63,863 nt of DNA. Source: a virus. Location of the stretch: IMG/VR virus record IMGVR_UViG_3300044695_005730, positions 1 to 63,863 of that record; one strand, 5' to 3'. Every line of letters begins with the position of its first letter. The first letter of the stretch is position 1. The notes beneath the pieces were generated by a model. The model ran no database searches. It worked only from the letters and a program-made list of their open reading frames with translations, and was not told where the DNA came from. Below are positions 1 to 63,863 of this stretch, one piece after another. A program made the translations under genes and the position numbers.

Positions 1-2
1 TT

Positions 3-53
3 TGGAATGAAGAGGAATATAAATGGGATAATATGAACAGTTCATTAGGTTGA
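3..53 (+). CDS. C-terminal end of a gene truncated by the window edge
   Basis: An open frame entering from the left edge encodes WNEEEYKWDNMNSSLG and stops at TGA 51-53. It is followed by a late-promoter motif and a new gene at 102. Only about 16 residues are visible, so no function can be given. Confidence 0.45.
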   Translation, partial: WNEEEYKWDNMNSSLG

Positions 54-61
54 ATCTCACT

Positions 62-69
62 CATAAATA
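62..69 (+). promoter_or_regulatory. T4-type late promoter (CATAAATA)
   Basis: CATAAATA lies 32 nt before the ATG at 102. It matches the T4 late consensus TATAAATA at seven of eight positions. The same octamer family sits 17-32 nt before several structural genes in this window. Confidence 0.55.
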
Positions 70-101
70 CAGTATCAAAGGATTTAATTGATAATTAAAT
101 T

Positions 102-1073
102 ATGAATTTTGCAAAAATTGCTTTAGATAATGGTGGTTCAATTCATCCAATCATAATTCCATCTCATTTAAATGATGGGTTGGGTATTATGAACCCATCG
201 GTTTATATTCATAAAGGTAAGGTTTTAGTTAATCTCAGAGCAGTCAATTACACATTTTATCATTCGGAAAAGAAACTTTTCCAGCATCCATATGGACCAT
301 TGACATATCTTCATCCAGAAGATGATATGCACCTGAGAACTAAAAATTATTATTTGGAACTCAATGATAAGTATGAAATCACTAGAATAAATGCAATAGA
401 TACTTCAAAATTTGATACATACGAACCCCAATGGGACTTTGTTGGTCTTGAAGATGCAAGACTCTTTGAATGGGAAGGGAAACTTTATACTTGTGGAGTT
501 AGAAGAGATTTAGATACTGTTGGAACTGGCAGAATGGAACTTTGCGAAATCAAAGTTTCTGATAATAAAGTCGTAGAAACATCAAGATTTCGCATTCCAA
601 CTCCAGGAAATGATGACGAATATTGCTCAAAGAATTGGATGCCAATTCTAGACAAACCATATCATTTTATAAAGTGGAGTAATCCAACAGAAATTGTTAA
701 AGTAAATCCAGAAGATAAAACCTGCGAAACAGTGTTCACTGGAGAATATAAATCAATTCCAAGAGATCTTAGAGGAGGTTCTCAGGTCATTCCTTGGAGA
801 GATTATTATGTTGCAATTACTCATGAAGTTGATTTGTTCAAAAGTGGAACTGGAAGAAAAGATGCAATATATCGCCATAGAGTAGTATTCTGGGATAAAA
901 ATTTTAACCTAGTTAAATGGACAAATGACTTTTCCATTATGGGAGGGGATGTTGAATTTTGTGTTGGATTAATTCAACAAGGTTCTGATTTCCTAATGAC
1001 TTATGGATTTCAAGACAATGCAGCATATCTTATTAAGTTTCCAGAAAAAGTGTTTGAGGATTTTATCAAATGA
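102..1073 (+). CDS. Beta-propeller glycosidase/phosphorylase-like protein
   Basis: The 323 aa product has the look of five-bladed beta-propeller sugar enzymes (GH43/GH130-like): an early IMNPSVYIHKGKVLVNLRAV strand and GLEDARLFEWEGKLY near residue 115, which resembles the blade motif carrying an acidic catalytic or binding residue. GGDVEFCVGL near residue 281 looks like a closing blade. No signal peptide or membrane segment is seen. It overlaps the next gene by 4 bp (ATGA), so the two are probably co-translated. With the following modification genes it could act on glycans of the host surface or virion; that role is inferred. The exact sugar chemistry cannot be told from sequence alone. Confidence 0.6.
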   Translation: MNFAKIALDNGGSIHPIIIPSHLNDGLGIMNPSVYIHKGKVLVNLRAVNYTFYHSEKKLFQHPYGPLTYLHPEDDMHLRTKNYYLELNDKYEITRINAIDTSKFDTYEPQWDFVGLEDARLFEWEGKLYTCGVRRDLDTVGTGRMELCEIKVSDNKVVETSRFRIPTPGNDDEYCSKNWMPILDKPYHFIKWSNPTEIVKVNPEDKTCETVFTGEYKSIPRDLRGGSQVIPWRDYYVAITHEVDLFKSGTGRKDAIYRHRVVFWDKNFNLVKWTNDFSIMGGDVEFCVGLIQQGSDFLMTYGFQDNAAYLIKFPEKVFEDFIK

Positions 1074-3166
1074 ATGAACTACAAGAACTTCTAGATTATT
1101 ATGTACATCATACTGAAGAACCAGAGATTAATTTCAAATTAGCAATTTATTATCATTCTATTGGGCAAACTGCATCTGCTATTTCTTATTATATCCGAAC
1201 CGCAGAAAGAACAGAAGATAAAACTTTAATGTATGCTTGCCTGCTTTCTGCATCAGAATGCTTTGATTCTCAGGGATGTAGGAGCAATTCTGTCAAAGGA
1301 CTTCTTCAAAGTGCAATTGCAGTAGATCCAAAGAGACCTGAAGGATATTATCTACTCTCAAGATTTTATGAAAGAGAAAAGAATTATCACGATTCATATT
1401 TGATTGCATCTATTGGGGAAAAAGTTTCTGATTTTAATGCAAAACCACTACCACTCAAGGTTGATTATTTTGGATATTGTGGAATTTTATTTGAAAGAGC
1501 AGTATCTGCTTGGTGGTGTGGACTTTGTGATGACAGCCATTTAATGTTTTTGGATCTCAAAACAAATTATTGGAATCAATTAAATGAATCGCATAAGCAA
1601 GCAGTTTTGAATAATTTAAAACTCTTCAAAAAAGAATTTGATTGGGGAGAAATTGAACAAAACAAATGGTTCAAAAAGGTTATAATCGATGAAGTCTTTA
1701 CCAGAGATGTCTATCAAAAATTCTTTAAAGTGGATGAGGATGATTTGGTTGTAGATATTGGTGCAAGTGTTGGACCATTTACATATAAAATTTTAACACA
1801 AAATCCAAAGCAAGTTTATTGTTTTGAACCTCAGAGTTCTTTGTTCAAAACACTCAGTCAGAATTTAGAAAAGCATCAAAATGTAACTCTTATCAATAAA
1901 GGAATTGCATCAGTAAATGGTGAGTTTGAAACTGGTGGTCTTTATGATAAAGACTGTACAGAAACTTGGGAAAAGATTCAAACAACAAATGGACTTAGAT
2001 TTGATACTTTCCTAAAAGAAAATGATATTGAAAAAATTGATTTTCTTAAGGTAGATTGTGAAGGTGGTGAGTATGATATTTTCAATGAAGAGAATCGTCC
2101 TTGGATTGTAAAAAATGTTCGTAAGATTGCTGGAGAGTTTCATCTAGCAACACCAGACCAAAAGAAAAGATTTGTTGAATTTAGAGATACTTATCTCAAT
2201 GATTTTAATAAAGTTGAAATCTATTCTTGCGATGATGTTGATATTAAATGGAGTATGTGGGATGACTGGGCAGTAGAACGATATAATGAAATCATAATTT
2301 ATATTGATAATACAGAAGTACTAGAAAACTTCTGGAACATCACTCCTTGGGCTACGATGGAATTTACTACATCAATTCCCAAGAAAGGATGTGTAGTAGA
2401 TTGTGCATTCTGCCCTCAGAGAATTCTTGAGAAATCTTATGTGGATGAGACTAGATTTCTAACTCTAGACAACTTCAAAAAAATGGTAGATAAACTACCA
2501 CAAGAAATTCGTGTAACCTTCGCAGGATTTACTGAACCTTGGTTGAATAAAGATTGTACTGATATGCTTCTATATGCTCACGAAAAGGGGCACAGAATAG
2601 CAGTCTTTACAACTGGAATTGGAATGAAAGTTGATGATGTTTATAGAATTAAAGATGTACCTTATGATTTGGGACCAAATGGTAAGTTCGTCCTACACCT
2701 ACCTGATGCAGAAAGAATTGCAAAACATCCAATCACAGACAATTACATTAAAGTTCTAGAAGCATTCAAAGAAGTTCATAAGGATATTCGAGGTTTCTAT
2801 ACAATGGCAATGGGTGAAGTACATCCCGATGTTAAGCACATATTCCCCGAAGCAATTGTTCCTGCTTTCTGGAATCGTGCAGGAAATCTTGTTGGTGAAG
2901 CAATGCTAAAACCAGAACTTCTCAATCTTCAAGACCGCTATAAATCAGTCTATCACGGAGAGGAACCAAGAACTTGTGGTTGTGATGAACACCTATATCA
3001 CAATATTGTTCTTCCTAATGGTGATGTATCTCTATGCTGTATGGATTATAGTTTGAAGTTTATTATCGGAAACCTATTGGACCAAGAGTATAAAGACATT
3101 GCACCTCAACCAAATACTTGTTTTGATATGTGTCGTTTCTGTGAAAATGGAGTAAAGCACAAATGA
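1070..3166 (+). CDS. TPR / FkbM methyltransferase / radical-SAM fusion protein
   Basis: A 698 aa multidomain protein. Residues 1-130 carry helical TPR-like repeats (for example PEGYYLLSRFYEREKNYHDS). From about 226, VVDIGASVGPFTYK is the glycine-rich SAM-binding motif of FkbM-type methyltransferases, with FLKVDCEGGEYDIF near 325 as the second hallmark. Near 440, GCVVDCAFCPQ supplies a CX3CX2C cysteine triad for the radical-SAM [4Fe-4S] cluster. The C-terminus has further cysteines (CGCDEH ~635, LCCMDY ~655, CRFCENG ~688) resembling a SPASM auxiliary-cluster domain. It overlaps both neighbours by 4 bp. The likely role is modification of a sugar or peptide on a virion or host surface molecule; the substrate is unknown. 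Having two SAM-dependent chemistries in one phage chain is unusual. Confidence 0.8.
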   Translation: MNELQELLDYYVHHTEEPEINFKLAIYYHSIGQTASAISYYIRTAERTEDKTLMYACLLSASECFDSQGCRSNSVKGLLQSAIAVDPKRPEGYYLLSRFYEREKNYHDSYLIASIGEKVSDFNAKPLPLKVDYFGYCGILFERAVSAWWCGLCDDSHLMFLDLKTNYWNQLNESHKQAVLNNLKLFKKEFDWGEIEQNKWFKKVIIDEVFTRDVYQKFFKVDEDDLVVDIGASVGPFTYKILTQNPKQVYCFEPQSSLFKTLSQNLEKHQNVTLINKGIASVNGEFETGGLYDKDCTETWEKIQTTNGLRFDTFLKENDIEKIDFLKVDCEGGEYDIFNEENRPWIVKNVRKIAGEFHLATPDQKKRFVEFRDTYLNDFNKVEIYSCDDVDIKWSMWDDWAVERYNEIIIYIDNTEVLENFWNITPWATMEFTTSIPKKGCVVDCAFCPQRILEKSYVDETRFLTLDNFKKMVDKLPQEIRVTFAGFTEPWLNKDCTDMLLYAHEKGHRIAVFTTGIGMKVDDVYRIKDVPYDLGPNGKFVLHLPDAERIAKHPITDNYIKVLEAFKEVHKDIRGFYTMAMGEVHPDVKHIFPEAIVPAFWNRAGNLVGEAMLKPELLNLQDRYKSVYHGEEPRTCGCDEHLYHNIVLPNGDVSLCCMDYSLKFIIGNLLDQEYKDIAPQPNTCFDMCRFCENGVKHK

Positions 3167-3774
3167 TGTATTCTCTTCACGAACAAAAACTTGCAGAGAA
3201 TCCAAAACCATCAGTATTTGTGGTGGATAATTTCTACAATGACCCAGATATCGTTCGTAGATTTGCATTATCGTTAGATTATGAGTTTTCTGATTACCAC
3301 AGAGGTAGAAGAACTCAAGACCAATATTTTATTCCAGAAACTAAAGAAGCATTTGAAAGAATTATTGGTAAAAAGATTAGTGCTTGGGGAGAAACTTATG
3401 GAATGTGCGGAAGATTTCAGTATTGTACCGCAGAGGATGCACTTGTTTATCACGCAGATAGTCAGAAGTGGGCTGGAGTCGTTTATCTAACTCCAGATGC
3501 TCCTTATGAATCTGGTACATCATTACTTGCACATAAGAAAACTGGAGTAAGACATTGTGACCATCCCGACATTATGAATGTATGGGCAGAAGCAGCACCA
3601 ACTGGAGTACATTTGGATGCAACACCTTGGGAAGAGATTGATAAAATTGCGAATGTTTATAATCGCTTGGTGATTTGGGATGGTCATTGTCCTCACGCTG
3701 CATCTAAATATTTTGGATTCACTAAAGAAACTTCAAGATTGTTTCATTTGTTCTTTTTTGATACGGAATTTTAA
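3163..3774 (+). CDS. 2OG-Fe(II) oxygenase-like protein (DUF6445-like)
   Basis: The 203 aa product has the outline of a 2-oxoglutarate/Fe(II) dioxygenase: YHADSQKWAGVVYLTPDAP near residue 95 gives an HxD pair followed by a beta strand, HCPHAASKYFG near 174 gives the distal histidine, and SRLFHLFFF near 190 gives the arginine that could bind 2-oxoglutarate. Similar proteins are often labelled DUF6445. The start is the ATGATG at 3163, overlapping the radical-SAM gene by 4 bp. Its place after a methyltransferase/radical-SAM gene suggests hydroxylation of the same target, but the substrate is unknown. Confidence 0.65.
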   Translation: MMYSLHEQKLAENPKPSVFVVDNFYNDPDIVRRFALSLDYEFSDYHRGRRTQDQYFIPETKEAFERIIGKKISAWGETYGMCGRFQYCTAEDALVYHADSQKWAGVVYLTPDAPYESGTSLLAHKKTGVRHCDHPDIMNVWAEAAPTGVHLDATPWEEIDKIANVYNRLVIWDGHCPHAASKYFGFTKETSRLFHLFFFDTEF

Positions 3775-3788
3775 TAAGGAAATAAAAG

Positions 3789-4451
3789 ATGGCACTTGCT
3801 CACTCACCCTCTATAACTACATCAGGATTAGTCCTTTGTTTAGATGCAGGAAACACAAAGTCTTATCCTGGTTCTGGAACCACTTGGACTGATTTGAGTG
3901 GTAATGGTAATAATGGAACTTTTGTAAATACACCAACTTATAGTAGTTCTAATAAAGGAAGTATTATATTTGATAGTACAGACTATGTTACCACTTCCGC
4001 AGTTGTTGAATCAGCAACAAATTCAAACTTACAGACTTTTAGTGGATGGTTGGTGGGTGATGGAGCATTATTTGGAAGTAATGCGAGCGGAATAGGTCAG
4101 AATCATTTGCGAGCATCTTTAAGTGGAACAACTTTAACTTATCGAGTATCTTATTACGGCGGTGCCGCTGGAGAAATAGATGATACTACCACAGTTTCTC
4201 CATTTTCCATTAATAACATTGTAATCGTTAAAACAGCAGCAGAAAAATATGATGTTTATTTTAATGCTGTTAAAGTTATGAATCAAGTGACAAAAAAAGC
4301 ATCAGTTAGCACTTCATTTTATCCTGGACTTTATTATAGTGGTTCATATAATAACGGAACTGTTTGTAACTATATGATATACAACAGAGCACTCACAGCA
4401 TCAGAAATCCAACAAAACTTCAACGCACTCCGAGGTCGTTTCTCAATTTAA
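3789..4451 (+). CDS. LamG/concanavalin-like lectin-fold protein, copy 1
   Basis: A 220 aa protein beginning ITTSGLVLCLDAGNTKSYPG, then a jelly-roll pattern (GSIIFDSTDYV, ...IYNRALTASEIQQNF) typical of LamG/ConA-like lectin domains. Phages use this fold for sugar binding or decoration of capsids and fibres. No signal peptide. A Shine-Dalgarno-like AAGGAAAT precedes the ATG. It is the first of three tandem paralogues; 53 nt (3855-3907) are identical to copy 2 and 26 nt near its 3' end (4392-4417) are identical to copy 3. A virion or fibre-associated role is inferred. Confidence 0.75.
   Translation: MALAHSPSITTSGLVLCLDAGNTKSYPGSGTTWTDLSGNGNNGTFVNTPTYSSSNKGSIIFDSTDYVTTSAVVESATNSNLQTFSGWLVGDGALFGSNASGIGQNHLRASLSGTTLTYRVSYYGGAAGEIDDTTTVSPFSINNIVIVKTAAEKYDVYFNAVKVMNQVTKKASVSTSFYPGLYYSGSYNNGTVCNYMIYNRALTASEIQQNFNALRGRFSI
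3855..3907 (+). repeat. 53-nt exact repeat shared by LamG copies 1 and 2
   Basis: This stretch is identical base for base to 4552-4604 in the next gene, including third codon positions, although the surrounding sequence differs. This implies recent duplication or gene conversion. Confidence 0.9.
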
Positions 4452-4459
4452 CCTAAATA
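4452..4459 (+). promoter_or_regulatory. Late-promoter-like CCTAAATA
   Basis: CCTAAATA lies 26 nt before the ATG at 4486. The same octamer recurs at 5135-5142 before the next paralogue. It is a CTAAATA variant of the T4 late -10 element. Confidence 0.45.
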
Positions 4460-4485
4460 CAAAAACGAAGAGGTATTGAGAGAGA

Positions 4486-5139
4486 ATGGGAATTGCTTAT
4501 AATCCACGCACAGTTACTGATGGATTAGTTCTGTGTCTTGATGCGGGCAATACAAAGTCTTATCCTGGTTCTGGAACCACTTGGACTGATTTGAGTGGTA
4601 ATGGATATAATATGACTTTAACAGGCAGTCCAACATTTACATCAACAAATGGAGGTGTTCTTCAGTTTAATGGTTCAACACAGTATGGAACTTTAAGTTC
4701 TTTGAATTATTCTGGATCTACTTTCACTATTATTGCAGCAGCAAGATATTCTGGTGCAACTAGAGGAAGGATAATAACTTCAAATACTAATAACTGGTTA
4801 TTAGGTCATTGGGGTTCTACTACAGAAAATTATTATGCCGAAGGTTGGATAAGTGCTGTTGGTGCTGGTGCTAATGATACAAACTGGAGAATACTTGCTG
4901 CAACAGAAAACTATGGTTCAGACTTAAGAAGTTTATATGTAAATAATGCTGTTAAAGTTTCAAACTCAACTTCAGGGTCAGCAGGATTTAATGGATTGAG
5001 TGTTGGTAGGTGGGGAGGAGGAGCATCAGAATATTCAACTTGCGAAGTTTCATTCATCTATGTTTATAATAGAATTTTATCTACAACTGAATTAACACAA
5101 AACTATAATGCATTAAGAGGGAGGTTTGGTCTTACCTAA
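4486..5139 (+). CDS. LamG/concanavalin-like lectin-fold protein, copy 2
   Basis: A 217 aa paralogue of the gene at 3789, with the same opening (VTDGLVLCLDAGNTKSYPG) and the same closing helix-strand pattern (VYNRILSTTELTQNYNALRG). The central part is different, as expected for a divergent ligand-binding face on a conserved jelly-roll. It is preceded by a late-promoter-like CCTAAATA. A role in virion decoration or carbohydrate binding is inferred. Confidence 0.75.
   Translation: MGIAYNPRTVTDGLVLCLDAGNTKSYPGSGTTWTDLSGNGYNMTLTGSPTFTSTNGGVLQFNGSTQYGTLSSLNYSGSTFTIIAAARYSGATRGRIITSNTNNWLLGHWGSTTENYYAEGWISAVGAGANDTNWRILAATENYGSDLRSLYVNNAVKVSNSTSGSAGFNGLSVGRWGGGASEYSTCEVSFIYVYNRILSTTELTQNYNALRGRFGLT
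4552..4604 (+). repeat. 53-nt exact repeat, second copy
   Basis: Partner of 3855-3907, coding for TKSYPGSGTTWTDLSGNG in both genes with identical codons. Confidence 0.9.
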
Positions 5140-5142
5140 ATA
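5135..5142 (+). promoter_or_regulatory. Late-promoter-like CCTAAATA
   Basis: CCTAAATA lies 17 nt before the ATG at 5160, overlapping the stop of copy 2. The same octamer precedes copy 2. Confidence 0.45.
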
Positions 5143-5159
5143 CTAATAAAATCTTAAAA

Positions 5160-6347
5160 ATGGGTGCGTTCTCCGGTCCAGACATTTTAGAAAGTGGACT
5201 AGTTCTTGCATTAGACGCTGCAAATAAGAAATCATACTCTCAAAATGAGTTTCAGTATTCTACTGATATTTTTGCTTGGTATAATAGTAGTTCAGGAAAC
5301 GCATCAACAATATCAAGAGATACTATAAGTTCTCCAGTTGGCAATACTCCATTGAAAATGGCAGTAACTGGAAATGATCCACATCTGGGAAGCTATAACT
5401 CTGGTGTTTGGAATATTGCACCTGCTGCAAATGGACAAACTTGGGTTGTAAGTGTATATGTGAAAGCAGATGTTGCTACTACAGGACAGATTTTTATTTT
5501 TGGTGCAAATAGTGCTGGAACTGGATTTGTTGGTGGTGCTTGGTTAGCAATATCTGCAGTTGGTTTTAATATAACGACTGAATGGACCAGAGTAAGTCAT
5601 TATATTACTATGGCAAACGCAGATATTGCTTATATTCATACAAGATTAGACGGTCCAGATAGTGGAGGAACTGGTCAAAATATTTGGTGGGATGGACTAC
5701 AAGTAGAAAGAGTACCTTCAGGAACTACAACACCAACGCCATTTACTTCATCTTATTATGGTGGAAGTGTTTATAAAGATTTGGTTGGTTCTAATAATGG
5801 AACTTTAGTAAATTATCCAACTTATAATGGGTCTAATGGAGGTTCTTTGGTTTTTGATGGTGTGAATGATTATGTAAATTTGGGGTCATTTTTTAATTAT
5901 ACCAATTTTACTATTTCTTTGTGGGTATATCCAGGTTCAACTCAAGTTCAATACGCGGATATTTTTGATAATAATCATACCGGAGGTCAAAATTTTGTTT
6001 GTCAACAAAACAGTACAACTACTAATCAATACAGTTTTTCTTGTATTAATGCAACAAATGGTAGTGGTACATCAGTATTTAATTTGACCGCAAATACTTG
6101 GACATTTCTTACATTTACTTGGAATAATAGTGTTGCAAGTGCTTATATTAATGGAGTATTTCACTCCAGTGGAGCAGCAGCAAATCCAATTAATTATTCA
6201 TCTCAATATTTAAGATTAGGAACTTGGGGAGGTGGTGGTAGAAATTGGAATGGTAGAATATCTAATTTTATAGCGCATAATCGTGTCCTCACAGCATCAG
6301 AAATCCAACAAAATTACATAGCAACTAAATCCAGATACGGGCTCTGA
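5160..6347 (+). CDS. Two-domain lectin-fold protein, copy 3
   Basis: A 395 aa protein. The N-terminus shares the paralogue signature ILESGLVLALDAANKKSY. Residues ~20-185 form an inserted beta-sandwich resembling a carbohydrate-binding module (WVVSVYVKADVATTGQIFIF, WWDGLQVERV). Residues ~215-395 form a LamG-type domain (GSLVFDGVNDYVNLGSFFNY, TISLWVYPG, INGVFHSSG). Its 3' end shares 26 identical bases with copy 1. It is the last gene before a strong terminator, so the late unit probably ends here. It is probably a fibre or head decoration protein. Confidence 0.75.
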   Translation: MGAFSGPDILESGLVLALDAANKKSYSQNEFQYSTDIFAWYNSSSGNASTISRDTISSPVGNTPLKMAVTGNDPHLGSYNSGVWNIAPAANGQTWVVSVYVKADVATTGQIFIFGANSAGTGFVGGAWLAISAVGFNITTEWTRVSHYITMANADIAYIHTRLDGPDSGGTGQNIWWDGLQVERVPSGTTTPTPFTSSYYGGSVYKDLVGSNNGTLVNYPTYNGSNGGSLVFDGVNDYVNLGSFFNYTNFTISLWVYPGSTQVQYADIFDNNHTGGQNFVCQQNSTTTNQYSFSCINATNGSGTSVFNLTANTWTFLTFTWNNSVASAYINGVFHSSGAAANPINYSSQYLRLGTWGGGGRNWNGRISNFIAHNRVLTASEIQQNYIATKSRYGL

Positions 6348-6354
6348 TCCACTT

Positions 6355-6403
6355 TAAAAACTGTCCACTGACCTCCCAAAACCGACTTGGGAGGTTTTAT
6401 AGT
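6355..6403 (+). terminator. Rho-independent terminator with trailing TATAGT
   Basis: ACCTCCCAA (6371-6379) pairs with TTGGGAGGT (6387-6395) around a 7-nt loop and is followed by TTTT. TATAGT follows at 6398. A preceding stretch (CACTTTAAAAACTGTCCACT) is shared exactly with the hairpin region at 8663, so this is a repeated terminator/promoter module. Confidence 0.8.
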
Positions 6404-6426
6404 AGGTGGAGACACACAAAGACCCT

Positions 6427-6531
6427 ATGCGGTTCTCCAACCTAGACCGATTGATTTTTATTGGTAGTTTTATGGTGCTGATGAACTGGGGAGTTCGTCT
6501 TACTGATGTTACTTTGAACGCACTGTTCTGA
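6427..6531 (+). CDS. 34-residue membrane micro-protein
   Basis: ATG at 6427, stop TGA at 6529 overlapping the next ATG. The peptide contains a hydrophobic stretch, LIFIGSFMVLMNWGV, compatible with one membrane span. The tight TGATG junction with the metallopeptidase gene supports a real translated frame. No function recognised. Confidence 0.5.
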   Translation: MRFSNLDRLIFIGSFMVLMNWGVRLTDVTLNALF

Positions 6532-6968
6532 TGCTTACATTATACACCAGTGGATACAATTATAGCAAGCGTAGATGTAAACGCATTGTAGACTGGTTTA
6601 TTTCCAAACACTTTCCTAGGCATAAACTAGAGATTTCTGTAAACCATCGTGGTTTAAGTCGTGAGAGTGTTTATGGTTGGGTATGGGTTTCTGATTGTGA
6701 TTATCGTCCTCGTTCATTTGAGATTGAAATGCACAATCGGATGACACCAGAGCACTACACTAAGACGCTTCTACACGAACTCTGGCACGTCTATCAACAC
6801 GTTAAGGGTGCTCTTAAGGATAAGTACGGTAAACGTCTCTGGAGGGGCATAGACCACACGGAGACAGACTATTCAGAGCAACCTTGGGAAGTACAAGCAA
6901 GACAGATGGAAGAAGTGCTCTATGAAGAATATCTAGAGCACTTGACAAACTCTCAAAACTCACTATAA
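6531..6968 (+). CDS. SprT-like zinc metallopeptidase
   Basis: A 145 aa protein with the zincin motif HELWHVYQH near residue 83 (HExxH), plus basic N-terminal helices (KRRCKRIVDWFISKHF). Size and motif fit SprT/Spartan-like minimal gluzincins, which in cells degrade DNA-protein crosslinks. No signal peptide, so it is probably cytoplasmic. It lacks an obvious C-terminal zinc ribbon. A consensus promoter for the next gene lies within its 3' end. Confidence 0.7.
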   Translation: MLTLYTSGYNYSKRRCKRIVDWFISKHFPRHKLEISVNHRGLSRESVYGWVWVSDCDYRPRSFEIEMHNRMTPEHYTKTLLHELWHVYQHVKGALKDKYGKRLWRGIDHTETDYSEQPWEVQARQMEEVLYEEYLEHLTNSQNSL

Positions 6969-6969
6969 T
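6942..6969 (+). promoter_or_regulatory. Consensus sigma70 promoter
   Basis: TTGACA (6942-6947), 16 bp, TATAAT (6964-6969). Both hexamers are perfect. It lies at the end of the SprT-like gene and 24 nt before the ATG at 6994, with GAGG as a likely ribosome site between. It is probably a host-polymerase early promoter for the small-gene train. Confidence 0.8.
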
Positions 6970-6993
6970 ACCTTTGTCGAGGTTAAACAAACT

Positions 6994-7206
6994 ATGATCT
7001 CTATGAAAGCTCAGAAACCTGAATTTATCTGTGTATCTCCAAAGACTTCTGAAGCAAAAGAAGTTTTTGAGACTTATATGTACAAACTTCATTCCTGTAA
7101 AGTTAAAGAACGTAGGAATGGTCTCATGAGACTTGAAAGTATCTCTGGAAAGATCTTTTTCTGGATGAATGAAAGTGATGATATGAACTGGAAGATTATC
7201 AAATGA
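6994..7206 (+). CDS. Small conserved-looking protein, unknown
   Basis: A 70 aa mixed alpha/beta protein rich in Lys and Met, ending MNWKIIK. It is the first gene after the consensus promoter at 6942; GAGG lies 14 nt upstream of the ATG. An in-frame ATG at 7003 is an alternative start. It overlaps the next gene by 4 bp. No family recognised. Confidence 0.65.
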   Translation: MISMKAQKPEFICVSPKTSEAKEVFETYMYKLHSCKVKERRNGLMRLESISGKIFFWMNESDDMNWKIIK

Positions 7207-7616
7207 ACAAACTTAAGTATTACATAACTTCAGAATGGGGATTGTCTAATCTAATTGATGATACTCTTTTGATTGCCAAACAATTTGGATACAAATTATG
7301 GTTTAATGATGCTAAAAAACCAACTCAGTGTTGGATGTATGATGAACCATCTGATGAATTTATTAATTCAGAATATGCTATTAAAATTGTAAATATTGAA
7401 GAAATTGAAGTAGAACAAAAGAAAACAGTTCTTGAAAGAGATACTCGTTATGAAAATGGATACAATTGGAAAAACACTCAAGTTATTGGAGCAAACGCCA
7501 AATTAAGAAAAAAAGGAACTTCTACTGATTATGATCCTACTTGGATAAAGGAATTTCACAATCCATCTAAACTCCCAATCAATCCAAAAACTGGACTTCG
7601 TGATGGTAAAAATTAA
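7203..7616 (+). CDS. Hypothetical protein, 137 aa
   Basis: Acidic N-terminal two-thirds and a basic, Pro/Asn-rich tail (KLPINPKTGLRDGKN). No membrane segment or known motif. The start ATG overlaps the preceding stop (ATGA), indicating coupled translation. Confidence 0.65.
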   Translation: MNKLKYYITSEWGLSNLIDDTLLIAKQFGYKLWFNDAKKPTQCWMYDEPSDEFINSEYAIKIVNIEEIEVEQKKTVLERDTRYENGYNWKNTQVIGANAKLRKKGTSTDYDPTWIKEFHNPSKLPINPKTGLRDGKN

Positions 7617-7617
7617 A

Positions 7618-7809
7618 ATGAAGAAACTCATTCCTATTCTGCTTCTGCTTCCCACTTCTATATCAGCACAAGAAGTCTATTCAATTAATGTAAATCGTCT
7701 ATGTGCAGAACTTGTAGGAATTCCTTATGCTTCTGATAATTTTTCTGATGAAGAGTGGGAACAATTCAAATCTTGTGTAAATTATGTAAAAGATTTCCAA
7801 GTTAAATAG
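7618..7809 (+). CDS. Small secreted protein with signal peptide
   Basis: From ATG 7618 the product starts MKKLIPILLLLPTSISAQEV: two lysines, a leucine core and an AxA-like SIS-A cleavage site, a typical Sec signal peptide. The mature part is ~45 aa with two cysteines (RLCAEL, KSCVNY) that could form a disulfide. An upstream in-frame ATG would weaken the signal, so the internal start is preferred. It probably acts in the periplasm; role unknown. Confidence 0.65.
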   Translation: MKKLIPILLLLPTSISAQEVYSINVNRLCAELVGIPYASDNFSDEEWEQFKSCVNYVKDFQVK

Positions 7810-7829
7810 TAATAGAATAGGAGAACGCT

Positions 7830-8000
7830 ATGGTTGTGTTACTATCAACAACCATCATTTCTTGTAGTCAAGCTATGAGTATTATTCATCGTCTTACTAA
7901 AGTCGTTGGATTAACTGAATCTCAAAAGAGTGAGATAGTTGCAGAGGTTCGCAAAACTATTCCTTTCTGTCCCGTAATCATCAAAAAAGATGCAAAGTGA
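7830..8000 (+). CDS. 56-aa protein with hydrophobic N-terminus
   Basis: ATG 7830 follows TAGGAGAACGCT, one of the better Shine-Dalgarno sites in this train. The first ~15 residues (VVLLSTTIISC) are hydrophobic and end in Cys, weakly lipobox-like. The rest is a charged helix followed by TIPFCPVIIKKDAK. Function unknown. Confidence 0.55.
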   Translation: MVVLLSTTIISCSQAMSIIHRLTKVVGLTESQKSEIVAEVRKTIPFCPVIIKKDAK

Positions 8001-8163
8001 AACTTATGAAGACAAATGGAACAGAGGACTCACTCTGTTTGAGGAAAGTGTTCTAAAACCTGATGTTGAATTGAGACAGTGTGCTCATAATCAACAGTGC
8101 TATAATGAACTTATGGAAGTTCGTGAGCACATTTTAGAACACTTAAAGACATTGAGAAAATGA
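7990..8163 (+). CDS. 57-aa helical protein, unknown
   Basis: MQSETYEDKWNRGLTLFEES... is a predominantly helical, acidic peptide with two cysteines (QCAHNQQC). It overlaps the previous gene by 11 bp and the next by 4 bp (ATGA), which supports a genuine frame. Confidence 0.55.
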   Translation: MQSETYEDKWNRGLTLFEESVLKPDVELRQCAHNQQCYNELMEVREHILEHLKTLRK

Positions 8164-8405
8164 ATCCTTATTATATTTGGTTTATTATTTTCTTTTGTAT
8201 TGGATACTTAATCGTAACAGACAATTCCGTAGCGAGGTTATTCATCTTGCTTACCAAACTTGCAGAAGTAGAATACCGCAAATTTAAATGGTGGATGGTT
8301 CATAACCCGATGAATCCGATTGTTCGTTATTTTATGTGGAGAAGGTCTTTACAATTAGCAAAAGAACTTCAAGAAGAACTTGCCAAAAAGCAAGAAAACC
8401 TCTAA
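8160..8405 (+). CDS. Single-span membrane protein, 81 aa
   Basis: YYIWFIIFFCIGYLIV forms one N-terminal membrane helix, followed by a basic Trp/Arg-rich segment (KFKWWMVHN, YFMWRRS) and a charged coiled tail (LAKELQEELAKKQ). Topology is likely N-out/C-in. No family recognised. Confidence 0.65.
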   Translation: MNPYYIWFIIFFCIGYLIVTDNSVARLFILLTKLAEVEYRKFKWWMVHNPMNPIVRYFMWRRSLQLAKELQEELAKKQENL

Positions 8406-8408
8406 TAT
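8380..8408 (+). promoter_or_regulatory. Probable sigma70 promoter
   Basis: TTGCCA (8380-8385), 17 bp, TAATAT (8403-8408), placed at the 3' end of the membrane-protein gene and 25 nt before the ATG at 8434. Five of six -35 bases match consensus. Confidence 0.45.
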
Positions 8409-8433
8409 AGTATGTGTAGTTGAGGATTTTACT

Positions 8434-8661
8434 ATGTCCAGGACTTATCGTAAAACTGAAGGAATGCACAGTGGTGCATTAAGGTTTCCCCATACCTTCA
8501 ATGAGATTAAAAAGTTGGATGCACTTCTACATGAAGAAGACTTGGAGGGTCTTCCATTTTCGGGACTAAATCATATCAAGGCAAGGGAACACAATCTACC
8601 GACCGCTTGGGATGATAAAGTTGTAAGTGCATATTATCAAGAAGATTATCACACTGCATAA
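8434..8661 (+). CDS. Hypothetical protein, 75 aa
   Basis: The start is set at ATG 8434 (MSRTYRKTEGMHSG), because the longer frame would read through the promoter at 8380-8408. The protein is soluble with a basic start and acidic middle (HEEDLEGLPF). No recognised family. Confidence 0.6.
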   Translation: MSRTYRKTEGMHSGALRFPHTFNEIKKLDALLHEEDLEGLPFSGLNHIKAREHNLPTAWDDKVVSAYYQEDYHTA

Positions 8662-8662
8662 A

Positions 8663-8717
8663 CCACTTTAAAAACTGTCCACTGACCCTTGACTTTTGCA
8701 GTTGAGGGTCTTATAGT
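8663..8717 (+). promoter_or_regulatory. Hairpin terminator fused to sigma70 promoter
   Basis: After a stretch shared with 6355 (CACTTTAAAAACTGTCCACT), GACCCTTGACT (8684-8694) pairs with AGTTGAGGGTC (8700-8710), an 11-bp stem including two G-T pairs with a 5-nt loop. The same bases make a promoter: TTGACT (8689-8694), 17 bp, TATAGT (8712-8717), 23 nt before the ATG at 8741. Hairpin arm and -35 are the same DNA, so termination and re-initiation are superimposed. Confidence 0.65.
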
Positions 8718-8740
8718 ATCTGTATTGAAACATCTTCACT

Positions 8741-9151
8741 ATGTACGACGCAACTGTTCAATTCAAGTTTGATGGAACATTCACCCCTTCTTATAATTCA
8801 TCGTTCTCTGATGATGACTTCATTCCCGAAGAGCATTACCTGATTACTGCACCTGCTGCTGACTTAAACTGCAAACAGTATTTCAAACTATTTGAGAAGT
8901 TTATGCTGTGTGTAGGTATGGCACCCGCAAGTATTCGTAGTGGTGCGATGTCTCTGGTCTTTAATGATTGGACTAGTGAAGAAGAACAACGCAAGGTTTG
9001 TAAAGAGTATGAAATCACGATGGATGAAGACCTTGAAGAGAAGTTCAAGGAATGGAAAGTGCGTGATGAAGAGATTGCACGACTTGTAAAAGGTCCGATG
9101 GGAACTGTATTGTCTGAAGAAGAACTCACTAATCTTGAGGAAGGGAATTGA
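8741..9151 (+). CDS. Hypothetical acidic protein, 136 aa
   Basis: Starts MYDATVQFKFDGTF, directly downstream of the hairpin/promoter at 8663-8717. Asp/Glu-rich, helical C-terminal half (EEEQRKVCKEYEITMDEDLE). No catalytic motif seen. First gene of an overlapping run to 10510. Confidence 0.65.
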   Translation: MYDATVQFKFDGTFTPSYNSSFSDDDFIPEEHYLITAPAADLNCKQYFKLFEKFMLCVGMAPASIRSGAMSLVFNDWTSEEEQRKVCKEYEITMDEDLEEKFKEWKVRDEEIARLVKGPMGTVLSEEELTNLEEGN

Positions 9152-9393
9152 AACTCATTCAATTTGTTGTGAGAGAAGACTACGGAAAGGAATATTGTCT
9201 TACACTTCTTAAGATGAAACATTATTCACTTCTTCAGGTAGAAGTTGATATTGGTGAATATGGTGATTGGTTTGAATTGCCCTATCTACAAATTAATATG
9301 GGATATGGGAGATTTTTCTCATTCCTATTCTCTGTTGGTAGGTTTGGTTTTACTTTTGATATTATTGGTAGAAATTGGAGAGATGAAGAATGA
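9148..9393 (+). CDS. Hypothetical protein, 81 aa (TTG start)
   Basis: The frame opens at TTG 9148, which overlaps the previous stop as TTGA; no earlier ATG fits. Beta-rich and aromatic, with a Phe-rich segment (YGRFFSFLFSVGRFGFTF) that could sit at a membrane. Start codon identity is uncertain. Confidence 0.5.
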   Translation: MKLIQFVVREDYGKEYCLTLLKMKHYSLLQVEVDIGEYGDWFELPYLQINMGYGRFFSFLFSVGRFGFTFDIIGRNWRDEE

Positions 9394-9776
9394 CTGAACC
9401 ACTTCACGCAAAAGTATCCGACGAAGATTACCAAAAGGTTTTAAATCTTATGAATAATCAAGAACCTTATCCCGATGAGATGTTTGAGGAAGCAGAGCGT
9501 CGTGAGAAGAGTAATCGCGTTCTTCAACGATATAATGACTTCTATAATATGGAATGTTCTGGGCTTTCTCACGGAACACCAATTACGCCAGAGTTTCAGC
9601 AAGCAATGGCATTAGAATGTATGTTGGATGCTCTGCGTTGTGAGAACCTCAATCGCGAGTATAATGAAGTTTCCACTGATGACATCAATGCTTTGATTGA
9701 AGGATTGTATCAACAGGGAAAGGATTATCTGAAAAGAGTACAAGAATTCAAAGATAGTGCTGATGGTGTAGCATGA
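9390..9776 (+). CDS. Hypothetical protein, 128 aa
   Basis: Acidic, helical protein starting MTEPLHAKVSDEDYQKV. Overlaps both neighbours by 4 bp. No motif or membrane segment recognised. Confidence 0.65.
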   Translation: MTEPLHAKVSDEDYQKVLNLMNNQEPYPDEMFEEAERREKSNRVLQRYNDFYNMECSGLSHGTPITPEFQQAMALECMLDALRCENLNREYNEVSTDDINALIEGLYQQGKDYLKRVQEFKDSADGVA

Positions 9777-9958
9777 GTAGATTTACTGAAAACCCAGATG
9801 AGATTGTACTGGAAGAGGTGAAGTTGTTTCACCTTGAAAGTATGAACGAACGAGCACTGTGGATTGGTGTTTATGGAGAAGATGGTAAAATCTATCACTT
9901 GAATATTTCTGCGAATGGTGATAAACTGAAGTATTATTGGAGCGATGAAACAGTTTAA
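9773..9958 (+). CDS. Hypothetical protein, 61 aa
   Basis: Small acidic beta-rich protein (VKLFHLESMNERALWIGVYG). The ATGA overlap with the gene before supports translation. Confidence 0.6.
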   Translation: MSRFTENPDEIVLEEVKLFHLESMNERALWIGVYGEDGKIYHLNISANGDKLKYYWSDETV

Positions 9959-10175
9959 CACTTGGTTAGAAGATTCCTACTGGTCTTGGAAATGCTGCAT
10001 TTACTCACGATTTGTGGAGTATAATGATAGAATTGATGTCGCAGCATTTTGGGAAGAGTTAAATTATGGTTCTACTCAAATGAAAGATGAATACAAAATG
10101 TCTCAACCAGGATTTGACCCTTACAATCTATCTGGTAGAGACCCTTACTACACTTATATGATGAGGAAAAAATGA
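9945..10175 (+). CDS. Hypothetical Trp/Tyr-rich protein, 76 aa
   Basis: MKQFNTWLEDSYWSWKCC... has many aromatics and ends YTYMMRKK. It overlaps the previous gene by 14 bp and the next by 4 bp. Function unknown. Confidence 0.6.
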   Translation: MKQFNTWLEDSYWSWKCCIYSRFVEYNDRIDVAAFWEELNYGSTQMKDEYKMSQPGFDPYNLSGRDPYYTYMMRKK

Positions 10176-10510
10176 ACTTTCCAGTGTGGTTAAATAAGTG
10201 GATAATCGGATTTAAACCGATTAAGTATACGCCATTCTGGTGGTGGTATCGTTTAATGTCACACCAAGGGTTTAGATTTGACGATTATCATATATGGGGA
10301 GAGTTCTGGCATTCTATCAGTAGTGGATGTGAGCATATGGAATATGTGTATAAATTTGAAGAGTTCTGGGGGAAAGGTTCTTATCCACCAGAGCGTATTG
10401 TATTACCACAGAAAGATTATGATGCTCTGGTAGAACGATTGAACGAACCACCACAATACGACGAAAAGATCGCTAGAGTATTACAACGCAAAGCACCTTG
10501 GGACACTTGA
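10172..10510 (+). CDS. Hypothetical Trp-rich protein, 112 aa
   Basis: The N-terminus is aromatic (IKYTPFWWWYRLMS), the C-terminus charged (RVLQRKAPWDT). It is the last gene before the terminator at 10522, ending the 8741-10510 operon. Similar aromatic composition to the preceding gene hints at a related fold, not proven. Confidence 0.6.
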   Translation: MNFPVWLNKWIIGFKPIKYTPFWWWYRLMSHQGFRFDDYHIWGEFWHSISSGCEHMEYVYKFEEFWGKGSYPPERIVLPQKDYDALVERLNEPPQYDEKIARVLQRKAPWDT

Positions 10511-10521
10511 AGAACTGGCAC

Positions 10522-10557
10522 AGGGCATCTCCACAGGTGCCCTTTTTGCCTTATAAT
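10522..10557 (+). terminator. Rho-independent terminator followed by TATAAT
   Basis: AGGGCATCT (10522-10530) pairs with AGGTGCCCT (10535-10543), a 9-bp stem with a 4-nt loop and TTTTT at 10543-10547. A perfect -10 TATAAT follows at 10552-10557 with no clear -35. Third example here of hairpin plus -10. Confidence 0.85.
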
Positions 10558-10580
10558 GACTTCATACACACAGAAACCTG

Positions 10581-10751
10581 ATGACTTTTCTATCTGGACT
10601 TGAAACTTATTCTCTGTTTTTTATTGGAGTTTATGCGGTAAATCAGGTTTGGAATGTTTTTACAAAAGAACGAACCCAAACTAAAATCTTCACCGAAGCA
10701 CTTCTTTGGGCAGGAGTTTGGATTGTTTTTGATAAAATCGTTGGTATTTGA
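10581..10751 (+). CDS. Small membrane protein, 56 aa
   Basis: MTFLSGLETYSLFFIGVYAV begins one hydrophobic span and FTEALLWAGVWIVFDKI a second. It is the first gene after the terminator/TATAAT at 10522-10557, 23 nt after the -10. A two-span inner-membrane micro-protein is inferred. Confidence 0.55.
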   Translation: MTFLSGLETYSLFFIGVYAVNQVWNVFTKERTQTKIFTEALLWAGVWIVFDKIVGI

Positions 10752-10753
10752 AA

Positions 10754-10885
10754 ATGCCTGACGACCTTCAAAGAGAAGAAGAAATTTTTCTCAAAGCACT
10801 TGAAGAATACAAAGAGAAAAAATCACAAGAACCAAAAGACAAAACCACAAACACTCTACCAGCAGTTATTGCCGCAGTATTATGA
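10754..10885 (+). CDS. 43-aa charged peptide
   Basis: MPDDLQREEEIFLKALEEYK forms a strongly charged helix; the tail is TLPAVIAAVL. Its stop overlaps the next ATG (ATGA). Unknown. Confidence 0.5.
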   Translation: MPDDLQREEEIFLKALEEYKEKKSQEPKDKTTNTLPAVIAAVL

Positions 10886-11130
10886 CTAAAATTCCACTCA
10901 AAGCAATCACAGTTACATACACCCGAACTCTCACAGTTGCTCCCACAACTGAAATGTTTGAGGACTGGGAGGATTATCCAGACCAAGAAGGATTTGAGAG
11001 TTTAGTGCTTCAAGAATTGTTTGATAAAATCCATTATGAGATGGGAGGACCAGCAAATCCTATGCCTTATACTAATGTAAAACAACTTGAAGATGTTGAA
11101 ATTGATTTTGATTGGGATGATGAAGAATGA
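10882..11130 (+). CDS. Hypothetical acidic protein, 82 aa
   Basis: Begins with a beta strand (LKAITVTYTRTLTVAPTTEM) and ends in an acidic run (DFDWDDEE). Overlaps its neighbours. No recognised family. Confidence 0.6.
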   Translation: MTKIPLKAITVTYTRTLTVAPTTEMFEDWEDYPDQEGFESLVLQELFDKIHYEMGGPANPMPYTNVKQLEDVEIDFDWDDEE

Positions 11131-11297
11131 ATGACTACCTATTTGAATATTCTGGTGAAGTTATAATTGCTGCTGATACTTATGAGGAAGCAGAAAAACT
11201 ACTAAAAAATATGATGTGGGATGTTCGTGGTGTTTATAATTACCACATGGTTCACTCCACTGTAAGTGTGCTTGCTAATGATGAGGATGAAGAATGA
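11127..11297 (+). CDS. Hypothetical protein, 56 aa
   Basis: MNDYLFEYSGEVIIAADTYE reads as beta-beta-helix (ADTYEEAEKLLKNM), a small ferredoxin-like alpha/beta pattern. Starts and ends in ATGA overlaps. Unknown role. Confidence 0.55.
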   Translation: MNDYLFEYSGEVIIAADTYEEAEKLLKNMMWDVRGVYNYHMVHSTVSVLANDEDEE

Positions 11298-11494
11298 AAG
11301 TTTATGATTACCGAATTGTAGAAGACCTCAATTTGAAAACTTTGAAACCTCATTTTCTAATTCAATATTATCATCTTACTGAAAAAAAGTATCATCTCTA
11401 CTCAAATGATACATTTCAAACACTTCAAGAAGCACAAGAAGCAATACGACTAATTAGGAAATACAAAGAACCTTTCTATCATTATGTGGAGTGA
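11294..11494 (+). CDS. Hypothetical protein, 66 aa
   Basis: MKVYDYRIVEDLNLKTLKPH... with a final helix QEAQEAIRLIRKYKEP. Soluble small protein, coupled to the gene before. No family recognised. Confidence 0.6.
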   Translation: MKVYDYRIVEDLNLKTLKPHFLIQYYHLTEKKYHLYSNDTFQTLQEAQEAIRLIRKYKEPFYHYVE

Positions 11495-11497
11495 GAA

Positions 11498-11680
11498 ATG
11501 ACTAAACAAGAACTCAAAGAACTTCTCACACCAGAGTTTCTTTCTACACTTCATAGTGCTGTGGAGTGTTGTAATTGGAAGGTTGATATGATAGAAACGA
11601 TGGAGTTTTGTAATTGGTGCTATAGGTTAGCAGGACAACCAGAACCATATTATGATGTGGATTTTGAGATGGAGGACTAG
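11498..11680 (+). CDS. Hypothetical protein, 60 aa
   Basis: Helical acidic protein with four Cys (VECCNW, FCNWCY). A metal-binding site is possible but the spacing fits no known zinc motif. Confidence 0.55.
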   Translation: MTKQELKELLTPEFLSTLHSAVECCNWKVDMIETMEFCNWCYRLAGQPEPYYDVDFEMED

Positions 11681-11682
11681 GA

Positions 11683-11745
11683 ATGAATAACCACCCATCA
11701 TACTGCTGTCCTAAATGTGGAGAACTTTTCTACTTATTTGGATAA
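11683..11745 (+). CDS. 20-aa zinc-ribbon-like stub
   Basis: MNNHPSYCCPKCGELFYLFG ends at TAA 11743. CCPKCG looks like one half of a zinc ribbon whose second half is missing. The +1 frame continues as the next entry, so this may be a decayed gene or a tiny real peptide. Confidence 0.35.
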   Translation: MNNHPSYCCPKCGELFYLFG

Positions 11746-11875
11746 GGATAGTAGAAAAATTATTGCTTCTGTTATTCGTGCTATTGTAAGTGATTATGAG
11801 ACTTGGGAAGATGGAACTTATATGGTAAAATCAAAGGATATTCTTGAGATTGCTGATGAATTGGAGGCACTCTAA
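11717..11875 (+). CDS. 52-aa protein with GTG start, +1 to the stub
   Basis: From GTG 11717: a helical acidic protein (LDKDSRKIIASVIRAIVSDY, ILEIADELEAL). No ATG is available in this frame, so either GTG is used or it is reached from the preceding stub. Its stop overlaps the next ATG (TAATG). Confidence 0.45.
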   Translation: MENFSTYLDKDSRKIIASVIRAIVSDYETWEDGTYMVKSKDILEIADELEAL

Positions 11876-12048
11876 TGATTTTAAATGAAGAAGTCATCAA
11901 ACTTGTAAAAGAACACTTTGAGGAAGATTGGGATGAGAATGATGGTTGGGAGTATTCTGGAAACTTTGATGCCTTTGTGAAGTTTGCCCAAGAAATCTTT
12001 CAAATGGGCTATAATGAAGGTAGTTATGATATGTCCTACTATGAGTGA
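11875..12048 (+). CDS. Hypothetical protein, 57 aa
   Basis: MILNEEVIKLVKEHFEEDWD... is strongly acidic and helical and ends YNEGSYDMSYYE. Overlaps the preceding stop and the next start. A related pattern (FQAGFQAAY, VGYNMGRMEG) occurs in the genes at 12727 and 12962, suggesting a small family. Confidence 0.55.
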   Translation: MILNEEVIKLVKEHFEEDWDENDGWEYSGNFDAFVKFAQEIFQMGYNEGSYDMSYYE

Positions 12049-12268
12049 AATGAAACCCTTTATCTTTATCTTCATCATTCCACTTCTTATCATTACTGGT
12101 TATTTCCTTTCTATGGAACTACTGAATACTTACAATACTCAAAAGGACAGAGAGATGTTCTTGAAATCTTATGAGATTGTGTTAGAATGTAGGAAGTCTT
12201 ATAATTTGATTAATTCCGCAACTAACATTTGTGGTGAAGTTCCTGTATTTGTGGATGCTGTAAAATGA
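12041..12268 (+). CDS. Membrane-anchored small protein, 75 aa
   Basis: MSEMKPFIFIFIIPLLIITG is an N-terminal span; the remaining ~50 residues (CRKSYNLINSATNICGE) lie outside with two cysteines. ATG 12041 is preferred because it overlaps the upstream stop (ATGAGTGA). Confidence 0.6.
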   Translation: MSEMKPFIFIFIIPLLIITGYFLSMELLNTYNTQKDREMFLKSYEIVLECRKSYNLINSATNICGEVPVFVDAVK

Positions 12269-12552
12269 ATAACGATTGGAAACCAACTGAAAATAACATT
12301 TCATCTCCTTGGGATGTGAATGTTCAGGAGAACAACATAGGAGAACCACTAAAAACAGGTGTAGTTGATTATAGTAAATATCAAATACTTCAACTTCCAA
12401 AGAATTCCAATTGGAGGTGTTATATGTTTGGTAATCGTCCTGGTAAAAATGGAATAATGTATATTCCATCAGAAGGACGAGTTCCTAATCGTTTTGTGAG
12501 ATGGATGATGCGAATTTGTTTTGATTGCTTATGGGTGAAAGAAAATGACTGA
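12265..12552 (+). CDS. Hypothetical protein, 95 aa
   Basis: MNNDWKPTENNISSPWDVNV... with a basic aromatic C-terminus (NRFVRWMMRICFDCLWVKE). Overlaps both neighbours. No family recognised. Confidence 0.6.
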   Translation: MNNDWKPTENNISSPWDVNVQENNIGEPLKTGVVDYSKYQILQLPKNSNWRCYMFGNRPGKNGIMYIPSEGRVPNRFVRWMMRICFDCLWVKEND

Positions 12553-12730
12553 ACGAGTAAAATTCACACAAGTATCCAGAGTAATCTGCCCCAAGACAGG
12601 TATTCATTATCTTGATGCAATTGATGAGAATGGACAACACTGGATTGCACAAATGGAAACTGGTGTGGAACGGTGGATTACATACAAAGAAGTTTGGAAA
12701 AGAGACCCCCAACAACCATTTGACTTATGA
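12545..12730 (+). CDS. Hypothetical protein, 61 aa
   Basis: Beta-rich small protein (TQVSRVICPKTGIHYLDAID, GQHWIAQME) that reads like a small beta barrel. Coupled by overlap to both neighbours. Confidence 0.6.
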   Translation: MTERVKFTQVSRVICPKTGIHYLDAIDENGQHWIAQMETGVERWITYKEVWKRDPQQPFDL

Positions 12731-12969
12731 AACATCCAGCAAACGATTGGGACTTTGATGATACAATTGAAGAAGCATTTCAGGAATGGTTTAATGACCT
12801 TAATGGTGGTTTTGCACTTCGTAGTGAATATTTTTTCGGTGATTGCGAAGTTCAGGATGTAAATACTCGTAAGGATTTGATGTATAAGTGGTTGCACTCT
12901 GCGTTCGTTGTGGGGTATAATATGGGAAGAATGGAAGGACTTGAAGTGGGACTGACGAATAATGACTGA
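12727..12969 (+). CDS. Hypothetical protein, 80 aa
   Basis: Acidic protein starting MKHPANDWDFDDTIEEAFQE, with a closing helix FVVGYNMGRMEGLEVGL that resembles segments of the genes at 11875 and 12962. Confidence 0.6.
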   Translation: MKHPANDWDFDDTIEEAFQEWFNDLNGGFALRSEYFFGDCEVQDVNTRKDLMYKWLHSAFVVGYNMGRMEGLEVGLTNND

Positions 12970-13471
12970 AATTGAAAAGACAGAAGCAGAAATCAAAGTG
13001 CTTCAAAAGAAACTGGAACTCCTCAAAGAGATTGAGAAGCACAAATCACCAGTAGAAGAAGCATACAAAGATTGGTGGGGGCAATATCCTGAATTAGAAA
13101 CTGATTCCAAGTATGATGATATGAGGTGGAGGTGTTTCCAAGCAGGTTTTCAGGCAGCATACGAAGAGAAGGTGAGGGAAGATGATTATTATAATAAAGT
13201 AAAGTGTGATGAGAAAGACAATCCAAAACCTATGGATGATGTGGTGAATAGGTTGGTGAAAAAATACCAAGCACAAAAACTCTACAATATGATAAGAGAT
13301 GAACTTGATTATCTTGGTTATGATGTTGATTGTTGTGATGCGATTGTAGATTTGGTGGAGAAATGGTTGCCGAAAGAACAATCAGCAGCAGGAAGTCAGA
13401 ATGTAGATACTGAATTACTTGTGGATGGACACAATCACTGTTTGCAGAAAATCAAGGAGATGCTACGGTGA
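12962..13471 (+). CDS. Coiled-coil protein, 169 aa
   Basis: Residues 1-35 are a coiled coil (TEIEKTEAEIKVLQKKLELL). The middle carries RWRCFQAGFQAAYEEK, similar to neighbouring genes. The C-terminal half is helical with several Cys (DVDCCDAIVDLVEKWLP). Possibly a DNA-binding or scaffold protein; not recognised. Confidence 0.6.
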   Translation: MTEIEKTEAEIKVLQKKLELLKEIEKHKSPVEEAYKDWWGQYPELETDSKYDDMRWRCFQAGFQAAYEEKVREDDYYNKVKCDEKDNPKPMDDVVNRLVKKYQAQKLYNMIRDELDYLGYDVDCCDAIVDLVEKWLPKEQSAAGSQNVDTELLVDGHNHCLQKIKEMLR

Positions 13472-13608
13472 ACGATGATATGCCGTGGGTTAATCTCACT
13501 CAAGAAGAAGTAGATGACCTTCGTAAGAAAAAGTATGAACTCACTGAATACGGTAAAGAGAAACTTCGTCAACTTATGAAAGACAATGGAAGCGAAACAG
13601 AACACTAA
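13468..13608 (+). CDS. 46-aa protein, GTG start
   Basis: GTG 13468 overlaps the previous stop as GTGA. The product NDDMPWVNLTQEEVDDLRKK is helical and charged. Unknown. Confidence 0.5.
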   Translation: MNDDMPWVNLTQEEVDDLRKKKYELTEYGKEKLRQLMKDNGSETEH

Positions 13609-13726
13609 TTACTTACCACATACATTAGTATTGCTGATGTTTCTGGCACTTGACTTTATGGTGATAGTTGGACTATTCTGGCACGGTAAGGCAAACTTCT
13701 TGGAGGTATTCAAGCATCTGAAATGA
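13586..13726 (+). CDS. Membrane micro-protein, 46 aa
   Basis: MEAKQNTNYLPHTLVLLMFL leads into one hydrophobic helix (TLVLLMFLALDFMVIVGLFW) with a basic tail. Overlaps the previous gene by 23 bp and the next by 4 bp. Confidence 0.5.
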   Translation: MEAKQNTNYLPHTLVLLMFLALDFMVIVGLFWHGKANFLEVFKHLK

Positions 13727-13857
13727 CTGAAGAACAAAAGGCACTACTTGAAATAGTTGCAGAAGAACTTGGTGGAAAACTTTACACAGTAATTGTGACT
13801 GACAAGTACAATGAACACAAGAAAATTGTGATTGAATATGCTCAACAAAAACGATAA
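13723..13857 (+). CDS. 44-aa hypothetical protein
   Basis: MTEEQKALLEIVAEELGGKL... ends IEYAQQKR; a small alpha/beta peptide overlapping both neighbours. Confidence 0.5.
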   Translation: MTEEQKALLEIVAEELGGKLYTVIVTDKYNEHKKIVIEYAQQKR

Positions 13858-14014
13858 AATACTTGAGGTTCGTTTATACTCTCCTCACAAGTGTGATTAT
13901 GTTTGTGAAAGAGAAGATGGAACCTATTATGTCTTTATGAGACGTGGTGAGGATTCTTATTGGGAACTGAACGGCACTAAAAATCAATGGACTTGGGGTG
14001 AGAAAATCAAATGA
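13838..14014 (+). CDS. 58-aa hypothetical protein
   Basis: ATG 13838 is preferred over the TTG six bases upstream. Beta-rich (ILEVRLYSPHKCDYVCERED, YYVFMRRGEDSYWEL), resembling a small SH3-like barrel. Overlaps its neighbours. Confidence 0.55.
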   Translation: MLNKNDKILEVRLYSPHKCDYVCEREDGTYYVFMRRGEDSYWELNGTKNQWTWGEKIK

Positions 14015-14328
14015 CAAATCTGGAGTATTATGTCACTCACGTTTTTCCAACAGGGTGGCATACGATTACATCAGCGTTCCGTATCTGGTGTGACTTGATG
14101 ACAGGAAACTATAAGGATTATGCCCTGATGTGGTATGATGACCCTGAAGAAGAATGTATAGATTGGTTCTGGTCATATCTGGGCGATGATGATGTTCTTC
14201 CCAAAGAGTTTCTTGAGTATATCCATCAACTTGCCGATGATGTGATAACTGGTAAGGAAAAGGTATATCCTATAGATGATGTAATTGATAGAGTTAAAAA
14301 TCTTGTTGGAGATATGATTGATGATTGA
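14011..14328 (+). CDS. Hypothetical protein, 105 aa
   Basis: Acidic, Trp-rich protein (CIDWFWSYLGDDDVLPKEF) starting MTNLEYYVTHVFPTGWHT. No membrane segment or known motif. Overlaps the RlpA-like gene. Confidence 0.6.
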   Translation: MTNLEYYVTHVFPTGWHTITSAFRIWCDLMTGNYKDYALMWYDDPEEECIDWFWSYLGDDDVLPKEFLEYIHQLADDVITGKEKVYPIDDVIDRVKNLVGDMIDD

Positions 14329-14635
14329 AACTTTGATTGCTGGATTGACTTGTGGAATTGCAACTTTTTACGGAGTAGGAGACGGATTTCATGGACAAAC
14401 AACTGCTAACGGTGAGCGGTTTGATGCTTATCGTTGGACTGCAGCTCATCCTTATCTACCTATGGGTAGCAAAATTAGGATAACAAATCAAGACAACGGA
14501 AAACAAGTTATTGTAAGAGTAAATGATCGTGGTCCATATAGTCATGCTGACTTGGATTTGTCTTATGCTGCCTTTGCTCATATTGCTTCTACGAGTAAGG
14601 GCAACGCTACTGTGTGTTGGAGAGTAGTCGGTTGA
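14321..14635 (+). CDS. RlpA-like double-psi beta-barrel protein
   Basis: A 104 aa protein matching RlpA/expansin-type barrels: IATFYGVGDGFHGQTTANGE, then AYRWTAAHPYLPMGSKIRIT, then VIVRVNDRGPYSHADLDLS, the classic VRVNDRGP motif holding the catalytic Asp of RlpA lytic transglycosylases. The start is too short for a clear Sec signal (MIETLIAGLTCG), so export, if any, may use holin or lysis. RlpA enzymes cut glycan strands lacking stem peptides; here a role in lysis or wall access is inferred. It lacks the SPOR domain of cellular RlpA. Confidence 0.8.
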   Translation: MIETLIAGLTCGIATFYGVGDGFHGQTTANGERFDAYRWTAAHPYLPMGSKIRITNQDNGKQVIVRVNDRGPYSHADLDLSYAAFAHIASTSKGNATVCWRVVG

Positions 14636-14946
14636 TTTCCACTGAACTATTTCCTTACGAAAATCATCCTTACCGACTTGAGTTTGGTGAAGGAAAGAAT
14701 GCCACAATTTGTTGGTTTGAATGTGAAGAGCACTTGCAAAAACACATTACCCGATATAAACTTAAACCAAAAGAAATTAAAGTTCAGTACAGAGATGAAA
14801 AACCCCCTAAACCAAGTAAAGCAAACAAGACAAAGGTACGACAAGCAACTGAACCAACCAATAACCGAAGTTCTGGTGCAGTTCAAAAACGAAAACCCAG
14901 CGTGGGTTCCACTAGAAACACTCCTCGCAATAAAAAGTCAAAATGA
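14632..14946 (+). CDS. Conserved-looking protein with basic tail, 104 aa
   Basis: Opens at TTG 14632, overlapping the RlpA-like stop. N-terminal beta domain (YRLEFGEGKNATICWFECEE) and a Lys/Pro/Arg-rich disordered tail from about residue 50 (RDEKPPKPSKANKTK to NTPRNKKSK). The ICWFECEEHLQKHI type of motif is familiar from cyanophage unknowns. Tail composition suggests nucleic-acid binding; not proven. Confidence 0.6.
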   Translation: MISTELFPYENHPYRLEFGEGKNATICWFECEEHLQKHITRYKLKPKEIKVQYRDEKPPKPSKANKTKVRQATEPTNNRSSGAVQKRKPSVGSTRNTPRNKKSK

Positions 14947-15107
14947 CTAATAAAGTTAATCTTATTCTTGCCTTGACGCAAGTGGAAAATATTGCTAAAC
15001 TTATGGAAGGCAATATGTATGAGGGATTTATGTCTTCTCATCTTCTACCACTAAAATATGAGTTTGAACGCCAACTGAGTTTATTGAATGAAAAAACAAC
15101 TGATTGA
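14943..15107 (+). CDS. 54-aa helical protein
   Basis: MTNKVNLILALTQVENIAKL... is helical and amphipathic, ending LSLLNEKTTD. ATGA overlap upstream and 20-bp overlap downstream. Unknown. Confidence 0.5.
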   Translation: MTNKVNLILALTQVENIAKLMEGNMYEGFMSSHLLPLKYEFERQLSLLNEKTTD

Positions 15108-15300
15108 TAATTGTTTCTATGTGGAGCAAAAACGCTGGGGGACTTGGCAATCTTATCACGAAGATGGTACTGGTATTATCACCTCACTGACTGAAGAAGA
15201 ATGTGTCAGGAGTACAAGATATTACTTGAAATGGAAACAGGAAGGTGCTATAAATGATAGTGGAGTGACTTATTCTTCTACTGTGGATGGAAAACTTTAG
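15088..15300 (+). CDS. Hypothetical protein, 70 aa
   Basis: MKKQLIDNCFYVEQKRWGTW with a beta-helix pattern and IITSLTEEECVRSTRYYLKW. Overlaps both neighbours. No family recognised. Confidence 0.6.
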   Translation: MKKQLIDNCFYVEQKRWGTWQSYHEDGTGIITSLTEEECVRSTRYYLKWKQEGAINDSGVTYSSTVDGKL

Positions 15301-15496
15301 GAAAGGCGAGAGGGTAATTTATCTTGGATGCTCACCAGAACAAAATAACTGGGGCAGCAATGATGACCCATCTAAACTTCTTATAGAAGGAGCAATCTAT
15401 TACATCGAAAAGGTAGAAGTCCATACCTGGCATACTAAACTCTCCTTGAGAGGGGTTTATGGCAAATTTAATTCCGTTTGTTTTAAGAAACTATGA
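15287..15496 (+). CDS. SH3-like small protein, 69 aa
   Basis: FRKGERVIYLGCSPEQNNWG followed by alternating strands (GAIYYIEKVEVHTWHTKLSL) reads as an SH3/KOW-like barrel. Overlaps neighbours. Function unknown. Confidence 0.55.
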   Translation: MENFRKGERVIYLGCSPEQNNWGSNDDPSKLLIEGAIYYIEKVEVHTWHTKLSLRGVYGKFNSVCFKKL

Positions 15497-15630
15497 CTAT
15501 CCGTACATATGAAACCAAATCTGGCACAATTTTTGAGTGGGATGAAACACCTGAAGTTTTGGAAGCAATTAAACAACTACACGAGCAACAACCAGTTCCC
15601 AACACTGGACCCAACAACTCCGTGGTTTGA
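15493..15630 (+). CDS. 45-aa hypothetical protein
   Basis: MTIRTYETKSGTIFEWDETP then LEAIKQLHEQQ, a beta-beta-helix pattern, starting in an ATGA overlap. The +1 frame also stays open through it (next entry), so a frameshifted longer gene cannot be excluded. Confidence 0.55.
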   Translation: MTIRTYETKSGTIFEWDETPEVLEAIKQLHEQQPVPNTGPNNSVV

Positions 15631-15733
15631 GTTTAATTCCTATCAAGAATGTTGCTGGTCTTTGAATAGGCCAGTTCGTCTTGGTGGGTTTATGAGATAT
15701 AGAGCGTATCTAAAAGAAGTGGGGTTAATCTAA
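15509..15733 (+). CDS. 74-aa protein overlapping the previous frame
   Basis: Reads in the +1 frame across most of the 45-aa gene. Its last ~35 residues (WFEFNSYQECCWSLNRPVRL) are beyond that gene and look genuine, ending in a TAATG overlap with 15733. The first part may be only a shadow, so the true start is uncertain. Confidence 0.45.
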   Translation: MKPNLAQFLSGMKHLKFWKQLNNYTSNNQFPTLDPTTPWFEFNSYQECCWSLNRPVRLGGFMRYRAYLKEVGLI

Positions 15734-15960
15734 TGTTTAGATGGATTAACGACTTCCTAAGACCTTATCAATTAAGTAATACTGAATACTCTATTCTTGA
15801 TAAAATTGTTGAACTTGAAGCAAGAATTGAGGAACTTGAGGAAGAAAATATCAATCTCAACAATAGTTTGTATGAGATTGCTAACAGTTTAGAAGCAAGA
15901 ATTGACATTCTATCTTGCGAACCTTATAAATTACCTTTTAACACCGAAAAACTACAATGA
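15733..15960 (+). CDS. Coiled-coil protein, 75 aa
   Basis: Residues ~22-50 form a coiled coil ([20 protein letters not shown]) preceded by an aromatic start ([13 protein letters not shown]). Directly upstream of the ferredoxin gene with ATGA overlap. Unknown function. Confidence 0.6.
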
Positions 15961-16247
15961 CCTATCAAATTACTCTTCGTTCTCCTGATGGCACAGAAAA
16001 TGTTGTTGACTGTGCTGAGGACCAGTATATTCTAGAAGCAGCAGAGGAAGCAGGTGTAGATCTTCCTTATTCTTGTAAGGCAGGTGCTTGTTCTTCTTGT
16101 GCTGGTAAAGTTGTGGAAGGTGAAGTGGATAATTCCGAACAATCCTTCCTTGATGATGACCAAATGAATGAAGGTTTCACTATGCTTTGTGTTGCATATC
16201 CTTTGAGTGATTGTGTGATTGAAACTGAGCAAGAGGAGAACCTTTGA
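15957..16247 (+). CDS. petF: Plant-type [2Fe-2S] ferredoxin
   Basis: A 96 aa protein with the full cyanobacterial/plant ferredoxin pattern: [20 protein letters not shown], then CX4CX2C ([10 protein letters not shown]) and the distal cysteine in [12 protein letters not shown]. All four cluster ligands are present and the length is standard. Soluble electron carrier. In infected cyanobacteria such phage ferredoxins could redirect photosynthetic electrons, for example to bilin reductases or nucleotide reduction. The immediate partners here are unknown small genes, so the electron acceptor is inferred only. It sits mid-operon with 4-bp overlaps, hence early or middle expression is likely. Confidence 0.95.
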
Positions 16248-16429
16248 TGTATGATCTAGACGATTTTGAGAAAGCTCTTGCTCACTTTGGTTCAAGAGTT
16301 GATATCATTATTGCACTAGAAATGGGTGGAAAGATTGATGCGGACACTGCTTACAAAAATATCAAAATGGAACTCAAGCAACTCAAAAAAACAAGAAAAT
16401 CCCATAAAAAAGGAGAGGAGTTGCAGTAA
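16247..16429 (+). CDS. Hypothetical protein, 60 aa
   Basis: ATG 16247, 3 bases after an alternative TTG, preceded by AGAGGAGAACC. Helical with a Lys-rich end (ELKQLKKTRKSHKKGEELQ). Unknown. Confidence 0.6.
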   Translation: MYDLDDFEKALAHFGSRVDIIIALEMGGKIDADTAYKNIKMELKQLKKTRKSHKKGEELQ

Positions 16430-16541
16430 CTGTGGTGAAGAGAAACCACTTGACAGTAACCACTTTCAGGTGGTAAAATACTTTCGTAGTGGTTTCTCCT
16501 ACTACTGTCTTGAATGCTCTAAACCAAAACCCAGAGATTGA
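16338..16541 (+). CDS. Zinc-finger-like protein (start uncertain)
   Basis: The C-terminal ~40 residues contain CSNCGEEKPLDSNHF and YYCLECSKPKPRD, a CxxC...CxxC zinc-ribbon pair. The upstream part overlaps the previous gene by about 90 bp in another frame and looks like a shadow. AAGGAGAGGAG at 16410 lacks an in-frame ATG after it, so the start is unresolved. Small phage zinc ribbons often contact RNA polymerase or DNA; not shown here. Confidence 0.5.
   Translation: MRTLLTKISKWNSSNSKKQENPIKKERSCSNCGEEKPLDSNHFQVVKYFRSGFSYYCLECSKPKPRD
16450..16479 (+). promoter_or_regulatory. Possible sigma70 promoter
   Basis: TTGACA (16450-16455), 18 bp, TAAAAT (16474-16479), inside the zinc-finger gene and 64 nt before the next ATG. 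Perfect -35, five-of-six -10, slightly long spacer. Confidence 0.35.
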
Positions 16542-16543
16542 TT

Positions 16544-17017
16544 ATGGACTTTGATTATAAAAAGTATTCTCTTGAAAATTTAGAGAACTGGTTGCACGAT
16601 GCAATTTCCTGTAGTGAAGCAACACCGCAGGAAATTTATGATGTAATTAAGGAAGTAGTTCAAGAAGAGTATTATGTTTACAAACATCACACTAGCAGGT
16701 GTTCTGAACTTCTTGAACTTCTAAATGGTCATCGTCCTGTAAATTTTGATGATGATGTATATTTGGGAGGTAATCAAGAGTCTGAAGAGCATTTTATGCC
16801 ACCTTGGGGACATAGTGATTTAGAATATTCTCCTAACAAAGATAAAGTTGTGAAGTGGTCTCTTCCTGTTCAAGTTGATGGATTAAGTGGAGATTGTTAT
16901 GTTGAGTTTCCTGATGATTTGTTAGAAGCAGCAAATCTAAAAGAAGGTGACCAAGTAGAATGGATTGATTGTGGTAATGGTAGTTTTGAATTGAGGAAAG
17001 TAAATGGCACTAAGTGA
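16544..17017 (+). CDS. Cyanophage-type conserved protein, 157 aa
   Basis: The N-terminal half is helical (KYSLENLENWLHDAISCSEA, YYVYKHHTSRCSELLELLNG), a pattern familiar from cyanomyovirus unknowns. Residues ~105-155 (SLPVQVDGLSGDCYVEFPDD, LKEGDQVEWIDCGNGSFEL) resemble the swapped-hairpin AbrB/MazE DNA-binding fold. ATG 16544 follows TGATT. A DNA-binding regulator is possible but unproven. Confidence 0.65.
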   Translation: MDFDYKKYSLENLENWLHDAISCSEATPQEIYDVIKEVVQEEYYVYKHHTSRCSELLELLNGHRPVNFDDDVYLGGNQESEEHFMPPWGHSDLEYSPNKDKVVKWSLPVQVDGLSGDCYVEFPDDLLEAANLKEGDQVEWIDCGNGSFELRKVNGTK

Positions 17018-17228
17018 TCAAACTCTTGAGCATCTTTTAGAAGCAGAATCCCATCTTCGTGCTGCTATTAAGTCTTCTGCAACAAATGAAAAACCACTGG
17101 TAGTTAAACAACTATCACAACTGCTTCTTGATATGGAACAGTGTAAGAAGATTGAGGAATTTATGGATATGATTGATAATAGGAAACCTGGAAGTAGTGG
17201 TTCTTTTGGTTCTTTCTTTAATGATTAA
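17004..17228 (+). CDS. Hypothetical helical protein, 74 aa
   Basis: MALSDQTLEHLLEAESHLRA... helical, with a Gly/Ser-rich tail (KPGSSGSFGSFFND). Overlaps the preceding gene by 14 bp. An 88-nt gap follows, holding an inverted TTAAGA/TCTTAA pair and no clear promoter. Confidence 0.6.
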   Translation: MALSDQTLEHLLEAESHLRAAIKSSATNEKPLVVKQLSQLLLDMEQCKKIEEFMDMIDNRKPGSSGSFGSFFND

Positions 17229-17316
17229 GAACTGTAAAGCAATCCCAAAGACATTCTTAAGAACTCATCACTTTGATAGATAAGATGTTAGGATAGCAAC
17301 ATAATATCTGAGAATT

Positions 17317-17490
17317 ATGACTCTTGCAAAAACTGGAAATTCAACTCTTACTACAGAAGAATGGAATGAGTTGATAGCACTTAAGGATGCTATTAAATAT
17401 AATCCATACACAGTCAGTCCTGCAAAGATGGAGAAATTCACAGAACTTATGGTAAGAAGTCTTGAGGGTAAAGGTGACCCTCTGCACTGA
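17317..17490 (+). CDS. Hypothetical protein, 57 aa
   Basis: MTLAKTGNSTLTTEEWNELI... helical, charged, ending GKGDPLH. It stands alone between two short gaps, just before the methyltransferase gene. Unknown. Confidence 0.55.
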   Translation: MTLAKTGNSTLTTEEWNELIALKDAIKYNPYTVSPAKMEKFTELMVRSLEGKGDPLH

Positions 17491-17504
17491 TAATAATAAA
17501 CATA

Positions 17505-18323
17505 ATGAATCGTCCTCTATTGAAATGGGCTGGAAACAAATATAGAGTTCTGCCCCATCTTATTCCACATATTGGTTATCCAAAAAGATATTGTGAACCA
17601 TTTAGTGGTAGTCTCTCTGTTGCACTAAACACATCTGCAGAGCAATACATTCTGAATGATATTAATAAAGATTTGGTAGAAATCTATCAGAACTTGGTAG
17701 ATCCAAATGATGATAGTTTCATCAAATATTGTGAAGAACTTTTTGTTCCCGAAAACAATACAAAAGAAGCATATCTAGAGTTTAGGGAATACTTTAATAA
17801 ATGCACAAATAGTGTAGAGAGAGCAAGACTGTTCATCTACTTAAATCGTCATTGCTTTAATGGGTTATCACGATATAATAGTAAAGGAATGTTTAATGTT
17901 CCCTTTGGTAAGTATGATAAACCATCGTGCCCATCAGAGGAAATGTGGAACTTCCGTATGTTCTTCCTATCAAAGCAACTTGTAAGATTTACATCACTTT
18001 CCTTTGAAGATTCATCTCTTTATGATGAACTTGAAGCAGGTGATACTGTTTATATGGACCCACCATATGTTCCTGCCTCTGATACTGCAAACTTCACAAG
18101 TTATGCGACGGAAGGATTTACCCATCAGCAGCAGGTTCAATTAGTAGAACTGGCTGAATCTCTTGCATCCAGAGGTATTAAAGTAATCGTATCAAATCAT
18201 AATGTTCCTATCACACAGGAACTTTATAAGAATGCTAAGATTTATCCAATTCAAGTGACTAGAACTATTGCTGCCAAGGGTGGAAGTAGAAAGAAAGCAA
18301 ATGAACTTATTGCTGTTTACTAA
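17505..18323 (+). CDS. dam: Dam-type DNA adenine N6-methyltransferase
   Basis: A 272 aa protein with the Dam/DpnM layout: LLKWAGNKYRVLPHLIPHI (FxGxG-type SAM site in its KWAGxK form), YCEPFSGSLSVALN, YILNDINKDLVEIYQNL, and the catalytic DPPY in DTVYMDPPYVP near residue 184. Length equals T4 and E. coli Dam (259-278 aa). Family members methylate adenine in GATC; specificity here is inferred. Its stop codon TAA abuts the first copy of the 16-fold GATC-containing promoter-like element. Together with the MutH-like gene at 29219 it suggests methylation-dependent regulation or genome protection. Confidence 0.92.
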   Translation: MNRPLLKWAGNKYRVLPHLIPHIGYPKRYCEPFSGSLSVALNTSAEQYILNDINKDLVEIYQNLVDPNDDSFIKYCEELFVPENNTKEAYLEFREYFNKCTNSVERARLFIYLNRHCFNGLSRYNSKGMFNVPFGKYDKPSCPSEEMWNFRMFFLSKQLVRFTSLSFEDSSLYDELEAGDTVYMDPPYVPASDTANFTSYATEGFTHQQQVQLVELAESLASRGIKVIVSNHNVPITQELYKNAKIYPIQVTRTIAAKGGSRKKANELIAVY

Positions 18324-18353
18324 CTTGGATCCTCTAAAGTGTTCCAGTAATGT
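18323..18353 (+). promoter_or_regulatory. GATC-promoter element, copy 1
   Basis: TTGGAT (18325), 17 bp, TAATGT (18348-18353); GGATCC included. Downstream leader AAGCAACACTTCAA leads to ATG 18368 with no Shine-Dalgarno. Overlaps the dam stop codon. Confidence 0.75.
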
Positions 18354-18367
18354 AAGCAACACTTCAA

Positions 18368-18781
18368 ATGGCAACTCGCTCACGAATCGGTCTTGAACTT
18401 GCAGACGGTTCTATTCTCAGTGTATATTGCCACTGGGATGGTTATCCTGATTTTAATGGTGCCAAACTGAAAGAGAACTTCAACTCTTACAGTGCTGCTG
18501 CCGAACTGATTGATGGTGGCGATATTAGTGCTCTTTGGACTAATGCTGGTTGGAACAATGAAACTCTTCCTAGCACAGGTCCTCTATATTACTCTCAGCG
18601 AGGTGAAAATCGTCCCCCTCGCCTTGATGCTGACCTGTGTGAGTATCTTCTTCCTGATAACAGCGAAGAGTATGCTTATGTCTTCCGTGGTGGTGAATGG
18701 GTGTGTTATAATATGAATCGGTTTAACGATACCAAACTACCTGAAATCGTTGAGATTCCTTCTGTTGCTCTTGCTGTTTGA
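18368..18781 (+). CDS. Cyanophage-type conserved protein, 137 aa
   Basis: MATRSRIGLELADGSILSVY followed by CHWDGYPDFNGAKLKENF is a recognisable conserved cyanophage unknown. Aromatic, acidic, soluble. First gene driven by an element copy; the leader would be about 12 nt. Confidence 0.7.
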   Translation: MATRSRIGLELADGSILSVYCHWDGYPDFNGAKLKENFNSYSAAAELIDGGDISALWTNAGWNNETLPSTGPLYYSQRGENRPPRLDADLCEYLLPDNSEEYAYVFRGGEWVCYNMNRFNDTKLPEIVEIPSVALAV

Positions 18782-18784
18782 CCT

Positions 18785-18976
18785 ATGAAAACTTCTACTG
18801 CTTTTGGTGTTGCCTTTTTTGTTATTGTCCTTGCCACTGCTGCTTTATTCTTTGAAGCATGGTTGCTTGGTTTGATTCTGTCTTGGTTTGGTGTAACCTT
18901 GTCCTTCTGGCAGAACTTTGCTATCATCTTCCTTGCTAATGCTATTTTCAAAAACACTGGAGGTTCTTCTAAATGA
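18785..18976 (+). CDS. Two-span membrane protein, 63 aa
   Basis: Hydrophobic segments TAFGVAFFVIVLATAALFF and LILSWFGVTLSFWQNF cover most of the chain; the tail is short and basic (KNTGGSSK). Overlaps the SPFH-tail-like gene by 4 bp, suggesting a joint membrane function. Confidence 0.6.
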   Translation: MKTSTAFGVAFFVIVLATAALFFEAWLLGLILSWFGVTLSFWQNFAIIFLANAIFKNTGGSSK

Positions 18977-19380
18977 CACGTTACAATGATCCTAATACCC
19001 CTGTTGCCATTGTTATTGGTGGTGGGTTTGTAGTTGTCGTTGCTCTGCTATTCTTTGGTGGACCACTCTACAATGTATGGCAACAATCTCTGGCAGGTAA
19101 AGCAGAACTGCAGAAGGCAGAATATACTCGCCAGGTAGCAGTTCTGGAAGCACAAGCAAAGAAAGATTCGGCACAACAGCTTGCTGATGCTGAGATCATC
19201 CGTGCTACTGGTGTTGCTAAAGCAAACCAAATCATCGGTGATAGTCTAAAGGACAACCGTGAGTATCTTCAGTATCTGTATATCACTGGTCTGGAAGAAG
19301 GTTCCAACAAAGGTAATGTGACCATCTATGTTCCTACCGAAGGTGGAATGCCTGTCCCTACTCTGCAAATGAACAAATGA
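18973..19380 (+). CDS. Membrane-anchored SPFH/prohibitin-tail-like protein
   Basis: One N-terminal span (VAIVIGGGFVVVVALLFFGG), then a long Ala/Glu/Gln helix (AEYTRQVAVLEAQAKKDSAQ, ADAEIIRATGVAKANQIIG). The AEx...RAxGxAxA pattern is that of the C-terminal helix of SPFH/prohibitin/band-7 proteins; the globular SPFH domain itself is absent. 135 aa. It may organise the membrane or host prohibitin-like rings during infection; inferred. First of a run of micro-genes. Confidence 0.6.
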   Translation: MTRYNDPNTPVAIVIGGGFVVVVALLFFGGPLYNVWQQSLAGKAELQKAEYTRQVAVLEAQAKKDSAQQLADAEIIRATGVAKANQIIGDSLKDNREYLQYLYITGLEEGSNKGNVTIYVPTEGGMPVPTLQMNK

Positions 19381-19505
19381 ACCGCAAGTATGTTGCCACA
19401 GCGTTGATTGGTTGTGCTGTTATTCTTGGATGGAATGCGTTTCTTATTCAAAGGGATGCTAAACTGTTCGAGGCATACAATCAACCCATTCAACAGCAAA
19501 AATGA
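19377..19505 (+). CDS. Membrane micro-protein, 42 aa
   Basis: MNRKYVATALIGCAVILGWN is one membrane span with a positive start, then a short soluble tail rich in Gln. Overlaps both neighbours by 4 bp. Confidence 0.5.
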   Translation: MNRKYVATALIGCAVILGWNAFLIQRDAKLFEAYNQPIQQQK

Positions 19506-19618
19506 CACTTTCGGTTGGTATTGTACTTTACTTGTCAATCACTGCACTTGTGGTAGGATTGCTTACATACTATTTCAAAGTGATTAGACACAATGATGAA
19601 AGACGATTTGACACCTGA
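19502..19618 (+). CDS. Membrane micro-protein, 38 aa
   Basis: VGIVLYLSITALVVGLLTYY is a single membrane helix; the tail is charged (RHNDERRFDT). ATGA overlap upstream. Confidence 0.5.
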   Translation: MTLSVGIVLYLSITALVVGLLTYYFKVIRHNDERRFDT

Positions 19619-19763
19619 AGAGAAGAAGATTATCTTTCATGCTGTCAGGTATTGGCAAATGCACAAAGCAGCATTGAATGGCAAAGAATATCAAACCTGT
19701 GAGGATATTCTAAATCGCTGGTTTGATGAAGTTTACACACAACGAAAGGAGCAACAACGATGA
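19593..19763 (+). CDS. Hypothetical protein, 56 aa
   Basis: MMKDDLTPEEKKIIFHAVRY... helical, soluble and charged, ending RKEQQR. ATGA overlap with the next gene. Confidence 0.55.
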   Translation: MMKDDLTPEEKKIIFHAVRYWQMHKAALNGKEYQTCEDILNRWFDEVYTQRKEQQR

Positions 19764-19891
19764 TTGAATACAACGAAGACCGCAAAGACCTGCAAATTGA
19801 TCGTAATGCTGATGACTTTTGTATGTGGGTAGAAGAGCAAGCAGCAAAATTGGAAATTACTTGCGACTATTATCTTGCGGAGTTTATGTGA
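19760..19891 (+). CDS. 43-aa acidic protein
   Basis: MIEYNEDRKDLQIDRNADDF... acidic, helical. Stop overlaps a GTG start of the next gene. Confidence 0.5.
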   Translation: MIEYNEDRKDLQIDRNADDFCMWVEEQAAKLEITCDYYLAEFM

Positions 19892-19995
19892 TATTTCTTA
19901 CTGGATTTGCACTTGGAGTTCTTGCAACTATGGGAGCTGCACTTATTCTTGCTGATGACCAAAACACACTTGACGAAGACGACAACAACAACTAA
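19888..19995 (+). CDS. Membrane micro-protein, 35 aa, GTG start
   Basis: IFLTGFALGVLATMGAALIL is a membrane span; the tail is acidic (DEDDNNN). GTGA overlap with the gene before. Confidence 0.45.
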   Translation: MIFLTGFALGVLATMGAALILADDQNTLDEDDNNN

Positions 19996-20021
19996 ACTAG
20001 AGAGGTAATTTACAACAGACG

Positions 20022-20255
20022 ATGAAGTATTTGTATTTGGTTGATTTCTGGGTTCCTTTTCCTTCTTCTGAGTATGGTGGAACTATCAGTGTCATTGCAG
20101 AAAATGATCAAGAATGTCACGACATTCTCCGTGATAGTAGTATTTCTTATGACAGCGATTACGATAATTTGATTATGTCAAACGTAGTCAAGTCTCTTCG
20201 ATTTGCCTTGGTGGATGAAGAGGTTTCGCGAATTGTTGATAGTTTTACGACCTGA
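20022..20255 (+). CDS. Hypothetical protein, 77 aa
   Basis: MKYLYLVDFWVPFPSSEYGG, then VIAENDQECHDILRD: a beta-beta-helix fold with a Tyr/Asp-rich surface. The stretch before it contains AGAGAGGTAATT as a likely ribosome site. Confidence 0.6.
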   Translation: MKYLYLVDFWVPFPSSEYGGTISVIAENDQECHDILRDSSISYDSDYDNLIMSNVVKSLRFALVDEEVSRIVDSFTT

Positions 20256-20257
20256 TT

Positions 20258-20425
20258 ATGACACACAACGTTGCACACTCAAACAAAATGCTTTTTGATT
20301 TGAAAGAACAGTATCAAGCACAAATCCAACGTCTTCAGTCTAAAATTGAAGAGCAAGAGCAAGAGATTGCTAAACTCAAAACTATGATTACTCTGTTGTC
20401 TACTGAGCGTGATTATGACTGCTGA
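20258..20425 (+). CDS. Coiled-coil protein, 55 aa
   Basis: Most of the chain is a heptad-patterned helix (LKEQYQAQIQRLQSKIEEQE, IAKLKTMITLL). Preceded by the recurrent junction TGATTATGAC. Confidence 0.55.
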   Translation: MTHNVAHSNKMLFDLKEQYQAQIQRLQSKIEEQEQEIAKLKTMITLLSTERDYDC

Positions 20426-20663
20426 TTTGCATATTGATTATGATGTTCATCTTCGCTCTGGGCGAGTGTGGCGTGTTGAATTACAATTGCCGTTGCAAGA
20501 TGCTCCAGATGATGCACCAAATTTTATTGATGTGTCAGTTGATGTAGTGGCACCCACCCGCGAGCTGGCACAGTACATTGCTGCTACAATTTATCCAGAA
20601 TACCTTTCACTTTGTATTGATGATGAACCTATCAGTGGACCTGATTCCGCAGTTCAAGCATAA
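20415..20663 (+). CDS. Hypothetical protein, 82 aa
   Basis: ATG 20415 in the TGATTATGAC context. Beta-rich (HLRSGRVWRVELQLPLQ, FIDVSVDVVAPTRELAQYIA), similar in outline to the small alpha/beta proteins around it. Confidence 0.6.
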   Translation: MTADLHIDYDVHLRSGRVWRVELQLPLQDAPDDAPNFIDVSVDVVAPTRELAQYIAATIYPEYLSLCIDDEPISGPDSAVQA

Positions 20664-20922
20664 AGCACCAAAAGGATATTCTTATGAAGTTGAAGAGTTC
20701 AAGCGTAATGTGTTTTCTATTTGGTTGCGTTGCCACCGCAAGTTTGATTACAATAATGGAAAACCTACCCGCACCATCTGGGGATTCTACAACTACAAAA
20801 AGTGCCAATTCTTTAGTCCTGTAAATAGTACCACAGTTGGCAAAGAGGTGAAGTTCAGTGATACCCGTTCCTGGACTTCTATGCCCATTAACTATCAAGG
20901 ACTGGAGGCATTTTTTGTATGA
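20620..20922 (+). CDS. Cyanophage-type conserved protein, ~100 aa
   Basis: The conserved-looking body begins FKHKAPKGYSYEVEEFKRNV and continues FSIWLRCHRKFDYNNGK, a familiar cyanophage unknown. Starts at 20620 or 20623 are possible; both overlap the preceding gene by ~40 bp. Mixed alpha/beta; no catalytic motif seen. Confidence 0.6.
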   Translation: MMNLSVDLIPQFKHKAPKGYSYEVEEFKRNVFSIWLRCHRKFDYNNGKPTRTIWGFYNYKKCQFFSPVNSTTVGKEVKFSDTRSWTSMPINYQGLEAFFV

Positions 20923-21095
20923 TTTTTACTGAAGGAACTGAAGTCATTTACAAAACTATTTCTGGAATAGTTGCATTTGCCAATGAACAATCTATTTCAA
21001 TTCTGGTTAGTAAAGGTCCTCATCGTTCACAAGATGTTCGCGTAGTTGTCTATCAATCAGATTTTAAGAATGTTGTATTGGCAGATGGAAAATGA
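20919..21095 (+). CDS. Hypothetical beta-rich protein, 58 aa
   Basis: MIFTEGTEVIYKTISGIVAF reads as an SH3-like small barrel. Overlaps neighbours by 4 bp. Confidence 0.55.
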   Translation: MIFTEGTEVIYKTISGIVAFANEQSISILVSKGPHRSQDVRVVVYQSDFKNVVLADGK

Positions 21096-21301
21096 AGAAG
21101 AGTAATAACTGGTGGCGATGGTGGGCAAAGTCTATCGGAGAGAAAGCATCTAAATGTGATAAAGAAAGCGACACGGTTGCGATTATTCGTACCGTGATTT
21201 TTGCTACTTATTTGATTACAAACTGTTTTATCGTTTATGGTGTACTGAGAACTCATCACTTTCCAACCCAACCTAGAGTTGCTAGATGTTCGATAAAATA
21301 A
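21092..21301 (+). CDS. Single-span membrane protein, 69 aa
   Basis: Basic, Trp-rich N-terminus (KKSNNWWRWWAKSIGEK), then one span (IIRTVIFATYLITNCFIVYG). A late promoter overlaps its stop. Confidence 0.55.
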   Translation: MKKSNNWWRWWAKSIGEKASKCDKESDTVAIIRTVIFATYLITNCFIVYGVLRTHHFPTQPRVARCSIK

Positions 21302-21304
21302 ATA
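21297..21304 (+). promoter_or_regulatory. T4-type late promoter (AATAAATA)
   Basis: AATAAATA lies 19 nt before the ATG at 21324, matching spacing seen before structural genes. Confidence 0.5.
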
Positions 21305-21323
21305 TCTAAAAAGCGTAAGTAAG

Positions 21324-21722
21324 ATGCTGACATTTAAAGAGTTTTATGGTATTTGTGAAGGGAAGAAACCAAATGCTCACCCCTATGCAGTTCCTGGCAC
21401 TTATCAAGAAAAAGATGGTGTAAAGACATATACTCTCAAGAGAGATGATGAACCAAAGAAAGCACCAATCAAGTCTGCAAAGAAAATAACCAAAATGCTT
21501 GATAAGCAAGGTGGAATTGGTGGTAAAGCAATCAAAAAAGCAAAGAAGATTGAAGAGCAACATCCAACAATGGAACCTAATGAGTATAACAAACAAGTTG
21601 CAAGACAATCTGCTCGTTGGAAAGGTATGCAAATCCGTCAGGCACATGGAGAAATGGAGCATGAAGCAGGAGCACAACTAGTAGCAAAGAAAGCAAGACT
21701 GAAAGCAATTATGAGTCGTTGA
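21324..21722 (+). CDS. Basic putative internal head protein
   Basis: A 132 aa lysine-rich protein starting MLTFKEFYGICEG, a degenerate form of the T4 internal-protein capsid-targeting sequence, with a possible gp21-type cleavage after the Glu. The body is basic and helical (KSAKKITKMLDKQGGIGGKA, KKIEEQHPTMEPNEYNKQVA). A late promoter sits 19 nt upstream. Inferred role: packaged inside the head and ejected with DNA. Weaker match than the protein at 22167. Confidence 0.5.
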   Translation: MLTFKEFYGICEGKKPNAHPYAVPGTYQEKDGVKTYTLKRDDEPKKAPIKSAKKITKMLDKQGGIGGKAIKKAKKIEEQHPTMEPNEYNKQVARQSARWKGMQIRQAHGEMEHEAGAQLVAKKARLKAIMSR

Positions 21723-21727
21723 TATTT

Positions 21728-21758
21728 ACTTGGATCCTCTAAAGTGTTCTAGTAATGT
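21728..21758 (+). promoter_or_regulatory. GATC-promoter element, copy 2
   Basis: TTGGAT (21730), 17 bp, TAATGT (21753-21758); GGATCC present. Leader AAGCACTCAAACTCAA runs to ATG 21775. Confidence 0.75.
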
Positions 21759-21774
21759 AAGCACTCAAACTCAA

Positions 21775-21912
21775 ATGGACGACTTTGACGACCTTTCAGT
21801 AGAAGAGTTTTCTTCCTTTGACTTTGTTGAGGAGATGAATGAAGGTCTCTTTGAAGAGGAAGATAACTCCAAATCCTTCAATTCTTTTCTGAACTCCAAC
21901 TACGATTATTGA
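21775..21912 (+). CDS. Very acidic 45-aa protein
   Basis: MDDFDDLSVEEFSSFDFVEE has about one-third Asp/Glu and many Phe: a DNA-mimic-like composition. Start 21775 is chosen because the longer frame would translate the upstream element. Could bind a basic host protein; inferred. Confidence 0.55.
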   Translation: MDDFDDLSVEEFSSFDFVEEMNEGLFEEEDNSKSFNSFLNSNYDY

Positions 21913-21914
21913 TT

Positions 21915-22136
21915 ATGACTCAAACTGTAAATGTCCTGCCTCATCTCAACGAACTGAAAGATGCTTGGCGTAAGCAAGATTTCAAGTTCACTGCATCACA
22001 ACAGGAGCAATATGATATTCTGATTGCTGCTCGTCGTGAGCGTGTTCGTTATTTCTATGATAACAATCTAGTGTTCAAAGGTTCTAAAGCAGCAGCAGAT
22101 AAGGCACTGGGTCTTCTTGTAGATGATGCTGACTGA
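21915..22136 (+). CDS. Hypothetical helical protein, 73 aa
   Basis: MTQTVNVLPHLNELKDAWRK... helical with Arg-rich centre (IAARRERVRYFYDNNLVF). Start in the TGATTATGAC context. Confidence 0.6.
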   Translation: MTQTVNVLPHLNELKDAWRKQDFKFTASQQEQYDILIAARRERVRYFYDNNLVFKGSKAAADKALGLLVDDAD

Positions 22137-22142
22137 TAAATA
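22135..22142 (+). promoter_or_regulatory. T4-type late promoter (GATAAATA)
   Basis: GATAAATA lies 24 nt before the ATG at 22167 and overlaps the previous stop. Confidence 0.5.
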
Positions 22143-22166
22143 ACTCAAGGTAGTTTTTAGATACAG

Positions 22167-22751
22167 ATGAAAACCTTTCAGGAGTTTATTGTCGAAGCAT
22201 ACGATAAGGAGGTTATGGGTTCTTCTCAAATTAGAAGAACTGGTGAAGGCGGACGTATCGGTGCTGAACGTAAAAAGTCTACTCCTGAAAGGCGTCGTGT
22301 AAAGGCAGTTGGTGGTGGTAAAACTGAACCAGTTTCCTATAAAGATAGAAAGGACATTGGTACTCAAAGACAAGCATCCACAAGAGTTCAACAACCAACT
22401 CAAGAACGTGGAAGTTCTGATGTAAAAGCAAAGGCAGCTGCGGCAGCAAAAGAAGAAAGAAAGAAGGCAGCATTAGCAAGAATTGCTGCAAAGAGAGGTG
22501 GTGGAGAAGCACCAGCAGCATCTAAACCTAAAGCAAAGGAAGCATCTGCAACTGCAAGCAAACTTCTATCCAAAAAGAAAGAAGAAAAACCTGTAAGTCC
22601 TGATTATAAGCCAGCAAAAGCATCTGGTTTAAGCAGACAAGAAAGATTGAAAGTAACCAGACAAGGTGAAGCAAAACTGAGAGATTTGGTTCTTAAATCA
22701 ACAGGCAAGACATCTGAAAAGCAATTAAAGCATCGCTACACTTCTCGCTGA
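22167..22751 (+). CDS. Putative internal head (ejected) protein with T4-like CTS
   Basis: A 194 aa strongly basic protein. The first residues, MKTFQEFIVEA, closely match the T4 internal-protein capsid-targeting sequence (MKTYQEFIAEA type), which the gp21 prohead protease removes after the Glu. The rest is a low-complexity Lys/Ala/Arg chain (KAKAAAAAKEERKKAALARI), suited to lying among packaged DNA. Preceded by a late promoter. Role inferred: packaged and injected into the host at infection. T4 homologues protect DNA from or inhibit host defences, but no such activity can be assigned here. Confidence 0.7.
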   Translation: MKTFQEFIVEAYDKEVMGSSQIRRTGEGGRIGAERKKSTPERRRVKAVGGGKTEPVSYKDRKDIGTQRQASTRVQQPTQERGSSDVKAKAAAAAKEERKKAALARIAAKRGGGEAPAASKPKAKEASATASKLLSKKKEEKPVSPDYKPAKASGLSRQERLKVTRQGEAKLRDLVLKSTGKTSEKQLKHRYTSR

Positions 22752-22756
22752 TACCT

Positions 22757-22787
22757 ACTTGGATCCTCTAAAGTGTCTCAGTAGTAT
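22757..22787 (+). promoter_or_regulatory. GATC-promoter element, copy 3
   Basis: TTGGAT (22759), 17 bp, TAGTAT (22782-22787). Leader AAGCACTGAGCACTAA to ATG 22804. Confidence 0.75.
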
Positions 22788-22803
22788 AAGCACTGAGCAC
22801 TAA

Positions 22804-23037
22804 ATGACCTTCACTGTTACTGACAAACCCCAAATCATTAACGGCATTGAGCACACTGTCACTGCTGTTAATGGTTTGGACCGTGTGGAGATTAACACAA
22901 AACTTCACTACATTGGCGACCAAATTATGAAACTGCGGATGCAACAAGATGCACTCGTTCAGATGCGTAACTTGATTGACCGACAATGTGAAATTGGTGA
23001 AATGGATTCCTTGTTTGATGAGTTGTTTGGTGGTTGA
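22804..23037 (+). CDS. Hypothetical protein, 77 aa
   Basis: Beta strands first (MTFTVTDKPQIINGIEHTVT), then a helix (IMKLRMQQDALVQMRNLIDR) and acidic end. Ends before a terminator. Confidence 0.6.
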   Translation: MTFTVTDKPQIINGIEHTVTAVNGLDRVEINTKLHYIGDQIMKLRMQQDALVQMRNLIDRQCEIGEMDSLFDELFGG

Positions 23038-23049
23038 TATACTGTCACC

Positions 23050-23085
23050 AGAGCACCCTAGATGCCTCTAGAAGTGCTCTATTTT
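23050..23085 (+). terminator. Rho-independent terminator
   Basis: AGAGCAC (23050-23056) pairs with GTGCTCT (23074-23080), with inner CTAGA/TCTAG pairing, followed by ATTTTAG. Confidence 0.65.
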
Positions 23086-23114
23086 AGTCTTTAGATACCA
23101 AACCACTTGAACTG

Positions 23115-23306
23115 ATGAAATACATTAAAATCCCTGAAACTGCACTTGAAAGGCTAATTGAAGGTCTTGAAAGTGCAGTGAATGTGTGCTATACTGCTCC
23201 TAACAATCCTGGTATTGAAGGGTATCCTTATGCGACTGGATATTCTCGCTCTGCGATGCAACAAGTCATCAAAGACCTTCAATCGCTGAAGACTCAAGCA
23301 AAGTGA
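23115..23306 (+). CDS. Hypothetical protein, 63 aa
   Basis: MKYIKIPETALERLIEGLES, then a Gly/Tyr-rich loop (EGYPYATGYSRSAMQQVI). Helical ends. No family recognised. Confidence 0.6.
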   Translation: MKYIKIPETALERLIEGLESAVNVCYTAPNNPGIEGYPYATGYSRSAMQQVIKDLQSLKTQAK

Positions 23307-23311
23307 CTGTA

Positions 23312-23342
23312 ACTTGGATCCTCTAAAGTGTCCTTATAATAT
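23312..23342 (+). promoter_or_regulatory. GATC-promoter element, copy 4
   Basis: TTGGAT (23314), 17 bp, TAATAT (23337-23342). The last two -10 bases are the first two of an ATG at 23341; a further in-frame ATG lies at 23356. Confidence 0.75.
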
Positions 23343-24588
23343 GATGACGAACCAAATGCAAATCCAACTCCGTCCACATCAGGAACGTGGCGTTGCTGCT
23401 ATGCAACAGCATAACAAAGGACAACTTGTAGTTCCGACTGGAGGAGGAAAGACTCTGAAGATGATCTATGATGCTCTGCGTGAGTTGCAGTCTGAAACTC
23501 CCCAGACTATTGTAGTGGTTGCTCCTCGCATTCTGCTGGCAGAGCAACTCTCTGCAGAGTTCCTTGAGTTTATCACCAATGCTGCTGTGCTTCACATTCA
23601 CAGCGGTGAAACTCATCACGAATCCTCTACTCATCCTCGCGTAATCCGCAAGTGGGTTGATGCCAATGCTGACAATCACAAACTGATTGTAACCACCTAT
23701 CACTCTCTGTCTCGCCTTCAAGCAGCAGAGATTGATGTGGATACGATCTACTTTGACGAGGCACATAACAGCGTTCAGCGTCACTTCTTTCCTGCAACTG
23801 AGCACTTTGCTGCTAATGCACAACGCTGCTACTTCTTTACTGCAACTCCCAAGCATTCCCTTGCTATGGGTAAACCAGGCATGAATGATGCGTCTGTTTA
23901 TGGTCAGGTAATCTGCAAAGTTCCTGCTCCTGAGCTAGTTGAAGGTGGATACATCGTACCCCCTAAAGTCATTGTCAAGCAACTGGAGATGGTAAAGGGC
24001 AAGCAGACCAACTTTGACCGCGATGCAGAGAATCTACTGGAAACGATTGATGACAATGCTGTAGGCAAGATTCTTGTTTGTGCTAAGGCAACCAAGCAAA
24101 TCGTGTCTCTGGTGTCTGAAACTGATTTCTGCCACGAACTACAGCAGCGTGGTTACTCTTGGATGTATATCACTGCCAAGACTGGTGCTGTCATTGATGG
24201 CAAGAAAGTCAATCGTGAGGTATTCTTTGACACGCTCTCTGCCTGGGGTAAGGATAACGACAAGAAGTTTGTTGTTCTACACCATAGCATCCTAAGTGAG
24301 GGCATCAATGTGTCTGGACTTGAGGCAGTGTTGTTTATGCGGAATATGGACTTTATTGGCATTTCCCAGACTATCGGACGCTGCATCAGGTTGCATCACG
24401 ATGATGCTCGCAATCTTGCTGCTGGCAATATCCAACCTGGAGCACTGGATTCCTATACCAAATCGTTTGGTCTTGTGTGTATCCCTGTGTATTCCAAGGT
24501 TGGTATTGCTACTGCCCGCAGTGTTCAGGCAGTTGTTGATACAATTTTTGAAAAGGGAGAACCTGCCGTGTCGGTGGTGAGGCGGTGA
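23341..24588 (+). CDS. SF2 DNA helicase, UvsW-like
   Basis: A 415 aa superfamily-2 helicase. It has an N-terminal Q-like IQLRPHQERGVAAMQQ, Walker A VVPTGGGKTLKM (~residue 30), motif II YFDEAHNSV (~145), motif III FFTATP, and motif VI QTIGRCIRLHHDD (~335). The family includes T4 UvsW, which remodels forks and branched DNA and helps switch replication mode. Shorter than T4 UvsW (587 aa), lacking its extra N-terminal domain. Start could be 23341, 23344 or 23356, as the first lies in the -10 of the element. Higher G+C codon use than the structural genes. Confidence 0.85.
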   Translation: MMTNQMQIQLRPHQERGVAAMQQHNKGQLVVPTGGGKTLKMIYDALRELQSETPQTIVVVAPRILLAEQLSAEFLEFITNAAVLHIHSGETHHESSTHPRVIRKWVDANADNHKLIVTTYHSLSRLQAAEIDVDTIYFDEAHNSVQRHFFPATEHFAANAQRCYFFTATPKHSLAMGKPGMNDASVYGQVICKVPAPELVEGGYIVPPKVIVKQLEMVKGKQTNFDRDAENLLETIDDNAVGKILVCAKATKQIVSLVSETDFCHELQQRGYSWMYITAKTGAVIDGKKVNREVFFDTLSAWGKDNDKKFVVLHHSILSEGINVSGLEAVLFMRNMDFIGISQTIGRCIRLHHDDARNLAAGNIQPGALDSYTKSFGLVCIPVYSKVGIATARSVQAVVDTIFEKGEPAVSVVRR

Positions 24589-24680
24589 GTCTCACCCTAG
24601 TCTCAATGAGAACCCTGTCCACCACTGAAGCAAAAACCCGATTTTTCTGCAATTCTACTGCAGAGGTGTCATAGGTCATC
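24587..24680 (+). repeat. 94-nt intergenic repeat, copy A
   Basis: Aligns without gaps to 28886-28979; the last 74 nt differ at about six positions. Begins at the helicase stop with a small hairpin GGTGA/TCACC. Precedes the gene at 24828. Confidence 0.85.
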
Positions 24681-24725
24681 CATCCCAACAAAATCAACGA
24701 TTTTTTAGAAAGTGTAGAATAGGGC

Positions 24726-24754
24726 TTGACATCTCTACCCAAAGTTGTTAGACT
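24726..24754 (+). promoter_or_regulatory. Strong sigma70-like promoter
   Basis: TTGACA (24726-24731), 17 bp, TAGACT (24749-24754), 73 nt before ATG 24828. Not part of the 16-copy family. Confidence 0.7.
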
Positions 24755-24827
24755 GAAAAAGTCAACCACAAAATACAAAAACGGTTGATTGTTAAAACTT
24801 AAATTAGCAAAAACAAAAGAGGCTAAA

Positions 24828-25973
24828 ATGACATTTAAGGAATTGCTTTGCGTCTATAAATGCTACGAAACAAAAGTAGATGATAAGACCAAAGAATATT
24901 TGCAAAGTTTTGGATCAGTAGATAATTCTCCAGAAGGTCTTCCTTTGATGGAAGATGTTATTTCAAAGTATAATTCGGGAGAAATTGCTGAGGGGTCTAC
25001 TGTAATATGTTTGGGCAGAGTTGGTGATCTTTGGAGTGATCCCACTTATAATCGTATTGATGAACTTCGATATGGAAATCAAAAACTTCATATTGAGAAG
25101 CGTGGTGGATTCTCTTATGATGCTGCAGATACTCTTTCTGCATATTGTCGTCCATCTCTCAAGGCAGTTCTTACCAAAGGAAATAATCGGGCATCGAAGA
25201 GATATGCGTGTGGTAGAGATTCAAATTCCCGTCTAGTTATTTCCCTTAAACTTCATCGTAAGAATATTTCTTATGAGGAGATGATTCGTATTGAATCTCT
25301 TGACCACAATACAGATTGTAATTATCGCACTAACCAGACTGGTGATGATAAGTTTAAATCTGCATATTATGCTGGAGAAGAGTGGGCAACTAATCTCTAC
25401 GAATACCTTTCTAAGTTTAACATTGGTATCGCGGGAACTCTTGATGGAGCAAAATTTAGTTGTCCTTCTCATTCTTATTTGAGTACTGCTATTCGTCTGG
25501 CAGGTAGAGAATATACAACAAAATATCTGACTGCATTTACTACTCACGAATGTGCAAAAGAAGTTGAAGGTAATGCTACCGTTGCCGGTTCTCTTTTCTT
25601 GAAAACATTTCATTCTTATATTGAAGATGTTGATAAGAAGAATAATGTTGATTCATTCTCTGGAATGATGAAATGGTATTTCACTGAATATGGTCCGTCT
25701 TTAAGTGCATTTGACCCAGATGCCAGAAATCTTAAACAATCGGATGTTGTTCAGGGTAATGGTGTATATAAAGGAAATGAACCTGCTGTTGCTCGTTTTG
25801 TATTTCTTTATAATGATTACTGCCGCATTAAACGACTGAAGTTTAAAGGAACTCAAAATACATCTATTCCTTTTGAGGGGTCTGATAGCACTGCTTGGAA
25901 TAAGTTTCTTGCAGAATCTAATCCATTGATGAAACCTGCACTTGGACAACTTGCAGTAACCAAGTTCTTTTAG
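24828..25973 (+). CDS. Unrecognised 381-aa protein
   Basis: ATG 24828 follows AGAGGCTAAA; an upstream TTG frame is rejected. Features: a regular alpha/beta N-terminal third; YCRPSLKAVLTKGNNRASKR; a stretch LDHNTDCNYRTNQTGDDKFK near residue 160 that resembles an HNH/ParB-like D-H-N-R cluster; and a helical C-terminus. No family could be assigned. It has its own promoter and a 94-nt repeat upstream, so it is separately regulated. A DNA-binding or nuclease role is only a guess. Confidence 0.6.
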   Translation: MTFKELLCVYKCYETKVDDKTKEYLQSFGSVDNSPEGLPLMEDVISKYNSGEIAEGSTVICLGRVGDLWSDPTYNRIDELRYGNQKLHIEKRGGFSYDAADTLSAYCRPSLKAVLTKGNNRASKRYACGRDSNSRLVISLKLHRKNISYEEMIRIESLDHNTDCNYRTNQTGDDKFKSAYYAGEEWATNLYEYLSKFNIGIAGTLDGAKFSCPSHSYLSTAIRLAGREYTTKYLTAFTTHECAKEVEGNATVAGSLFLKTFHSYIEDVDKKNNVDSFSGMMKWYFTEYGPSLSAFDPDARNLKQSDVVQGNGVYKGNEPAVARFVFLYNDYCRIKRLKFKGTQNTSIPFEGSDSTAWNKFLAESNPLMKPALGQLAVTKFF

Positions 25974-25985
25974 AGAGTATAAAGT

Positions 25986-26162
25986 ATGAAACAAGGATTC
26001 ACGATGTTCAAAGACACATATGCTGCAATTCCTTACGGGAATCAGTATCTCATCATCTATAATGGTCAGCAACTTGATAAACTTTGTAGGACTGAGAGTT
26101 CTGCACGAAAGTATATCACAGACCACAAGAAAGGTGTATCAATGGGCAAACTTCCCGTGTGA
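25986..26162 (+). CDS. Hypothetical protein, 58 aa
   Basis: MKQGFTMFKDTYAAIPYGNQ, then YLIIYNGQQLDKLCRTESSA: strands followed by a helix, KYITDHKKG. ATG 25986 lies 12 nt after the previous stop. Unknown. Confidence 0.55.
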   Translation: MKQGFTMFKDTYAAIPYGNQYLIIYNGQQLDKLCRTESSARKYITDHKKGVSMGKLPV

Positions 26163-26167
26163 TGCTA

Positions 26168-26198
26168 ACTTGGATCCTCTAAAGTGTCCCTCTAATAT
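26168..26198 (+). promoter_or_regulatory. GATC-promoter element, copy 5
   Basis: TTGGAT (26170), 17 bp, TAATAT (26193-26198). Leader of about 25 nt to ATG 26224, the longest in the set. Confidence 0.75.
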
Positions 26199-26223
26199 AA
26201 CCACTGATTTTCTTAAAACTCCA

Positions 26224-26427
26224 ATGATTTTTGTCACCTATCCCGACCACGGTTGCGTTTATACTCTGTCACAAGAAGATGGAGATGAGTTGTATTATGC
26301 TCCCATCAATTCAAATGGTAATGTGAATCTTGAAGAGTTTGCACCTGTAGATTTAGACGGTGCAGATATGGATGAAATGGAACTCTTTGATATTCGCAAT
26401 CGTCTTCGTAAACTGGTTGAGGTTTGA
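26224..26427 (+). CDS. Hypothetical acidic protein, 67 aa
   Basis: MIFVTYPDHGCVYTLSQEDG... beta strands then an acidic helix (DGADMDEMELFDIRNRLRKL). Start after the element. Confidence 0.6.
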   Translation: MIFVTYPDHGCVYTLSQEDGDELYYAPINSNGNVNLEEFAPVDLDGADMDEMELFDIRNRLRKLVEV

Positions 26428-26434
26428 GTTTCTA

Positions 26435-26465
26435 ACTTGGATCCTCTAAAGTGTCCCTGTAGTAT
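26435..26465 (+). promoter_or_regulatory. GATC-promoter element, copy 6
   Basis: TTGGAT (26437), 17 bp, TAGTAT (26460-26465). An ATG overlaps the -10 (26464); another in frame lies at 26479. Confidence 0.75.
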
Positions 26466-27375
26466 GAGCACCAAATCCATGCAAAATAAGCACCTTGAGC
26501 ACCCTGAAGACTGCATCCTTACGGGTGATCTTACTGTTCTGGACTGGTTTGTAGAGTCTGATAGTACGGTAAGCGTCAAGATTGATGGTGCTCCTGCTAT
26601 AGTCTTCGGCACAGATCCTGAGACTGGTAAGTTTTTTGTGGGCACCAAGTCTGTGTTCAACAAGAAAAAGATCAAGGTTAATTATAGTATTGAAGACATA
26701 TTGCGTAATCATGGTGACACTGTTCGCGTTGCAGAGATTCTTATTGCCTGCTTCGACAATCTGCCCCGAATTGATGGTATCATACAAGGTGACTTCATCG
26801 GATACGGTGGGAACGATACTTATTGCCCCAACACTATCACTTACAAGTTTCCTAGTGTAGTAGAAGAGGCAATTGTCTTTGCCCCTCACACTACCTATTC
26901 TGGTCTTAATCTGCGGGAGTGTGTTGCATCGTTTGGTGCAGATGTCCCTGAATGTGAGAATGTGAAGTGGGTGCAACCTGAAGCATCGTTGAGCCCTTAT
27001 CGTGAGGATTTGGAGGATGTGTGTAAGTTTGCTAAGCAAATGAGCACTCTATGTGAGTTTGTAAGCGATAAGAAGGCAACACAAATCAAAAAAGAGATTA
27101 ACTCCTGCATCAGGGAGCAACGGGTCATCTGTGAGGATGAAATTGCAGAAAAATGTGATTGTGATAAGAACCTGATTCGTTTGTGGAAGTTGGTTGCATC
27201 TATCAAAGCAGATTTGTTCCTGTTCATTCACGAAGAGGATGAGATTGAATGTTATCTGTGGGATGTGCAATCCTTTCACGAGGGTTATGTCATCACCAAC
27301 AAGTTTGGCACCTATAAAGTAGTTGACCGCGAGACATTCTCTCACGCAAACTTTACTGCTGTCAAGAGTTGGTAA
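26464..27375 (+). CDS. Ligase-like KxDG protein (DUF6267-like)
   Basis: A 303 aa protein beginning KHLEHPEDCILTGD. VSVKIDGAPAIVFG near residue 40 has the KxDG motif I of covalent nucleotidyltransferases (DNA/RNA ligases, capping enzymes), where the Lys forms the nucleotidyl adduct. GKFFVGTKSVFNKK may be the following motif and IIQGDFIGYGGND near 105 a motif-III-like strand. The C-terminal half is helical with many Cys (REQRVICEDEIAEKCDCDKN). Phage relatives are usually left as unknown (DUF6267-like). A nucleic-acid end-modifying role is plausible, not shown; motifs IV and V were not confidently seen. Confidence 0.6.
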   Translation: MSTKSMQNKHLEHPEDCILTGDLTVLDWFVESDSTVSVKIDGAPAIVFGTDPETGKFFVGTKSVFNKKKIKVNYSIEDILRNHGDTVRVAEILIACFDNLPRIDGIIQGDFIGYGGNDTYCPNTITYKFPSVVEEAIVFAPHTTYSGLNLRECVASFGADVPECENVKWVQPEASLSPYREDLEDVCKFAKQMSTLCEFVSDKKATQIKKEINSCIREQRVICEDEIAEKCDCDKNLIRLWKLVASIKADLFLFIHEEDEIECYLWDVQSFHEGYVITNKFGTYKVVDRETFSHANFTAVKSW

Positions 27376-27380
27376 TGCTT

Positions 27381-27411
27381 ACTTGGATCCTCTAAAGTGT
27401 ACCAGTAGTAT
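27381..27411 (+). promoter_or_regulatory. GATC-promoter element, copy 7
   Basis: TTGGAT (27383), 17 bp, TAGTAT (27406-27411). The ATG of the next gene (27410) overlaps the -10, and no other early start exists. Confidence 0.75.
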
Positions 27412-27568
27412 GAGAAAAACACATCGCTTCCAAACTTTCAAAGAGGCACTCAACTTTCTGATGAGTGAGTTGAAGATGAGCAATCAACAGGCAACTCATT
27501 TCATTTGGGACAATCAGTTTACTATGGGAACTGATCGTGCAATTTGGATTACTGAACCTGCAAACTGA
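27410..27568 (+). CDS. Hypothetical protein, 52 aa
   Basis: MRKTHRFQTFKEALNFLMSE... helical. The ATG lies inside the -10 of element 7; the next Met would remove a third of the chain, so the start is problematic. Confidence 0.5.
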   Translation: MRKTHRFQTFKEALNFLMSELKMSNQQATHFIWDNQFTMGTDRAIWITEPAN

Positions 27569-27570
27569 TT

Positions 27571-27771
27571 ATGACTCTCCCATCCTACAATGCAATCCAG
27601 TTTCACACTAAAGAGGAGCATCTTGCAGCACTTTATGATGCTTGTCTGCTGATTGTGAATACTTACAAACAGACGGACATTCTTGATTTTTACTTTGTTG
27701 ATGGTGTAACTCCTTATGGTTTTGTGAAGTTTGCCCGTTCTATTACAAACAACATCGCGGAAAGTAACTGA
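27571..27771 (+). CDS. Hypothetical protein, 66 aa
   Basis: MTLPSYNAIQFHTKEEHLAA... helical then beta (DFYFVDGVTPYGFVKFARS). Start in the TGATTATGAC context. Confidence 0.6.
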   Translation: MTLPSYNAIQFHTKEEHLAALYDACLLIVNTYKQTDILDFYFVDGVTPYGFVKFARSITNNIAESN

Positions 27772-27772
27772 A

Positions 27773-27982
27773 ATGACTGACTTCTACGATTATGTTTTGA
27801 GTTTTTATGGTGCTGATGGATTGTATCCTATGGGAGCAACTCTGAAACTCATCAAACAAGCAACTTCCACTCACATTAAGATACTTAAACTGAAAGGTGA
27901 TGAGTTTGCTGGTGACAGTATTGACCGCGAATGTGTAAGGGATTTGTTAATCTCCAAGTACAATCTTAAGTTTTCCCGATGA
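27773..27982 (+). CDS. Hypothetical protein, 69 aa
   Basis: MTDFYDYVLSFYGADGLYPM, then helix and charged end (RECVRDLLISKYNLKFSR). ATG 27773 is preferred over the longer overlapping frame. Unknown. Confidence 0.55.
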   Translation: MTDFYDYVLSFYGADGLYPMGATLKLIKQATSTHIKILKLKGDEFAGDSIDRECVRDLLISKYNLKFSR

Positions 27983-28242
27983 CTTACTCTAACCTCTCCA
28001 AGATTAAACCTAAACTGCGTACATCTGGTAATGTAACAGGAAACTTTGGTCGTCCAAAGTCTAAAGCAGGTTCTTCACTTAATGAGATTGGAATGAGCAA
28101 CAAAGAGACTATCAAATGTGCCACACCTGATGAGTATCTGGCACGGCTTCATTATGCCTTTGACAATACTGAAGACAAGAAATTGAAACAGTTTCTTTAC
28201 ACTGAGATTCGCAAGATTCATGTTCAGCGTGGCACTTGGTGA
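27979..28242 (+). CDS. Hypothetical protein, 87 aa
   Basis: Basic, low-complexity N-terminus (KIKPKLRTSGNVTGNFGRPK) then a helical domain (LARLHYAFDNTEDKKLKQFL). Possible nucleic-acid binder; unproven. Confidence 0.6.
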   Translation: MTYSNLSKIKPKLRTSGNVTGNFGRPKSKAGSSLNEIGMSNKETIKCATPDEYLARLHYAFDNTEDKKLKQFLYTEIRKIHVQRGTW

Positions 28243-28251
28243 GGGTTAGTA

Positions 28252-28282
28252 ACTTGGATCCTCTAAAGTGTCCTAGTAGTAT
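28252..28282 (+). promoter_or_regulatory. GATC-promoter element, copy 8
   Basis: TTGGAT (28254), 17 bp, TAGTAT (28277-28282). Next ATG (28281) overlaps the -10. Confidence 0.75.
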
Positions 28283-28520
28283 GAACAACACCATCGTTTC
28301 CGAAGTCTACTCCTACCACACCAATTGGAAGGAAGGTAAAGTCAATCAAATGTGGATTGAGCAAATTGGTAATGCTGATTGCGGCAACAAATATGTTGCT
28401 GTTGCACACAATCCTCGCAACGGTTCTACAATGGAGATGAGCAATCCTCGCACATCTTACCATGAAACTCTCAACTGGGTTCGCGGTTTCTGTGGCACTT
28501 TCTGTATCCTCCCTGCCTGA
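28281..28520 (+). CDS. Hypothetical protein, 79 aa
   Basis: MNNTIVSEVYSYHTNWKEGK, beta-rich with ADCGNKYVAVAHNPRNG and a Cys-rich end (FCGTFCILPA). Only usable start lies in the element's -10. Confidence 0.5.
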   Translation: MNNTIVSEVYSYHTNWKEGKVNQMWIEQIGNADCGNKYVAVAHNPRNGSTMEMSNPRTSYHETLNWVRGFCGTFCILPA

Positions 28521-28522
28521 TT

Positions 28523-28675
28523 ATGACTAATCCAACTTGGGAAGAACTCAAACAAGAGGCACTCACTGAAGCATTAGAGTTCTACATCTATCGACTCAAA
28601 GAGGACAACTGCAATCAAGCAGCAATAGATTTATTCACTCAAGTTCTCAAAGAAGTTAATCCTAACGATGACTAA
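28523..28675 (+). CDS. 50-aa helical protein
   Basis: MTNPTWEELKQEALTEALEF... acidic helical bundle fragment. TGATTATGAC junction. Unknown. Confidence 0.5.
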   Translation: MTNPTWEELKQEALTEALEFYIYRLKEDNCNQAAIDLFTQVLKEVNPNDD

Positions 28676-28829
28676 CACTATCAGTCGCCAACACTGGGAC
28701 ACTCTTTATACTAAACTCTACGAGGCATATGAAGAATGTTCCAAGAACTATGATGACACTTATCGCCAAATGATTGGTCAGGTTCTTGACCATATGATTT
28801 ACAATCAACCCTACCTGAACATCAAATAG
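28668..28829 (+). CDS. 53-aa hypothetical protein
   Basis: MTNTISRQHWDTLYTKLYEA... helical and Tyr-rich. Overlaps the previous gene by 8 bp. Confidence 0.5.
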   Translation: MTNTISRQHWDTLYTKLYEAYEECSKNYDDTYRQMIGQVLDHMIYNQPYLNIK

Positions 28830-28885
28830 TAGAGCACACTGATTACACTCTAAACTGAAAGGGTCGCAAGGGTGCCAACCCCTCC

Positions 28886-28979
28886 GAGTCTCATCTGAGA
28901 CTCGCTGAGAACCCTCTCCACCACTGAAGCAAAAACCTGATTTTTCTTCAATTCTACTGCAGACGTGCCATAGGTCATC
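28886..28979 (+). repeat. 94-nt intergenic repeat, copy B
   Basis: Gap-free match to 24587-24680. Here the 5' part forms a perfect hairpin CGAGTCTC/GAGACTCG (28885-28904). Precedes the short gene at 29025. Confidence 0.85.
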
Positions 28980-29024
28980 TGCTGCAGTGAAATCATCAAC
29001 TTTTTCCAAAATACAAACAAACTC

Positions 29025-29168
29025 ATGAAATACGAAGTTAAGCTCTACATTGGCGGCAAAGTCTTCAGTGAAGAAGTATATGCCAACGACCAAAGGGCAG
29101 CACGAGAGACTGCACAAGCACGAAATCCTACAGCAAAAGTAATTGGTGTAAACGCAAAGTTTCTGTGA
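29025..29168 (+). CDS. 47-aa hypothetical protein
   Basis: MKYEVKLYIGGKVFSEEVYA then an Arg/Ala helix and VIGVNAKFL: a beta-alpha-beta micro-domain, like several others here. 94-nt repeat upstream. Confidence 0.6.
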   Translation: MKYEVKLYIGGKVFSEEVYANDQRAARETAQARNPTAKVIGVNAKFL

Positions 29169-29173
29169 TAGAA

Positions 29174-29204
29174 ACTTGGATCCTCTAAAGTGTCGCAGTA
29201 GTAT
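29174..29204 (+). promoter_or_regulatory. GATC-promoter element, copy 9
   Basis: TTGGAT (29176), 17 bp, TAGTAT (29199-29204). Leader AAGCAACCAACCAA to ATG 29219. Confidence 0.75.
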
Positions 29205-29218
29205 AAGCAACCAACCAA

Positions 29219-29809
29219 ATGAGCAAACTTACCACGGTTCAGGTTTATGGTACACTGAAAGTAACTGATTTCAGTGTATTTTCCAAACCCGCAAAGAACA
29301 AAGGTGCTCGCGGTCAATTGTTAGAAACTGTCCTTGGAGTTCCTAACTCTTCTGACCTCAAAGATCTGGAGGATGGGGAGATTAAGACTTTCACTGTTGG
29401 TGAGAGCATTGCTGCCACACAATTGAAGCACTGTTTGTCTGAAATCATCGAAGATTCTGTGTCTTTTGATGATAGCAAGGTCGGACAGAAACTACAACAA
29501 ACTCTGTATGTTGGTTTCACTCGCTCCAACGATTATGTGGGTTGTGCAATTCTGAATGAGGAAACTCATCCTGAACACTATCAGGAACTGCGTGAAGATT
29601 TTGACTATATTTGCCAGAAGATTCGCCGTGCATTTGATACTGAAACTGAACTGAATACTATCACTGGACCTAACGGACTGCTGCAGATTCGCACCAAAGC
29701 ATCTAAAACCAATGGTCGCTATGTTCCTCTGAGGTTTGCAGGTGTGACCCTTAAGGATAAAGGAATGGCATTCTATCTGTGTGGTCAATTTGGACGCAAT
29801 CTGTTCTGA
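29219..29809 (+). CDS. MutH/Sau3AI-like endonuclease
   Basis: A 196 aa protein with the MutH fold pattern. GARGQLLETVLGVPNSSDLK near residue 30 matches the family's GxxGxLLE..LG opening, then an acidic segment and GEIKTF supplies the ExK half of the D...ExK site (Asp candidates 2-8 residues upstream; MutH spaces D and E by 7, here 8 is the closest fit). DDSKVGQKLQQTLYVGF near 90 matches MutH's ...KL..vLwv strand, and GLLQIRTKA near 160 the QIRPKA motif. MutH and Sau3AI cut at GATC. Here nicking at unmethylated GATC is inferred, paired with the phage Dam at 17505. Driven by element copy 9. Confidence 0.65.
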   Translation: MSKLTTVQVYGTLKVTDFSVFSKPAKNKGARGQLLETVLGVPNSSDLKDLEDGEIKTFTVGESIAATQLKHCLSEIIEDSVSFDDSKVGQKLQQTLYVGFTRSNDYVGCAILNEETHPEHYQELREDFDYICQKIRRAFDTETELNTITGPNGLLQIRTKASKTNGRYVPLRFAGVTLKDKGMAFYLCGQFGRNLF

Positions 29810-29815
29810 ACACTA

Positions 29816-29846
29816 ACTTGGATCCTCTAAAGTGTCCTAGTAGTAT
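29816..29846 (+). promoter_or_regulatory. GATC-promoter element, copy 10
   Basis: TTGGAT (29818), 17 bp, TAGTAT (29841-29846). Next ATG (29845) overlaps the -10. Confidence 0.75.
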
Positions 29847-30030
29847 GAAGACTAACTCAAACCCCTACGTTCAAACCCTCATCGAGATGGGTTATGATGA
29901 ATCTGACTGCCGTATGGTTGCTGATGCTGGACGACAGAATGTAACCTATCCGCGTACTATCTACGGTCGTACTTTCCAGACTGAAACTGAATATAAAGAC
30001 GCTCTTGCTGACTTTATCAACGGTCTCTGA
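29845..30030 (+). CDS. UBA-like small protein, 61 aa
   Basis: NPYVQTLIEMGYDESDCRMV reads like a three-helix UBA-type bundle; the C-terminus is TEYKDALADFINGL. The start is inside the element's -10. Function unknown. Confidence 0.5.
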   Translation: MKTNSNPYVQTLIEMGYDESDCRMVADAGRQNVTYPRTIYGRTFQTETEYKDALADFINGL

Positions 30031-30035
30031 TAGTA

Positions 30036-30066
30036 ACTTGGATCCTCTAAAGTGTCCTAGTAGTAT
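30036..30066 (+). promoter_or_regulatory. GATC-promoter element, copy 11
   Basis: TTGGAT (30038), 17 bp, TAGTAT (30061-30066). ATG overlaps the -10; an in-frame ATG also follows at 30080. Confidence 0.75.
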
Positions 30067-30316
30067 GAACGCTTCCCAAATGCAAAACACTTACACTTCA
30101 CCCGATACAAACAAGGTTTATACCATCATCGAATCGCAATCTGAGCGTGGTGCATGGGATGAGAATGGCAATTATGCTCCGAAAGTTATCACCCAGTACA
30201 ACATCTATGATAACACTCAGATGGTACAATTTGCATTTGATGTAGATGGAATTGCCAAATCTGTGAGGCATTATGAAGGTTTCACTGATGGTTGGACTTC
30301 CTCACGATTTGACTGA
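30065..30316 (+). CDS. Hypothetical beta-rich protein, 83 aa
   Basis: Core KVYTIIESQSERGAWDENGN followed by strands (ITQYNIYDNTQMVQFAFDVD). Two possible starts (30065 or MQNTYTSPD at 30080). Confidence 0.55.
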   Translation: MNASQMQNTYTSPDTNKVYTIIESQSERGAWDENGNYAPKVITQYNIYDNTQMVQFAFDVDGIAKSVRHYEGFTDGWTSSRFD

Positions 30317-30321
30317 TAGTA

Positions 30322-30352
30322 ACTTGGATCCTCTAAAGTGTCCTAGTAGTAT
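30322..30352 (+). promoter_or_regulatory. GATC-promoter element, copy 12
   Basis: TTGGAT (30324), 17 bp, TAGTAT (30347-30352). Next ATG (30351) overlaps the -10. Confidence 0.75.
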
Positions 30353-30521
30353 GAGCACAACTTACACTGTCCGATTCACTTCTGATGCCCTCGATTCTCC
30401 CGAGTATATTGGACCTTTCTTCTCTGAAGATGATGCCGAAGACTATTGCGATGCTCGCAACAGTTCTCTATCTCTAAGCGGCATTCCTTCCTGGGTTGCA
30501 TGTTACTCTGTTGTTGATTGA
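30351..30521 (+). CDS. 56-aa hypothetical protein
   Basis: MSTTYTVRFTSDALDSPEYI... beta-alpha-beta pattern with FFSEDDAEDYCDARNS. It contains no internal Met, so the only ATG is that inside the -10. Confidence 0.5.
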   Translation: MSTTYTVRFTSDALDSPEYIGPFFSEDDAEDYCDARNSSLSLSGIPSWVACYSVVD

Positions 30522-30526
30522 TTGAA

Positions 30527-30661
30527 ATGAGAATTGCACTTGTATTTGCTACACTTTTCTTTGGTATTTCATTCGGTGCAAAAGCTATTGCAACCGTGAA
30601 TGAGTATCAAGAAGCACAAGCAGAAAAGTTCTGTCAAATTGACCCCAACTATTGCAAATGA
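30527..30661 (+). CDS. Small exported protein, 44 aa
   Basis: MRIALVFATLFFGISFGAKA is a short Sec-type signal peptide with an AKA cleavage site; the mature part is ~24 residues with two Cys (FCQIDPNYCK). Resembles the signal-bearing gene at 7618 in layout. Confidence 0.55.
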   Translation: MRIALVFATLFFGISFGAKAIATVNEYQEAQAEKFCQIDPNYCK

Positions 30662-30885
30662 AATCAATGAATATCTCTCCTGAAAAACAACAACAACTCG
30701 AAGAATCTGCAAGTTTGGTTGGTGAAGCATTTGGGCGATTAGTTGGTAGTCTGATTGCCACTGCAATCATTGCAGGTGTGTTCTATGCAATTCTACACTT
30801 TATGGTAGGTTTGTCTATCACCTATGTGCAAGTCCTTGGTGTGATTCTGATACTCGATTTCCTCAAAAACTTTCTGAAGAAATGA
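30658..30885 (+). CDS. Two-span membrane protein, 75 aa
   Basis: Helical start then LIATAIIAGVFYAILHFMVG and VQVLGVILILDFLKNFL membrane helices. ATG 30658 preferred over a nearby TTG. Overlaps the gene before. Confidence 0.6.
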   Translation: MKSMNISPEKQQQLEESASLVGEAFGRLVGSLIATAIIAGVFYAILHFMVGLSITYVQVLGVILILDFLKNFLKK

Positions 30886-31124
30886 TTTCCCTTCCTAATC
30901 CTACAAACAAAATGACACTGACTAACGAACAACTTTCGACTCTAATTGATAACTATGCCAATCATGTAATTGATGGTATGGATATGGATACTTTAGTCCA
31001 GTTTGCATATGATAGTCTCGTTGCTGAGTTTAACAAATACAGTGAGAAAGAACTTATCTCTGAGATTGGAGAATTGTATGATAATGACACACTGGAGATG
31101 TTGTTAGAAAGTGTCAAGGACTGA
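30882..31124 (+). CDS. Hypothetical acidic protein, 80 aa
   Basis: LTNEQLSTLIDNYANHVIDG... helical, acidic. EKELISEIGELYDNDTLEML resembles the end of the gene at 34795, suggesting a small paralogous family. An internal ATG at 30912 (MTLTNEQ) is an alternative start. Confidence 0.6.
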   Translation: MISLPNPTNKMTLTNEQLSTLIDNYANHVIDGMDMDTLVQFAYDSLVAEFNKYSEKELISEIGELYDNDTLEMLLESVKD

Positions 31125-31135
31125 GAGTGTTACTA

Positions 31136-31166
31136 ACTTGGATCCTGCAAAGTGTCTCAGTAGTAT
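31136..31166 (+). promoter_or_regulatory. GATC-promoter element, copy 13
   Basis: TTGGAT (31138), 17 bp (with CCTGCAAAGTGT variant), TAGTAT (31161-31166). Confidence 0.75.
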
Positions 31167-31509
31167 GAGCACCAACCAAATGATTCAAGATAACATCGAT
31201 CGCATTCAAGATAGCATCAACCTGGCATCCAAACTTGCCCGCGACAATTATGATGCTCGCAATGGTATCATTGACCGTCTGAATGCTACTGTAGTTGTTG
31301 ATGTTTGCTCCAAGGCATCATATATTGCAGGTGAGTGTTCTTATTACTTTCCTCTGCACAATCAGAACGGAGATAAGATTAACGAGGTAAAACTCTATTG
31401 TCGTTGCTCTCCGACTGTAAAAGGTGGAGTTCGCTTCTCTTATACTCTGAACGGTAAGACTATTGCTCGTACCAAGATTGTAAATCGGATGATTGAATTG
31501 GGAGTCTGA
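31165..31509 (+). CDS. Hypothetical protein, 114 aa
   Basis: Helical start (IDRIQDSINLASKLARDNYD), then beta strands (KLYCRCSPTVKGGVRFSYTL). Starts at 31165 or at MIQDN (31180). Confidence 0.55.
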   Translation: MSTNQMIQDNIDRIQDSINLASKLARDNYDARNGIIDRLNATVVVDVCSKASYIAGECSYYFPLHNQNGDKINEVKLYCRCSPTVKGGVRFSYTLNGKTIARTKIVNRMIELGV

Positions 31510-31662
31510 ATGTCACGCAAGACTCTAACATTCAAATCACCAGATAGAGTGAAAGTTGTTACATTAATTTTCATTGTTGCACTTGTCTTTTCACCATCAG
31601 TAAGACAAACAACCGCATCCATTCTTCATACCACAGCCGACATTCTTTCCCCACAACAATGA
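31510..31662 (+). CDS. Single-span membrane protein, 50 aa
   Basis: KVVTLIFIVALVFSPS is one membrane helix; N-terminus is basic. Stop overlaps the next ATG. Confidence 0.5.
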   Translation: MSRKTLTFKSPDRVKVVTLIFIVALVFSPSVRQTTASILHTTADILSPQQ

Positions 31663-31835
31663 AGCAAACTCTTATTGATTCGATGTCGTCTACACTTATG
31701 GAGCGTCTTGAGTTCTTTGTAAGTCAAGATGATTATGCCACATCAGATGCACTTTATTCTGAATTTATTGTGAATGGAGTAGATCCAGAAGATGGAGAGT
31801 ATGAGTGGTTCTTTATGCAATCTCTTTGCTGTTAG
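31659..31835 (+). CDS. 58-aa acidic protein
   Basis: MKQTLIDSMSSTLMERLEFF... acidic helical, ending FFMQSLCC. ATGA overlap. Element 14 follows. Confidence 0.5.
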   Translation: MKQTLIDSMSSTLMERLEFFVSQDDYATSDALYSEFIVNGVDPEDGEYEWFFMQSLCC

Positions 31836-31837
31836 AA

Positions 31838-31868
31838 ACTTGGATCCTCTAAAGTGTCCTAGTAGTAT
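31838..31868 (+). promoter_or_regulatory. GATC-promoter element, copy 14
   Basis: TTGGAT (31840), 17 bp, TAGTAT (31863-31868). ATG overlap with the -10 and an in-frame ATG at 31891. Confidence 0.75.
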
Positions 31869-32103
31869 GAGCACCAACGAAACCAAGAAAATGAATCTGT
31901 ATATCATCAACGAAGTCCTGTCTGATTATACCTCTGGAATGGTAGTTATTGCTGCTGAATCTAAAGAATCTGCCCGTGAGTTCTTTATCGCACAGTTCAG
32001 CGAGTATCATGCTGAAGAGTTTGATAAGTATGCAAAGTTCACTGTGATTGAAGGAGTGAATCATTCTGCTGGTATTGTAGACTATGTGTACGGTGGAGGT
32101 TAA
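31867..32103 (+). CDS. Hypothetical protein, 78 aa
   Basis: MNLYIINEVLSDYTSGMVVI is the conserved-looking core, a ferredoxin-like alpha/beta fold (AAESKESAREFFIAQFSEYH). The start may be 31867 or 31891. Confidence 0.55.
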   Translation: MSTNETKKMNLYIINEVLSDYTSGMVVIAAESKESAREFFIAQFSEYHAEEFDKYAKFTVIEGVNHSAGIVDYVYGGG

Positions 32104-32129
32104 TCAAACTTATTCCTTCAGTAATTCAA

Positions 32130-32160
32130 ACTTGGATCCTGCAAAGTGTCCTAGTAGTAT
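32130..32160 (+). promoter_or_regulatory. GATC-promoter element, copy 15
   Basis: TTGGAT (32132), 17 bp (CCTGCAAAGTGT variant), TAGTAT (32155-32160). Long CA-rich leader to ATG 32195. Confidence 0.75.
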
Positions 32161-32194
32161 AAGACCCACCCACCCCAAACTCAAACTCAAACAA

Positions 32195-32506
32195 ATGCGT
32201 AAAATCGAATCCCAAATGAATCAAGCAATCAATCAAGAGATTGATTGGAAGAAGGATAACACTCAAGTCATTAACATTGAAGGCACAAGTTTCGTCTATC
32301 TGTTTGACAATCTGATTGCAATGATTGGTGATACATGGTTGGAATTGTTTGATGGTGGTTATAAGTCAGTAACCACTAAATCACGTCTCAATGCTATTCT
32401 CCAAGCACACGGAAATGGAGAGTATGTGTATCAAAAGAACTTCAACTGGTTTGTATCAACCAAGGATGGAGAAGTTCCCTTTAACAACAGCATCAAACTG
32501 AACTAA
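32195..32506 (+). CDS. Hypothetical protein, 103 aa
   Basis: MRKIESQMNQAINQEIDWKK, then beta strands (GTSFVYLFDNLIAMIGDTWL) and SRLNAILQAHGNGEYVYQKN. Helix-strand-rich; no family recognised. Confidence 0.6.
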   Translation: MRKIESQMNQAINQEIDWKKDNTQVINIEGTSFVYLFDNLIAMIGDTWLELFDGGYKSVTTKSRLNAILQAHGNGEYVYQKNFNWFVSTKDGEVPFNNSIKLN

Positions 32507-32509
32507 GTT

Positions 32510-32701
32510 ATGAACAATCAAGTCTTCGGAGTCTTTGCCCGTGGTAATGATTATTACTCGCAACTTGAACTTCACAAACTATTCTTTAACGAACAAGATG
32601 CAGAAGTTTATGCACAAGAACTTCGCGAAATAAAGGATGAATATGAACCTGATGAAATGCAATATGAAGAAGTTGAAGTCTGCAAACTGAAGGTAAATTA
32701 A
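32510..32701 (+). CDS. Hypothetical acidic protein, 63 aa
   Basis: MNNQVFGVFARGNDYYSQLE, then AEVYAQELREIKDEYEPDEM: beta-alpha with a long acidic helix. Unknown. Confidence 0.6.
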   Translation: MNNQVFGVFARGNDYYSQLELHKLFFNEQDAEVYAQELREIKDEYEPDEMQYEEVEVCKLKVN

Positions 32702-32704
32702 CTG

Positions 32705-32842
32705 ATGAAAAAGTATATTTACCAACACTGCAATACGAATCAAATCAAGACAATTATTGCAAGGTCAGAGTATAAAGCACACACTCAAAACTTTGGCAAT
32801 CTTGCTGGTTACAAGTTCGTTCAATCACTCTCTCTTAACTGA
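32705..32842 (+). CDS. 45-aa hypothetical protein
   Basis: MKKYIYQHCNTNQIKTIIAR... basic. Overlaps the next gene by one base (TGATG). Unknown. Confidence 0.5.
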   Translation: MKKYIYQHCNTNQIKTIIARSEYKAHTQNFGNLAGYKFVQSLSLN

Positions 32843-33018
32843 TGACTAACGAACAAAAGATTGATTCACTTGTTGAACTTCTCAATGATGTAATGCACAC
32901 TCTGAATATGAAACAGTATTGTATTGATGATGCAACTGAATCTCATCAATGTGAGGTAGAAGCAGACAACTATCACCAACAAATGCTGAACATTCTTTAT
33001 TCTCAAGAATGCAACTAA
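32842..33018 (+). CDS. 58-aa hypothetical protein
   Basis: MTNEQKIDSLVELLNDVMHT... helical, His/Cys-containing (DATESHQCEVEADNYHQQ). The stop is immediately followed by the ATG of a 21-aa peptide. Confidence 0.5.
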   Translation: MTNEQKIDSLVELLNDVMHTLNMKQYCIDDATESHQCEVEADNYHQQMLNILYSQECN

Positions 33019-33084
33019 ATGATAAACAAGGTGCTTGCGCTTAAGCACTTTGTGCGAGGAAAGGAGTTAGCCTCTAGTAAGTAA
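33019..33084 (+). CDS. 21-aa peptide
   Basis: MINKVLALKHFVRGKELASS-K begins right after the preceding TAA. The same bases fold into alternative hairpins, so it may instead be RNA. Weak case. Confidence 0.3.
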   Translation: MINKVLALKHFVRGKELASSK

Positions 33085-33142
33085 AGAAAGTGACTTCCGT
33101 AGAGTATAGATAATTCAACTAATTGCTAGATGGGTGTATAGA

Positions 33143-33172
33143 GAGAGGGACTGGTTATCCCTCTCTTTTTTT
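33143..33172 (+). terminator. Strong Rho-independent terminator
   Basis: GAGAGGGA (33143-33150) pairs with TCCCTCTC (33158-33165), loop CTGGTTA, then seven T. Ends the + strand unit just before the oppositely oriented HNH gene. Confidence 0.9.
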
Positions 33173-33176
33173 ATGC

Positions 33177-33716
33177 TTATGGATGAGGTAAAGTATTCAT
33201 TACCTTACGCAATCCATATTGATTGATATAATTTTCTAATGCACCTTCAATTATACTATTTGTGAACTCATAAGAGTTAGGAACTGGTAATCCTTTACGA
33301 TGAGAAGCAGCGTGAACTTCTTTAATCTTATTTGTTACATAATTATCCAGAACAAATCCCTTAGTTTGTGATAAATGTTCCATATTTTGTTTTCTACTTA
33401 TCCACTCAAGATTCTCAATTCTGTTATCACATTGGTTGCGATTGATATGATTAACTTCCAGTGTGAAATCGTCACAGGGTAAGTATGCCATAGCAACTAA
33501 CCTATGAACATACAAATTACGCTTATTTCCCTTGTCATCAGATAGTCTAACGAACAAATAGTTGCCCCTTTTCTTTGCCCATCCTGGACGTAGTTTCTTT
33601 ACCTTGTTATACTTGAAAGACCAAACATTGCCATTCACATCTATAGCATAATCGCCAAATTTCTCTAAACCTTTGATTTCATTTAGGTTCTTAAGTCTAA
33701 CTGTTGGGACTTCCAT
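33177..33716 (-). CDS. HNH homing endonuclease
   Basis: A 179 aa minus-strand gene, the only convincing one in the window. Residues ~15-60 (LEKFGDYAIDVNGNVWSFKY) resemble a NUMOD4 DNA-binding module. Then VHRLVAMAYLP, EVNHINRNQCDNRIENLEW give the HNH His/Asn/Asn motif. The C-terminal ~60 residues may be a DNA-binding tail (KIKEVHAASHRKG). No interrupted gene or intron core is evident nearby, so it looks free-standing. It lies between a terminator and a 14-bp hairpin. Spreads by cutting alleles that lack it. Confidence 0.85.
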   Translation of the reverse strand: MEVPTVRLKNLNEIKGLEKFGDYAIDVNGNVWSFKYNKVKKLRPGWAKKRGNYLFVRLSDDKGNKRNLYVHRLVAMAYLPCDDFTLEVNHINRNQCDNRIENLEWISRKQNMEHLSQTKGFVLDNYVTNKIKEVHAASHRKGLPVPNSYEFTNSIIEGALENYINQYGLRKVMNTLPHP

Positions 33717-33721
33717 TTCAT

Positions 33722-33761
33722 AGTATTTTCTACTAAATCTATGTAGTAGAAAATACTTTTT
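33722..33761 (+). terminator. 14-bp perfect hairpin with T-run
   Basis: AGTATTTTCTACTA (33722-33735) pairs perfectly with TAGTAGAAAATACT (33744-33757), loop AATCTATG, followed by TTTTT on the + strand. On the minus strand it sits 5 nt upstream of the HNH ATG and could block its ribosome site. Confidence 0.7.
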
Positions 33762-33985
33762 AGAGAGTGGATAATGTATGATTAAATTATAGTGAGTAAC
33801 TGATAAAAAGTATAATAATTGTGTTATATTGTTATAATCTCTCTGTGTGCTTATAAACCTTCGAGAGTCTTGTTATCTTAGGCAGTATAACATAAGGACC
33901 GCACTTTTGTCAATCTCAGGGTCACAAAATCCTCACAATCCCCCCGCCAAAATGTCACACCCCCACATAAATATCCCCAACGCCC
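33762..33985. other. Non-coding gap after the HNH gene
   Basis: Between the hairpin and the promoter at 33986 no convincing gene is seen. There are AT-rich -10-like motifs (TATAAT near 33832), a C-rich tract (CCCCCCGCC) and CATAAATA at 33966-33973, a possible late promoter. It separates the HNH insertion from the next unit. Confidence 0.5.
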
Positions 33986-34014
33986 TTGACATTAACCCCA
34001 CATCATCTTATAGT
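33986..34014 (+). promoter_or_regulatory. Consensus sigma70 promoter
   Basis: TTGACA (33986-33991), 17 bp, TATAGT (34009-34014), 27 nt before ATG 34042. Confidence 0.75.
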
Positions 34015-34041
34015 AGTTCCATAACACCAAGGAGAACACTT

Positions 34042-34215
34042 ATGTCGGTTGCCTATCAACAAGCACAGAAGCAGCGTTATAGGGTCACTCTGGATCTATC
34101 AGTGTTCGGTGACTTCGACCCCCACCAGATTGATTGGGAGAAGTTATTTAAGTTGGAACCTGCTGAACACTGTGATGCATATGTTGAGGACTTGAATACA
34201 CCCGACAGCTGGTGA
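34042..34215 (+). CDS. Hypothetical protein, 57 aa
   Basis: MSVAYQQAQKQRYRVTLDLS... ending in an acidic tail. Start chosen by AAGGAGAACACTT and the consensus promoter upstream; a longer reading would cover the promoter. Unknown. Confidence 0.65.
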   Translation: MSVAYQQAQKQRYRVTLDLSVFGDFDPHQIDWEKLFKLEPAEHCDAYVEDLNTPDSW

Positions 34216-34237
34216 GTTAGTATCATTTTATACCAAT

Positions 34238-34289
34238 TAGTTTTGTCCCGAAACTGTATAGATATTGATGCTATTTTGGGACAAAACTA
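34238..34289 (+). promoter_or_regulatory. 12-bp inverted repeat at a start codon
   Basis: TAGTTTTGTCCC (34238-34249) and GGGACAAAACTA (34278-34289) are perfect inverses. The second arm ends on the A of ATG 34289. It could be an RNA hairpin hiding the start or an operator. No SD is visible. Confidence 0.65.
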
Positions 34290-34456
34290 TGAGACCTAAA
34301 AACTACACTTTTCTGGGCAAAACTGACAGAATCCGCGTGCCTTATGTACAACAGTTTAGCACAGTCTTAAATGAGTTAAATCGTATCGCAGAGTTAGGTC
34401 GCGACCCCACCGAATATCTGGAAGAGTTTATAGAGCGTCTGCAGTTGGTTGAATGA
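34289..34456 (+). CDS. Hypothetical protein, 55 aa
   Basis: MRPKNYTFLGKTDRIRVPYV... helical, Arg-rich, ending LEEFIERLQLVE. Translation may be controlled by the inverted repeat ending on its ATG. Confidence 0.6.
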   Translation: MRPKNYTFLGKTDRIRVPYVQQFSTVLNELNRIAELGRDPTEYLEEFIERLQLVE

Positions 34457-34457
34457 A

Positions 34458-34488
34458 ACTTGGATCCTCCAAAGTGTACCAGTAGTAT
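34458..34488 (+). promoter_or_regulatory. GATC-promoter element, copy 16
   Basis: TTGGAT (34460), 17 bp (CCTCCAAAGTGT variant), TAGTAT (34483-34488). Leader AAGGACAACCCCAA to ATG 34503. Last copy in the window. Confidence 0.75.
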
Positions 34489-34502
34489 AAGGACAACCCC
34501 AA

Positions 34503-34760
34503 ATGACTATCACTTTCTTCCAAACCGATCTTACCGACACCACCTATAACGGTTGGGCAAACTACGAAACCTGGAATGTGTCACTGTGGTTGCAGAATGA
34601 TGAGGGTCTGTATAACCTTGCCTTTGAGTGTGGTGATTACGAAACCCTTGTAAATCGTCTCTATGAGGATTATGGATTGCGTGAAACTAAGGATGGCGTT
34701 AAGTTCAACGACCCGAAAATCAATCGGATTGAGATGAACGAAATGCTGCAAGATCTCTGA
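34503..34760 (+). CDS. DUF7249-like small protein, 85 aa
   Basis: YNGWANYETWNVSLWLQNDE is the signature of a widespread phage/plasmid small-protein family (DUF7249-like) of unknown function. Acidic, soluble. First gene after element 16. Confidence 0.7.
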   Translation: MTITFFQTDLTDTTYNGWANYETWNVSLWLQNDEGLYNLAFECGDYETLVNRLYEDYGLRETKDGVKFNDPKINRIEMNEMLQDL

Positions 34761-34794
34761 CCTTAAGTAACACTCACTCAACACACAGTTACTA

Positions 34795-34977
34795 ATGACA
34801 ATGCTTGCTAATCGTGCCCAACTTGTTGACACCTATATCAACAAGTACATTGATGAAATGACACTTACTGATAAGGAAGAGATGTTATACGGACTGATGG
34901 AATCTGATCTAGAGGATATCAGTGACGAGCAGTTAATCCGCGAGATTTCTGATACTTACCCTGAACTCCTAGGCTGA
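34795..34977 (+). CDS. Hypothetical acidic protein, 60 aa
   Basis: Helical (LVDTYINKYIDEMTLTDKEE) and acidic; its end DEQLIREISDTYPELL resembles part of the gene at 30882. Unknown. Confidence 0.6.
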   Translation: MTMLANRAQLVDTYINKYIDEMTLTDKEEMLYGLMESDLEDISDEQLIREISDTYPELLG

Positions 34978-35052
34978 TACACAAGGGAATGAGATGCGCC
35001 CTCTAATAGACACTCACTGTTCACACACTAACTAACACACTTCTTCCTGATT

Positions 35053-35223
35053 ATGTCCAAGTCCGTGATGCTTTCGATGCTGGCTCAAGGTAACACTGGC
35101 ACTGAGATTATGTCCATTCTGGATACTCTTGCCTCTGATAATGTGAGCAACTTTGATTATATCGAGTCGCCCATGATTGAGTCTGTTCTGGGTATTCCCA
35201 CTCTGGAGGATATCGCGTTCTGA
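35053..35223 (+). CDS. Hypothetical protein, 56 aa
   Basis: MSKSVMLSMLAQGNTGTEIM is a recurrent cyanophage unknown; ends GIPTLEDIAF. TGATTATG start context. Confidence 0.6.
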   Translation: MSKSVMLSMLAQGNTGTEIMSILDTLASDNVSNFDYIESPMIESVLGIPTLEDIAF

Positions 35224-35247
35224 TGTAACTCACTGTGTGCCCTCTGG

Positions 35248-35276
35248 TTGACACTGGGGGGCAGCAGTGTTATACT
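35248..35276 (+). promoter_or_regulatory. Consensus sigma70 promoter
   Basis: TTGACA (35248-35253), 17 bp, TATACT (35271-35276). It lies in a ~205-nt G-rich gap before the gene at 35429, whose leader would be ~145 nt. Confidence 0.75.
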
Positions 35277-35428
35277 TGGTGATATAGTGATTCGACAGCG
35301 TTTTATGGCGGTTCGTTGATGGTGCGTGGGGGCGTTGCGGTTATAAAAACCCCTAACTACCCTAACCTACAGAGGTGACAAATCGACCGATAGATATCAG
35401 TATCATAAAAATTTTCCGGAGGTAAAAA

Positions 35429-35506
35429 ATGGGTGTAAAATGGATTCATAAGGGTGGTAAGTCTCGCCCCGATAAAAGAACCCTAAAGAAGGGTGGTAAG
35501 AAATAA
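35429..35506 (+). CDS. 25-aa basic peptide
   Basis: MGVKWIHKGGKSRPDKRTLK is lysine/arginine-rich and follows a strong CGGAGGTAAAAA ribosome site, better than almost any other in the window. Possibly RNA or DNA binding; unknown. Confidence 0.55.
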   Translation: MGVKWIHKGGKSRPDKRTLKKGGKK

Positions 35507-35509
35507 AAC

Positions 35510-35668
35510 ATGATTAGTCCTGTGAACCCCCTCCGATATACTCGAAGGCGCCCATATTGGAATTTCTGGAAAGTAGTATTAGCGGGATGGATGATTCGTT
35601 ATCCACGCCCTTTTTTTGTAGCACTGGGATTTCTTATGGTCATGATATATAAGACGGTAACAAATTAA
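35510..35668 (+). CDS. Single-span membrane protein, 52 aa
   Basis: Basic/aromatic start (RYTRRRPYWNFWKVVLAGW), then FFVALGFLMVMIYKTV. Unknown. Confidence 0.55.
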   Translation: MISPVNPLRYTRRRPYWNFWKVVLAGWMIRYPRPFFVALGFLMVMIYKTVTN

Positions 35669-35697
35669 AATCCCCTGAAAAAATTTCCCAGAAATAT

Positions 35698-35898
35698 ATG
35701 ACAACCTCAGAGAAAATATATCACATCTACGTGAAGGATCGCTGTATACTTCATTCGATTAGGGAAGAAGACTTTCATGCAACATGGAGTACTTTAAATA
35801 ATCTTGTTGGATTAATGAAAACTGATTATTCTTCTGATGATTTATCTTATGAGGAGTTGCATTTAAACAGAGAAGTTGCAAGAAACTCATCACATTGA
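35698..35898 (+). CDS. Cyanophage-type conserved protein, 66 aa
   Basis: MTTSEKIYHIYVKDRCILHS with THE helix WSTLNNLVGLMKTDYSSDDL is a familiar cyanophage unknown. Soluble, alpha/beta. Confidence 0.65.
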   Translation: MTTSEKIYHIYVKDRCILHSIREEDFHATWSTLNNLVGLMKTDYSSDDLSYEELHLNREVARNSSH

Positions 35899-35924
35899 CA
35901 AGGCATATATAGGGGTGATAAAAT
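35895..35924 (+). promoter_or_regulatory. Probable sigma70 promoter
   Basis: TTGACA (35895-35900), 18 bp, TAAAAT (35919-35924), 24 nt before ATG 35949. Confidence 0.5.
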
Positions 35925-35948
35925 TGACATTGAAGGTTAACTTAACTT

Positions 35949-36716
35949 ATGGCAAAAGGATTTACTGTTAAAGCAACTGCACCTGAGTCTCAAGAATCTA
36001 GTTGGGACTATGATGCAATTAAAGCACGAATGAAAGGGAAGAGTATTGTATTCTGTCTTCCTGGTCGTGGATGTTCTTTTATTTTTCTCAAGGCATTTGT
36101 ACAACTTTGTTTTGACTTAGTTCAAAATGGAATGAGTATTCAGATTTCGCAAGATTACTCATCGATGGTAAACTTTGCTCGTTGTAAAGTATTGGGTGCA
36201 AATGTTCTTCGTGGTCCCAAGCAAATTCCTTGGGATGGAAAACTACAATATGATTATCAACTCTGGATTGATAGTGATATTGTTTTTGATTCTAACAAGT
36301 TCTGGCAACTCTGTGATATGGCTCTCCCTGCAGAAGGAGAAGAGCGTGAAATTGTCGCTGGTTGGTATGCAACTGAGGATGGTCACACAACTTCTGTCGC
36401 ACACTGGTTAGAAGAAGATGATTTCCGTAAGAATGGTGGAGTGATGAATCATGAAACTGTTGAGTCAATCTCAAAGCGTAGAAAGCCTTTCACTGTTGAT
36501 TACACTGGATTTGGTTGGGTACTGATTAAGCACGGTGTCTTTGAGCGTCTTGAATATCCTTGGTTTGCTCCTAAGATGCAAATCTTTGATTCTGGTAAAG
36601 TTCAGGATATGTGTGGTGAGGATGTTTCATTCTGTCTAGATGCAAAAGCAGCAGGTATGGTAACATGGTGCGATCCTCGTATTCGTGTTGGGCATGAAAA
36701 AACTCGCGTAATCTAA
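35949..36716 (+). CDS. GT-A type glycosyltransferase-like protein
   Basis: A 255 aa protein with a nucleotide-sugar fold: KSIVFCLPGRGCSFIFLKAF near residue 30, LWIDSDIVFDSNKFW near 105 (the DxD metal motif of GT-A enzymes), and EDVSFCLDAKAAGMVTWCDP near 225 (the acidic catalytic-loop type). Such enzymes occur widely in cyanophages and are thought to glycosylate phage or host targets; DNA-base glucosylation was not indicated by any motif. Followed by small genes of unknown role. Confidence 0.7.
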   Translation: MAKGFTVKATAPESQESSWDYDAIKARMKGKSIVFCLPGRGCSFIFLKAFVQLCFDLVQNGMSIQISQDYSSMVNFARCKVLGANVLRGPKQIPWDGKLQYDYQLWIDSDIVFDSNKFWQLCDMALPAEGEEREIVAGWYATEDGHTTSVAHWLEEDDFRKNGGVMNHETVESISKRRKPFTVDYTGFGWVLIKHGVFERLEYPWFAPKMQIFDSGKVQDMCGEDVSFCLDAKAAGMVTWCDPRIRVGHEKTRVI

Positions 36717-36874
36717 TGGAAAAAACTTACAATCTTTTATATAAAGGGCGTAAAATTTATTCAAATCTCACTATAGAAGACTGTAGTGAGATTCTTCAAG
36801 ACTTCTCAGAGCGTTTTTTCTCGGGAGAAGATATTGATCCTAATTTAATTGAAATGGAGGAAATTTATGGCTAA
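36716..36874 (+). CDS. 52-aa acidic protein
   Basis: MEKTYNLLYKGRKIYSNLTI... overlaps the glycosyltransferase stop (TAATG). Beta then acidic helix. Unknown. Confidence 0.55.
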   Translation: MEKTYNLLYKGRKIYSNLTIEDCSEILQDFSERFFSGEDIDPNLIEMEEIYG

Positions 36875-37007
36875 AGGTGGAAGTAATAAGACCCTGTTCG
36901 AAGCAGGAGCACCGAAGAAAACTCGTCAAGGACGCTCTCCTCGTACACTACTTTCTGCAACATCACGTAATGGACGCAAGAAAAAGTATAGAGGTCAAGG
37001 AAAATAA
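36867..37007 (+). CDS. Basic 46-aa protein
   Basis: MAKGGSNKTLFEAGAPKKTR is Lys/Arg-rich and ends NGRKKKYRGQGK, resembling small basic phage proteins of unknown role. Preceded by ATGGAGGAAATTT as SD. Confidence 0.6.
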   Translation: MAKGGSNKTLFEAGAPKKTRQGRSPRTLLSATSRNGRKKKYRGQGK

Positions 37008-37008
37008 T

Positions 37009-37260
37009 ATGATTCAATTGAATCCACAAATCCCAGTCGTTACTCCTAAAGGTAATGGTTGGGCTTTTTTTTGTATTGATCGTTCACAAGAGCACGACCT
37101 TGAATGGGTTGTGTTTCTAGATAGTAATGGAGAGTGTTGGACCTTTAAAAACTCTGATATTCGTATTCAAAAGAATTATACTCTTCACAGAAATCATGTA
37201 TCAGGAATTCATACATGTACTACTCAGACCCAACAGATGAATGGAACTCAATTCATTTAG
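37009..37260 (+). CDS. SH3-like protein, 83 aa
   Basis: ATG 37009. Strands such as PVVTPKGNGWAFFCIDRSQE and EWVVFLDSNGECWTFKNSDI suggest a small barrel. Overlaps the next gene by 46 bp in another frame. Unknown. Confidence 0.6.
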   Translation: MIQLNPQIPVVTPKGNGWAFFCIDRSQEHDLEWVVFLDSNGECWTFKNSDIRIQKNYTLHRNHVSGIHTCTTQTQQMNGTQFI

Positions 37261-37838
37261 AAGATCTTTGGGTTTATAACAAGTTAATTCTAAATCACCG
37301 TCTGGGGCACCTGTGTGGTCCTGTAGGGTGCTCTGTTCCTCATTCAGGACATTATATCGTTCGCCCGTGTATTAATTTACTTGGAATGGGAAGATTTTCT
37401 CGTATAGAGTGGATAGAAAAATGTACAGATACAGATCATTTACATCCAGCAGAGTTTTGGTGTGAGATTTTTAAAGGAGATCATATCAGTGTTGATTACC
37501 ATCATAAACAAGCAGATTTAGTAGTTTTGGGTGAGAGGGATTTTAGTGATCCTTTATATAAATGGAAAAAATGGTCTAAAATAGATTTGAAAATTGAATT
37601 CCCGCAGATTTTGCAATCATTGAAAGGTGATTATGAATGGATTAATTGTGAATTTATTGGTAATAAACTAATAGAGGTTCATTTTAGAAGAAATCCCGAT
37701 TTTCGTTATGGAAATTCTGTTGCAATTCCCGTTTGGAAAGGGCAAGATACTGAAAAATTTGATAGTTTAACCTTTATAGAGGATCAGGATTACTTAAGAC
37801 AAGGTTTTTATATTGATTTCGGGATAGCAACCCCGTAA
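37215..37838 (+). CDS. Cyanophage-type conserved protein, 207 aa
   Basis: LWVYNKLILNHRLGHLCGPV, then HSGHYIVRPCINLLGMGRFS and a charged C-terminal half (FPQILQSLKGDYEWINCEFI). The N-terminal pattern hints at an ATP-grasp-like fold; key residues were not confirmed. Start overlaps the previous gene. Confidence 0.6.
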   Translation: MYYSDPTDEWNSIHLEDLWVYNKLILNHRLGHLCGPVGCSVPHSGHYIVRPCINLLGMGRFSRIEWIEKCTDTDHLHPAEFWCEIFKGDHISVDYHHKQADLVVLGERDFSDPLYKWKKWSKIDLKIEFPQILQSLKGDYEWINCEFIGNKLIEVHFRRNPDFRYGNSVAIPVWKGQDTEKFDSLTFIEDQDYLRQGFYIDFGIATP

Positions 37839-37870
37839 AAAGTTCTGATTTAATAAATCAGGAGCAAAAA

Positions 37871-38125
37871 ATGACTAAACAAACCGACAGAGACTCAAAT
37901 TACATGCACGAAATGTGGGGAACATCACATTTAAGCAATGATTATGGTTGGGAACAAAAACTTCAGAAGCAAAAAATGCTTCGTGAAATTGCAAACGATG
38001 ATATTACACCTAAAAAACACGACTTTTCAGTTCAAAATGAACTTCATTCAAAGATTCGCAATGATGAAGATTATGATGATTGGGAATATGGAACTGAACC
38101 TCTCTACGAATCCAAAAATCCTTAA
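37871..38125 (+). CDS. Hypothetical acidic protein, 84 aa
   Basis: MTKQTDRDSNYMHEMWGTSH... preceded by CAGGAGCAAAAA. Low-complexity, charged, probably partly disordered. Last gene before the baseplate operon. Confidence 0.6.
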   Translation: MTKQTDRDSNYMHEMWGTSHLSNDYGWEQKLQKQKMLREIANDDITPKKHDFSVQNELHSKIRNDEDYDDWEYGTEPLYESKNP

Positions 38126-38131
38126 TAAATA
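38124..38131 (+). promoter_or_regulatory. T4-type late promoter (AATAAATA)
   Basis: AATAAATA overlaps the preceding stop and lies 20 nt before gp25 (38152). Confidence 0.6.
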
Positions 38132-38151
38132 AGTTAGATTTGTACTAATAA

Positions 38152-38553
38152 ATGCCTTTAGAGCGCATAAGTCAAGGGTTTAAAGACCTAAGCATGTCAT
38201 TTCAGGCAAATCCCCTGAATAATGACCTTATTGCGCTCAAAAATGAGACTGCAATTTCTCGTTCAATACGCAATATTGTCTTTACTCTACCTGGAGAAAA
38301 ATTCTTCAATGAAAATTTTGGTTCTAGAGTAAGTAGATCCCTCTTTGAAAATGTTGATGAAATATCAGCATCTATTATCAGGGATGAAATTGAAAATTCA
38401 ATTAATAATTATGAGCCAAGAGTTCAATTGATTGAAGTTCAGACCATTCCTGATTATGATAACGGTGCATTTGATGTCATAATCAATTATAGAATTATTG
38501 GTGCAGATGTTCCTGCTCAACAATTACAATTCGTTCTGCAACCTACTAGGTAA
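38152..38553 (+). CDS. gp25: Baseplate wedge protein gp25
   Basis: A 133 aa protein matching T4 gp25 (132 aa), a lysozyme-fold-like wedge component without enzyme activity. Features: ALKNETAISRSIRNIVFTLP, GEKFFNENFGSRVSRSLFEN and a beta C-terminus. Gp25 contacts gp6 and the tube/sheath base. It is followed after one base by gp6, as in other T4-like phages. Late promoter upstream. Confidence 0.9.
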   Translation: MPLERISQGFKDLSMSFQANPLNNDLIALKNETAISRSIRNIVFTLPGEKFFNENFGSRVSRSLFENVDEISASIIRDEIENSINNYEPRVQLIEVQTIPDYDNGAFDVIINYRIIGADVPAQQLQFVLQPTR

Positions 38554-40458
38554 ATGCCGTTAGTAAATTTTACAAATCTGGACTTTGACCAGATTAAAAC
38601 CACTTTAAGAGATTACTTAAAGTCAAATTCTAATTTTACGGATTATGATTTTGAAGGGTCTAACCTTTCAACAATTCTCGATGTCTTAGCATATAATACA
38701 TACATCACTTCATATAATGCCAATATGGTGGCAAATGAGGTGTTTATTGATAGTGCAACTCTTAGAGAGAACGTGGTTTCTCTTGCAAGAAATATTGGAT
38801 ATGTTCCTAGGTCAAAGAAAGCCGCAAGAGCAACGGTAAGTTTTTTTATTGATACTACAAATATTACTCCAGCACCATCGGCATTAACACTTAAAAAGGG
38901 ACCTGTTGCAGGAACTTCGGGAAGTTTTGGTAGTCAATCGTTTATATTTTCAATATTAGAAGACATTACAGTTCCAGTAGTTAATAATATTGCAACATTT
39001 ACTGATATAGAAATATATGAAGGAATTTTATTAAGTAGCAATTTTTCTTATAGTACAAGAAATCCCAATCAAAAATATATTCTTCCTAATAGTGGAATTG
39101 ACACTCAATTAATTTCAGTATTTGTATCGGCATCAAAATACAATCTTCAAGATAGTCTTTTCAATGTAGATAAAAATTCTGAAGTATACTTTTTACAAGA
39201 AATTGAAGATGAAAGATATGAATTAATATTTGGTGATGGAATTTTTGGAAAGGCTTTACAGGAAGGTGATAATATTGAAGTCTCTTATATTACAACTAAT
39301 GGTGATTCTGCGAATGGAATCAGTCAATTTTCATTCTCAGGAAGATTAGTATACACAAGAAATTCTGTCGAGTATCTTGTTACCTCTGGTATTTCGCTAC
39401 TAACTACTGGTTTAATTTCTTCTGGTGGAGAAAATATTGAGTCTGTTGATTCAATTAAAAAATATGCACCAAGAATTTATGCATCACAGAATAGAGCATT
39501 GACTGCAAATGATTATGAAACTTTAATTCCAGCAAAAATTTATCCAGAAACAGAATCAATTTCTGTATTTGGTGGAGAAGAGTTGATTCCTCCCCAATAT
39601 GGAAAAGTGTTTATTAGTATTAAACCCAGAAATGGCGACTTTTTGCCAAACTTATTGAAAGAAAATATTAAAACTAAATTGAAGAAATATGCAGTTGCTG
39701 GAATTGTTCCCGAAATTTTAGATCTAAAATATCTTTACTTAGAAGTAGATTCTAAAGTTTATTATAATACAAATCTTGCTTCAAGTGCAGCATCTGTTTC
39801 TGCTACTATTCAACAAAATGCTTTAAAATACTCAGAATCTTCTGAGTTAAATAAGTATGGTGCAAGATTTAAATATAGTAAATTTTTAAAAATTATAGAC
39901 GATAGCGATGATTCAGTGACTTCTAATATCACTACTGTTCAAATCAGAAGAGATCTTAGAGTTGTTTTGAATACTTTTGCAGAATATGTGATTGGATTTG
40001 GCAATGAATTTCATATTAAAAGTATGGATGGATACAATATTAAATCTTCTCCATTTAAAGTAAGTGGAATTCAGGAAACAGTATATCTTTCAGATATTCC
40101 TGACACTAATAGATCAACTGGATCAATATTTTTATTCACTGTTCCTTCATCATCATCAACTTCTCCAACAGTCATAAAAAGAAATATTGGTAGAATTGAT
40201 TACAAAAAAGGAATTATTACTTTAAATCCTATTAATATTAGTTCTGCAAAATTTAAAAATGGGCAGTCAATTATTGAAATTTCAGTATCTCCACAATCAA
40301 ATGATGTGGTTGGATTACAGGATTTATATTTGCAACTAGATATTAATAACAGTATGTTTGAAATGATCGTAGATGACATATCATCTGGTCTTGATCCATC
40401 TGCATCAAACTACATTGTAACCTCAAGCTACACTAACGGGAACTTAGTAAGATTATAA
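38554..40458 (+). CDS. gp6: Baseplate wedge protein gp6
   Basis: A 634 aa protein (T4 gp6: 660) with the baseplate_J-type organisation: N-terminal FTNLDFDQIKTTLRDYLKSN, FEGSNLSTILDVLAYNTYIT, IFGDGIFGKALQEGDNIEVS near residue 225, and GGENIESVDSIKKYAPRIYA, QNRALTANDYETLIP near 300. Gp6 rings form the wedge core and hold gp25 and gp53. Gene order 25-6 is classic. Confidence 0.9.
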   Translation: MPLVNFTNLDFDQIKTTLRDYLKSNSNFTDYDFEGSNLSTILDVLAYNTYITSYNANMVANEVFIDSATLRENVVSLARNIGYVPRSKKAARATVSFFIDTTNITPAPSALTLKKGPVAGTSGSFGSQSFIFSILEDITVPVVNNIATFTDIEIYEGILLSSNFSYSTRNPNQKYILPNSGIDTQLISVFVSASKYNLQDSLFNVDKNSEVYFLQEIEDERYELIFGDGIFGKALQEGDNIEVSYITTNGDSANGISQFSFSGRLVYTRNSVEYLVTSGISLLTTGLISSGGENIESVDSIKKYAPRIYASQNRALTANDYETLIPAKIYPETESISVFGGEELIPPQYGKVFISIKPRNGDFLPNLLKENIKTKLKKYAVAGIVPEILDLKYLYLEVDSKVYYNTNLASSAASVSATIQQNALKYSESSELNKYGARFKYSKFLKIIDDSDDSVTSNITTVQIRRDLRVVLNTFAEYVIGFGNEFHIKSMDGYNIKSSPFKVSGIQETVYLSDIPDTNRSTGSIFLFTVPSSSSTSPTVIKRNIGRIDYKKGIITLNPINISSAKFKNGQSIIEISVSPQSNDVVGLQDLYLQLDINNSMFEMIVDDISSGLDPSASNYIVTSSYTNGNLVRL

Positions 40459-40462
40459 TAAA

Positions 40463-43400
40463 ATGACAGAAACCAGAATCAAGTTTAGCAACATTGTACA
40501 AAATCAATTTCCAGCATATGTTAGGGAAGAGTTTCCATTAGTTGTTGACTTTATATCACAATATTATCTGTCACAGGAATCTAAAGGTTCTTCTAGTGAT
40601 CTAATACAAAATATTGACCAATATATCAAATTAGATAATCAGACAAATCAAACTGAATATGCCATTTTATCTGGAGATATTTCTTCTACTGAAGATATAA
40701 TAGATGTATCATTTGATGATCCGTCAAATGGAACATATGGATTTCCAAATAACTATGGATTAATTCAAATTGGTGATGAAATTATTACATATTCACAAAA
40801 AACAGATTCTTCATTTGTTGGTTGTGTAAGAGGATTTAGTGGAATTACTTCACTTAAAAAGCAAAATCATCCCGATGAACTAGTATTTTCTACAAGTGAA
40901 TCTACATCACATAGTATTGGTTCTAAGGTCATTAACCTAAGTTCTTTATTTTTAAAAGAATTTCTAATTAAATCAAAATATCAATTAACTCCAGGATTTG
41001 AAAATAGAAGTTTTTCTTCTGGACTTAATCAATCTTTGTTCATTAAGCAGGCAAAAGACTTTTATAGAAGTAAAGGAACCGACGAATCCTTTAGAATTTT
41101 ATTCAATTCTTTATATGGACAGAATGTAGAAGTAATTAAACCAAAAAATTATTTGTTTAGACCATCTGATGCACAGTATCGAGTCACTAAAGATATTATA
41201 GTAGAAAGTATTTCCGGAGATCCATTAAATCTTACAAATGCAACATTAAGACAAGATGAATATGGATCTATAACAGAAGCATCTTCCCCTATTACAAAGG
41301 TAGAGAAAATAGTATCTGGAGAAGGAAATGCTTATTACAAACTAAGTTTAGATGCAAATTATAATAGAGATATCACTGTTGATGGTGCAATCTATGGCAA
41401 TTTTTCTATTCACCCCAAAACAAAGTTAATTGGAAAAGTTTCTGCAGAATCTGTAGTATTAGATGTTGATTCTACTGTTGGATTTCCAAAAAGTGGAGAG
41501 TTGTCAGTAGAATATGAAGATCTTAGCTTAGGAATTGTATCATATGTATCAAAATCAATAACTCAATTTATTGGTTGTAGCAATATAACAAATACAATAT
41601 TAGATGGATCTAATATTGGAATCAATACTTATGCATATGCAACAGTTAATAAAGGAACAGAAACTGAAACTATTAAAGTAAGAATAGGATCAGTTTTAGA
41701 AAATCTTGATATTGTTGACGATACATATTATTTTTCAAAAGGAAATACGTCTTCAATCAAATCTTTGGGAATAATGTCCAAAGATGCAGTATCAAATAAT
41801 TGGTTTTTTAATTTAGCGACATCATACGAAGTCGAATCCTTTAAATTATCTGATATTTCCGATTACACATATACAATTACCACTAAAAATAATAATATTT
41901 TTAAAGTAGGCGATAATTTAAAAATTATTGGACAATCTGGAGTAGAAAAAACATCCAAAGTTATCAGTATTGATTCGCCAAATTCCTTTAAAATAAAAGG
42001 TCAGGGTATATTATTAGAAAGTAAGTATACAGTAAAAAGAAATTTATCTAAAGTAAATTCAAATTATTCAGAGTTATCCCTAATCAATACAAATGTACAG
42101 AACATTTATAAAATTAAAGATAGAACTTTAGTTGCTTCACCATCTTTACCAAGTTATAATGGACAAAAATTAGAAGTTTCTAATAAATCTATAACTTTAT
42201 CCGGAACTTTTGTTGGTGATGAATTTACAATCACTTCATTAGTAGATCATGGTTTTTATACGGGAGACTCTGTTTATTATACTCCAGAAAAAATTATATC
42301 ATCTGGTATCAATGACAGTGATGGAAATCCTAATTTTGAAGAAATTATTCTAAGTTCTTTGTTTGCTGAGGGAATTTATTTCATAAAAAGAATTAATAAC
42401 ACTAAAGTTAAATTTGCAAGAAGTAGATCTGATATTTACAATTCAAAATTCATATCTCTAGATACTCCAACTCAGGTCAATCAAAATACAATTCAATTTT
42501 ATGATTTTAGTGGCAAATTTTTAAGACCTCAAAAATTACTGAGAGAAATATCACAACCAACAAATGATGGCAAAACATACCCAACTGAACCGGGATTAAC
42601 TGGAATTTTAATTAATGGAACAGAAATATTAAATTACAAATCTAAAGATGTAGTTTATTATGGTCCAATTGAAAATATCGAAGTTTTATCTCCTGGGGCA
42701 GAATATGATATCATCAATCCACCAACTTTAATCATCAGCGATACCGTAGGAACGGGCGCAACTGGATATTGCGCAGTTATGGGATCATTAAAGGAAATAA
42801 GGATTATTAGCAATGGGTTTGACTATGTAGAAGAACCTATCATCAAAATAACAGGTGGTAATGGGATAGGTGCGAAGGCTAAAGCAAATATGACATTGAT
42901 ATCTCATCAATCATCTTTTAATTCGGAAGCAAGTGCGCAATTAATTGGTATTGGTAGTGCATTGTCAACGATTGGATTTAGTACATATCACAAATTTAGA
43001 AATTGTGAAAGAGTAATTTATAAAACAAGTTCCCAAAGAGGTGTTGGTGGATTAAGTACAAATTCTTCTTACTATGTTTCTGTACAATCACCAACTGTAA
43101 TCAAATTACATGAAACAAAAAGTGATGCAATATCTGGAATTAACACAGTTTCTTTAACTTCATTTGGTATCGGTAGTCATATTATAGAATCTTACGACAA
43201 AAAATCAGTTATCAAATCTATTAATATTCTTGATTCTGGAAGTGGATATGAAAATAAGAAGAGAACAGTATCAATCGCAGGTATTAATACCTCAATATCA
43301 ACAATTAATATTAATGATCACCAATTTAAATCTGGAGAAGTTGTAAAGTACACAAATACTGCAACTCCTATTGGAGGATTATCTACTAATACAAATTATT

Positions 43401-46400
43401 ATGTAACAAAAGTAAGTGATGATAGTTTTAAATTATCTCAAGTTGGATTTGGTACAGATAATGTAGATTTTTACTATAACACTAAGCAATACGTTAACTT
43501 TACTTCAACAGGAAGTGGAACACATACATTTAATTATCCAGAAATTTCTGTAGAAGTAATTGGTAATATTGGAGTTTCTTCAGTAAGTAATGAAACTTTT
43601 GCAGCGGTTGTTCAACCAATTTTTAGAGGAGAAATTACCTCAATACATTTATCAAATAAAGGATCCAAATATGGGTCTTCCGAAGTATTAAATTATCGAA
43701 GAGACCCTCTGGTTACATTAAATAGTGGTACATCGGCACAATTAACTCCAATTATATCAAATGGAAAAATAGTTGAAGTATTGCCAAATATTTCTGGAAA
43801 AAATTATAATTCACCACCAACTTTAAATGTCATTGGAGACGGTGTTGGTGCAGTAATAGTTCCAATTATTGAAAACGGACAAATAATCTCAGTTAAAGTT
43901 ATAGAAGGTGGAACAGGATATCGTCAAGAATCGACGCAAGTATCGATTGTTTCTGCGGGTTCTGGTGCCAAATTCAATACAAAAATAAAAACTTGGAATG
44001 TAAATCTCTATCAAAAATATTTTAACAACATTACTGCTGATGACGGATTTATTAATATTGGATTAAATGAAGAATATCAATTACAATATTCACATTTATA
44101 TGCCCCAAGAAAACTTAGAGAAATTATCTACTCCTTAGATCAAGGTGGAAAAATTCTTTATGGAAAGACAGATCTTAAGAAAATAAATGATATTGAATCA
44201 GTATCTACGGATCACTCGCCAATTATTGGTTGGGCATATGATGGAAATCCAATTTATGGTCCATATGGTTATGCGACTAATCAAGGTGGTGTAGTTGTTC
44301 AGATGAAATCTGGATATAAATTAACTCCAAGTAGCGATAGACCAGTATTTCCTGAAGGATTTTTTGTAGAAGATTATACTTATTTTGAGGTATCTGATGA
44401 ATCTTACTTGGATGAAAATAATGGAAGATTCTGCAAAACTCCAGAATTTCCAAATGGAACATATGCATATTTCGCAACAATTAATAACTCATCAGCAGAC
44501 TCATCTGGACCTTTTGTTGGATATAAGCATCCAGTATTTCCATATCTTATTGGCAATAATTTTAGATCAAAACCGAATGAATTTAATTTCAAACCATCTT
44601 CAAACCAAGATGAAATCGATTTAAATGCCACAAATTGGGTCAGAAATACTCAACCATATAATTCTATCAACAACTATTCGTATTTAACTATACCAAATCA
44701 ATTGAATCAAACGGTTGATGTCAAATTTGCAGAACCAGGAACTGTTGATAATATTGAAGTTGTTGCAGGAGGAATAAATTATCAAGTTAATGATTCTGTA
44801 GTATTTGATGAGGAGGATACTGGTGGATATGGACTCAGCGCAAGAGTTTCTAGAATTGAAGGAAAGGAAGTTAATTCTATAAGTGTTGCATCAACCACAC
44901 TTTCTGGATTGGAATTTTACCCATCAGACCAAAAAGGATTCTTCAAAGTAATTTCACCAAATCCTCATAATTTTAAAAATAAAGATTTGGTTACGGTATC
45001 TGGATTAAGTACAACTTCATCTTTAATTGAAGGGTCTTATATTGCTGGTGTGTCAACTAATACTTTTGTATTGGCAAGTAATACTGGAATCAATTCATCA
45101 TCTATTACTGGTATTGTAACTTATATTTCTATCTCCGGTGATATATCAAAGATTAGAGAAAATGATACTCTTAGTGTAGATTCGGAAATTGTAAAAGTAT
45201 TAAATATTGATCTAAATTCTTCTAGAATTAGAATTTTGAGAGGAATAAATGGAACTATCGGATCTTCACATACTACAACATCTACCCTTTATCAAAACCC
45301 AAGAGAATTGTCAATAGATGTTGGATTCAATACATCATATAATTATAAAATTAATAAAGAAATTTATTTTAATCCAATAGAGTCTGTAGGACTAGGAACT
45401 GCATTTGGTGTTGGAATTGGTAGTACCATAGTATTCTCAAACCCAGGCGTTGGAATTACTCAAATCTTTATTCCAACAAAAACAATTTATATTCCAAATC
45501 ATAATTTAGAAACTGGAGATAAAATTACATATTATTCAAATGGAGGAGCTCCAATTTCAGTTTCTTCAAATGGAATTTCAACCACATTAACAGATCAATC
45601 TGTAGTCTACATTGCCAAAATTTCTAGTGATTTAATAGGAATATCAAGCGTAAAAGTTGGATTGGGATCCACTGGAACTATAGTCGGCGTCTCAAGTACA
45701 ACTTCAAATATAAGTACATTTTATTTTACGGGAATTGGTACGGGAACTTACCATAGTTTTAAAACAAATTATTCGGTAATTGTTGGACAAATTTCCAAAA
45801 ATACAGTAACAGTTTCTACTGCACAAACTCATGGACTTGTAAATAATGACTCAGTATTTGTTGACGTAAATCCATCAATATCCACATCCTTTGCCATTAA
45901 ATATAATGACTATAATAGAAAATTAGTTGCCAATCCAAAATCTTTTTCTGCTAGTGGAATTAATACGCAAACTTCAGCGATTACAATTCCAAAACATAAA
46001 TTTGTATCTGGTCAACAAGTAATTTATACATCCTCAACACCTTCAGGTGGATTAGTTAATAATAAAGTATATTATGCAATTATCGTAGATGAGAATAATA
46101 TTAAACTTTCTGATACTTATTATCACTCAGTTGATTTAAATCCTACTGTAGTTGGAATTACCAGTGCTTCTGATGGAACTATTTCTGCAGTAAATCCACC
46201 AATTGAAGTTTATCGCAATTCTACAGTAACTTTTGATCTTTCAGATTCATCTCTTTCATACACAAATTCATCGACAAAATATTCTGCATTCAAGTTCAAT
46301 TTCTACAAAGATTCCAATTTTACAGAATTGTTTGATTCTACTAAAGAAACTGGAGACTTTGAAGTTAAGAGATATGGGATTGTTGGAATTACAAATAGTG

Positions 46401-49400
46401 CTAGAGTTGTATTAACTGTAAATGAATATCTTCCAGAAAAACTTTATTATAATTTAGTTCCAATATACGAATATCCTTTATCAATTGAAAAGGAAGAAAT
46501 TACTACAGATTCTACCGTATTTTCAAATAACCAAATACAAGTTAAATTTAGTGACTATAATGGAAAACAAAATATAATATCAACATCTTCAACTTCATTT
46601 ACATATAATTTACCAAAATATCCAGAATCACCATCCTATACATCATCCACAGGATCTTTATTAAATTATGAAACAGATTCTTCTAATACATATGGACCTA
46701 TTTCTAAAGTCAAAATAACAAGCAGTGGTGGAAACTATTACGATCTTCCATCAATCTCTAGTGTAACTTCAGATTATGGTTCAGGTTCAATATTAGAATC
46801 TCATAGCAATTCTATTGGAAAAATAAAGAAATCAAAAATTAATGATATTGGATTCGATTTTCCAACAGATTTTACTCTCAAACCAAATGTAAAACTTACT
46901 CAAATTGCCAAAATTGAACCATTAGCATCTTTCCAATCAATTGGAATTACTTCTTTTGGAAGGGGATACAGTTCTCCTGCAAAATTATTAGTTTTTGACG
47001 GCAAAACTAATGAAATTGTTTCGGGAGTTGATCTAAAGTATAATTTAGGTGACAGTCAAGTAACTATCCTAAAAAATACTTATGGTCTTTATAACACTAA
47101 ACCAAAAATTTTACCAACTCAAAATTCAAATGGAGTTGGAATTTCGTCAATAAGTTATAACTCTACTAGTAAAAATGTAACTGTTATTTTAGCAGTTGGA
47201 TTTAGTACTTCAAATTCTTTCCCATTTGCGGTTAATGATAAAGTTCTTATTGAGAACATAAGCATTGGTGTTGGATCTGATTCAAAAGGTTATAATTCTG
47301 AAAATTACGATTACCAACTCTTCACAATTAATTCGGTAACAGAAAATATAGGTGGATTTGGTCAGGTTACATATAGTCTTAATGGATTATTGAATTCTTC
47401 AGAATATCCAGGAACTTTTGATGCCGTCAATTCTTCAGGAAGAATTATTCCAGAAAAATATTTTCCAATCTTCAATCCCATTCTTCAAACAAACGATTTT
47501 CTTCAAGGGGAAGTTATAACTACTCCTTCTGCAGAGGGAATAGTTGAACAATGGAATCCAAAAACAACATATCTCAAAATCAGATCAAATCAAGATTTTG
47601 GAATTAATGAAATTGTAGAAGGTTCATCATCAAAATCTAAAGGATTGATTACATCAAACAATAATAATATTAATGCATTCTTCAATTTAAATTCATCTTC
47701 AAAATTTGAAAATGGATGGGAATCAAGTGCAGGAGTTTTAAACGACAATCTGCAAAGAGTTCAGGATAGTTTATATTATCAAAATTTCTCATATTCATTA
47801 AAATCTGAGGTTGACTATGATTCTTGGAAAGATGCTGTAGGTACTTTAAACCACACACTAGGATTTAAAAAATTCTCAGATTATCAATTAAATTCTTCAT
47901 TATATTATAATAAATCTTTTGTAGAAAAAAATAGCAATAATAATTCACTAACCCCAGTATTGACATCAAATCTAGCATCGATAGACATAACAAATAATAT
48001 TATTGGATTTGCTGACCTAAATTGTGTTTATGATTTTGATTTAGTTAAAGAAAATTCTCTAATAATTGGAGAAAATAGTTTTTCTGATGAAATAATTTTC
48101 TCAAGTAAAATTTTAACAGACTATTTTGAATCTGTTGGAAATAGAGTATTATCTATTGATGATATTTCATACCTTTTTAATAGCAATCCAAGACCAACGA
48201 AATTTTCAGAAGTTCATAGATTCTTCCTTGCCGATTATAGGGCTCAAAAATATATTACATACGTTAGGGATAAGCGATTTACTGCAGAAAGGCAAATCAT
48301 GCTTTTAACTGTTATTCATGATGGATCGAATGGTTATTTGAGTCAATATGCAAGAAATGAAACTTATGCAGATCTTGGATCATTTGATTTTGCCATAGAT
48401 GGATCTGAAGGACTTCTCATTTTCTATCCAATAAAGTACTCAATAAATGATTATGATATAACAACCCTTTCATATAATTTGTCAGATAGTTTATCGGGTG
48501 TAGGTAGCACCAGTTTTGGAGGAGTTGCTGATATACAAACAAATAGCGTCAGTGTTTCTTCTGGATCAACGACAATTTTAAATATTGAAAATACATATAC
48601 ATCCGCAAAAGTTTTAGTTGAAATAACTTCAAATGATAATGAATACGAATTTGTAGAATTAAATGTTTTGCATAACGGAACTGAAGTACAATTATTAGAA
48701 TATGGACAATTAAAAACACATTCATATGATGAATTGTCAAGTTCTGGATTGGGCACATTTTCTTCATACTTAACAGGATCTAAACTGAAAATTGACTTTT
48801 TCCCAAATGTTGGTTTGGGAGTAACTATCAATACTATTCAAATTGCACTTGCAAATAGTTCATATTCTGGTATTGGAACATATGATATGAAACATTCTCG
48901 TTTAGAAGCAAGAACTGTTTCAATATCATCAACATCTTCACCAGTTCCGGTTGTAATTAGTGATTATCCTGATGAATATGATGGCGCATACTTTATAGTT
49001 CAAGCTTCTGATACTACAAATAATATCCATCAACTTTCCGAAGTTGTTATGGTCGATGATGGAACAGAAACTTATAGTTCAGAATTTGCAACTATAAACA
49101 CATTTGCAGGAATAGGAACTGTAGGAAGCGAAAGAATTGGCACAACCACTCAATTGACATTTACTCCACTTCCAGATATTGATGTCAATGTCAATGTATT
49201 CCTTAATGCATTAAGATATGAAGATGATACTAGGGATGTTGTTGATTTTATTAATGCATCTATAGAAACAAATTATGCAACGTATGAAGGAGCAGATAGA
49301 GATATTAGAAGATCATTTGATTTGTATTATGAAAATAATCCAATTTTCCAAAAAGGTTTTGATGCAAGTGATCCTCTAATTGTCAATATTGAATCAAACA

Positions 49401-52400
49401 CAATTGAAATACCAAACCACTTCTTTGTTACCGGGGAATTAATAAATTATTCAAACTCTGGAGCAGGAACTAGTCAATCTATTGAAATCTCACCCACAAA
49501 TTTTGTTGGTATAGGAACTACCGACAAACTTCCCTCAGATGTTTATGTTGTCAAAGTAAATGATAATATTATCAAATTGTCTGCAAGTGCAGAAGATGCT
49601 TTAAAATTTACTCCAATTACTTTAGATTTGACCGGTGTTGGTATTGGAACATATCACACATTTACAGGTAATAATCAAAATGCAAAATTACTTGTGTCCA
49701 TCGATAATGTAATTCAATCCCCCATAGTTTCGACTGCAGTTACAACTACTCTTGCAATTAATGCATTTACAACTGATGACATTTTATTCTTTACTGGAAT
49801 AACTTCATTCTTTGGTGGTGATTTGATTAAGGTTGGCGACGAAATTATGAGAGTTGATGGTATTGGTATCGGAAGTACAAATGCAATTAAAGTTAGAAGA
49901 CCTTGGTTGGGAACAGTAATTGCAGGATATTCAACTGGAGAGTTGGTTACTAAGATAGTTGGAAATTATAATATTGTTGACAACACTCTTAATTTTGTTG
50001 AAGCACCGTATGGTAATCTTCCATATGGTACAACTACAAATCCACCAGATGAAAGAGATTGGTTAGGAATAACTACAAGTTCAAGATTCCAAGGAAGATC
50101 TTTCTTAAGATCTGGTGAAGTTAATACTACAAACGAAACTTACTATAAAAATTATAGTTTTGATGATATTTCATCCGAGTTTACAGGTTCCAACAAGAGT
50201 TTTGAATTGAGATCAAACAGGTCATCTATTACTGGCATTTCAGATCAAAATGGAATTATACTTATCAATGATATTTTCCAAGGACCTGGAGTGACCTATG
50301 ATTATAATCTATCAGAAAATGTTGGAATGACCTCCATAACATTTACAGGCACTGCAACTTCTATTGCAAATGATGTGAATACTGCAAGTATTCCTGCAGG
50401 TGGAATTATTGTTTCGGTTGGATCAACTGAAGGATTTGGTTATCAACCATTAGTCTCTGCAGGAGGAACTGCAGTAGTGTCAATTGCCGGAACTATTTCA
50501 TCTATTAGTATTGGTAATAGTGGTTCTGGATATCGCTCTGGTGTTCAGGTTGTTAGAGTTGGTGTTGGAACTTCTTCAACAGGTACGCCTAATATTCAAT
50601 TTATTGGTACTGCATCAATTTCTAATGGACACATAACGGGTGTTGCTATTACAAATCCAGGAGTTGGATATTCAATATCAAATCCACCATATGTAATATT
50701 TGATGCTCCACTGTCATATTCAAACATTCCTTTAATTTATAACTCATCTTATTCTGGAATTGGAACTGAGGCAACAATTGATGTCGTTGTTGGTCAAGGT
50801 TCTAATGTGATTGATTTTGAAATTAGAAATACTGGATATTCTTATGGTCAGGGAGATGTTTTAACACTTCCAATTGGAGGAACTGTTGGTATACCGACAG
50901 TTGTTGGTTCAAGTTTCAATGAATTCCAAATTAGTATTCAAAACACATTCACTGATAAGTTTAGTGGATGGTCTATTGGAGAATTGCAAGTTCTTGATAG
51001 TTTCTCACATCTATTCAATGGAGAAAGAGTTGTTTTCCCAATCAAATATCTTGGAGATACGATTTCAATAAGATCTGCAAGAGGATCGAATATTAAAGTT
51101 CAAGACACTCTTCTAGTGTTTATTAATGATATCTTGCAAGTTCCTGGGCAATCATACCTTTTCCCAGGTGGTAGCATGATAACATTTGCGGAAGCTCCAA
51201 AATCTGGAGATACTTTAAAAATCCTCTTTTATAAAGGAAGTGGGGATATTGATGTCATCTTCCGAAATATTTTAGAAACGGTCAAAATTGGTGATGAATT
51301 AACTATTTCTTACGATCCATCCATTGGACAAGGTTCATACTTACAAGAAGATACTAGAAACGTAACAAGTGTTGATTCTACTGATTTGGTAAGTACTAAT
51401 CCATACTTTGGTCCAGGAAATACTACCAATGAAACTTTGGTTAGACCTGTAGTTTGGTGTAGACAGACTGAAGATATGATAATTAATGAACAAGGCATCG
51501 GGAAAGACCGTATGCGGTATGAACCTATTATCGACCCAGTTGCATATTTGATTCAATCTGTTGGAATCGGAACTACTATAGTCTATGTTGATAATGTGAG
51601 ACCATTCTTTAATCCAGTTAACGAAAATGATGTTTCACTTAGTTTCCAAAAGAGTGTAAGTTTTATTTCTCAGGATACAATTGTTAGTGCATCGGCTACA
51701 GCAGTTGTATCTTCTGCAGGAACTATATCTTCATTAATCATTTCTAATGGAGGATATGGATACACTAATAATCCAATTGTCACTATACAATCTCCTGTTG
51801 GAGTTGGATCAACTGCAATAGTAACATCTACTATAGTTTCTGGAATAGTTTCTTCATTCACCATTACAGGTGTTGGATCTGGATATACCTCAACAAATCC
51901 ACCTTCAGTATTAATAGAGCCACCAACATTTAAAACAGAAAAATCTTTTGTTACTTCATATCAGGGAGATTCTGGTGTAATTGTTGGATTTGGTATTACA
52001 TCCATATCTGGCGTTACAAAATTAATTTTTGATACTTTTATTCCAGATGATTCATATCTACAACAACCTTCAATTGTTGGCACTGCAATTACTATAAGTG
52101 GATTAACTGCATCTCAATATTTTATGGTATATGATTCAAATGTTGGATTTGCAACTACATCAATAGTTTCAACTAGGACAGATGGAAGTACAATTGGTAT
52201 TGGAACATATTTTGTTGATAACGTATATCAAGTGGATAGTTCGCAAATTATAGGAATAAATGTAACTGGAGTTGGATTTACTTATGTTAATAGACTTTTT
52301 GCAAGAGTAACTGGAGTTAGTACAATTTCCTTTGGTCCAACTTATTCGGGAATAATAGGTACTTCACATTATTTTGGAAACTTTAGTTGGGGCAAAATTG

Positions 52401-52525
52401 TTCTATCAGGTCCAATTGGAATAAATTCCTATAGTTTTTATGGCAATAGAGGTGTTGGTGGAATTTCTACCTCAACTATAGTAAAAAGAACGGTTCCTTT
52501 AAAATATAAAAACTATATAACCTAA
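40463..52525 (+). CDS. Giant baseplate wedge-region structural protein (gp7 position)
   Basis: A single open frame of 4020 aa. N-terminus (TETRIKFSNIVQNQFPAYVR, YLSQESKGSSSDLIQNIDQY) is typical of cyanophage baseplate-associated large proteins. Residues ~185-230 (FIKQAKDFYRSKGTDESFRI) are helical. Recurrent beta modules follow: H-x-F-xxG-xxVxYxx...GGLxxNxxYYV and GxGYxxxPxVxI motifs. Near residue 1250, GWAYDGNPIYGPYGYA is a YHYH-type domain. Position between gp6 and gp8 suggests the gp7 role or a fibre/connector fused to it. T4 gp7 is 1032 aa, so this is about four times larger. Role is inferred from location. Confidence 0.75.
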   Translation: MTETRIKFSNIVQNQFPAYVREEFPLVVDFISQYYLSQESKGSSSDLIQNIDQYIKLDNQTNQTEYAILSGDISSTEDIIDVSFDDPSNGTYGFPNNYGLIQIGDEIITYSQKTDSSFVGCVRGFSGITSLKKQNHPDELVFSTSESTSHSIGSKVINLSSLFLKEFLIKSKYQLTPGFENRSFSSGLNQSLFIKQAKDFYRSKGTDESFRILFNSLYGQNVEVIKPKNYLFRPSDAQYRVTKDIIVESISGDPLNLTNATLRQDEYGSITEASSPITKVEKIVSGEGNAYYKLSLDANYNRDITVDGAIYGNFSIHPKTKLIGKVSAESVVLDVDSTVGFPKSGELSVEYEDLSLGIVSYVSKSITQFIGCSNITNTILDGSNIGINTYAYATVNKGTETETIKVRIGSVLENLDIVDDTYYFSKGNTSSIKSLGIMSKDAVSNNWFFNLATSYEVESFKLSDISDYTYTITTKNNNIFKVGDNLKIIGQSGVEKTSKVISIDSPNSFKIKGQGILLESKYTVKRNLSKVNSNYSELSLINTNVQNIYKIKDRTLVASPSLPSYNGQKLEVSNKSITLSGTFVGDEFTITSLVDHGFYTGDSVYYTPEKIISSGINDSDGNPNFEEIILSSLFAEGIYFIKRINNTKVKFARSRSDIYNSKFISLDTPTQVNQNTIQFYDFSGKFLRPQKLLREISQPTNDGKTYPTEPGLTGILINGTEILNYKSKDVVYYGPIENIEVLSPGAEYDIINPPTLIISDTVGTGATGYCAVMGSLKEIRIISNGFDYVEEPIIKITGGNGIGAKAKANMTLISHQSSFNSEASAQLIGIGSALSTIGFSTYHKFRNCERVIYKTSSQRGVGGLSTNSSYYVSVQSPTVIKLHETKSDAISGINTVSLTSFGIGSHIIESYDKKSVIKSINILDSGSGYENKKRTVSIAGINTSISTININDHQFKSGEVVKYTNTATPIGGLSTNTNYYVTKVSDDSFKLSQVGFGTDNVDFYYNTKQYVNFTSTGSGTHTFNYPEISVEVIGNIGVSSVSNETFAAVVQPIFRGEITSIHLSNKGSKYGSSEVLNYRRDPLVTLNSGTSAQLTPIISNGKIVEVLPNISGKNYNSPPTLNVIGDGVGAVIVPIIENGQIISVKVIEGGTGYRQESTQVSIVSAGSGAKFNTKIKTWNVNLYQKYFNNITADDGFINIGLNEEYQLQYSHLYAPRKLREIIYSLDQGGKILYGKTDLKKINDIESVSTDHSPIIGWAYDGNPIYGPYGYATNQGGVVVQMKSGYKLTPSSDRPVFPEGFFVEDYTYFEVSDESYLDENNGRFCKTPEFPNGTYAYFATINNSSADSSGPFVGYKHPVFPYLIGNNFRSKPNEFNFKPSSNQDEIDLNATNWVRNTQPYNSINNYSYLTIPNQLNQTVDVKFAEPGTVDNIEVVAGGINYQVNDSVVFDEEDTGGYGLSARVSRIEGKEVNSISVASTTLSGLEFYPSDQKGFFKVISPNPHNFKNKDLVTVSGLSTTSSLIEGSYIAGVSTNTFVLASNTGINSSSITGIVTYISISGDISKIRENDTLSVDSEIVKVLNIDLNSSRIRILRGINGTIGSSHTTTSTLYQNPRELSIDVGFNTSYNYKINKEIYFNPIESVGLGTAFGVGIGSTIVFSNPGVGITQIFIPTKTIYIPNHNLETGDKITYYSNGGAPISVSSNGISTTLTDQSVVYIAKISSDLIGISSVKVGLGSTGTIVGVSSTTSNISTFYFTGIGTGTYHSFKTNYSVIVGQISKNTVTVSTAQTHGLVNNDSVFVDVNPSISTSFAIKYNDYNRKLVANPKSFSASGINTQTSAITIPKHKFVSGQQVIYTSSTPSGGLVNNKVYYAIIVDENNIKLSDTYYHSVDLNPTVVGITSASDGTISAVNPPIEVYRNSTVTFDLSDSSLSYTNSSTKYSAFKFNFYKDSNFTELFDSTKETGDFEVKRYGIVGITNSARVVLTVNEYLPEKLYYNLVPIYEYPLSIEKEEITTDSTVFSNNQIQVKFSDYNGKQNIISTSSTSFTYNLPKYPESPSYTSSTGSLLNYETDSSNTYGPISKVKITSSGGNYYDLPSISSVTSDYGSGSILESHSNSIGKIKKSKINDIGFDFPTDFTLKPNVKLTQIAKIEPLASFQSIGITSFGRGYSSPAKLLVFDGKTNEIVSGVDLKYNLGDSQVTILKNTYGLYNTKPKILPTQNSNGVGISSISYNSTSKNVTVILAVGFSTSNSFPFAVNDKVLIENISIGVGSDSKGYNSENYDYQLFTINSVTENIGGFGQVTYSLNGLLNSSEYPGTFDAVNSSGRIIPEKYFPIFNPILQTNDFLQGEVITTPSAEGIVEQWNPKTTYLKIRSNQDFGINEIVEGSSSKSKGLITSNNNNINAFFNLNSSSKFENGWESSAGVLNDNLQRVQDSLYYQNFSYSLKSEVDYDSWKDAVGTLNHTLGFKKFSDYQLNSSLYYNKSFVEKNSNNNSLTPVLTSNLASIDITNNIIGFADLNCVYDFDLVKENSLIIGENSFSDEIIFSSKILTDYFESVGNRVLSIDDISYLFNSNPRPTKFSEVHRFFLADYRAQKYITYVRDKRFTAERQIMLLTVIHDGSNGYLSQYARNETYADLGSFDFAIDGSEGLLIFYPIKYSINDYDITTLSYNLSDSLSGVGSTSFGGVADIQTNSVSVSSGSTTILNIENTYTSAKVLVEITSNDNEYEFVELNVLHNGTEVQLLEYGQLKTHSYDELSSSGLGTFSSYLTGSKLKIDFFPNVGLGVTINTIQIALANSSYSGIGTYDMKHSRLEARTVSISSTSSPVPVVISDYPDEYDGAYFIVQASDTTNNIHQLSEVVMVDDGTETYSSEFATINTFAGIGTVGSERIGTTTQLTFTPLPDIDVNVNVFLNALRYEDDTRDVVDFINASIETNYATYEGADRDIRRSFDLYYENNPIFQKGFDASDPLIVNIESNTIEIPNHFFVTGELINYSNSGAGTSQSIEISPTNFVGIGTTDKLPSDVYVVKVNDNIIKLSASAEDALKFTPITLDLTGVGIGTYHTFTGNNQNAKLLVSIDNVIQSPIVSTAVTTTLAINAFTTDDILFFTGITSFFGGDLIKVGDEIMRVDGIGIGSTNAIKVRRPWLGTVIAGYSTGELVTKIVGNYNIVDNTLNFVEAPYGNLPYGTTTNPPDERDWLGITTSSRFQGRSFLRSGEVNTTNETYYKNYSFDDISSEFTGSNKSFELRSNRSSITGISDQNGIILINDIFQGPGVTYDYNLSENVGMTSITFTGTATSIANDVNTASIPAGGIIVSVGSTEGFGYQPLVSAGGTAVVSIAGTISSISIGNSGSGYRSGVQVVRVGVGTSSTGTPNIQFIGTASISNGHITGVAITNPGVGYSISNPPYVIFDAPLSYSNIPLIYNSSYSGIGTEATIDVVVGQGSNVIDFEIRNTGYSYGQGDVLTLPIGGTVGIPTVVGSSFNEFQISIQNTFTDKFSGWSIGELQVLDSFSHLFNGERVVFPIKYLGDTISIRSARGSNIKVQDTLLVFINDILQVPGQSYLFPGGSMITFAEAPKSGDTLKILFYKGSGDIDVIFRNILETVKIGDELTISYDPSIGQGSYLQEDTRNVTSVDSTDLVSTNPYFGPGNTTNETLVRPVVWCRQTEDMIINEQGIGKDRMRYEPIIDPVAYLIQSVGIGTTIVYVDNVRPFFNPVNENDVSLSFQKSVSFISQDTIVSASATAVVSSAGTISSLIISNGGYGYTNNPIVTIQSPVGVGSTAIVTSTIVSGIVSSFTITGVGSGYTSTNPPSVLIEPPTFKTEKSFVTSYQGDSGVIVGFGITSISGVTKLIFDTFIPDDSYLQQPSIVGTAITISGLTASQYFMVYDSNVGFATTSIVSTRTDGSTIGIGTYFVDNVYQVDSSQIIGINVTGVGFTYVNRLFARVTGVSTISFGPTYSGIIGTSHYFGNFSWGKIVLSGPIGINSYSFYGNRGVGGISTSTIVKRTVPLKYKNYIT

Positions 52526-52534
52526 TATGACACC

Positions 52535-52542
52535 TATAAATA
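52535..52542 (+). promoter_or_regulatory. T4-type late promoter (TATAAATA)
   Basis: A perfect TATAAATA, 18 nt before ATG 52561, in the 35-nt gap after the giant gene. Confidence 0.75.
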
Positions 52543-52560
52543 ATAAAAAAACCTTGTAAA

Positions 52561-54111
52561 ATGGCAGCAATTATAACCGACCAGATTAGAATATTGAATG
52601 CAAATAATTTTATATCTGGCGTAACTACAAGTAATAATTCTTATTATTCTTTTGTAGGACTTCCAAATTCAAATGAATTGCAAACTGATTGGAATACCAA
52701 TCCACCTTCACCGAAAGATAATTTTGATGAAGAAAATAATTATTGGGATACTATGATTGCATTGAAAAAAATTACTTCAAACGATGTACGCCAAGTTATC
52801 CAAAAAAGAACTTGGTCTTCTGGTGCGACTTATGATATGTATCGACATGATTACAGTAGATCGAATACTTCAAAAGTTTCTGGAGCGACAAATCTATATT
52901 CCTCATCTTATTATGTTCTGAATAGTGATTATAGAGTTTATATTTGCCTACAAAATGGAATCGATCCAGAAAATCCTAATGGTAGACCTTCGTTAGACGA
53001 ACCAACATTTACTGATCTAGAACCAAGGTCTGCAGGTTCAAGTGGAGATGGTTATATTTGGAAATATCTTTATACAATAAAACCAGGTGAAATTGTAAAA
53101 TTCGATTCTACAGATTTCATGCCAGTACCTTTTGATTGGGAAACTGGCACAGACAATGCTGCGGTAAGAGATAATGCAGTAGATGGTTCAATTAAAATTG
53201 TCACCATTACTGATAGAGGTTCGGGAATAGGAACCGCTAACAGTACTTATACTAGAGTTCCAATTAAAGGTGATGGAACTGGTGCCGAGTGTACTATTAT
53301 TATCAATAATGATTCTAAAGTAGACACTATTACTGTATCAAGTCAAGGTTCTGGATATACTTACGGTATTGTTGATTTAGTTTCTGGAGGTGTTCCTACG
53401 GGTTCACTCAACCCCACTTTTAATGTCATTATTCCACCTAAAGGTGGACATGGATATGATATCTATAGAGAACTTGGTGCATATAATGTTTTACTTTATT
53501 CCAGAATAGAGAATGATAACCAAAATCCAGACTTTATAACGGGAAATGAAATTTCAAGAATTGGTATTGTAGAAAATCCACAATCATTTGGATCTTCACA
53601 AATCCTATCCTTAGATAAAGCAAGTGCAGTTTATGCACTCAAACTTACCGGAATTGGATACAGCTCTGCTTCATTTGCTGCAGATGCATATATTACACAA
53701 ACTGTTGGAAGTGGAAGCACTGCAGTTGGGAGAGTGATTGGTTATGATCAAAATACTGGTGTTTTAAAATACTGGCAAGATAGAACTCTTGCTGGATTTA
53801 ATAATGTTGGAGTCGCAGAGTCAACTTCAATTTATGGTTTTGGTTTGATAGAATTTACAAGTTTTCCATCCACTGGAGGAAATGTCAATATTGCTGGAGG
53901 GAGTGTTAGTTTATCAATCGATACTGGGTTTACTGGTCTATCAACAGTAATAAATAATAGAACATACTATCTTGGACAATCTTTTGCCAATGGTACTGCT
54001 AATCCTGAAGTTAAAAAATATTCGGGAAATATCATTTATGTAGATAATAGACCATCGATTACAAGGTCATCAAATCAAAAAGAAGATATTAAAGTCATTC
54101 TGCAATTCTAA
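52561..54111 (+). CDS. gp8: Baseplate wedge protein gp8
   Basis: A 516 aa protein with gp8-type sequence: AAIITDQIRILNANNFISGV, DVRQVIQKRTWSSGATYDMY, DYRVYICLQNGIDPENPNGR, GYIWKYLYTIKPGEIVKFDS. T4 gp8 is 334 aa; the ~180 extra residues after ~210 are GSGYTYGIVDL-like beta modules similar to those in the giant protein and gp14. Gp8 dimerises in the wedge and binds gp7 and gp10. Its own late promoter precedes it. Confidence 0.85.
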   Translation: MAAIITDQIRILNANNFISGVTTSNNSYYSFVGLPNSNELQTDWNTNPPSPKDNFDEENNYWDTMIALKKITSNDVRQVIQKRTWSSGATYDMYRHDYSRSNTSKVSGATNLYSSSYYVLNSDYRVYICLQNGIDPENPNGRPSLDEPTFTDLEPRSAGSSGDGYIWKYLYTIKPGEIVKFDSTDFMPVPFDWETGTDNAAVRDNAVDGSIKIVTITDRGSGIGTANSTYTRVPIKGDGTGAECTIIINNDSKVDTITVSSQGSGYTYGIVDLVSGGVPTGSLNPTFNVIIPPKGGHGYDIYRELGAYNVLLYSRIENDNQNPDFITGNEISRIGIVENPQSFGSSQILSLDKASAVYALKLTGIGYSSASFAADAYITQTVGSGSTAVGRVIGYDQNTGVLKYWQDRTLAGFNNVGVAESTSIYGFGLIEFTSFPSTGGNVNIAGGSVSLSIDTGFTGLSTVINNRTYYLGQSFANGTANPEVKKYSGNIIYVDNRPSITRSSNQKEDIKVILQF

Positions 54112-54117
54112 AGAATT

Positions 54118-57100
54118 ATGTCACAACAAACCAATCTCAACGTATCTCCTTACTTTGATGACTTTGATGCAAATAATGACTATTATAGGGTACTTTTTAA
54201 GCCAGGATATCCTGTTCAGGCAAGAGAACTAACAACTTTACAATCAATACTGCAAAATCAAATTGAGAAATTTGGTCAGCACTTTTTTAAAGAAGGTTCT
54301 AAAGTTATTCCTGGAAATATTGGATATAATGCACTTTACTATGCAGTAGAACTTCAGAATAGTTATCTCGGAATTCCAGTATCCGCATATGCGGATCAAC
54401 TTGTAGGATCAAAAATTACTGGACAAACTTCCGGTGTTACTGCAGTAGTAGAAAAGGTATTATCATCTTCAGAATCAGAAAGAGGTAATATCACTCTATA
54501 TGTAAATTATCTAAGTTCAAATACCCAAAATAATTCAACTCAACAATTTTCTAATGGTGAATTATTAACATCAAATACATTAATTGCTTCTGGATTATTG
54601 GGAAATGCATCAATTGCAGCAGGAACTCCCTTTGCAGCAACTATTTCGAATGATGCAACATCTGTTGCATCAGCATTCTCGATTACAAATGGTGTTTATT
54701 TTGTTAGAGGGCAATTTGTAAACGTAGAGACTGAAACTTTAATATTAGACCAATATAATAATAAACCAAATTACAGAGTTGGTCTCTTTGTAAGTGAGGA
54801 GATTGTTAACGCAGATATTGATGAAAATTTAAACGATAATTCACAAGGTTTTAATAATTATGCTGCGCCCGGAGCAGATAGATTAAAAATATCAGTATCT
54901 CTTTTTAAGAAATCTTTAGATGATTTTAATGATGCTAATTTTGTCGAATTAGCAACAATTCAAAATGGTGTCCTAAGATCACAAAAACAAACAACAGATT
55001 ATAATATCATTTCCGATGAATTAGCAAGAAGAACATATTCAGAATCTGGAGATTACTATGTAACTCCATTTGATGTTTCACTAAAAGAATCTTTAAATGA
55101 TAATTTAGGCAATCGAGGCATTTTCAATCAAGGTCAATTTACTTATGGTGGATTAACTGCTTCAGATGATCTTGCAGTTTATCAAATATCTCCGGGAAAG
55201 GCATTTATAAAGGGATATGAAATTGAAACTATTAGTCCAACATTTTTAGATGTTGCAAAACCAAGAACGACAAAAACACTAGAGTTACAATCTATTAATT
55301 ATAATACAGGACCAACTCTTAAATTGAATAGAGTATATGGATCACCTACTATTGGAATAGGAAATACGTATGTATTGAGTTTAAGAGATTCTAGAGTTGG
55401 AACCACTCAAACTTCAGCACCAGGTAAAGAAATTGGTGTAGCAAGAGTTTATGATTTCAAACTTGAGTCTGGATCTTACAGCACTTCAAATTCAAACTTA
55501 AACCAATGGAATATTTCTTTATATGATATACAAACAATTACAGAAATAACTTTAAATCAACCAGTTACTTTAGCAGTTCCTACTTTCATTAAAGGTAAAA
55601 ATAGTGGTGCTAGTGCATTTATAAAAGATGCTGTTACAAACAATGCAACCATTACTGTTTATGAAAAGAGTGGGGAATTTATAAAAAATGAATCATTTAT
55701 AATTGATGGAATTGAATCCGGATTAGTTGCTATTGCAGTAACTTCTTATGGAATTTCTGATATCAAATCTGTATATGGCATTGTTGGGTCGGCATCAACC
55801 TTTACTGCAGATACAATTCAATCAACAGACTTTTCTGTAGGAATTGCAACAATCAGTCCATTATCATCGGGAATTAGTACAGTATTCAGCCCAAATTCAT
55901 TATTCCCAGGCACTATAGTTAAAGTTGGAAATCTTGTTCAGTATAGTGATCAGTCGGTTTCGGAACCAGTTACAGCAAAAGTCGTAACTGTTAATACGAC
56001 TTCAATTACAATTAGTGGTGTCACAACAGTAACAGGAATTGTAAACGGAAAACTTCCTTCTTCTGCTTTATCTGCCACTGATTTCAAAATTTTAACTACA
56101 AAGTTAGAATCATCTCAAGATAATACTCTTTATACAAAATTACCAAATAATAATATTTCTTCAGTAGATTTAACAGATGCTTCCTTAACAATAAGAAAAA
56201 CATTCACAGTCAATATTTCTAGTAATCAACTTTCTTTGGCAGTTAGTGCAGGACAGAACGAAACATTTTTACCTTTTGACGAAGAAAGATATTCATTAAT
56301 TAGATCTGATGGTACAACGGAAGTTTTAACATCAGATAAATTTGCTTTCATTAATGGAGGCACTCAGTTACAAATTTATAATTTGGGTACTAATAATACC
56401 AATGCTACATTAATTGCGACTTTAAAGAAAATTAAACCAAAATCAAAGGTAAAATTAAAAAATAGAGTTAATACATTAATTGTCAATAAATCGAAAAATG
56501 CTGGATCTGGTATTGGATCCACAACTTTAAATGATGGACTTTCTTTTGGAAACTTCCCATATGGTACAAGAGTTCAGGACGAAAATATTTCTCTAAACAC
56601 TCCTGATATTATTAAAGTTCATGCAATTTATGAATCTGCAAACACTTCTGCAGCATCTGCACCAACTGCAATATTATCATCTATTAATGGACCAACATCT
56701 AAAACAACAGATTTTATTATTGGTGAGAAATTAACAGGACAATCTAGCGGTGCAATTGCAATATGTGCAGAAAGATTAACAGATTCTCAAATTTCTTTTA
56801 TCTACGAAAATCAAAATTCATTTAAAGAAGGTGAAACTATATTATCAGATGAATCAAAAATTCAAGCCGTTATTGTAACTTTAGATTCTTCAAGTTTCGA
56901 AATATCTTCAAATTATACATTTACAACTGGACAGAAGGGAACTTTTTATAATTGTGGAACAATCAATAGAAAACCCTCATCTTTAGAGTCTTCTAAGCAA
57001 TTGAAAATTTATTTTTCAAGTGGTTATTACCAATCTTCTGATGATGGAGACATCACTACAGTAAATTCTTATACTAGTTTTGATTATGGAAAAGAAATTA

Positions 57101-60100
57101 AAACAGTAGATGGAATTCAAAATTCTGATATTATTGATATCAGACCTGTAGTTTCGTCATATACAGTTTCAGAAAATTCAAGATCTCCACTAGAATTTTA
57201 TGGAAGAACATTTAATTCTTCTGGAAATTCTGCAGCAAATATTCTTGCATCTGATGAATCTATTGTTACAAATTACTCATTCTATCTTGGAAGAATTGAT
57301 AGAATTTATTTGACTAAAGATGGAAAGTTTCAAGTTAAATATGGAACTCCTTCTGAAAAATTAGAAAAACCAGTATCAGTTGATGATGCACTGGAGATTG
57401 CAACTATTACTTTACCACCATATCTTTACGATATATCTCAAGCATCTATACAATTTTTAGAGCATAAGAGATATAGAATGGTTGATATCAAACAACTTGA
57501 AAATAGAATTAAAAATCTTGAGTATTATACTGCATTATCTCTTCTAGAAACAAATACTGCAAATCTTTTTGTTCCTGATGCCGATGGATTAAACAGATTT
57601 AAGTCTGGATTCTTTGTAGATAATTTTACGTCATTACTTGCTCAGGAAAACTCTGTAGAATATAAAAATAGTCTAGACATTTCAAATAAAGAATTAAGAC
57701 CAAAGCATTATACTACTTCGGTAGATTTAATTTCTGGTCCTGTTGTAAATGTAGATCCTACTGACGATTTAGCATTTTCTTCCCCAGAAGGAATCAACAT
57801 TAGAAAAAATGAAGGAATTATTACTCTTGATTATGCAGAAATAGAATGGTTGAAGCAGTCATTTGCAACAAGATCTGAAAGTGTTACTCCTTTCTTGATT
57901 AGTTTCTGGCAGGGAACTTTAGAATTAACTCCCGCAACTGACACTTGGGTTGATACAGTTAGACTAGAGGCTAAAATTATTAATACTGAAGGAAACTATG
58001 TAGAGACTCTTGCCAATGCAGTAAAAACTTTAAATGTTGACCCACAAACAGGATTTGCTCCAACAGTTTGGAATGCTTGGGTTGATAATTGGACTGGTCA
58101 AGATGTCACTCAAACAACAAGAACTAGAAGACAGGTTACTGGTTCCGTAGCATGGCAAGGTGGTGGAGGTCTTGTTGCCCGTATGGGAACAGAGACTACT
58201 ACTATATTTGAAGAAAGATTGAGAGAAGTTAGAGATACTGGAGTTTCTAGTAGACAAGGAAACACAACAATAGTAACCGAACAATTCGATAGAACATCTG
58301 TTGGCGATAGAGTAGTAAGTAGAGATCTCATCTCTTATATGAGATCTAGAAATATTCAATTTATTTCCAAAAAAGTTAAACCTCTCACTCAACTTTATGC
58401 TTTCTTTGATGGAGTTGATGTAACTAAGTATTGCACTCCAAAACTTTTAGAAATTAGTATGATTTCTGGAGTATTTGAAGTTGGAGAAACTGTTGTTGGA
58501 AAAATGCAATCAACAGGTACTATTCAAAATCTTGGCAACAATGCTCCAAATATTACCTTTAGAGTTGCTCAATCAAATCATAAAGAAGGTCCTTATAACT
58601 TACCGACTTCAACATATCCATTTAACCCATACACAAATCAAGTTCTTCAACAATCATATTCATCGACATCATCAATATTGAATATTGATACTTTCTCTCT
58701 TGCAAATCAACCACAAGGTGAGTATAGTGGATGGGTTTCCCAAGAAATGATTCTTGTTGGAAAAACAAGTGGGGCACAAGCAACTATAACAAATGTCAGA
58801 TTAATTTCAGATATTTCTGCAGCTCTTATTGGAAGTTTTTATATTCCAAATCCAAATGTTGGCATTCATCCAAGATTTGAAACAGGAACTAAAACATTTA
58901 CTTTACTTAATAACAATCTCAATAACCAAGATCTTGCAACAACAATTGCAGAAGAAGGTTTTGTGTCAAGTGGAACTTTAGAATCTGTACAGGAAAATAT
59001 TATTTCTGTAAGAAATGCAAGAGTTGAGAATAAGCAAGAATTTGAAAGTCGTGCAATTTCTAGAACAACAGGAACCCAAGTTGTCTCAAGTAAGGTAATC
59101 TCGCAGACAACAAGAAGTGCTATTGTTGGATGGTACGATCCTCTTGCACAATCATTCTTAGTTGATGATGAGAGTGGAGTTTTCTTAACTAGATGTGATG
59201 TCTTCTTTAGATCTAAAGATGATATGGATGTACCAGTTACATTCCAACTCAGAACAATGCAAAATGGATTCCCAACTCAAAAGGTTATTCCATTCTCAGA
59301 AATTGTTCTTGACCCATCACAAGTTAATATTTCTGGAGATGGTTCTGTTGCAACTTCAATTTCTTTCAAGGCACCAATATATTTGGAAGGTGGAAAGGAA
59401 TATGCAATATGCTTAGCATCAAATTCAACAAAATATAGTGTTTATATTTCAAGAATTGGAGAGAATGATCTATTAACCCAGTCATTTATTTCAAATCAAC
59501 CATATCTTGGATCTCTATTTAAATCTCAAAATGCCTCCACTTGGGAAGCAAGTCAATGGGAAGATCTTAAATTTACTCTTTATAGAGCAGATTTTATAGA
59601 ATCTGGAACAGCAGAATTCTATAGTCCAGAACTAACCAACGGCAACAAGCAAATAGCAACTTTACTTCCAAATTCTATAGATTTAAATTCAAATAAAATC
59701 AGAGTATCTCTTGCTTCTACTCTAAATGATTCTGGATTGACTTTAGGGAATATTATTCTCCAAGAAGGATCAAATGCAACTGGCAATTATGTAGGTAGTG
59801 CAGGTATTGCAACTGCAACTTTAAACATAATAAATGCGGGTATAGGATATACACCAGCAAGTGGTTCATATACTTTTAGTAGTGTTAATCTAACAACAGT
59901 TACTGGTAGTGGTAGAGATGCTACTGCAAATGTAACTATTAGTAATGGAGTAGCAATTGCCGCAACTATTGTAGGTGGTGGTAGTGGATATCAAGTTGGC
60001 GATGTTCTTGGAATTACAACTATAGGAGCAACTTCTGTTGGAAGTAATGCAAGATTCTCTATAGTTTCTATTGCTAGTACAAATCAACTCATACTTGATA

Positions 60101-61569
60101 ATGTTCAAGGAGATTTTGTAACTGGAGTTGGAAAAACAGTAAGATATATCAATAACTCCGGAATAACAACAAATCTAAATGCATCATCTGGAGGAAATGT
60201 CCTTATCTCATCTATCAATACAGTAAGTGATGGTTTACATATTAATGTGAATCATAAAAATCATGGAATGTATTCCGATACAAATTATGTTGAAATTTCA
60301 AATGTACAATCCGATATTGTACCAACGAAACTAACAGTTGCATATAATTCAGATTCTAATGCAGCAATTTCTGTAGATAATTCTACAAATTTTGCCACCT
60401 TTGAAAATGTTAGTGTTGGAATTGCAAATCCAGGATACCTATTAATAGGAAATGAAATTATTGAATATACTTCAGTTACTGCAGGTTCAATTGGTGGTCA
60501 AATTACAAGAGGTTCTAATCCAACAAATTATCCAGCAGGAACTCCAGTTTACAAATATGAACTTGGTGGCGTTTCATTGAATAGAATTAACAAAGTACAT
60601 TATTTTGGAAATGTAACAGAATCTAATCCAATTACATTTGATTCTTATAAAATTAAAATTGATATGTCCTCAAATGGAATCGACAGAACTATTGGAAGTG
60701 TCTATCCGAATCTCCACTTTAATCAGACCAAATCTTCTGGTGGATATAATATTAATGCTACACAAAATATTCCTTTTGAAATTATAACTCCAAATGTTCA
60801 AAATGTAACAGTTAGAGGTACTGCATTAAATGCAGAATTAAGAACAGTAACTGGTTCAAGTATAAGTGGAACCGAAATTCCATTTATTGACAATGGATTC
60901 GAATCAATTACGCTCAACAATTCAAATTATCTGAATAGTTCAAGAATAGTTTGCTCAAAAATTAATGAGACAAATAATTTAACAAATCTCACTGGCAATA
61001 AATCATTGAATATGAGACTTCTACTTAATACAACTGATTCTAGATTAAGTCCAGTAGTTGATACTCAAAGAGTTAGTGCAATATTTACCTCAAATAGAGT
61101 TAATAGTGCAATTACAAATTATGCAACTGATAGCAGAGTCAATAGCGTTTTAGATGATCCAAGTGCTTTCCAATATCTTTCCAAAGAAATTAATTTGGAA
61201 TACTCTGCATCTTCTATTAAAATAATATTAAATGCACATATTAATCTTTATTCTGATATTCGTGTTTTATATGCAATTAATCAAAACCAAAACTTCAATC
61301 CAATCTTTGTACCATTCCCAGGATATAATAATTTAAATGTTAAAAACGAAATAATTAATTTTGCAGATAGTGATGGAAGATCTGATATTTTTGTTCCTCC
61401 AGCAAATTCTCTTGGTTATCTTCCTTCTGATATTGAATATAAAGAATATGTCTTTACCGCTGACAAATTACCTGCATTTAGATCTTATAGAATTAAGATT
61501 ATTATGACATCAACTAATCAAGTTTATGTACCAAGAATGAAAGATTTAAGAGTCATTACTCTTGCATAA
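54118..61569 (+). CDS. DUF4815-type structural protein, 2483 aa
   Basis: The N-terminus (VSPYFDDFDANNDYYRVLFK, PVQARELTTLQSILQNQIEK) is the DUF4815 signature seen in long cyanophage baseplate/fibre proteins. A central region (LEHKRYRMVDIKQLENRIKN) is a coiled segment; the part around 1350-1450 (RSRNIQFISKKVKPLTQLYA) is structured, and the C-terminal third has beta modules (LLIGNEIIEYTSV). It lies between gp8 and gp13. Probably a baseplate-fibre connector; T4 gp9/gp10 equivalents are the closest analogy by position. Inferred. Confidence 0.75.
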   Translation: MSQQTNLNVSPYFDDFDANNDYYRVLFKPGYPVQARELTTLQSILQNQIEKFGQHFFKEGSKVIPGNIGYNALYYAVELQNSYLGIPVSAYADQLVGSKITGQTSGVTAVVEKVLSSSESERGNITLYVNYLSSNTQNNSTQQFSNGELLTSNTLIASGLLGNASIAAGTPFAATISNDATSVASAFSITNGVYFVRGQFVNVETETLILDQYNNKPNYRVGLFVSEEIVNADIDENLNDNSQGFNNYAAPGADRLKISVSLFKKSLDDFNDANFVELATIQNGVLRSQKQTTDYNIISDELARRTYSESGDYYVTPFDVSLKESLNDNLGNRGIFNQGQFTYGGLTASDDLAVYQISPGKAFIKGYEIETISPTFLDVAKPRTTKTLELQSINYNTGPTLKLNRVYGSPTIGIGNTYVLSLRDSRVGTTQTSAPGKEIGVARVYDFKLESGSYSTSNSNLNQWNISLYDIQTITEITLNQPVTLAVPTFIKGKNSGASAFIKDAVTNNATITVYEKSGEFIKNESFIIDGIESGLVAIAVTSYGISDIKSVYGIVGSASTFTADTIQSTDFSVGIATISPLSSGISTVFSPNSLFPGTIVKVGNLVQYSDQSVSEPVTAKVVTVNTTSITISGVTTVTGIVNGKLPSSALSATDFKILTTKLESSQDNTLYTKLPNNNISSVDLTDASLTIRKTFTVNISSNQLSLAVSAGQNETFLPFDEERYSLIRSDGTTEVLTSDKFAFINGGTQLQIYNLGTNNTNATLIATLKKIKPKSKVKLKNRVNTLIVNKSKNAGSGIGSTTLNDGLSFGNFPYGTRVQDENISLNTPDIIKVHAIYESANTSAASAPTAILSSINGPTSKTTDFIIGEKLTGQSSGAIAICAERLTDSQISFIYENQNSFKEGETILSDESKIQAVIVTLDSSSFEISSNYTFTTGQKGTFYNCGTINRKPSSLESSKQLKIYFSSGYYQSSDDGDITTVNSYTSFDYGKEIKTVDGIQNSDIIDIRPVVSSYTVSENSRSPLEFYGRTFNSSGNSAANILASDESIVTNYSFYLGRIDRIYLTKDGKFQVKYGTPSEKLEKPVSVDDALEIATITLPPYLYDISQASIQFLEHKRYRMVDIKQLENRIKNLEYYTALSLLETNTANLFVPDADGLNRFKSGFFVDNFTSLLAQENSVEYKNSLDISNKELRPKHYTTSVDLISGPVVNVDPTDDLAFSSPEGINIRKNEGIITLDYAEIEWLKQSFATRSESVTPFLISFWQGTLELTPATDTWVDTVRLEAKIINTEGNYVETLANAVKTLNVDPQTGFAPTVWNAWVDNWTGQDVTQTTRTRRQVTGSVAWQGGGGLVARMGTETTTIFEERLREVRDTGVSSRQGNTTIVTEQFDRTSVGDRVVSRDLISYMRSRNIQFISKKVKPLTQLYAFFDGVDVTKYCTPKLLEISMISGVFEVGETVVGKMQSTGTIQNLGNNAPNITFRVAQSNHKEGPYNLPTSTYPFNPYTNQVLQQSYSSTSSILNIDTFSLANQPQGEYSGWVSQEMILVGKTSGAQATITNVRLISDISAALIGSFYIPNPNVGIHPRFETGTKTFTLLNNNLNNQDLATTIAEEGFVSSGTLESVQENIISVRNARVENKQEFESRAISRTTGTQVVSSKVISQTTRSAIVGWYDPLAQSFLVDDESGVFLTRCDVFFRSKDDMDVPVTFQLRTMQNGFPTQKVIPFSEIVLDPSQVNISGDGSVATSISFKAPIYLEGGKEYAICLASNSTKYSVYISRIGENDLLTQSFISNQPYLGSLFKSQNASTWEASQWEDLKFTLYRADFIESGTAEFYSPELTNGNKQIATLLPNSIDLNSNKIRVSLASTLNDSGLTLGNIILQEGSNATGNYVGSAGIATATLNIINAGIGYTPASGSYTFSSVNLTTVTGSGRDATANVTISNGVAIAATIVGGGSGYQVGDVLGITTIGATSVGSNARFSIVSIASTNQLILDNVQGDFVTGVGKTVRYINNSGITTNLNASSGGNVLISSINTVSDGLHINVNHKNHGMYSDTNYVEISNVQSDIVPTKLTVAYNSDSNAAISVDNSTNFATFENVSVGIANPGYLLIGNEIIEYTSVTAGSIGGQITRGSNPTNYPAGTPVYKYELGGVSLNRINKVHYFGNVTESNPITFDSYKIKIDMSSNGIDRTIGSVYPNLHFNQTKSSGGYNINATQNIPFEIITPNVQNVTVRGTALNAELRTVTGSSISGTEIPFIDNGFESITLNNSNYLNSSRIVCSKINETNNLTNLTGNKSLNMRLLLNTTDSRLSPVVDTQRVSAIFTSNRVNSAITNYATDSRVNSVLDDPSAFQYLSKEINLEYSASSIKIILNAHINLYSDIRVLYAINQNQNFNPIFVPFPGYNNLNVKNEIINFADSDGRSDIFVPPANSLGYLPSDIEYKEYVFTADKLPAFRSYRIKIIMTSTNQVYVPRMKDLRVITLA

Positions 61570-61570
61570 T

Positions 61571-61798
61571 ATGGACTATATAAAAGTCGAAGGTTATAAT
61601 AACCTACTTAGAGATGTGAAAACAAATTCTATTGTCAATACAAACATTTCAGAATATCAAGAATATATTGCAAGGCGAGATGCTAAGAATGAAGTGAATC
61701 AAAAGACACAAAATTTAGAATCGGATCTTGCTAATATGAAGAATGATATTGATGAAATCAAAAATTTATTACGGAGTTTAATCAATGAATCCAAATGA
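61571..61798 (+). CDS. Coiled-coil protein, 75 aa
   Basis: Residues 35-75 form a coiled coil (LESDLANMKNDIDEIKNLL). ATG 61571 is preferred over TTG 61562. Overlaps the next gene by 14 bp. Could be a small assembly chaperone or trimeriser. Confidence 0.6.
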   Translation: MDYIKVEGYNNLLRDVKTNSIVNTNISEYQEYIARRDAKNEVNQKTQNLESDLANMKNDIDEIKNLLRSLINESK

Positions 61799-61964
61799 TA
61801 TTGTATTAGAAGATCTATCAAAAAGTTTTGAATATGTGAAAGCCTGCAATGAGATTGATTCTATAGAAGATATTGAAGACCTTAGGAATATTTCTAAGGC
61901 ATATATGAAATTATATTTGAAGCAGCAGGAGATTGTTAAAAATTTAGCACTAACTGGACTATAA
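61785..61964 (+). CDS. 59-aa acidic protein
   Basis: MNPNDIVLEDLSKSFEYVKA... helical, acidic; ends NLALTGL. The stop overlaps a TATAAATA late promoter. Unknown. Confidence 0.55.
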   Translation: MNPNDIVLEDLSKSFEYVKACNEIDSIEDIEDLRNISKAYMKLYLKQQEIVKNLALTGL

Positions 61965-61967
61965 ATA
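61960..61967 (+). promoter_or_regulatory. T4-type late promoter (TATAAATA)
   Basis: A perfect TATAAATA, 20 nt before ATG 61988. Confidence 0.75.
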
Positions 61968-61987
61968 TTTTTAAAGATAAAAAATAA

Positions 61988-62833
61988 ATGGCGCAACCAT
62001 CTACTAGACAAGAACTAATAGACTACTGTAAAAGAAAACTGGGGGCGCCAGTTTTAGAAATTAATGTTGCAGATGAGCAAATTGATGATCTCGTAGATGA
62101 TGCCATCCAACTTTTTCAAGAAAGACATTTTGATGGCGTTTATCCAACATTTTTCAAATATCAATTTACTCAAGAGGATGTTGATAGAGGAAGATCTAGG
62201 GGTAACAATAAAAATGTTGGGATTGTAACCACAAGTGTAACTACAAATATTGTGGGCACTGCAACAACATTTAAATATGAGGAAAATAGTAATTATTTAC
62301 AAGTTCCTCCAGGAGTTATTGGAGTAAATAAAATATTCCAATATGATGGCACTAACAGTATTACTCACAATATGTTTAGTGTTAAATATCAATTATTTTT
62401 AAATGATATTTACTACTGGGGAACAACTGAACTTTTAAGTTATGCAATGGTCAAAACGTATCTGGAAGATTTGGACTTTTTACTGAGTACACAAAAACAA
62501 ATTCGTTTTAATAAGAGACAAGACAGACTATATTTGGATATTGATTGGGGTGCAGTATCTGTAGGAAATTATGTTATTATTGATTGCTATTCTGTTTTAG
62601 ATCCAAACGACTATTCTAGAGTTTGGAACGATTCTTTTATTAAACCATACTTAACGTCCCTTATTAAAAGGCAATGGGGGCAAAATATGATGAAATTTAC
62701 TGGAGTTAAATTACCGGGGGGCGTTGAACTTAATGGTCGTCAAATGTATGACGATGGGCAAAGAGAAATTGATTTGATTATGGAGAAAATGTCTAATACT
62801 TATGAACTTCCTCCAATGGATATGATTGGTTAA
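61988..62833 (+). CDS. gp13: Neck protein gp13
   Basis: A 281 aa protein (T4 gp13: 309). MAQPSTRQELIDYCKRKLGA and INVADEQIDDLVDDAIQLFQ are typical of cyanophage gp13, with FNKRQDRLYLDIDWGAVSVG and the C-terminal FIKPYLTSLIKRQWGQNMMK. Gp13 with gp14 closes the head and forms the neck, onto which the tail docks. Late promoter 20 nt upstream. Confidence 0.85.
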   Translation: MAQPSTRQELIDYCKRKLGAPVLEINVADEQIDDLVDDAIQLFQERHFDGVYPTFFKYQFTQEDVDRGRSRGNNKNVGIVTTSVTTNIVGTATTFKYEENSNYLQVPPGVIGVNKIFQYDGTNSITHNMFSVKYQLFLNDIYYWGTTELLSYAMVKTYLEDLDFLLSTQKQIRFNKRQDRLYLDIDWGAVSVGNYVIIDCYSVLDPNDYSRVWNDSFIKPYLTSLIKRQWGQNMMKFTGVKLPGGVELNGRQMYDDGQREIDLIMEKMSNTYELPPMDMIG

Positions 62834-62837
62834 TCCT

Positions 62838-63863
62838 ATGCTTAATCCATTTTTTCTTCAGGGTTCTAAAGGCGAGCAAGGACTTATTCAAGACCTAATA
62901 AATGAACAACTTCGGATGTATGGAGTTGAAGTTCATTATCTTCCCAGAAAATATTTAACAGAGAAAACAGTAATAAGAGAGGTCATTCAATCTGCATTTG
63001 ATATGGCATATCCTATTGAAGCATATATTGAAAATTATGATGGATATGGCGATAATACAACAATTCTTTCAAAATTTGGTATTCAGGCACTAAATGAATT
63101 AACTATTACCATATCTCAAGAAAGATTTGAAACTTATATTGCACCATTATCTAAAAATAGTCCAAATATTAAATTATCTTCTAGACCAAAAGAAGGTGAC
63201 TTAATTTATTTTCCTTATGGCGATAGACTATTTGAAGTTAAATTTGTAGAGCACGAGCAACCATTTTATCAACTTAGAAAAAATTATGTTTATACTTTAA
63301 AATGTGAACTCTTTAGATATGAAGATGAGGTTATTGATACAAGTATTGACGAAATTGATGATAATATTGGAGGTTCTGGAGATTTGGGCGATGGTTCTGG
63401 AATTACTGTTGGATTAATACAGACACTTACTCTTGTAGGAACTGGTGTTACAGCAACTGCAAATACAACTCTAATAGGTAGTGGTATTAGATATATTACA
63501 GTTTCAAACAGAGGTGGCGGATATTCTTATCCACCACGAGTTGCAATATCATCTGCTCCAACCGGAGGTTTAACTGGTATTGCTTCCGCAACCATGATTG
63601 GTGGTATTGTCGTATGTGCAGATAATGTTAATCCAAATCTAAAATCAGTGCAGTCAGTTGAGGTCATAAATCCTGGATATGGATATACTATTGCACCAAA
63701 AGTTGCATTCTTTGGAGATGGATCTGGGGCTGCTGCAACAGCAACAATTGGTACTGGTGTAATAGGACCAATTAATATTGCAAATGTAGGTTCTGGATAT
63801 ACCTCTGCACCTACTGTCACATTTACAGGAATCTGTTCAGTTACTGCATCTGCGACGGCAGTG
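62838..63863 (+). CDS. gp14: Neck protein gp14 (runs off window)
   Basis: Open through the window end (342 codons visible). MLNPFFLQGSKGEQGLIQDL and QLRMYGVEVHYLPRKYLTEK match T4-like gp14, which seals the neck with gp13. The first ~190 residues (LSSRPKEGDLIYFPYGDRLF) fit T4 gp14 (256 aa). After ~200 the chain continues into repeated SNRGGGYSYPPRVAISSA, NPGYGYTIAPKVAFFG and NVGSGYTSAPTVTFTG modules, absent from T4 gp14. The gene starts 4 bp after gp13. Confidence 0.85.
   Translation, partial: MLNPFFLQGSKGEQGLIQDLINEQLRMYGVEVHYLPRKYLTEKTVIREVIQSAFDMAYPIEAYIENYDGYGDNTTILSKFGIQALNELTITISQERFETYIAPLSKNSPNIKLSSRPKEGDLIYFPYGDRLFEVKFVEHEQPFYQLRKNYVYTLKCELFRYEDEVIDTSIDEIDDNIGGSGDLGDGSGITVGLIQTLTLVGTGVTATANTTLIGSGIRYITVSNRGGGYSYPPRVAISSAPTGGLTGIASATMIGGIVVCADNVNPNLKSVQSVEVINPGYGYTIAPKVAFFGDGSGAAATATIGTGVIGPINIANVGSGYTSAPTVTFTGICSVTASATAV

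Follow-up and report, generated by a model that had tools for sequence, protein, structure and literature searches.

A MutH/Sau3AI-type endonuclease of cyanophages is accompanied by a Dam methylase and may form with it a GATC-directed cut-and-protect pair

The window analysed here, a stretch of 63,863 nucleotides of viral DNA, encodes a 196-residue protein which, by its predicted fold and catalytic set, belongs to the MutH/Sau3AI superfamily. The cultured phages that carry this gene encode a Dam methylase as well, and the genomes of carriers are depleted in GATC. We consider it somewhat better than an even chance, at roughly 55%, that the phage-owned Dam and the MutH-like protein form a GATC pair that acts like a restriction-modification system on unmethylated host or rival DNA. 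The nuclease would be a single-domain, methylation-sensitive, GATC-directed endonuclease from the MutH/Sau3AI branch of the PD-(D/E)xK enzymes, and would supply the cutting half of the pair, with the phage Dam as the protecting half. Dam would mark the GATC sites of the phage DNA; the nuclease would nick or cut GATC that is unmethylated (and possibly also where it is hemimethylated), whether in rival DNA or in the chromosome of the host; and the phage DNA would be spared, with the host either shut down or broken down as a source of nucleotides. That the enzyme is active, specific for GATC and sensitive to methylation, and that host DNA is its target, we infer; the relationship of each protein to known GATC enzymes suggests that the two recognise one sequence and that methylation blocks cutting. 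The features concerned are listed in Table 1.

Table 1. Position of the nuclease gene, its presumed partner and neighbouring features (window coordinates unless a locus is given)
Feature	Position	Strand	Evidence or comment
MutH/Sau3AI-like PD-(D/E)xK endonuclease gene	29219..29809	+	ORF, NCBIfam MutH, AlphaFold2 and Foldseek, residue mapping
Dam-family N6-adenine methyltransferase, 272 aa	17505..18323	+	PF02086, TIGR00571, E. coli Dam structures
Superfamily 2 DNA helicase, phrog_16	23314..24588	+	PF04851/PF00270 and phrog_16; context only
Intergenic repeat copy immediately before the nuclease gene (AACTTGGATCCTCTAAAGTGTCGCAGTAGTATAAGC)	29166..29208	+	Repeat families D1/D2
phrog_6124 gene, 144 aa	L149:3388-3822 and L150:3397-3831		In the slot held by the nuclease in S-RIM8

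The open reading frame begins with ATG and ends with TGA. Its coordinates and strand agree exactly with those of the first-pass annotation, and it is not a chance frame, as indicated by its PHROG family, by its occurrence in phage records and by the NCBIfam MutH match. The motifs that had been read from it, KGARGQLLETVLG, DGEIKTF, KLQQTLYV and QIRTKA, are all present and follow one another in the order found in MutH.

The protein belongs to phrog_15364 (E 2.6e-74), for which PHROGs lists the function as unknown. A tblastn search found the gene in 25 cultured phage records, every one of them a Synechococcus phage, with S-CAM7 as the best match (68% identity to the window protein), and with 59% identity in S-IOM18 and 56% in S-RIM8; the initial description of the sequence as cyanophage is thus well founded. 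Two scans of IMG/VR gave 105 and 142 confirmed matching stretches of viral contigs. In cellular genomes the sole match was an 8.6 kb contig of a Rhodobacteraceae MAG (L148, NZVE01000007.1; 56% identity), which is most likely a stray or misbinned cyanophage contig. The family is a cyanophage-only one. A weak match in Syn19 (E 2e-4), which covered 77 profile positions in a 97-residue frame, was rejected as a homologue; one Syn19 frame that was examined had stops and no motifs, although it was possibly not the exact matching frame. Nearly all the records annotate the gene as a hypothetical protein, while that of WH25-B already names it DNA mismatch repair protein MutH. The literature search found no paper on a cyanophage MutH or discussing phrog_15364, and none showing activity or specificity for this family, which we count against its reading as a GATC nuclease.

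The NCBIfam MutH model matches residues 16-195 of the window nuclease with E 7.7e-10 and matches 38 of the 38 relatives tested (best E 1.4e-11). The score of 38.2 bits does not reach the equivalog cut-off of 243 bits: by curated score the protein is no MutH equivalog, and a mismatch-repair name is unwarranted at present. Pfam MutH (PF02976) gave no match even at E 10, the only hint from Pfam being MvaI/BcnI (PF15515; E 0.05, below cut-off). Homology to MutH is known from the NCBIfam model, from hhalign and from the fold search; PDB sequences searched with phmmer and with profiles yielded no MutH and only noise. When the nuclease family was compared by hhalign with E. coli MutH, whose sequence was checked against 1azo/2azo, the two aligned over 163 columns with a probability of 94, E 1.5e-7 and approximately 28% identity.

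Structure prediction and comparison with MutH, the check proposed in the first-pass annotation, gave a MutH/Sau3AI fold. The AlphaFold2 model, made from 38 aligned sequences, has a mean pLDDT of 83 and a pTM of 0.80. When it was compared with the PDB using Foldseek, the first nine matches were all MutH or Sau3AI and the tenth was noise. MutH was represented by 2aoq, 2azo, 2aor and 1azo (E 4.9e-6 to 1e-4), and Sau3AI, at ranks 6-9, by 4pxg and 7xm0 (E 1e-3 to 4e-3). The fits have an rmsd of 5-8 A and a TMq of 0.49-0.63, so that the model shares the fold of MutH and Sau3AI but is not superimposable on them in detail. We therefore hold with high confidence that this is a MutH/Sau3AI-type PD-(D/E)xK protein. 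The original identification stands on fold, NCBIfam match and invariant positions, and was if anything slightly understated.

Ten residues are invariant among 47 aligned relatives: E36, D49, D52, E54, K56, H71, K91, R158, K160 and Y186. The profile alignment pairs E36 with E56 of MutH, D49 with D70, E54 with E77, K56 with K79 and K91 with K116, and these phage residues are the predicted catalytic set. The acidic and lysine positions of the catalytic triad are thus all retained in close homologues, as the first-pass annotation had asked of a true nuclease. R158 and K160 pair with R184 and K186, which we take to be the GATC-reading residues of MutH, and are predicted to read GATC in the phage protein. 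Y186 pairs with Tyr212 and is predicted from this alignment to sense methylation; in MutH, Tyr212 is important in determining methylation status (PMC3848065).

The same annotation had noted that the candidate aspartate and ExK are separated by one residue more than in MutH. This is literally correct for D46, but D46 is unlikely to be the catalytic residue: it is replaced by N in 8 and by K in 2 of the 47 relatives, where it cannot be catalytic because the aspartate is absent, and we rejected it on this ground. The catalytic aspartate is likely, from conservation, to be D49, three residues nearer to ExK. D49 gives the arrangement D-x4-E-x-K, whereas the D-x6-ExK of MutH is two residues longer. 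According to a review, the gap between the PD and D/ExK parts can shrink to 4 residues, as in BcnI (PMC4081073), and BcnI, MvaI and Sau3AI have a structural core in common (PMC7337904).

This shorter spacing, together with the divergence from MutH (38 against 243 bits, and no match to PF02976), is what would be expected if the protein kept the MutH fold but had come to do something else or to recognise another target, such as serving replication, recombination or packaging as a structure-specific nuclease, or acting as a DNA-binding regulator. The link to Dam would then reflect a shared early-gene neighbourhood only. The invariance of the base-reading and methyl-sensing positions argues against such a change, as do the Dam association and the GATC avoidance described below, and we regard it as decidedly improbable.

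The Dam of the window matches PF02086 with E 4e-61 and the TIGR00571 dam model with 259 bits (cut-off 115 bits), and aligns over its full length with E. coli Dam structures (E 3e-73). It is predicted to protect GATC, and is the partner that we propose for the nuclease. It differs from a second, more divergent D12 methylase that is present in most of the cyanophages compared. In the phage collection, 64 records contain this Dam when counted at E below 1e-80, and all are cyanophages. What is new is that the association with the nuclease is complete in culture: the E. coli-Dam-like methylase is encoded by 25 of the 25 cultured nuclease carriers, and the nuclease is found in none of seven cyanophages without this Dam. 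Among cultured records Dam does occur without the nuclease (S-RIM50, ACG-2014b), while the reverse does not occur. Seven metagenomic nuclease records show no Dam, but these may be fragments and are hence uninformative.

The arrangement of the two genes varies. In the window, Dam lies 11 kb upstream of the nuclease and is not adjacent to it, which we count against a paired system. The order is Dam, nuclease, helicase in three relatives (L002, L003, L005); Dam directly follows the nuclease in two (L024, L058); and in others the distance is 1-1.5 kb, 4-5 kb or 7 kb. In S-8S29 (L004:4110-5588) the two form one continuous ORF of 492 codons, annotated as DNA adenine methylase with the nuclease as its end; this possible fusion is seen in a single record and may have arisen by recent loss of a stop codon. 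In S-RIM50, which belongs to the same genus as S-RIM8, and in ACG-2014b, the slot after Dam is taken by the unrelated phrog_6124 gene, whose function is unlisted. Among carriers the pair is thus retained even as its arrangement shifts. The helicase that adjoins the nuclease in relatives would suit a nuclease with an altered role, but an association with Dam that is kept while distance and order vary is not what a shared neighbourhood would predict.

The region around the gene contains several repeats. Sixteen near-identical intergenic copies of one repeat (AACTTGGATCCTCTAAAGTGTCCTAGTAGTATGA) lie within 18315-34498 of the window, each with GGATCC and each placed before or between small genes, the nuclease gene included. 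The repeat is possibly a leader or promoter; as a sigma-70 promoter it scores only 8/12, below the level for listing in the promoter scan. Relatives have a similar sequence, in many cases lacking GATC, upstream of their nuclease gene; the intergenic repeats of S-CAM7 are of another set. We considered the GATC within GGATCC as a conserved regulatory target and rejected this, as it is frequently missing from the aligned upstream regions of relatives (L012, L018, L014 and L024 are examples). A separate direct repeat of 125 nt (81% identical) occurs at 24587-24711, after the helicase gene, and at 28886-29010, just upstream of the nuclease region. The window has no match in Rfam. An HNH_3 endonuclease gene (33177-33716, minus strand, E 2e-11) lies amid plus-strand genes and is probably a homing-type element, and positions 1070-3166 encode a 698-residue protein with FkbM-type methyltransferase, radical SAM and SPASM domains.

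The abundance of GATC was calculated as observed/expected (obs/exp) using a maximal-order Markov model for tetranucleotides, with 40-60 kb sampled per genome. In 15 nuclease carriers the ratio is 0.13-0.77, including 0.51 for the window, and in three cyanophages with Dam only it is 0.15 (S-RIM50), 0.62 and 0.63, as against 0.78-1.01 in seven cyanophages with neither gene. Cultured carriers differ from the phages with neither gene with p = 0.0006 (Mann-Whitney), a value that overstates independence, as the carriers are related and five of the seven cultured ones are Tefnutvirus or close to it. Among 16 palindromes tested, GATC alone was strongly separated in both comparisons; AATT showed a small effect in the cultured set (p = 0.0012), and CATG differed only in the full set (p = 0.007). 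The host, for example through its own restriction, is by itself a poor explanation of the depletion, because phages of the same host differ: on WH7803, S-PM2 has a ratio of 0.78, against 0.13 for S-RIM8 and 0.21 for WH25-B, and S-RIM8, S-IOM18 and WH25-B together span 0.13-0.34. That it is specifically GATC that is avoided also speaks against an altered role for the nuclease.

Some of these figures count against our reading. Depletion is no more than mild (0.67) in S-CAM7, the closest relative among cultured phages, and the window itself is patchy, with a ratio of 0.32 at 6-36 kb and 0.78 at 36-64 kb, the structural half. S-RIM50 is equally poor in GATC (0.15) and has no nuclease, so Dam, or a nuclease present in the past, could explain the depletion, and we attribute it to the nuclease itself only tentatively. 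Orthodox Type II restriction-modification systems are marked by avoidance of their recognition site, for which the reference study used a cut-off of 0.78, and such avoidance can persist as a trace of systems since lost (PMC4687349). In samples from S-RIM8 (L151), S-RIM50 (L152) and S-H25 (L213-L215) GATC obs/exp is 0.08-0.15, with gaps between sites of up to 7.7 kb. Other palindromes are also scarce in the window: GGCC occurs once against 22 expected, and obs/exp is 0.21 for AGCT, 0.25 for CATG and 0.40 for ACGT.

A companion methylase in the same genome, as in the 25 cultured carriers, and an underrepresented recognition site, here GATC, are both traits of Type II restriction-modification, and by partnership and site avoidance the nuclease behaves like the nuclease of such a system. 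The many cyanophages that lack this Dam are GATC-rich (0.78-1.01) and would for both reasons be sensitive targets in the same hosts, so the same GATC nuclease could serve mainly to exclude rival or superinfecting Dam-less phages rather than to degrade the host genome. The present data do not separate host from rival targets. However, the chlorovirus restriction enzymes, when tested, were not responsible for mutual exclusion (PMC7019647), and we think exclusion improbable as the main use.

The main rival to a cut-and-protect pair is methyl-directed mismatch repair, in which Dam and MutH would come from the phage, and the MutS and MutL of the host would recruit the phage nuclease, after phage replication, to nick the new unmethylated strand at hemimethylated GATC. 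The best sequence match is indeed to MutH and not to a restriction enzyme, the methyl-sensing tyrosine is conserved, the required Dam is present, and the LREDW of E. coli MutH has a phage counterpart, LREDF; moreover, cyanobacteria have MutS and most have MutL (PMC5101192). Against this, MutS and MutL were sought in 9 carrier records and neither was found, and the host MutL has evolved without MutH. GATC is selected against rather than kept: 24% of sampled positions in S-RIM8 and 12% in S-H25 are more than 2 kb from any GATC, and gaps of up to 7.7 kb compare with a quoted MutH reach of approximately 2 kb. Overall we consider repair rather unlikely.

MutH is reported to be missing from all cyanobacteria (PMC5101192) and to occur only within one group of gamma-proteobacteria (PMC5101192, PMC4390886). 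DmtA, the GATC methylase, reportedly occurs in almost all cyanobacteria other than the picocyanobacteria (PMC4390886), and GATC in picocyanobacterial hosts is therefore probably unmethylated. We favour the cut-and-protect pair because MutS and MutL were not found in the nine carrier records, because GATC often lies beyond the reach of MutH, and because the hosts lack MutH and their DNA is likely to be unprotected. Destruction of unmethylated host or rival DNA, one of the functions suggested in the first-pass annotation, is accordingly the one that best fits the Dam partnership, the GATC avoidance and the missing phage MutS and MutL; for packaging, another of those functions, none of the results speaks either way. 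It counts against the pair that MutH by itself has only weak activity until MutL stimulates it (PMC3848065). Only tentatively do we go further and describe a cyanophage Dam-MutH self/non-self system, split and once fused, in which a repair-type nicking enzyme has been turned into a viral restriction enzyme and the genome has been reshaped by GATC avoidance.

A conserved MutH-like enzyme in cyanophages places a repair-type nuclease in a viral lineage where it was unexpected, given the reported absence of MutH from cyanobacteria and its restriction to a gamma-proteobacterial group. If the proposed pairing is correct, it would be a bacteriophage counterpart of the chlorovirus restriction-modification systems and would provide a simple mechanism for selective destruction of host DNA in marine Synechococcus. 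The pairing would likewise explain why GATC is scarce in these phages and give a testable purpose to orphan phage Dam genes.

Among known systems, MutH (E. coli 1azo/2azo; H. influenzae 2aoq/2aor) resembles the phage nuclease in fold, in motif order, in having a single domain and in the presence of Dam in the same genome, and its E56, D70, E77, K79, K116, R184, K186 and Tyr212 all have counterparts. The phage protein differs in its low identity (approximately 28% by hhalign), its score below the equivalog cut-off and its D-x4-ExK in place of D-x6-ExK; it is phage-encoded, MutS and MutL were not found in the phages, the host phylum is MutH-less, and the genome avoids GATC. Sau3AI and other Type II restriction endonucleases for GATC (4pxg, 7xm0) share the fold branch, a Dam-type methylase partner and, probably, GATC as the site, but the single Sau3AI chain of approximately 490 residues contains two MutH-like domains, in contrast to one domain in 196 residues here. 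MvaI and BcnI (PF15515) are also relatives of MutH, and BcnI has the same short D-to-ExK spacing of 4 (PMC4081073); they have other recognition sites, and are absent among the significant fold matches of the nuclease. The chlorovirus restriction-modification systems (CviAI, CviAII and others) differ in having a eukaryotic algal host and unrelated proteins; the chlorovirus nuclease is packaged in the virion. They are alike in that the virus owns both a methylase and its cognate nuclease: in chloroviruses the two genes are adjacent, and the nucleases are held responsible for rapid degradation of host DNA (PMC7019647), the outcome that we propose for the cyanophage pair.
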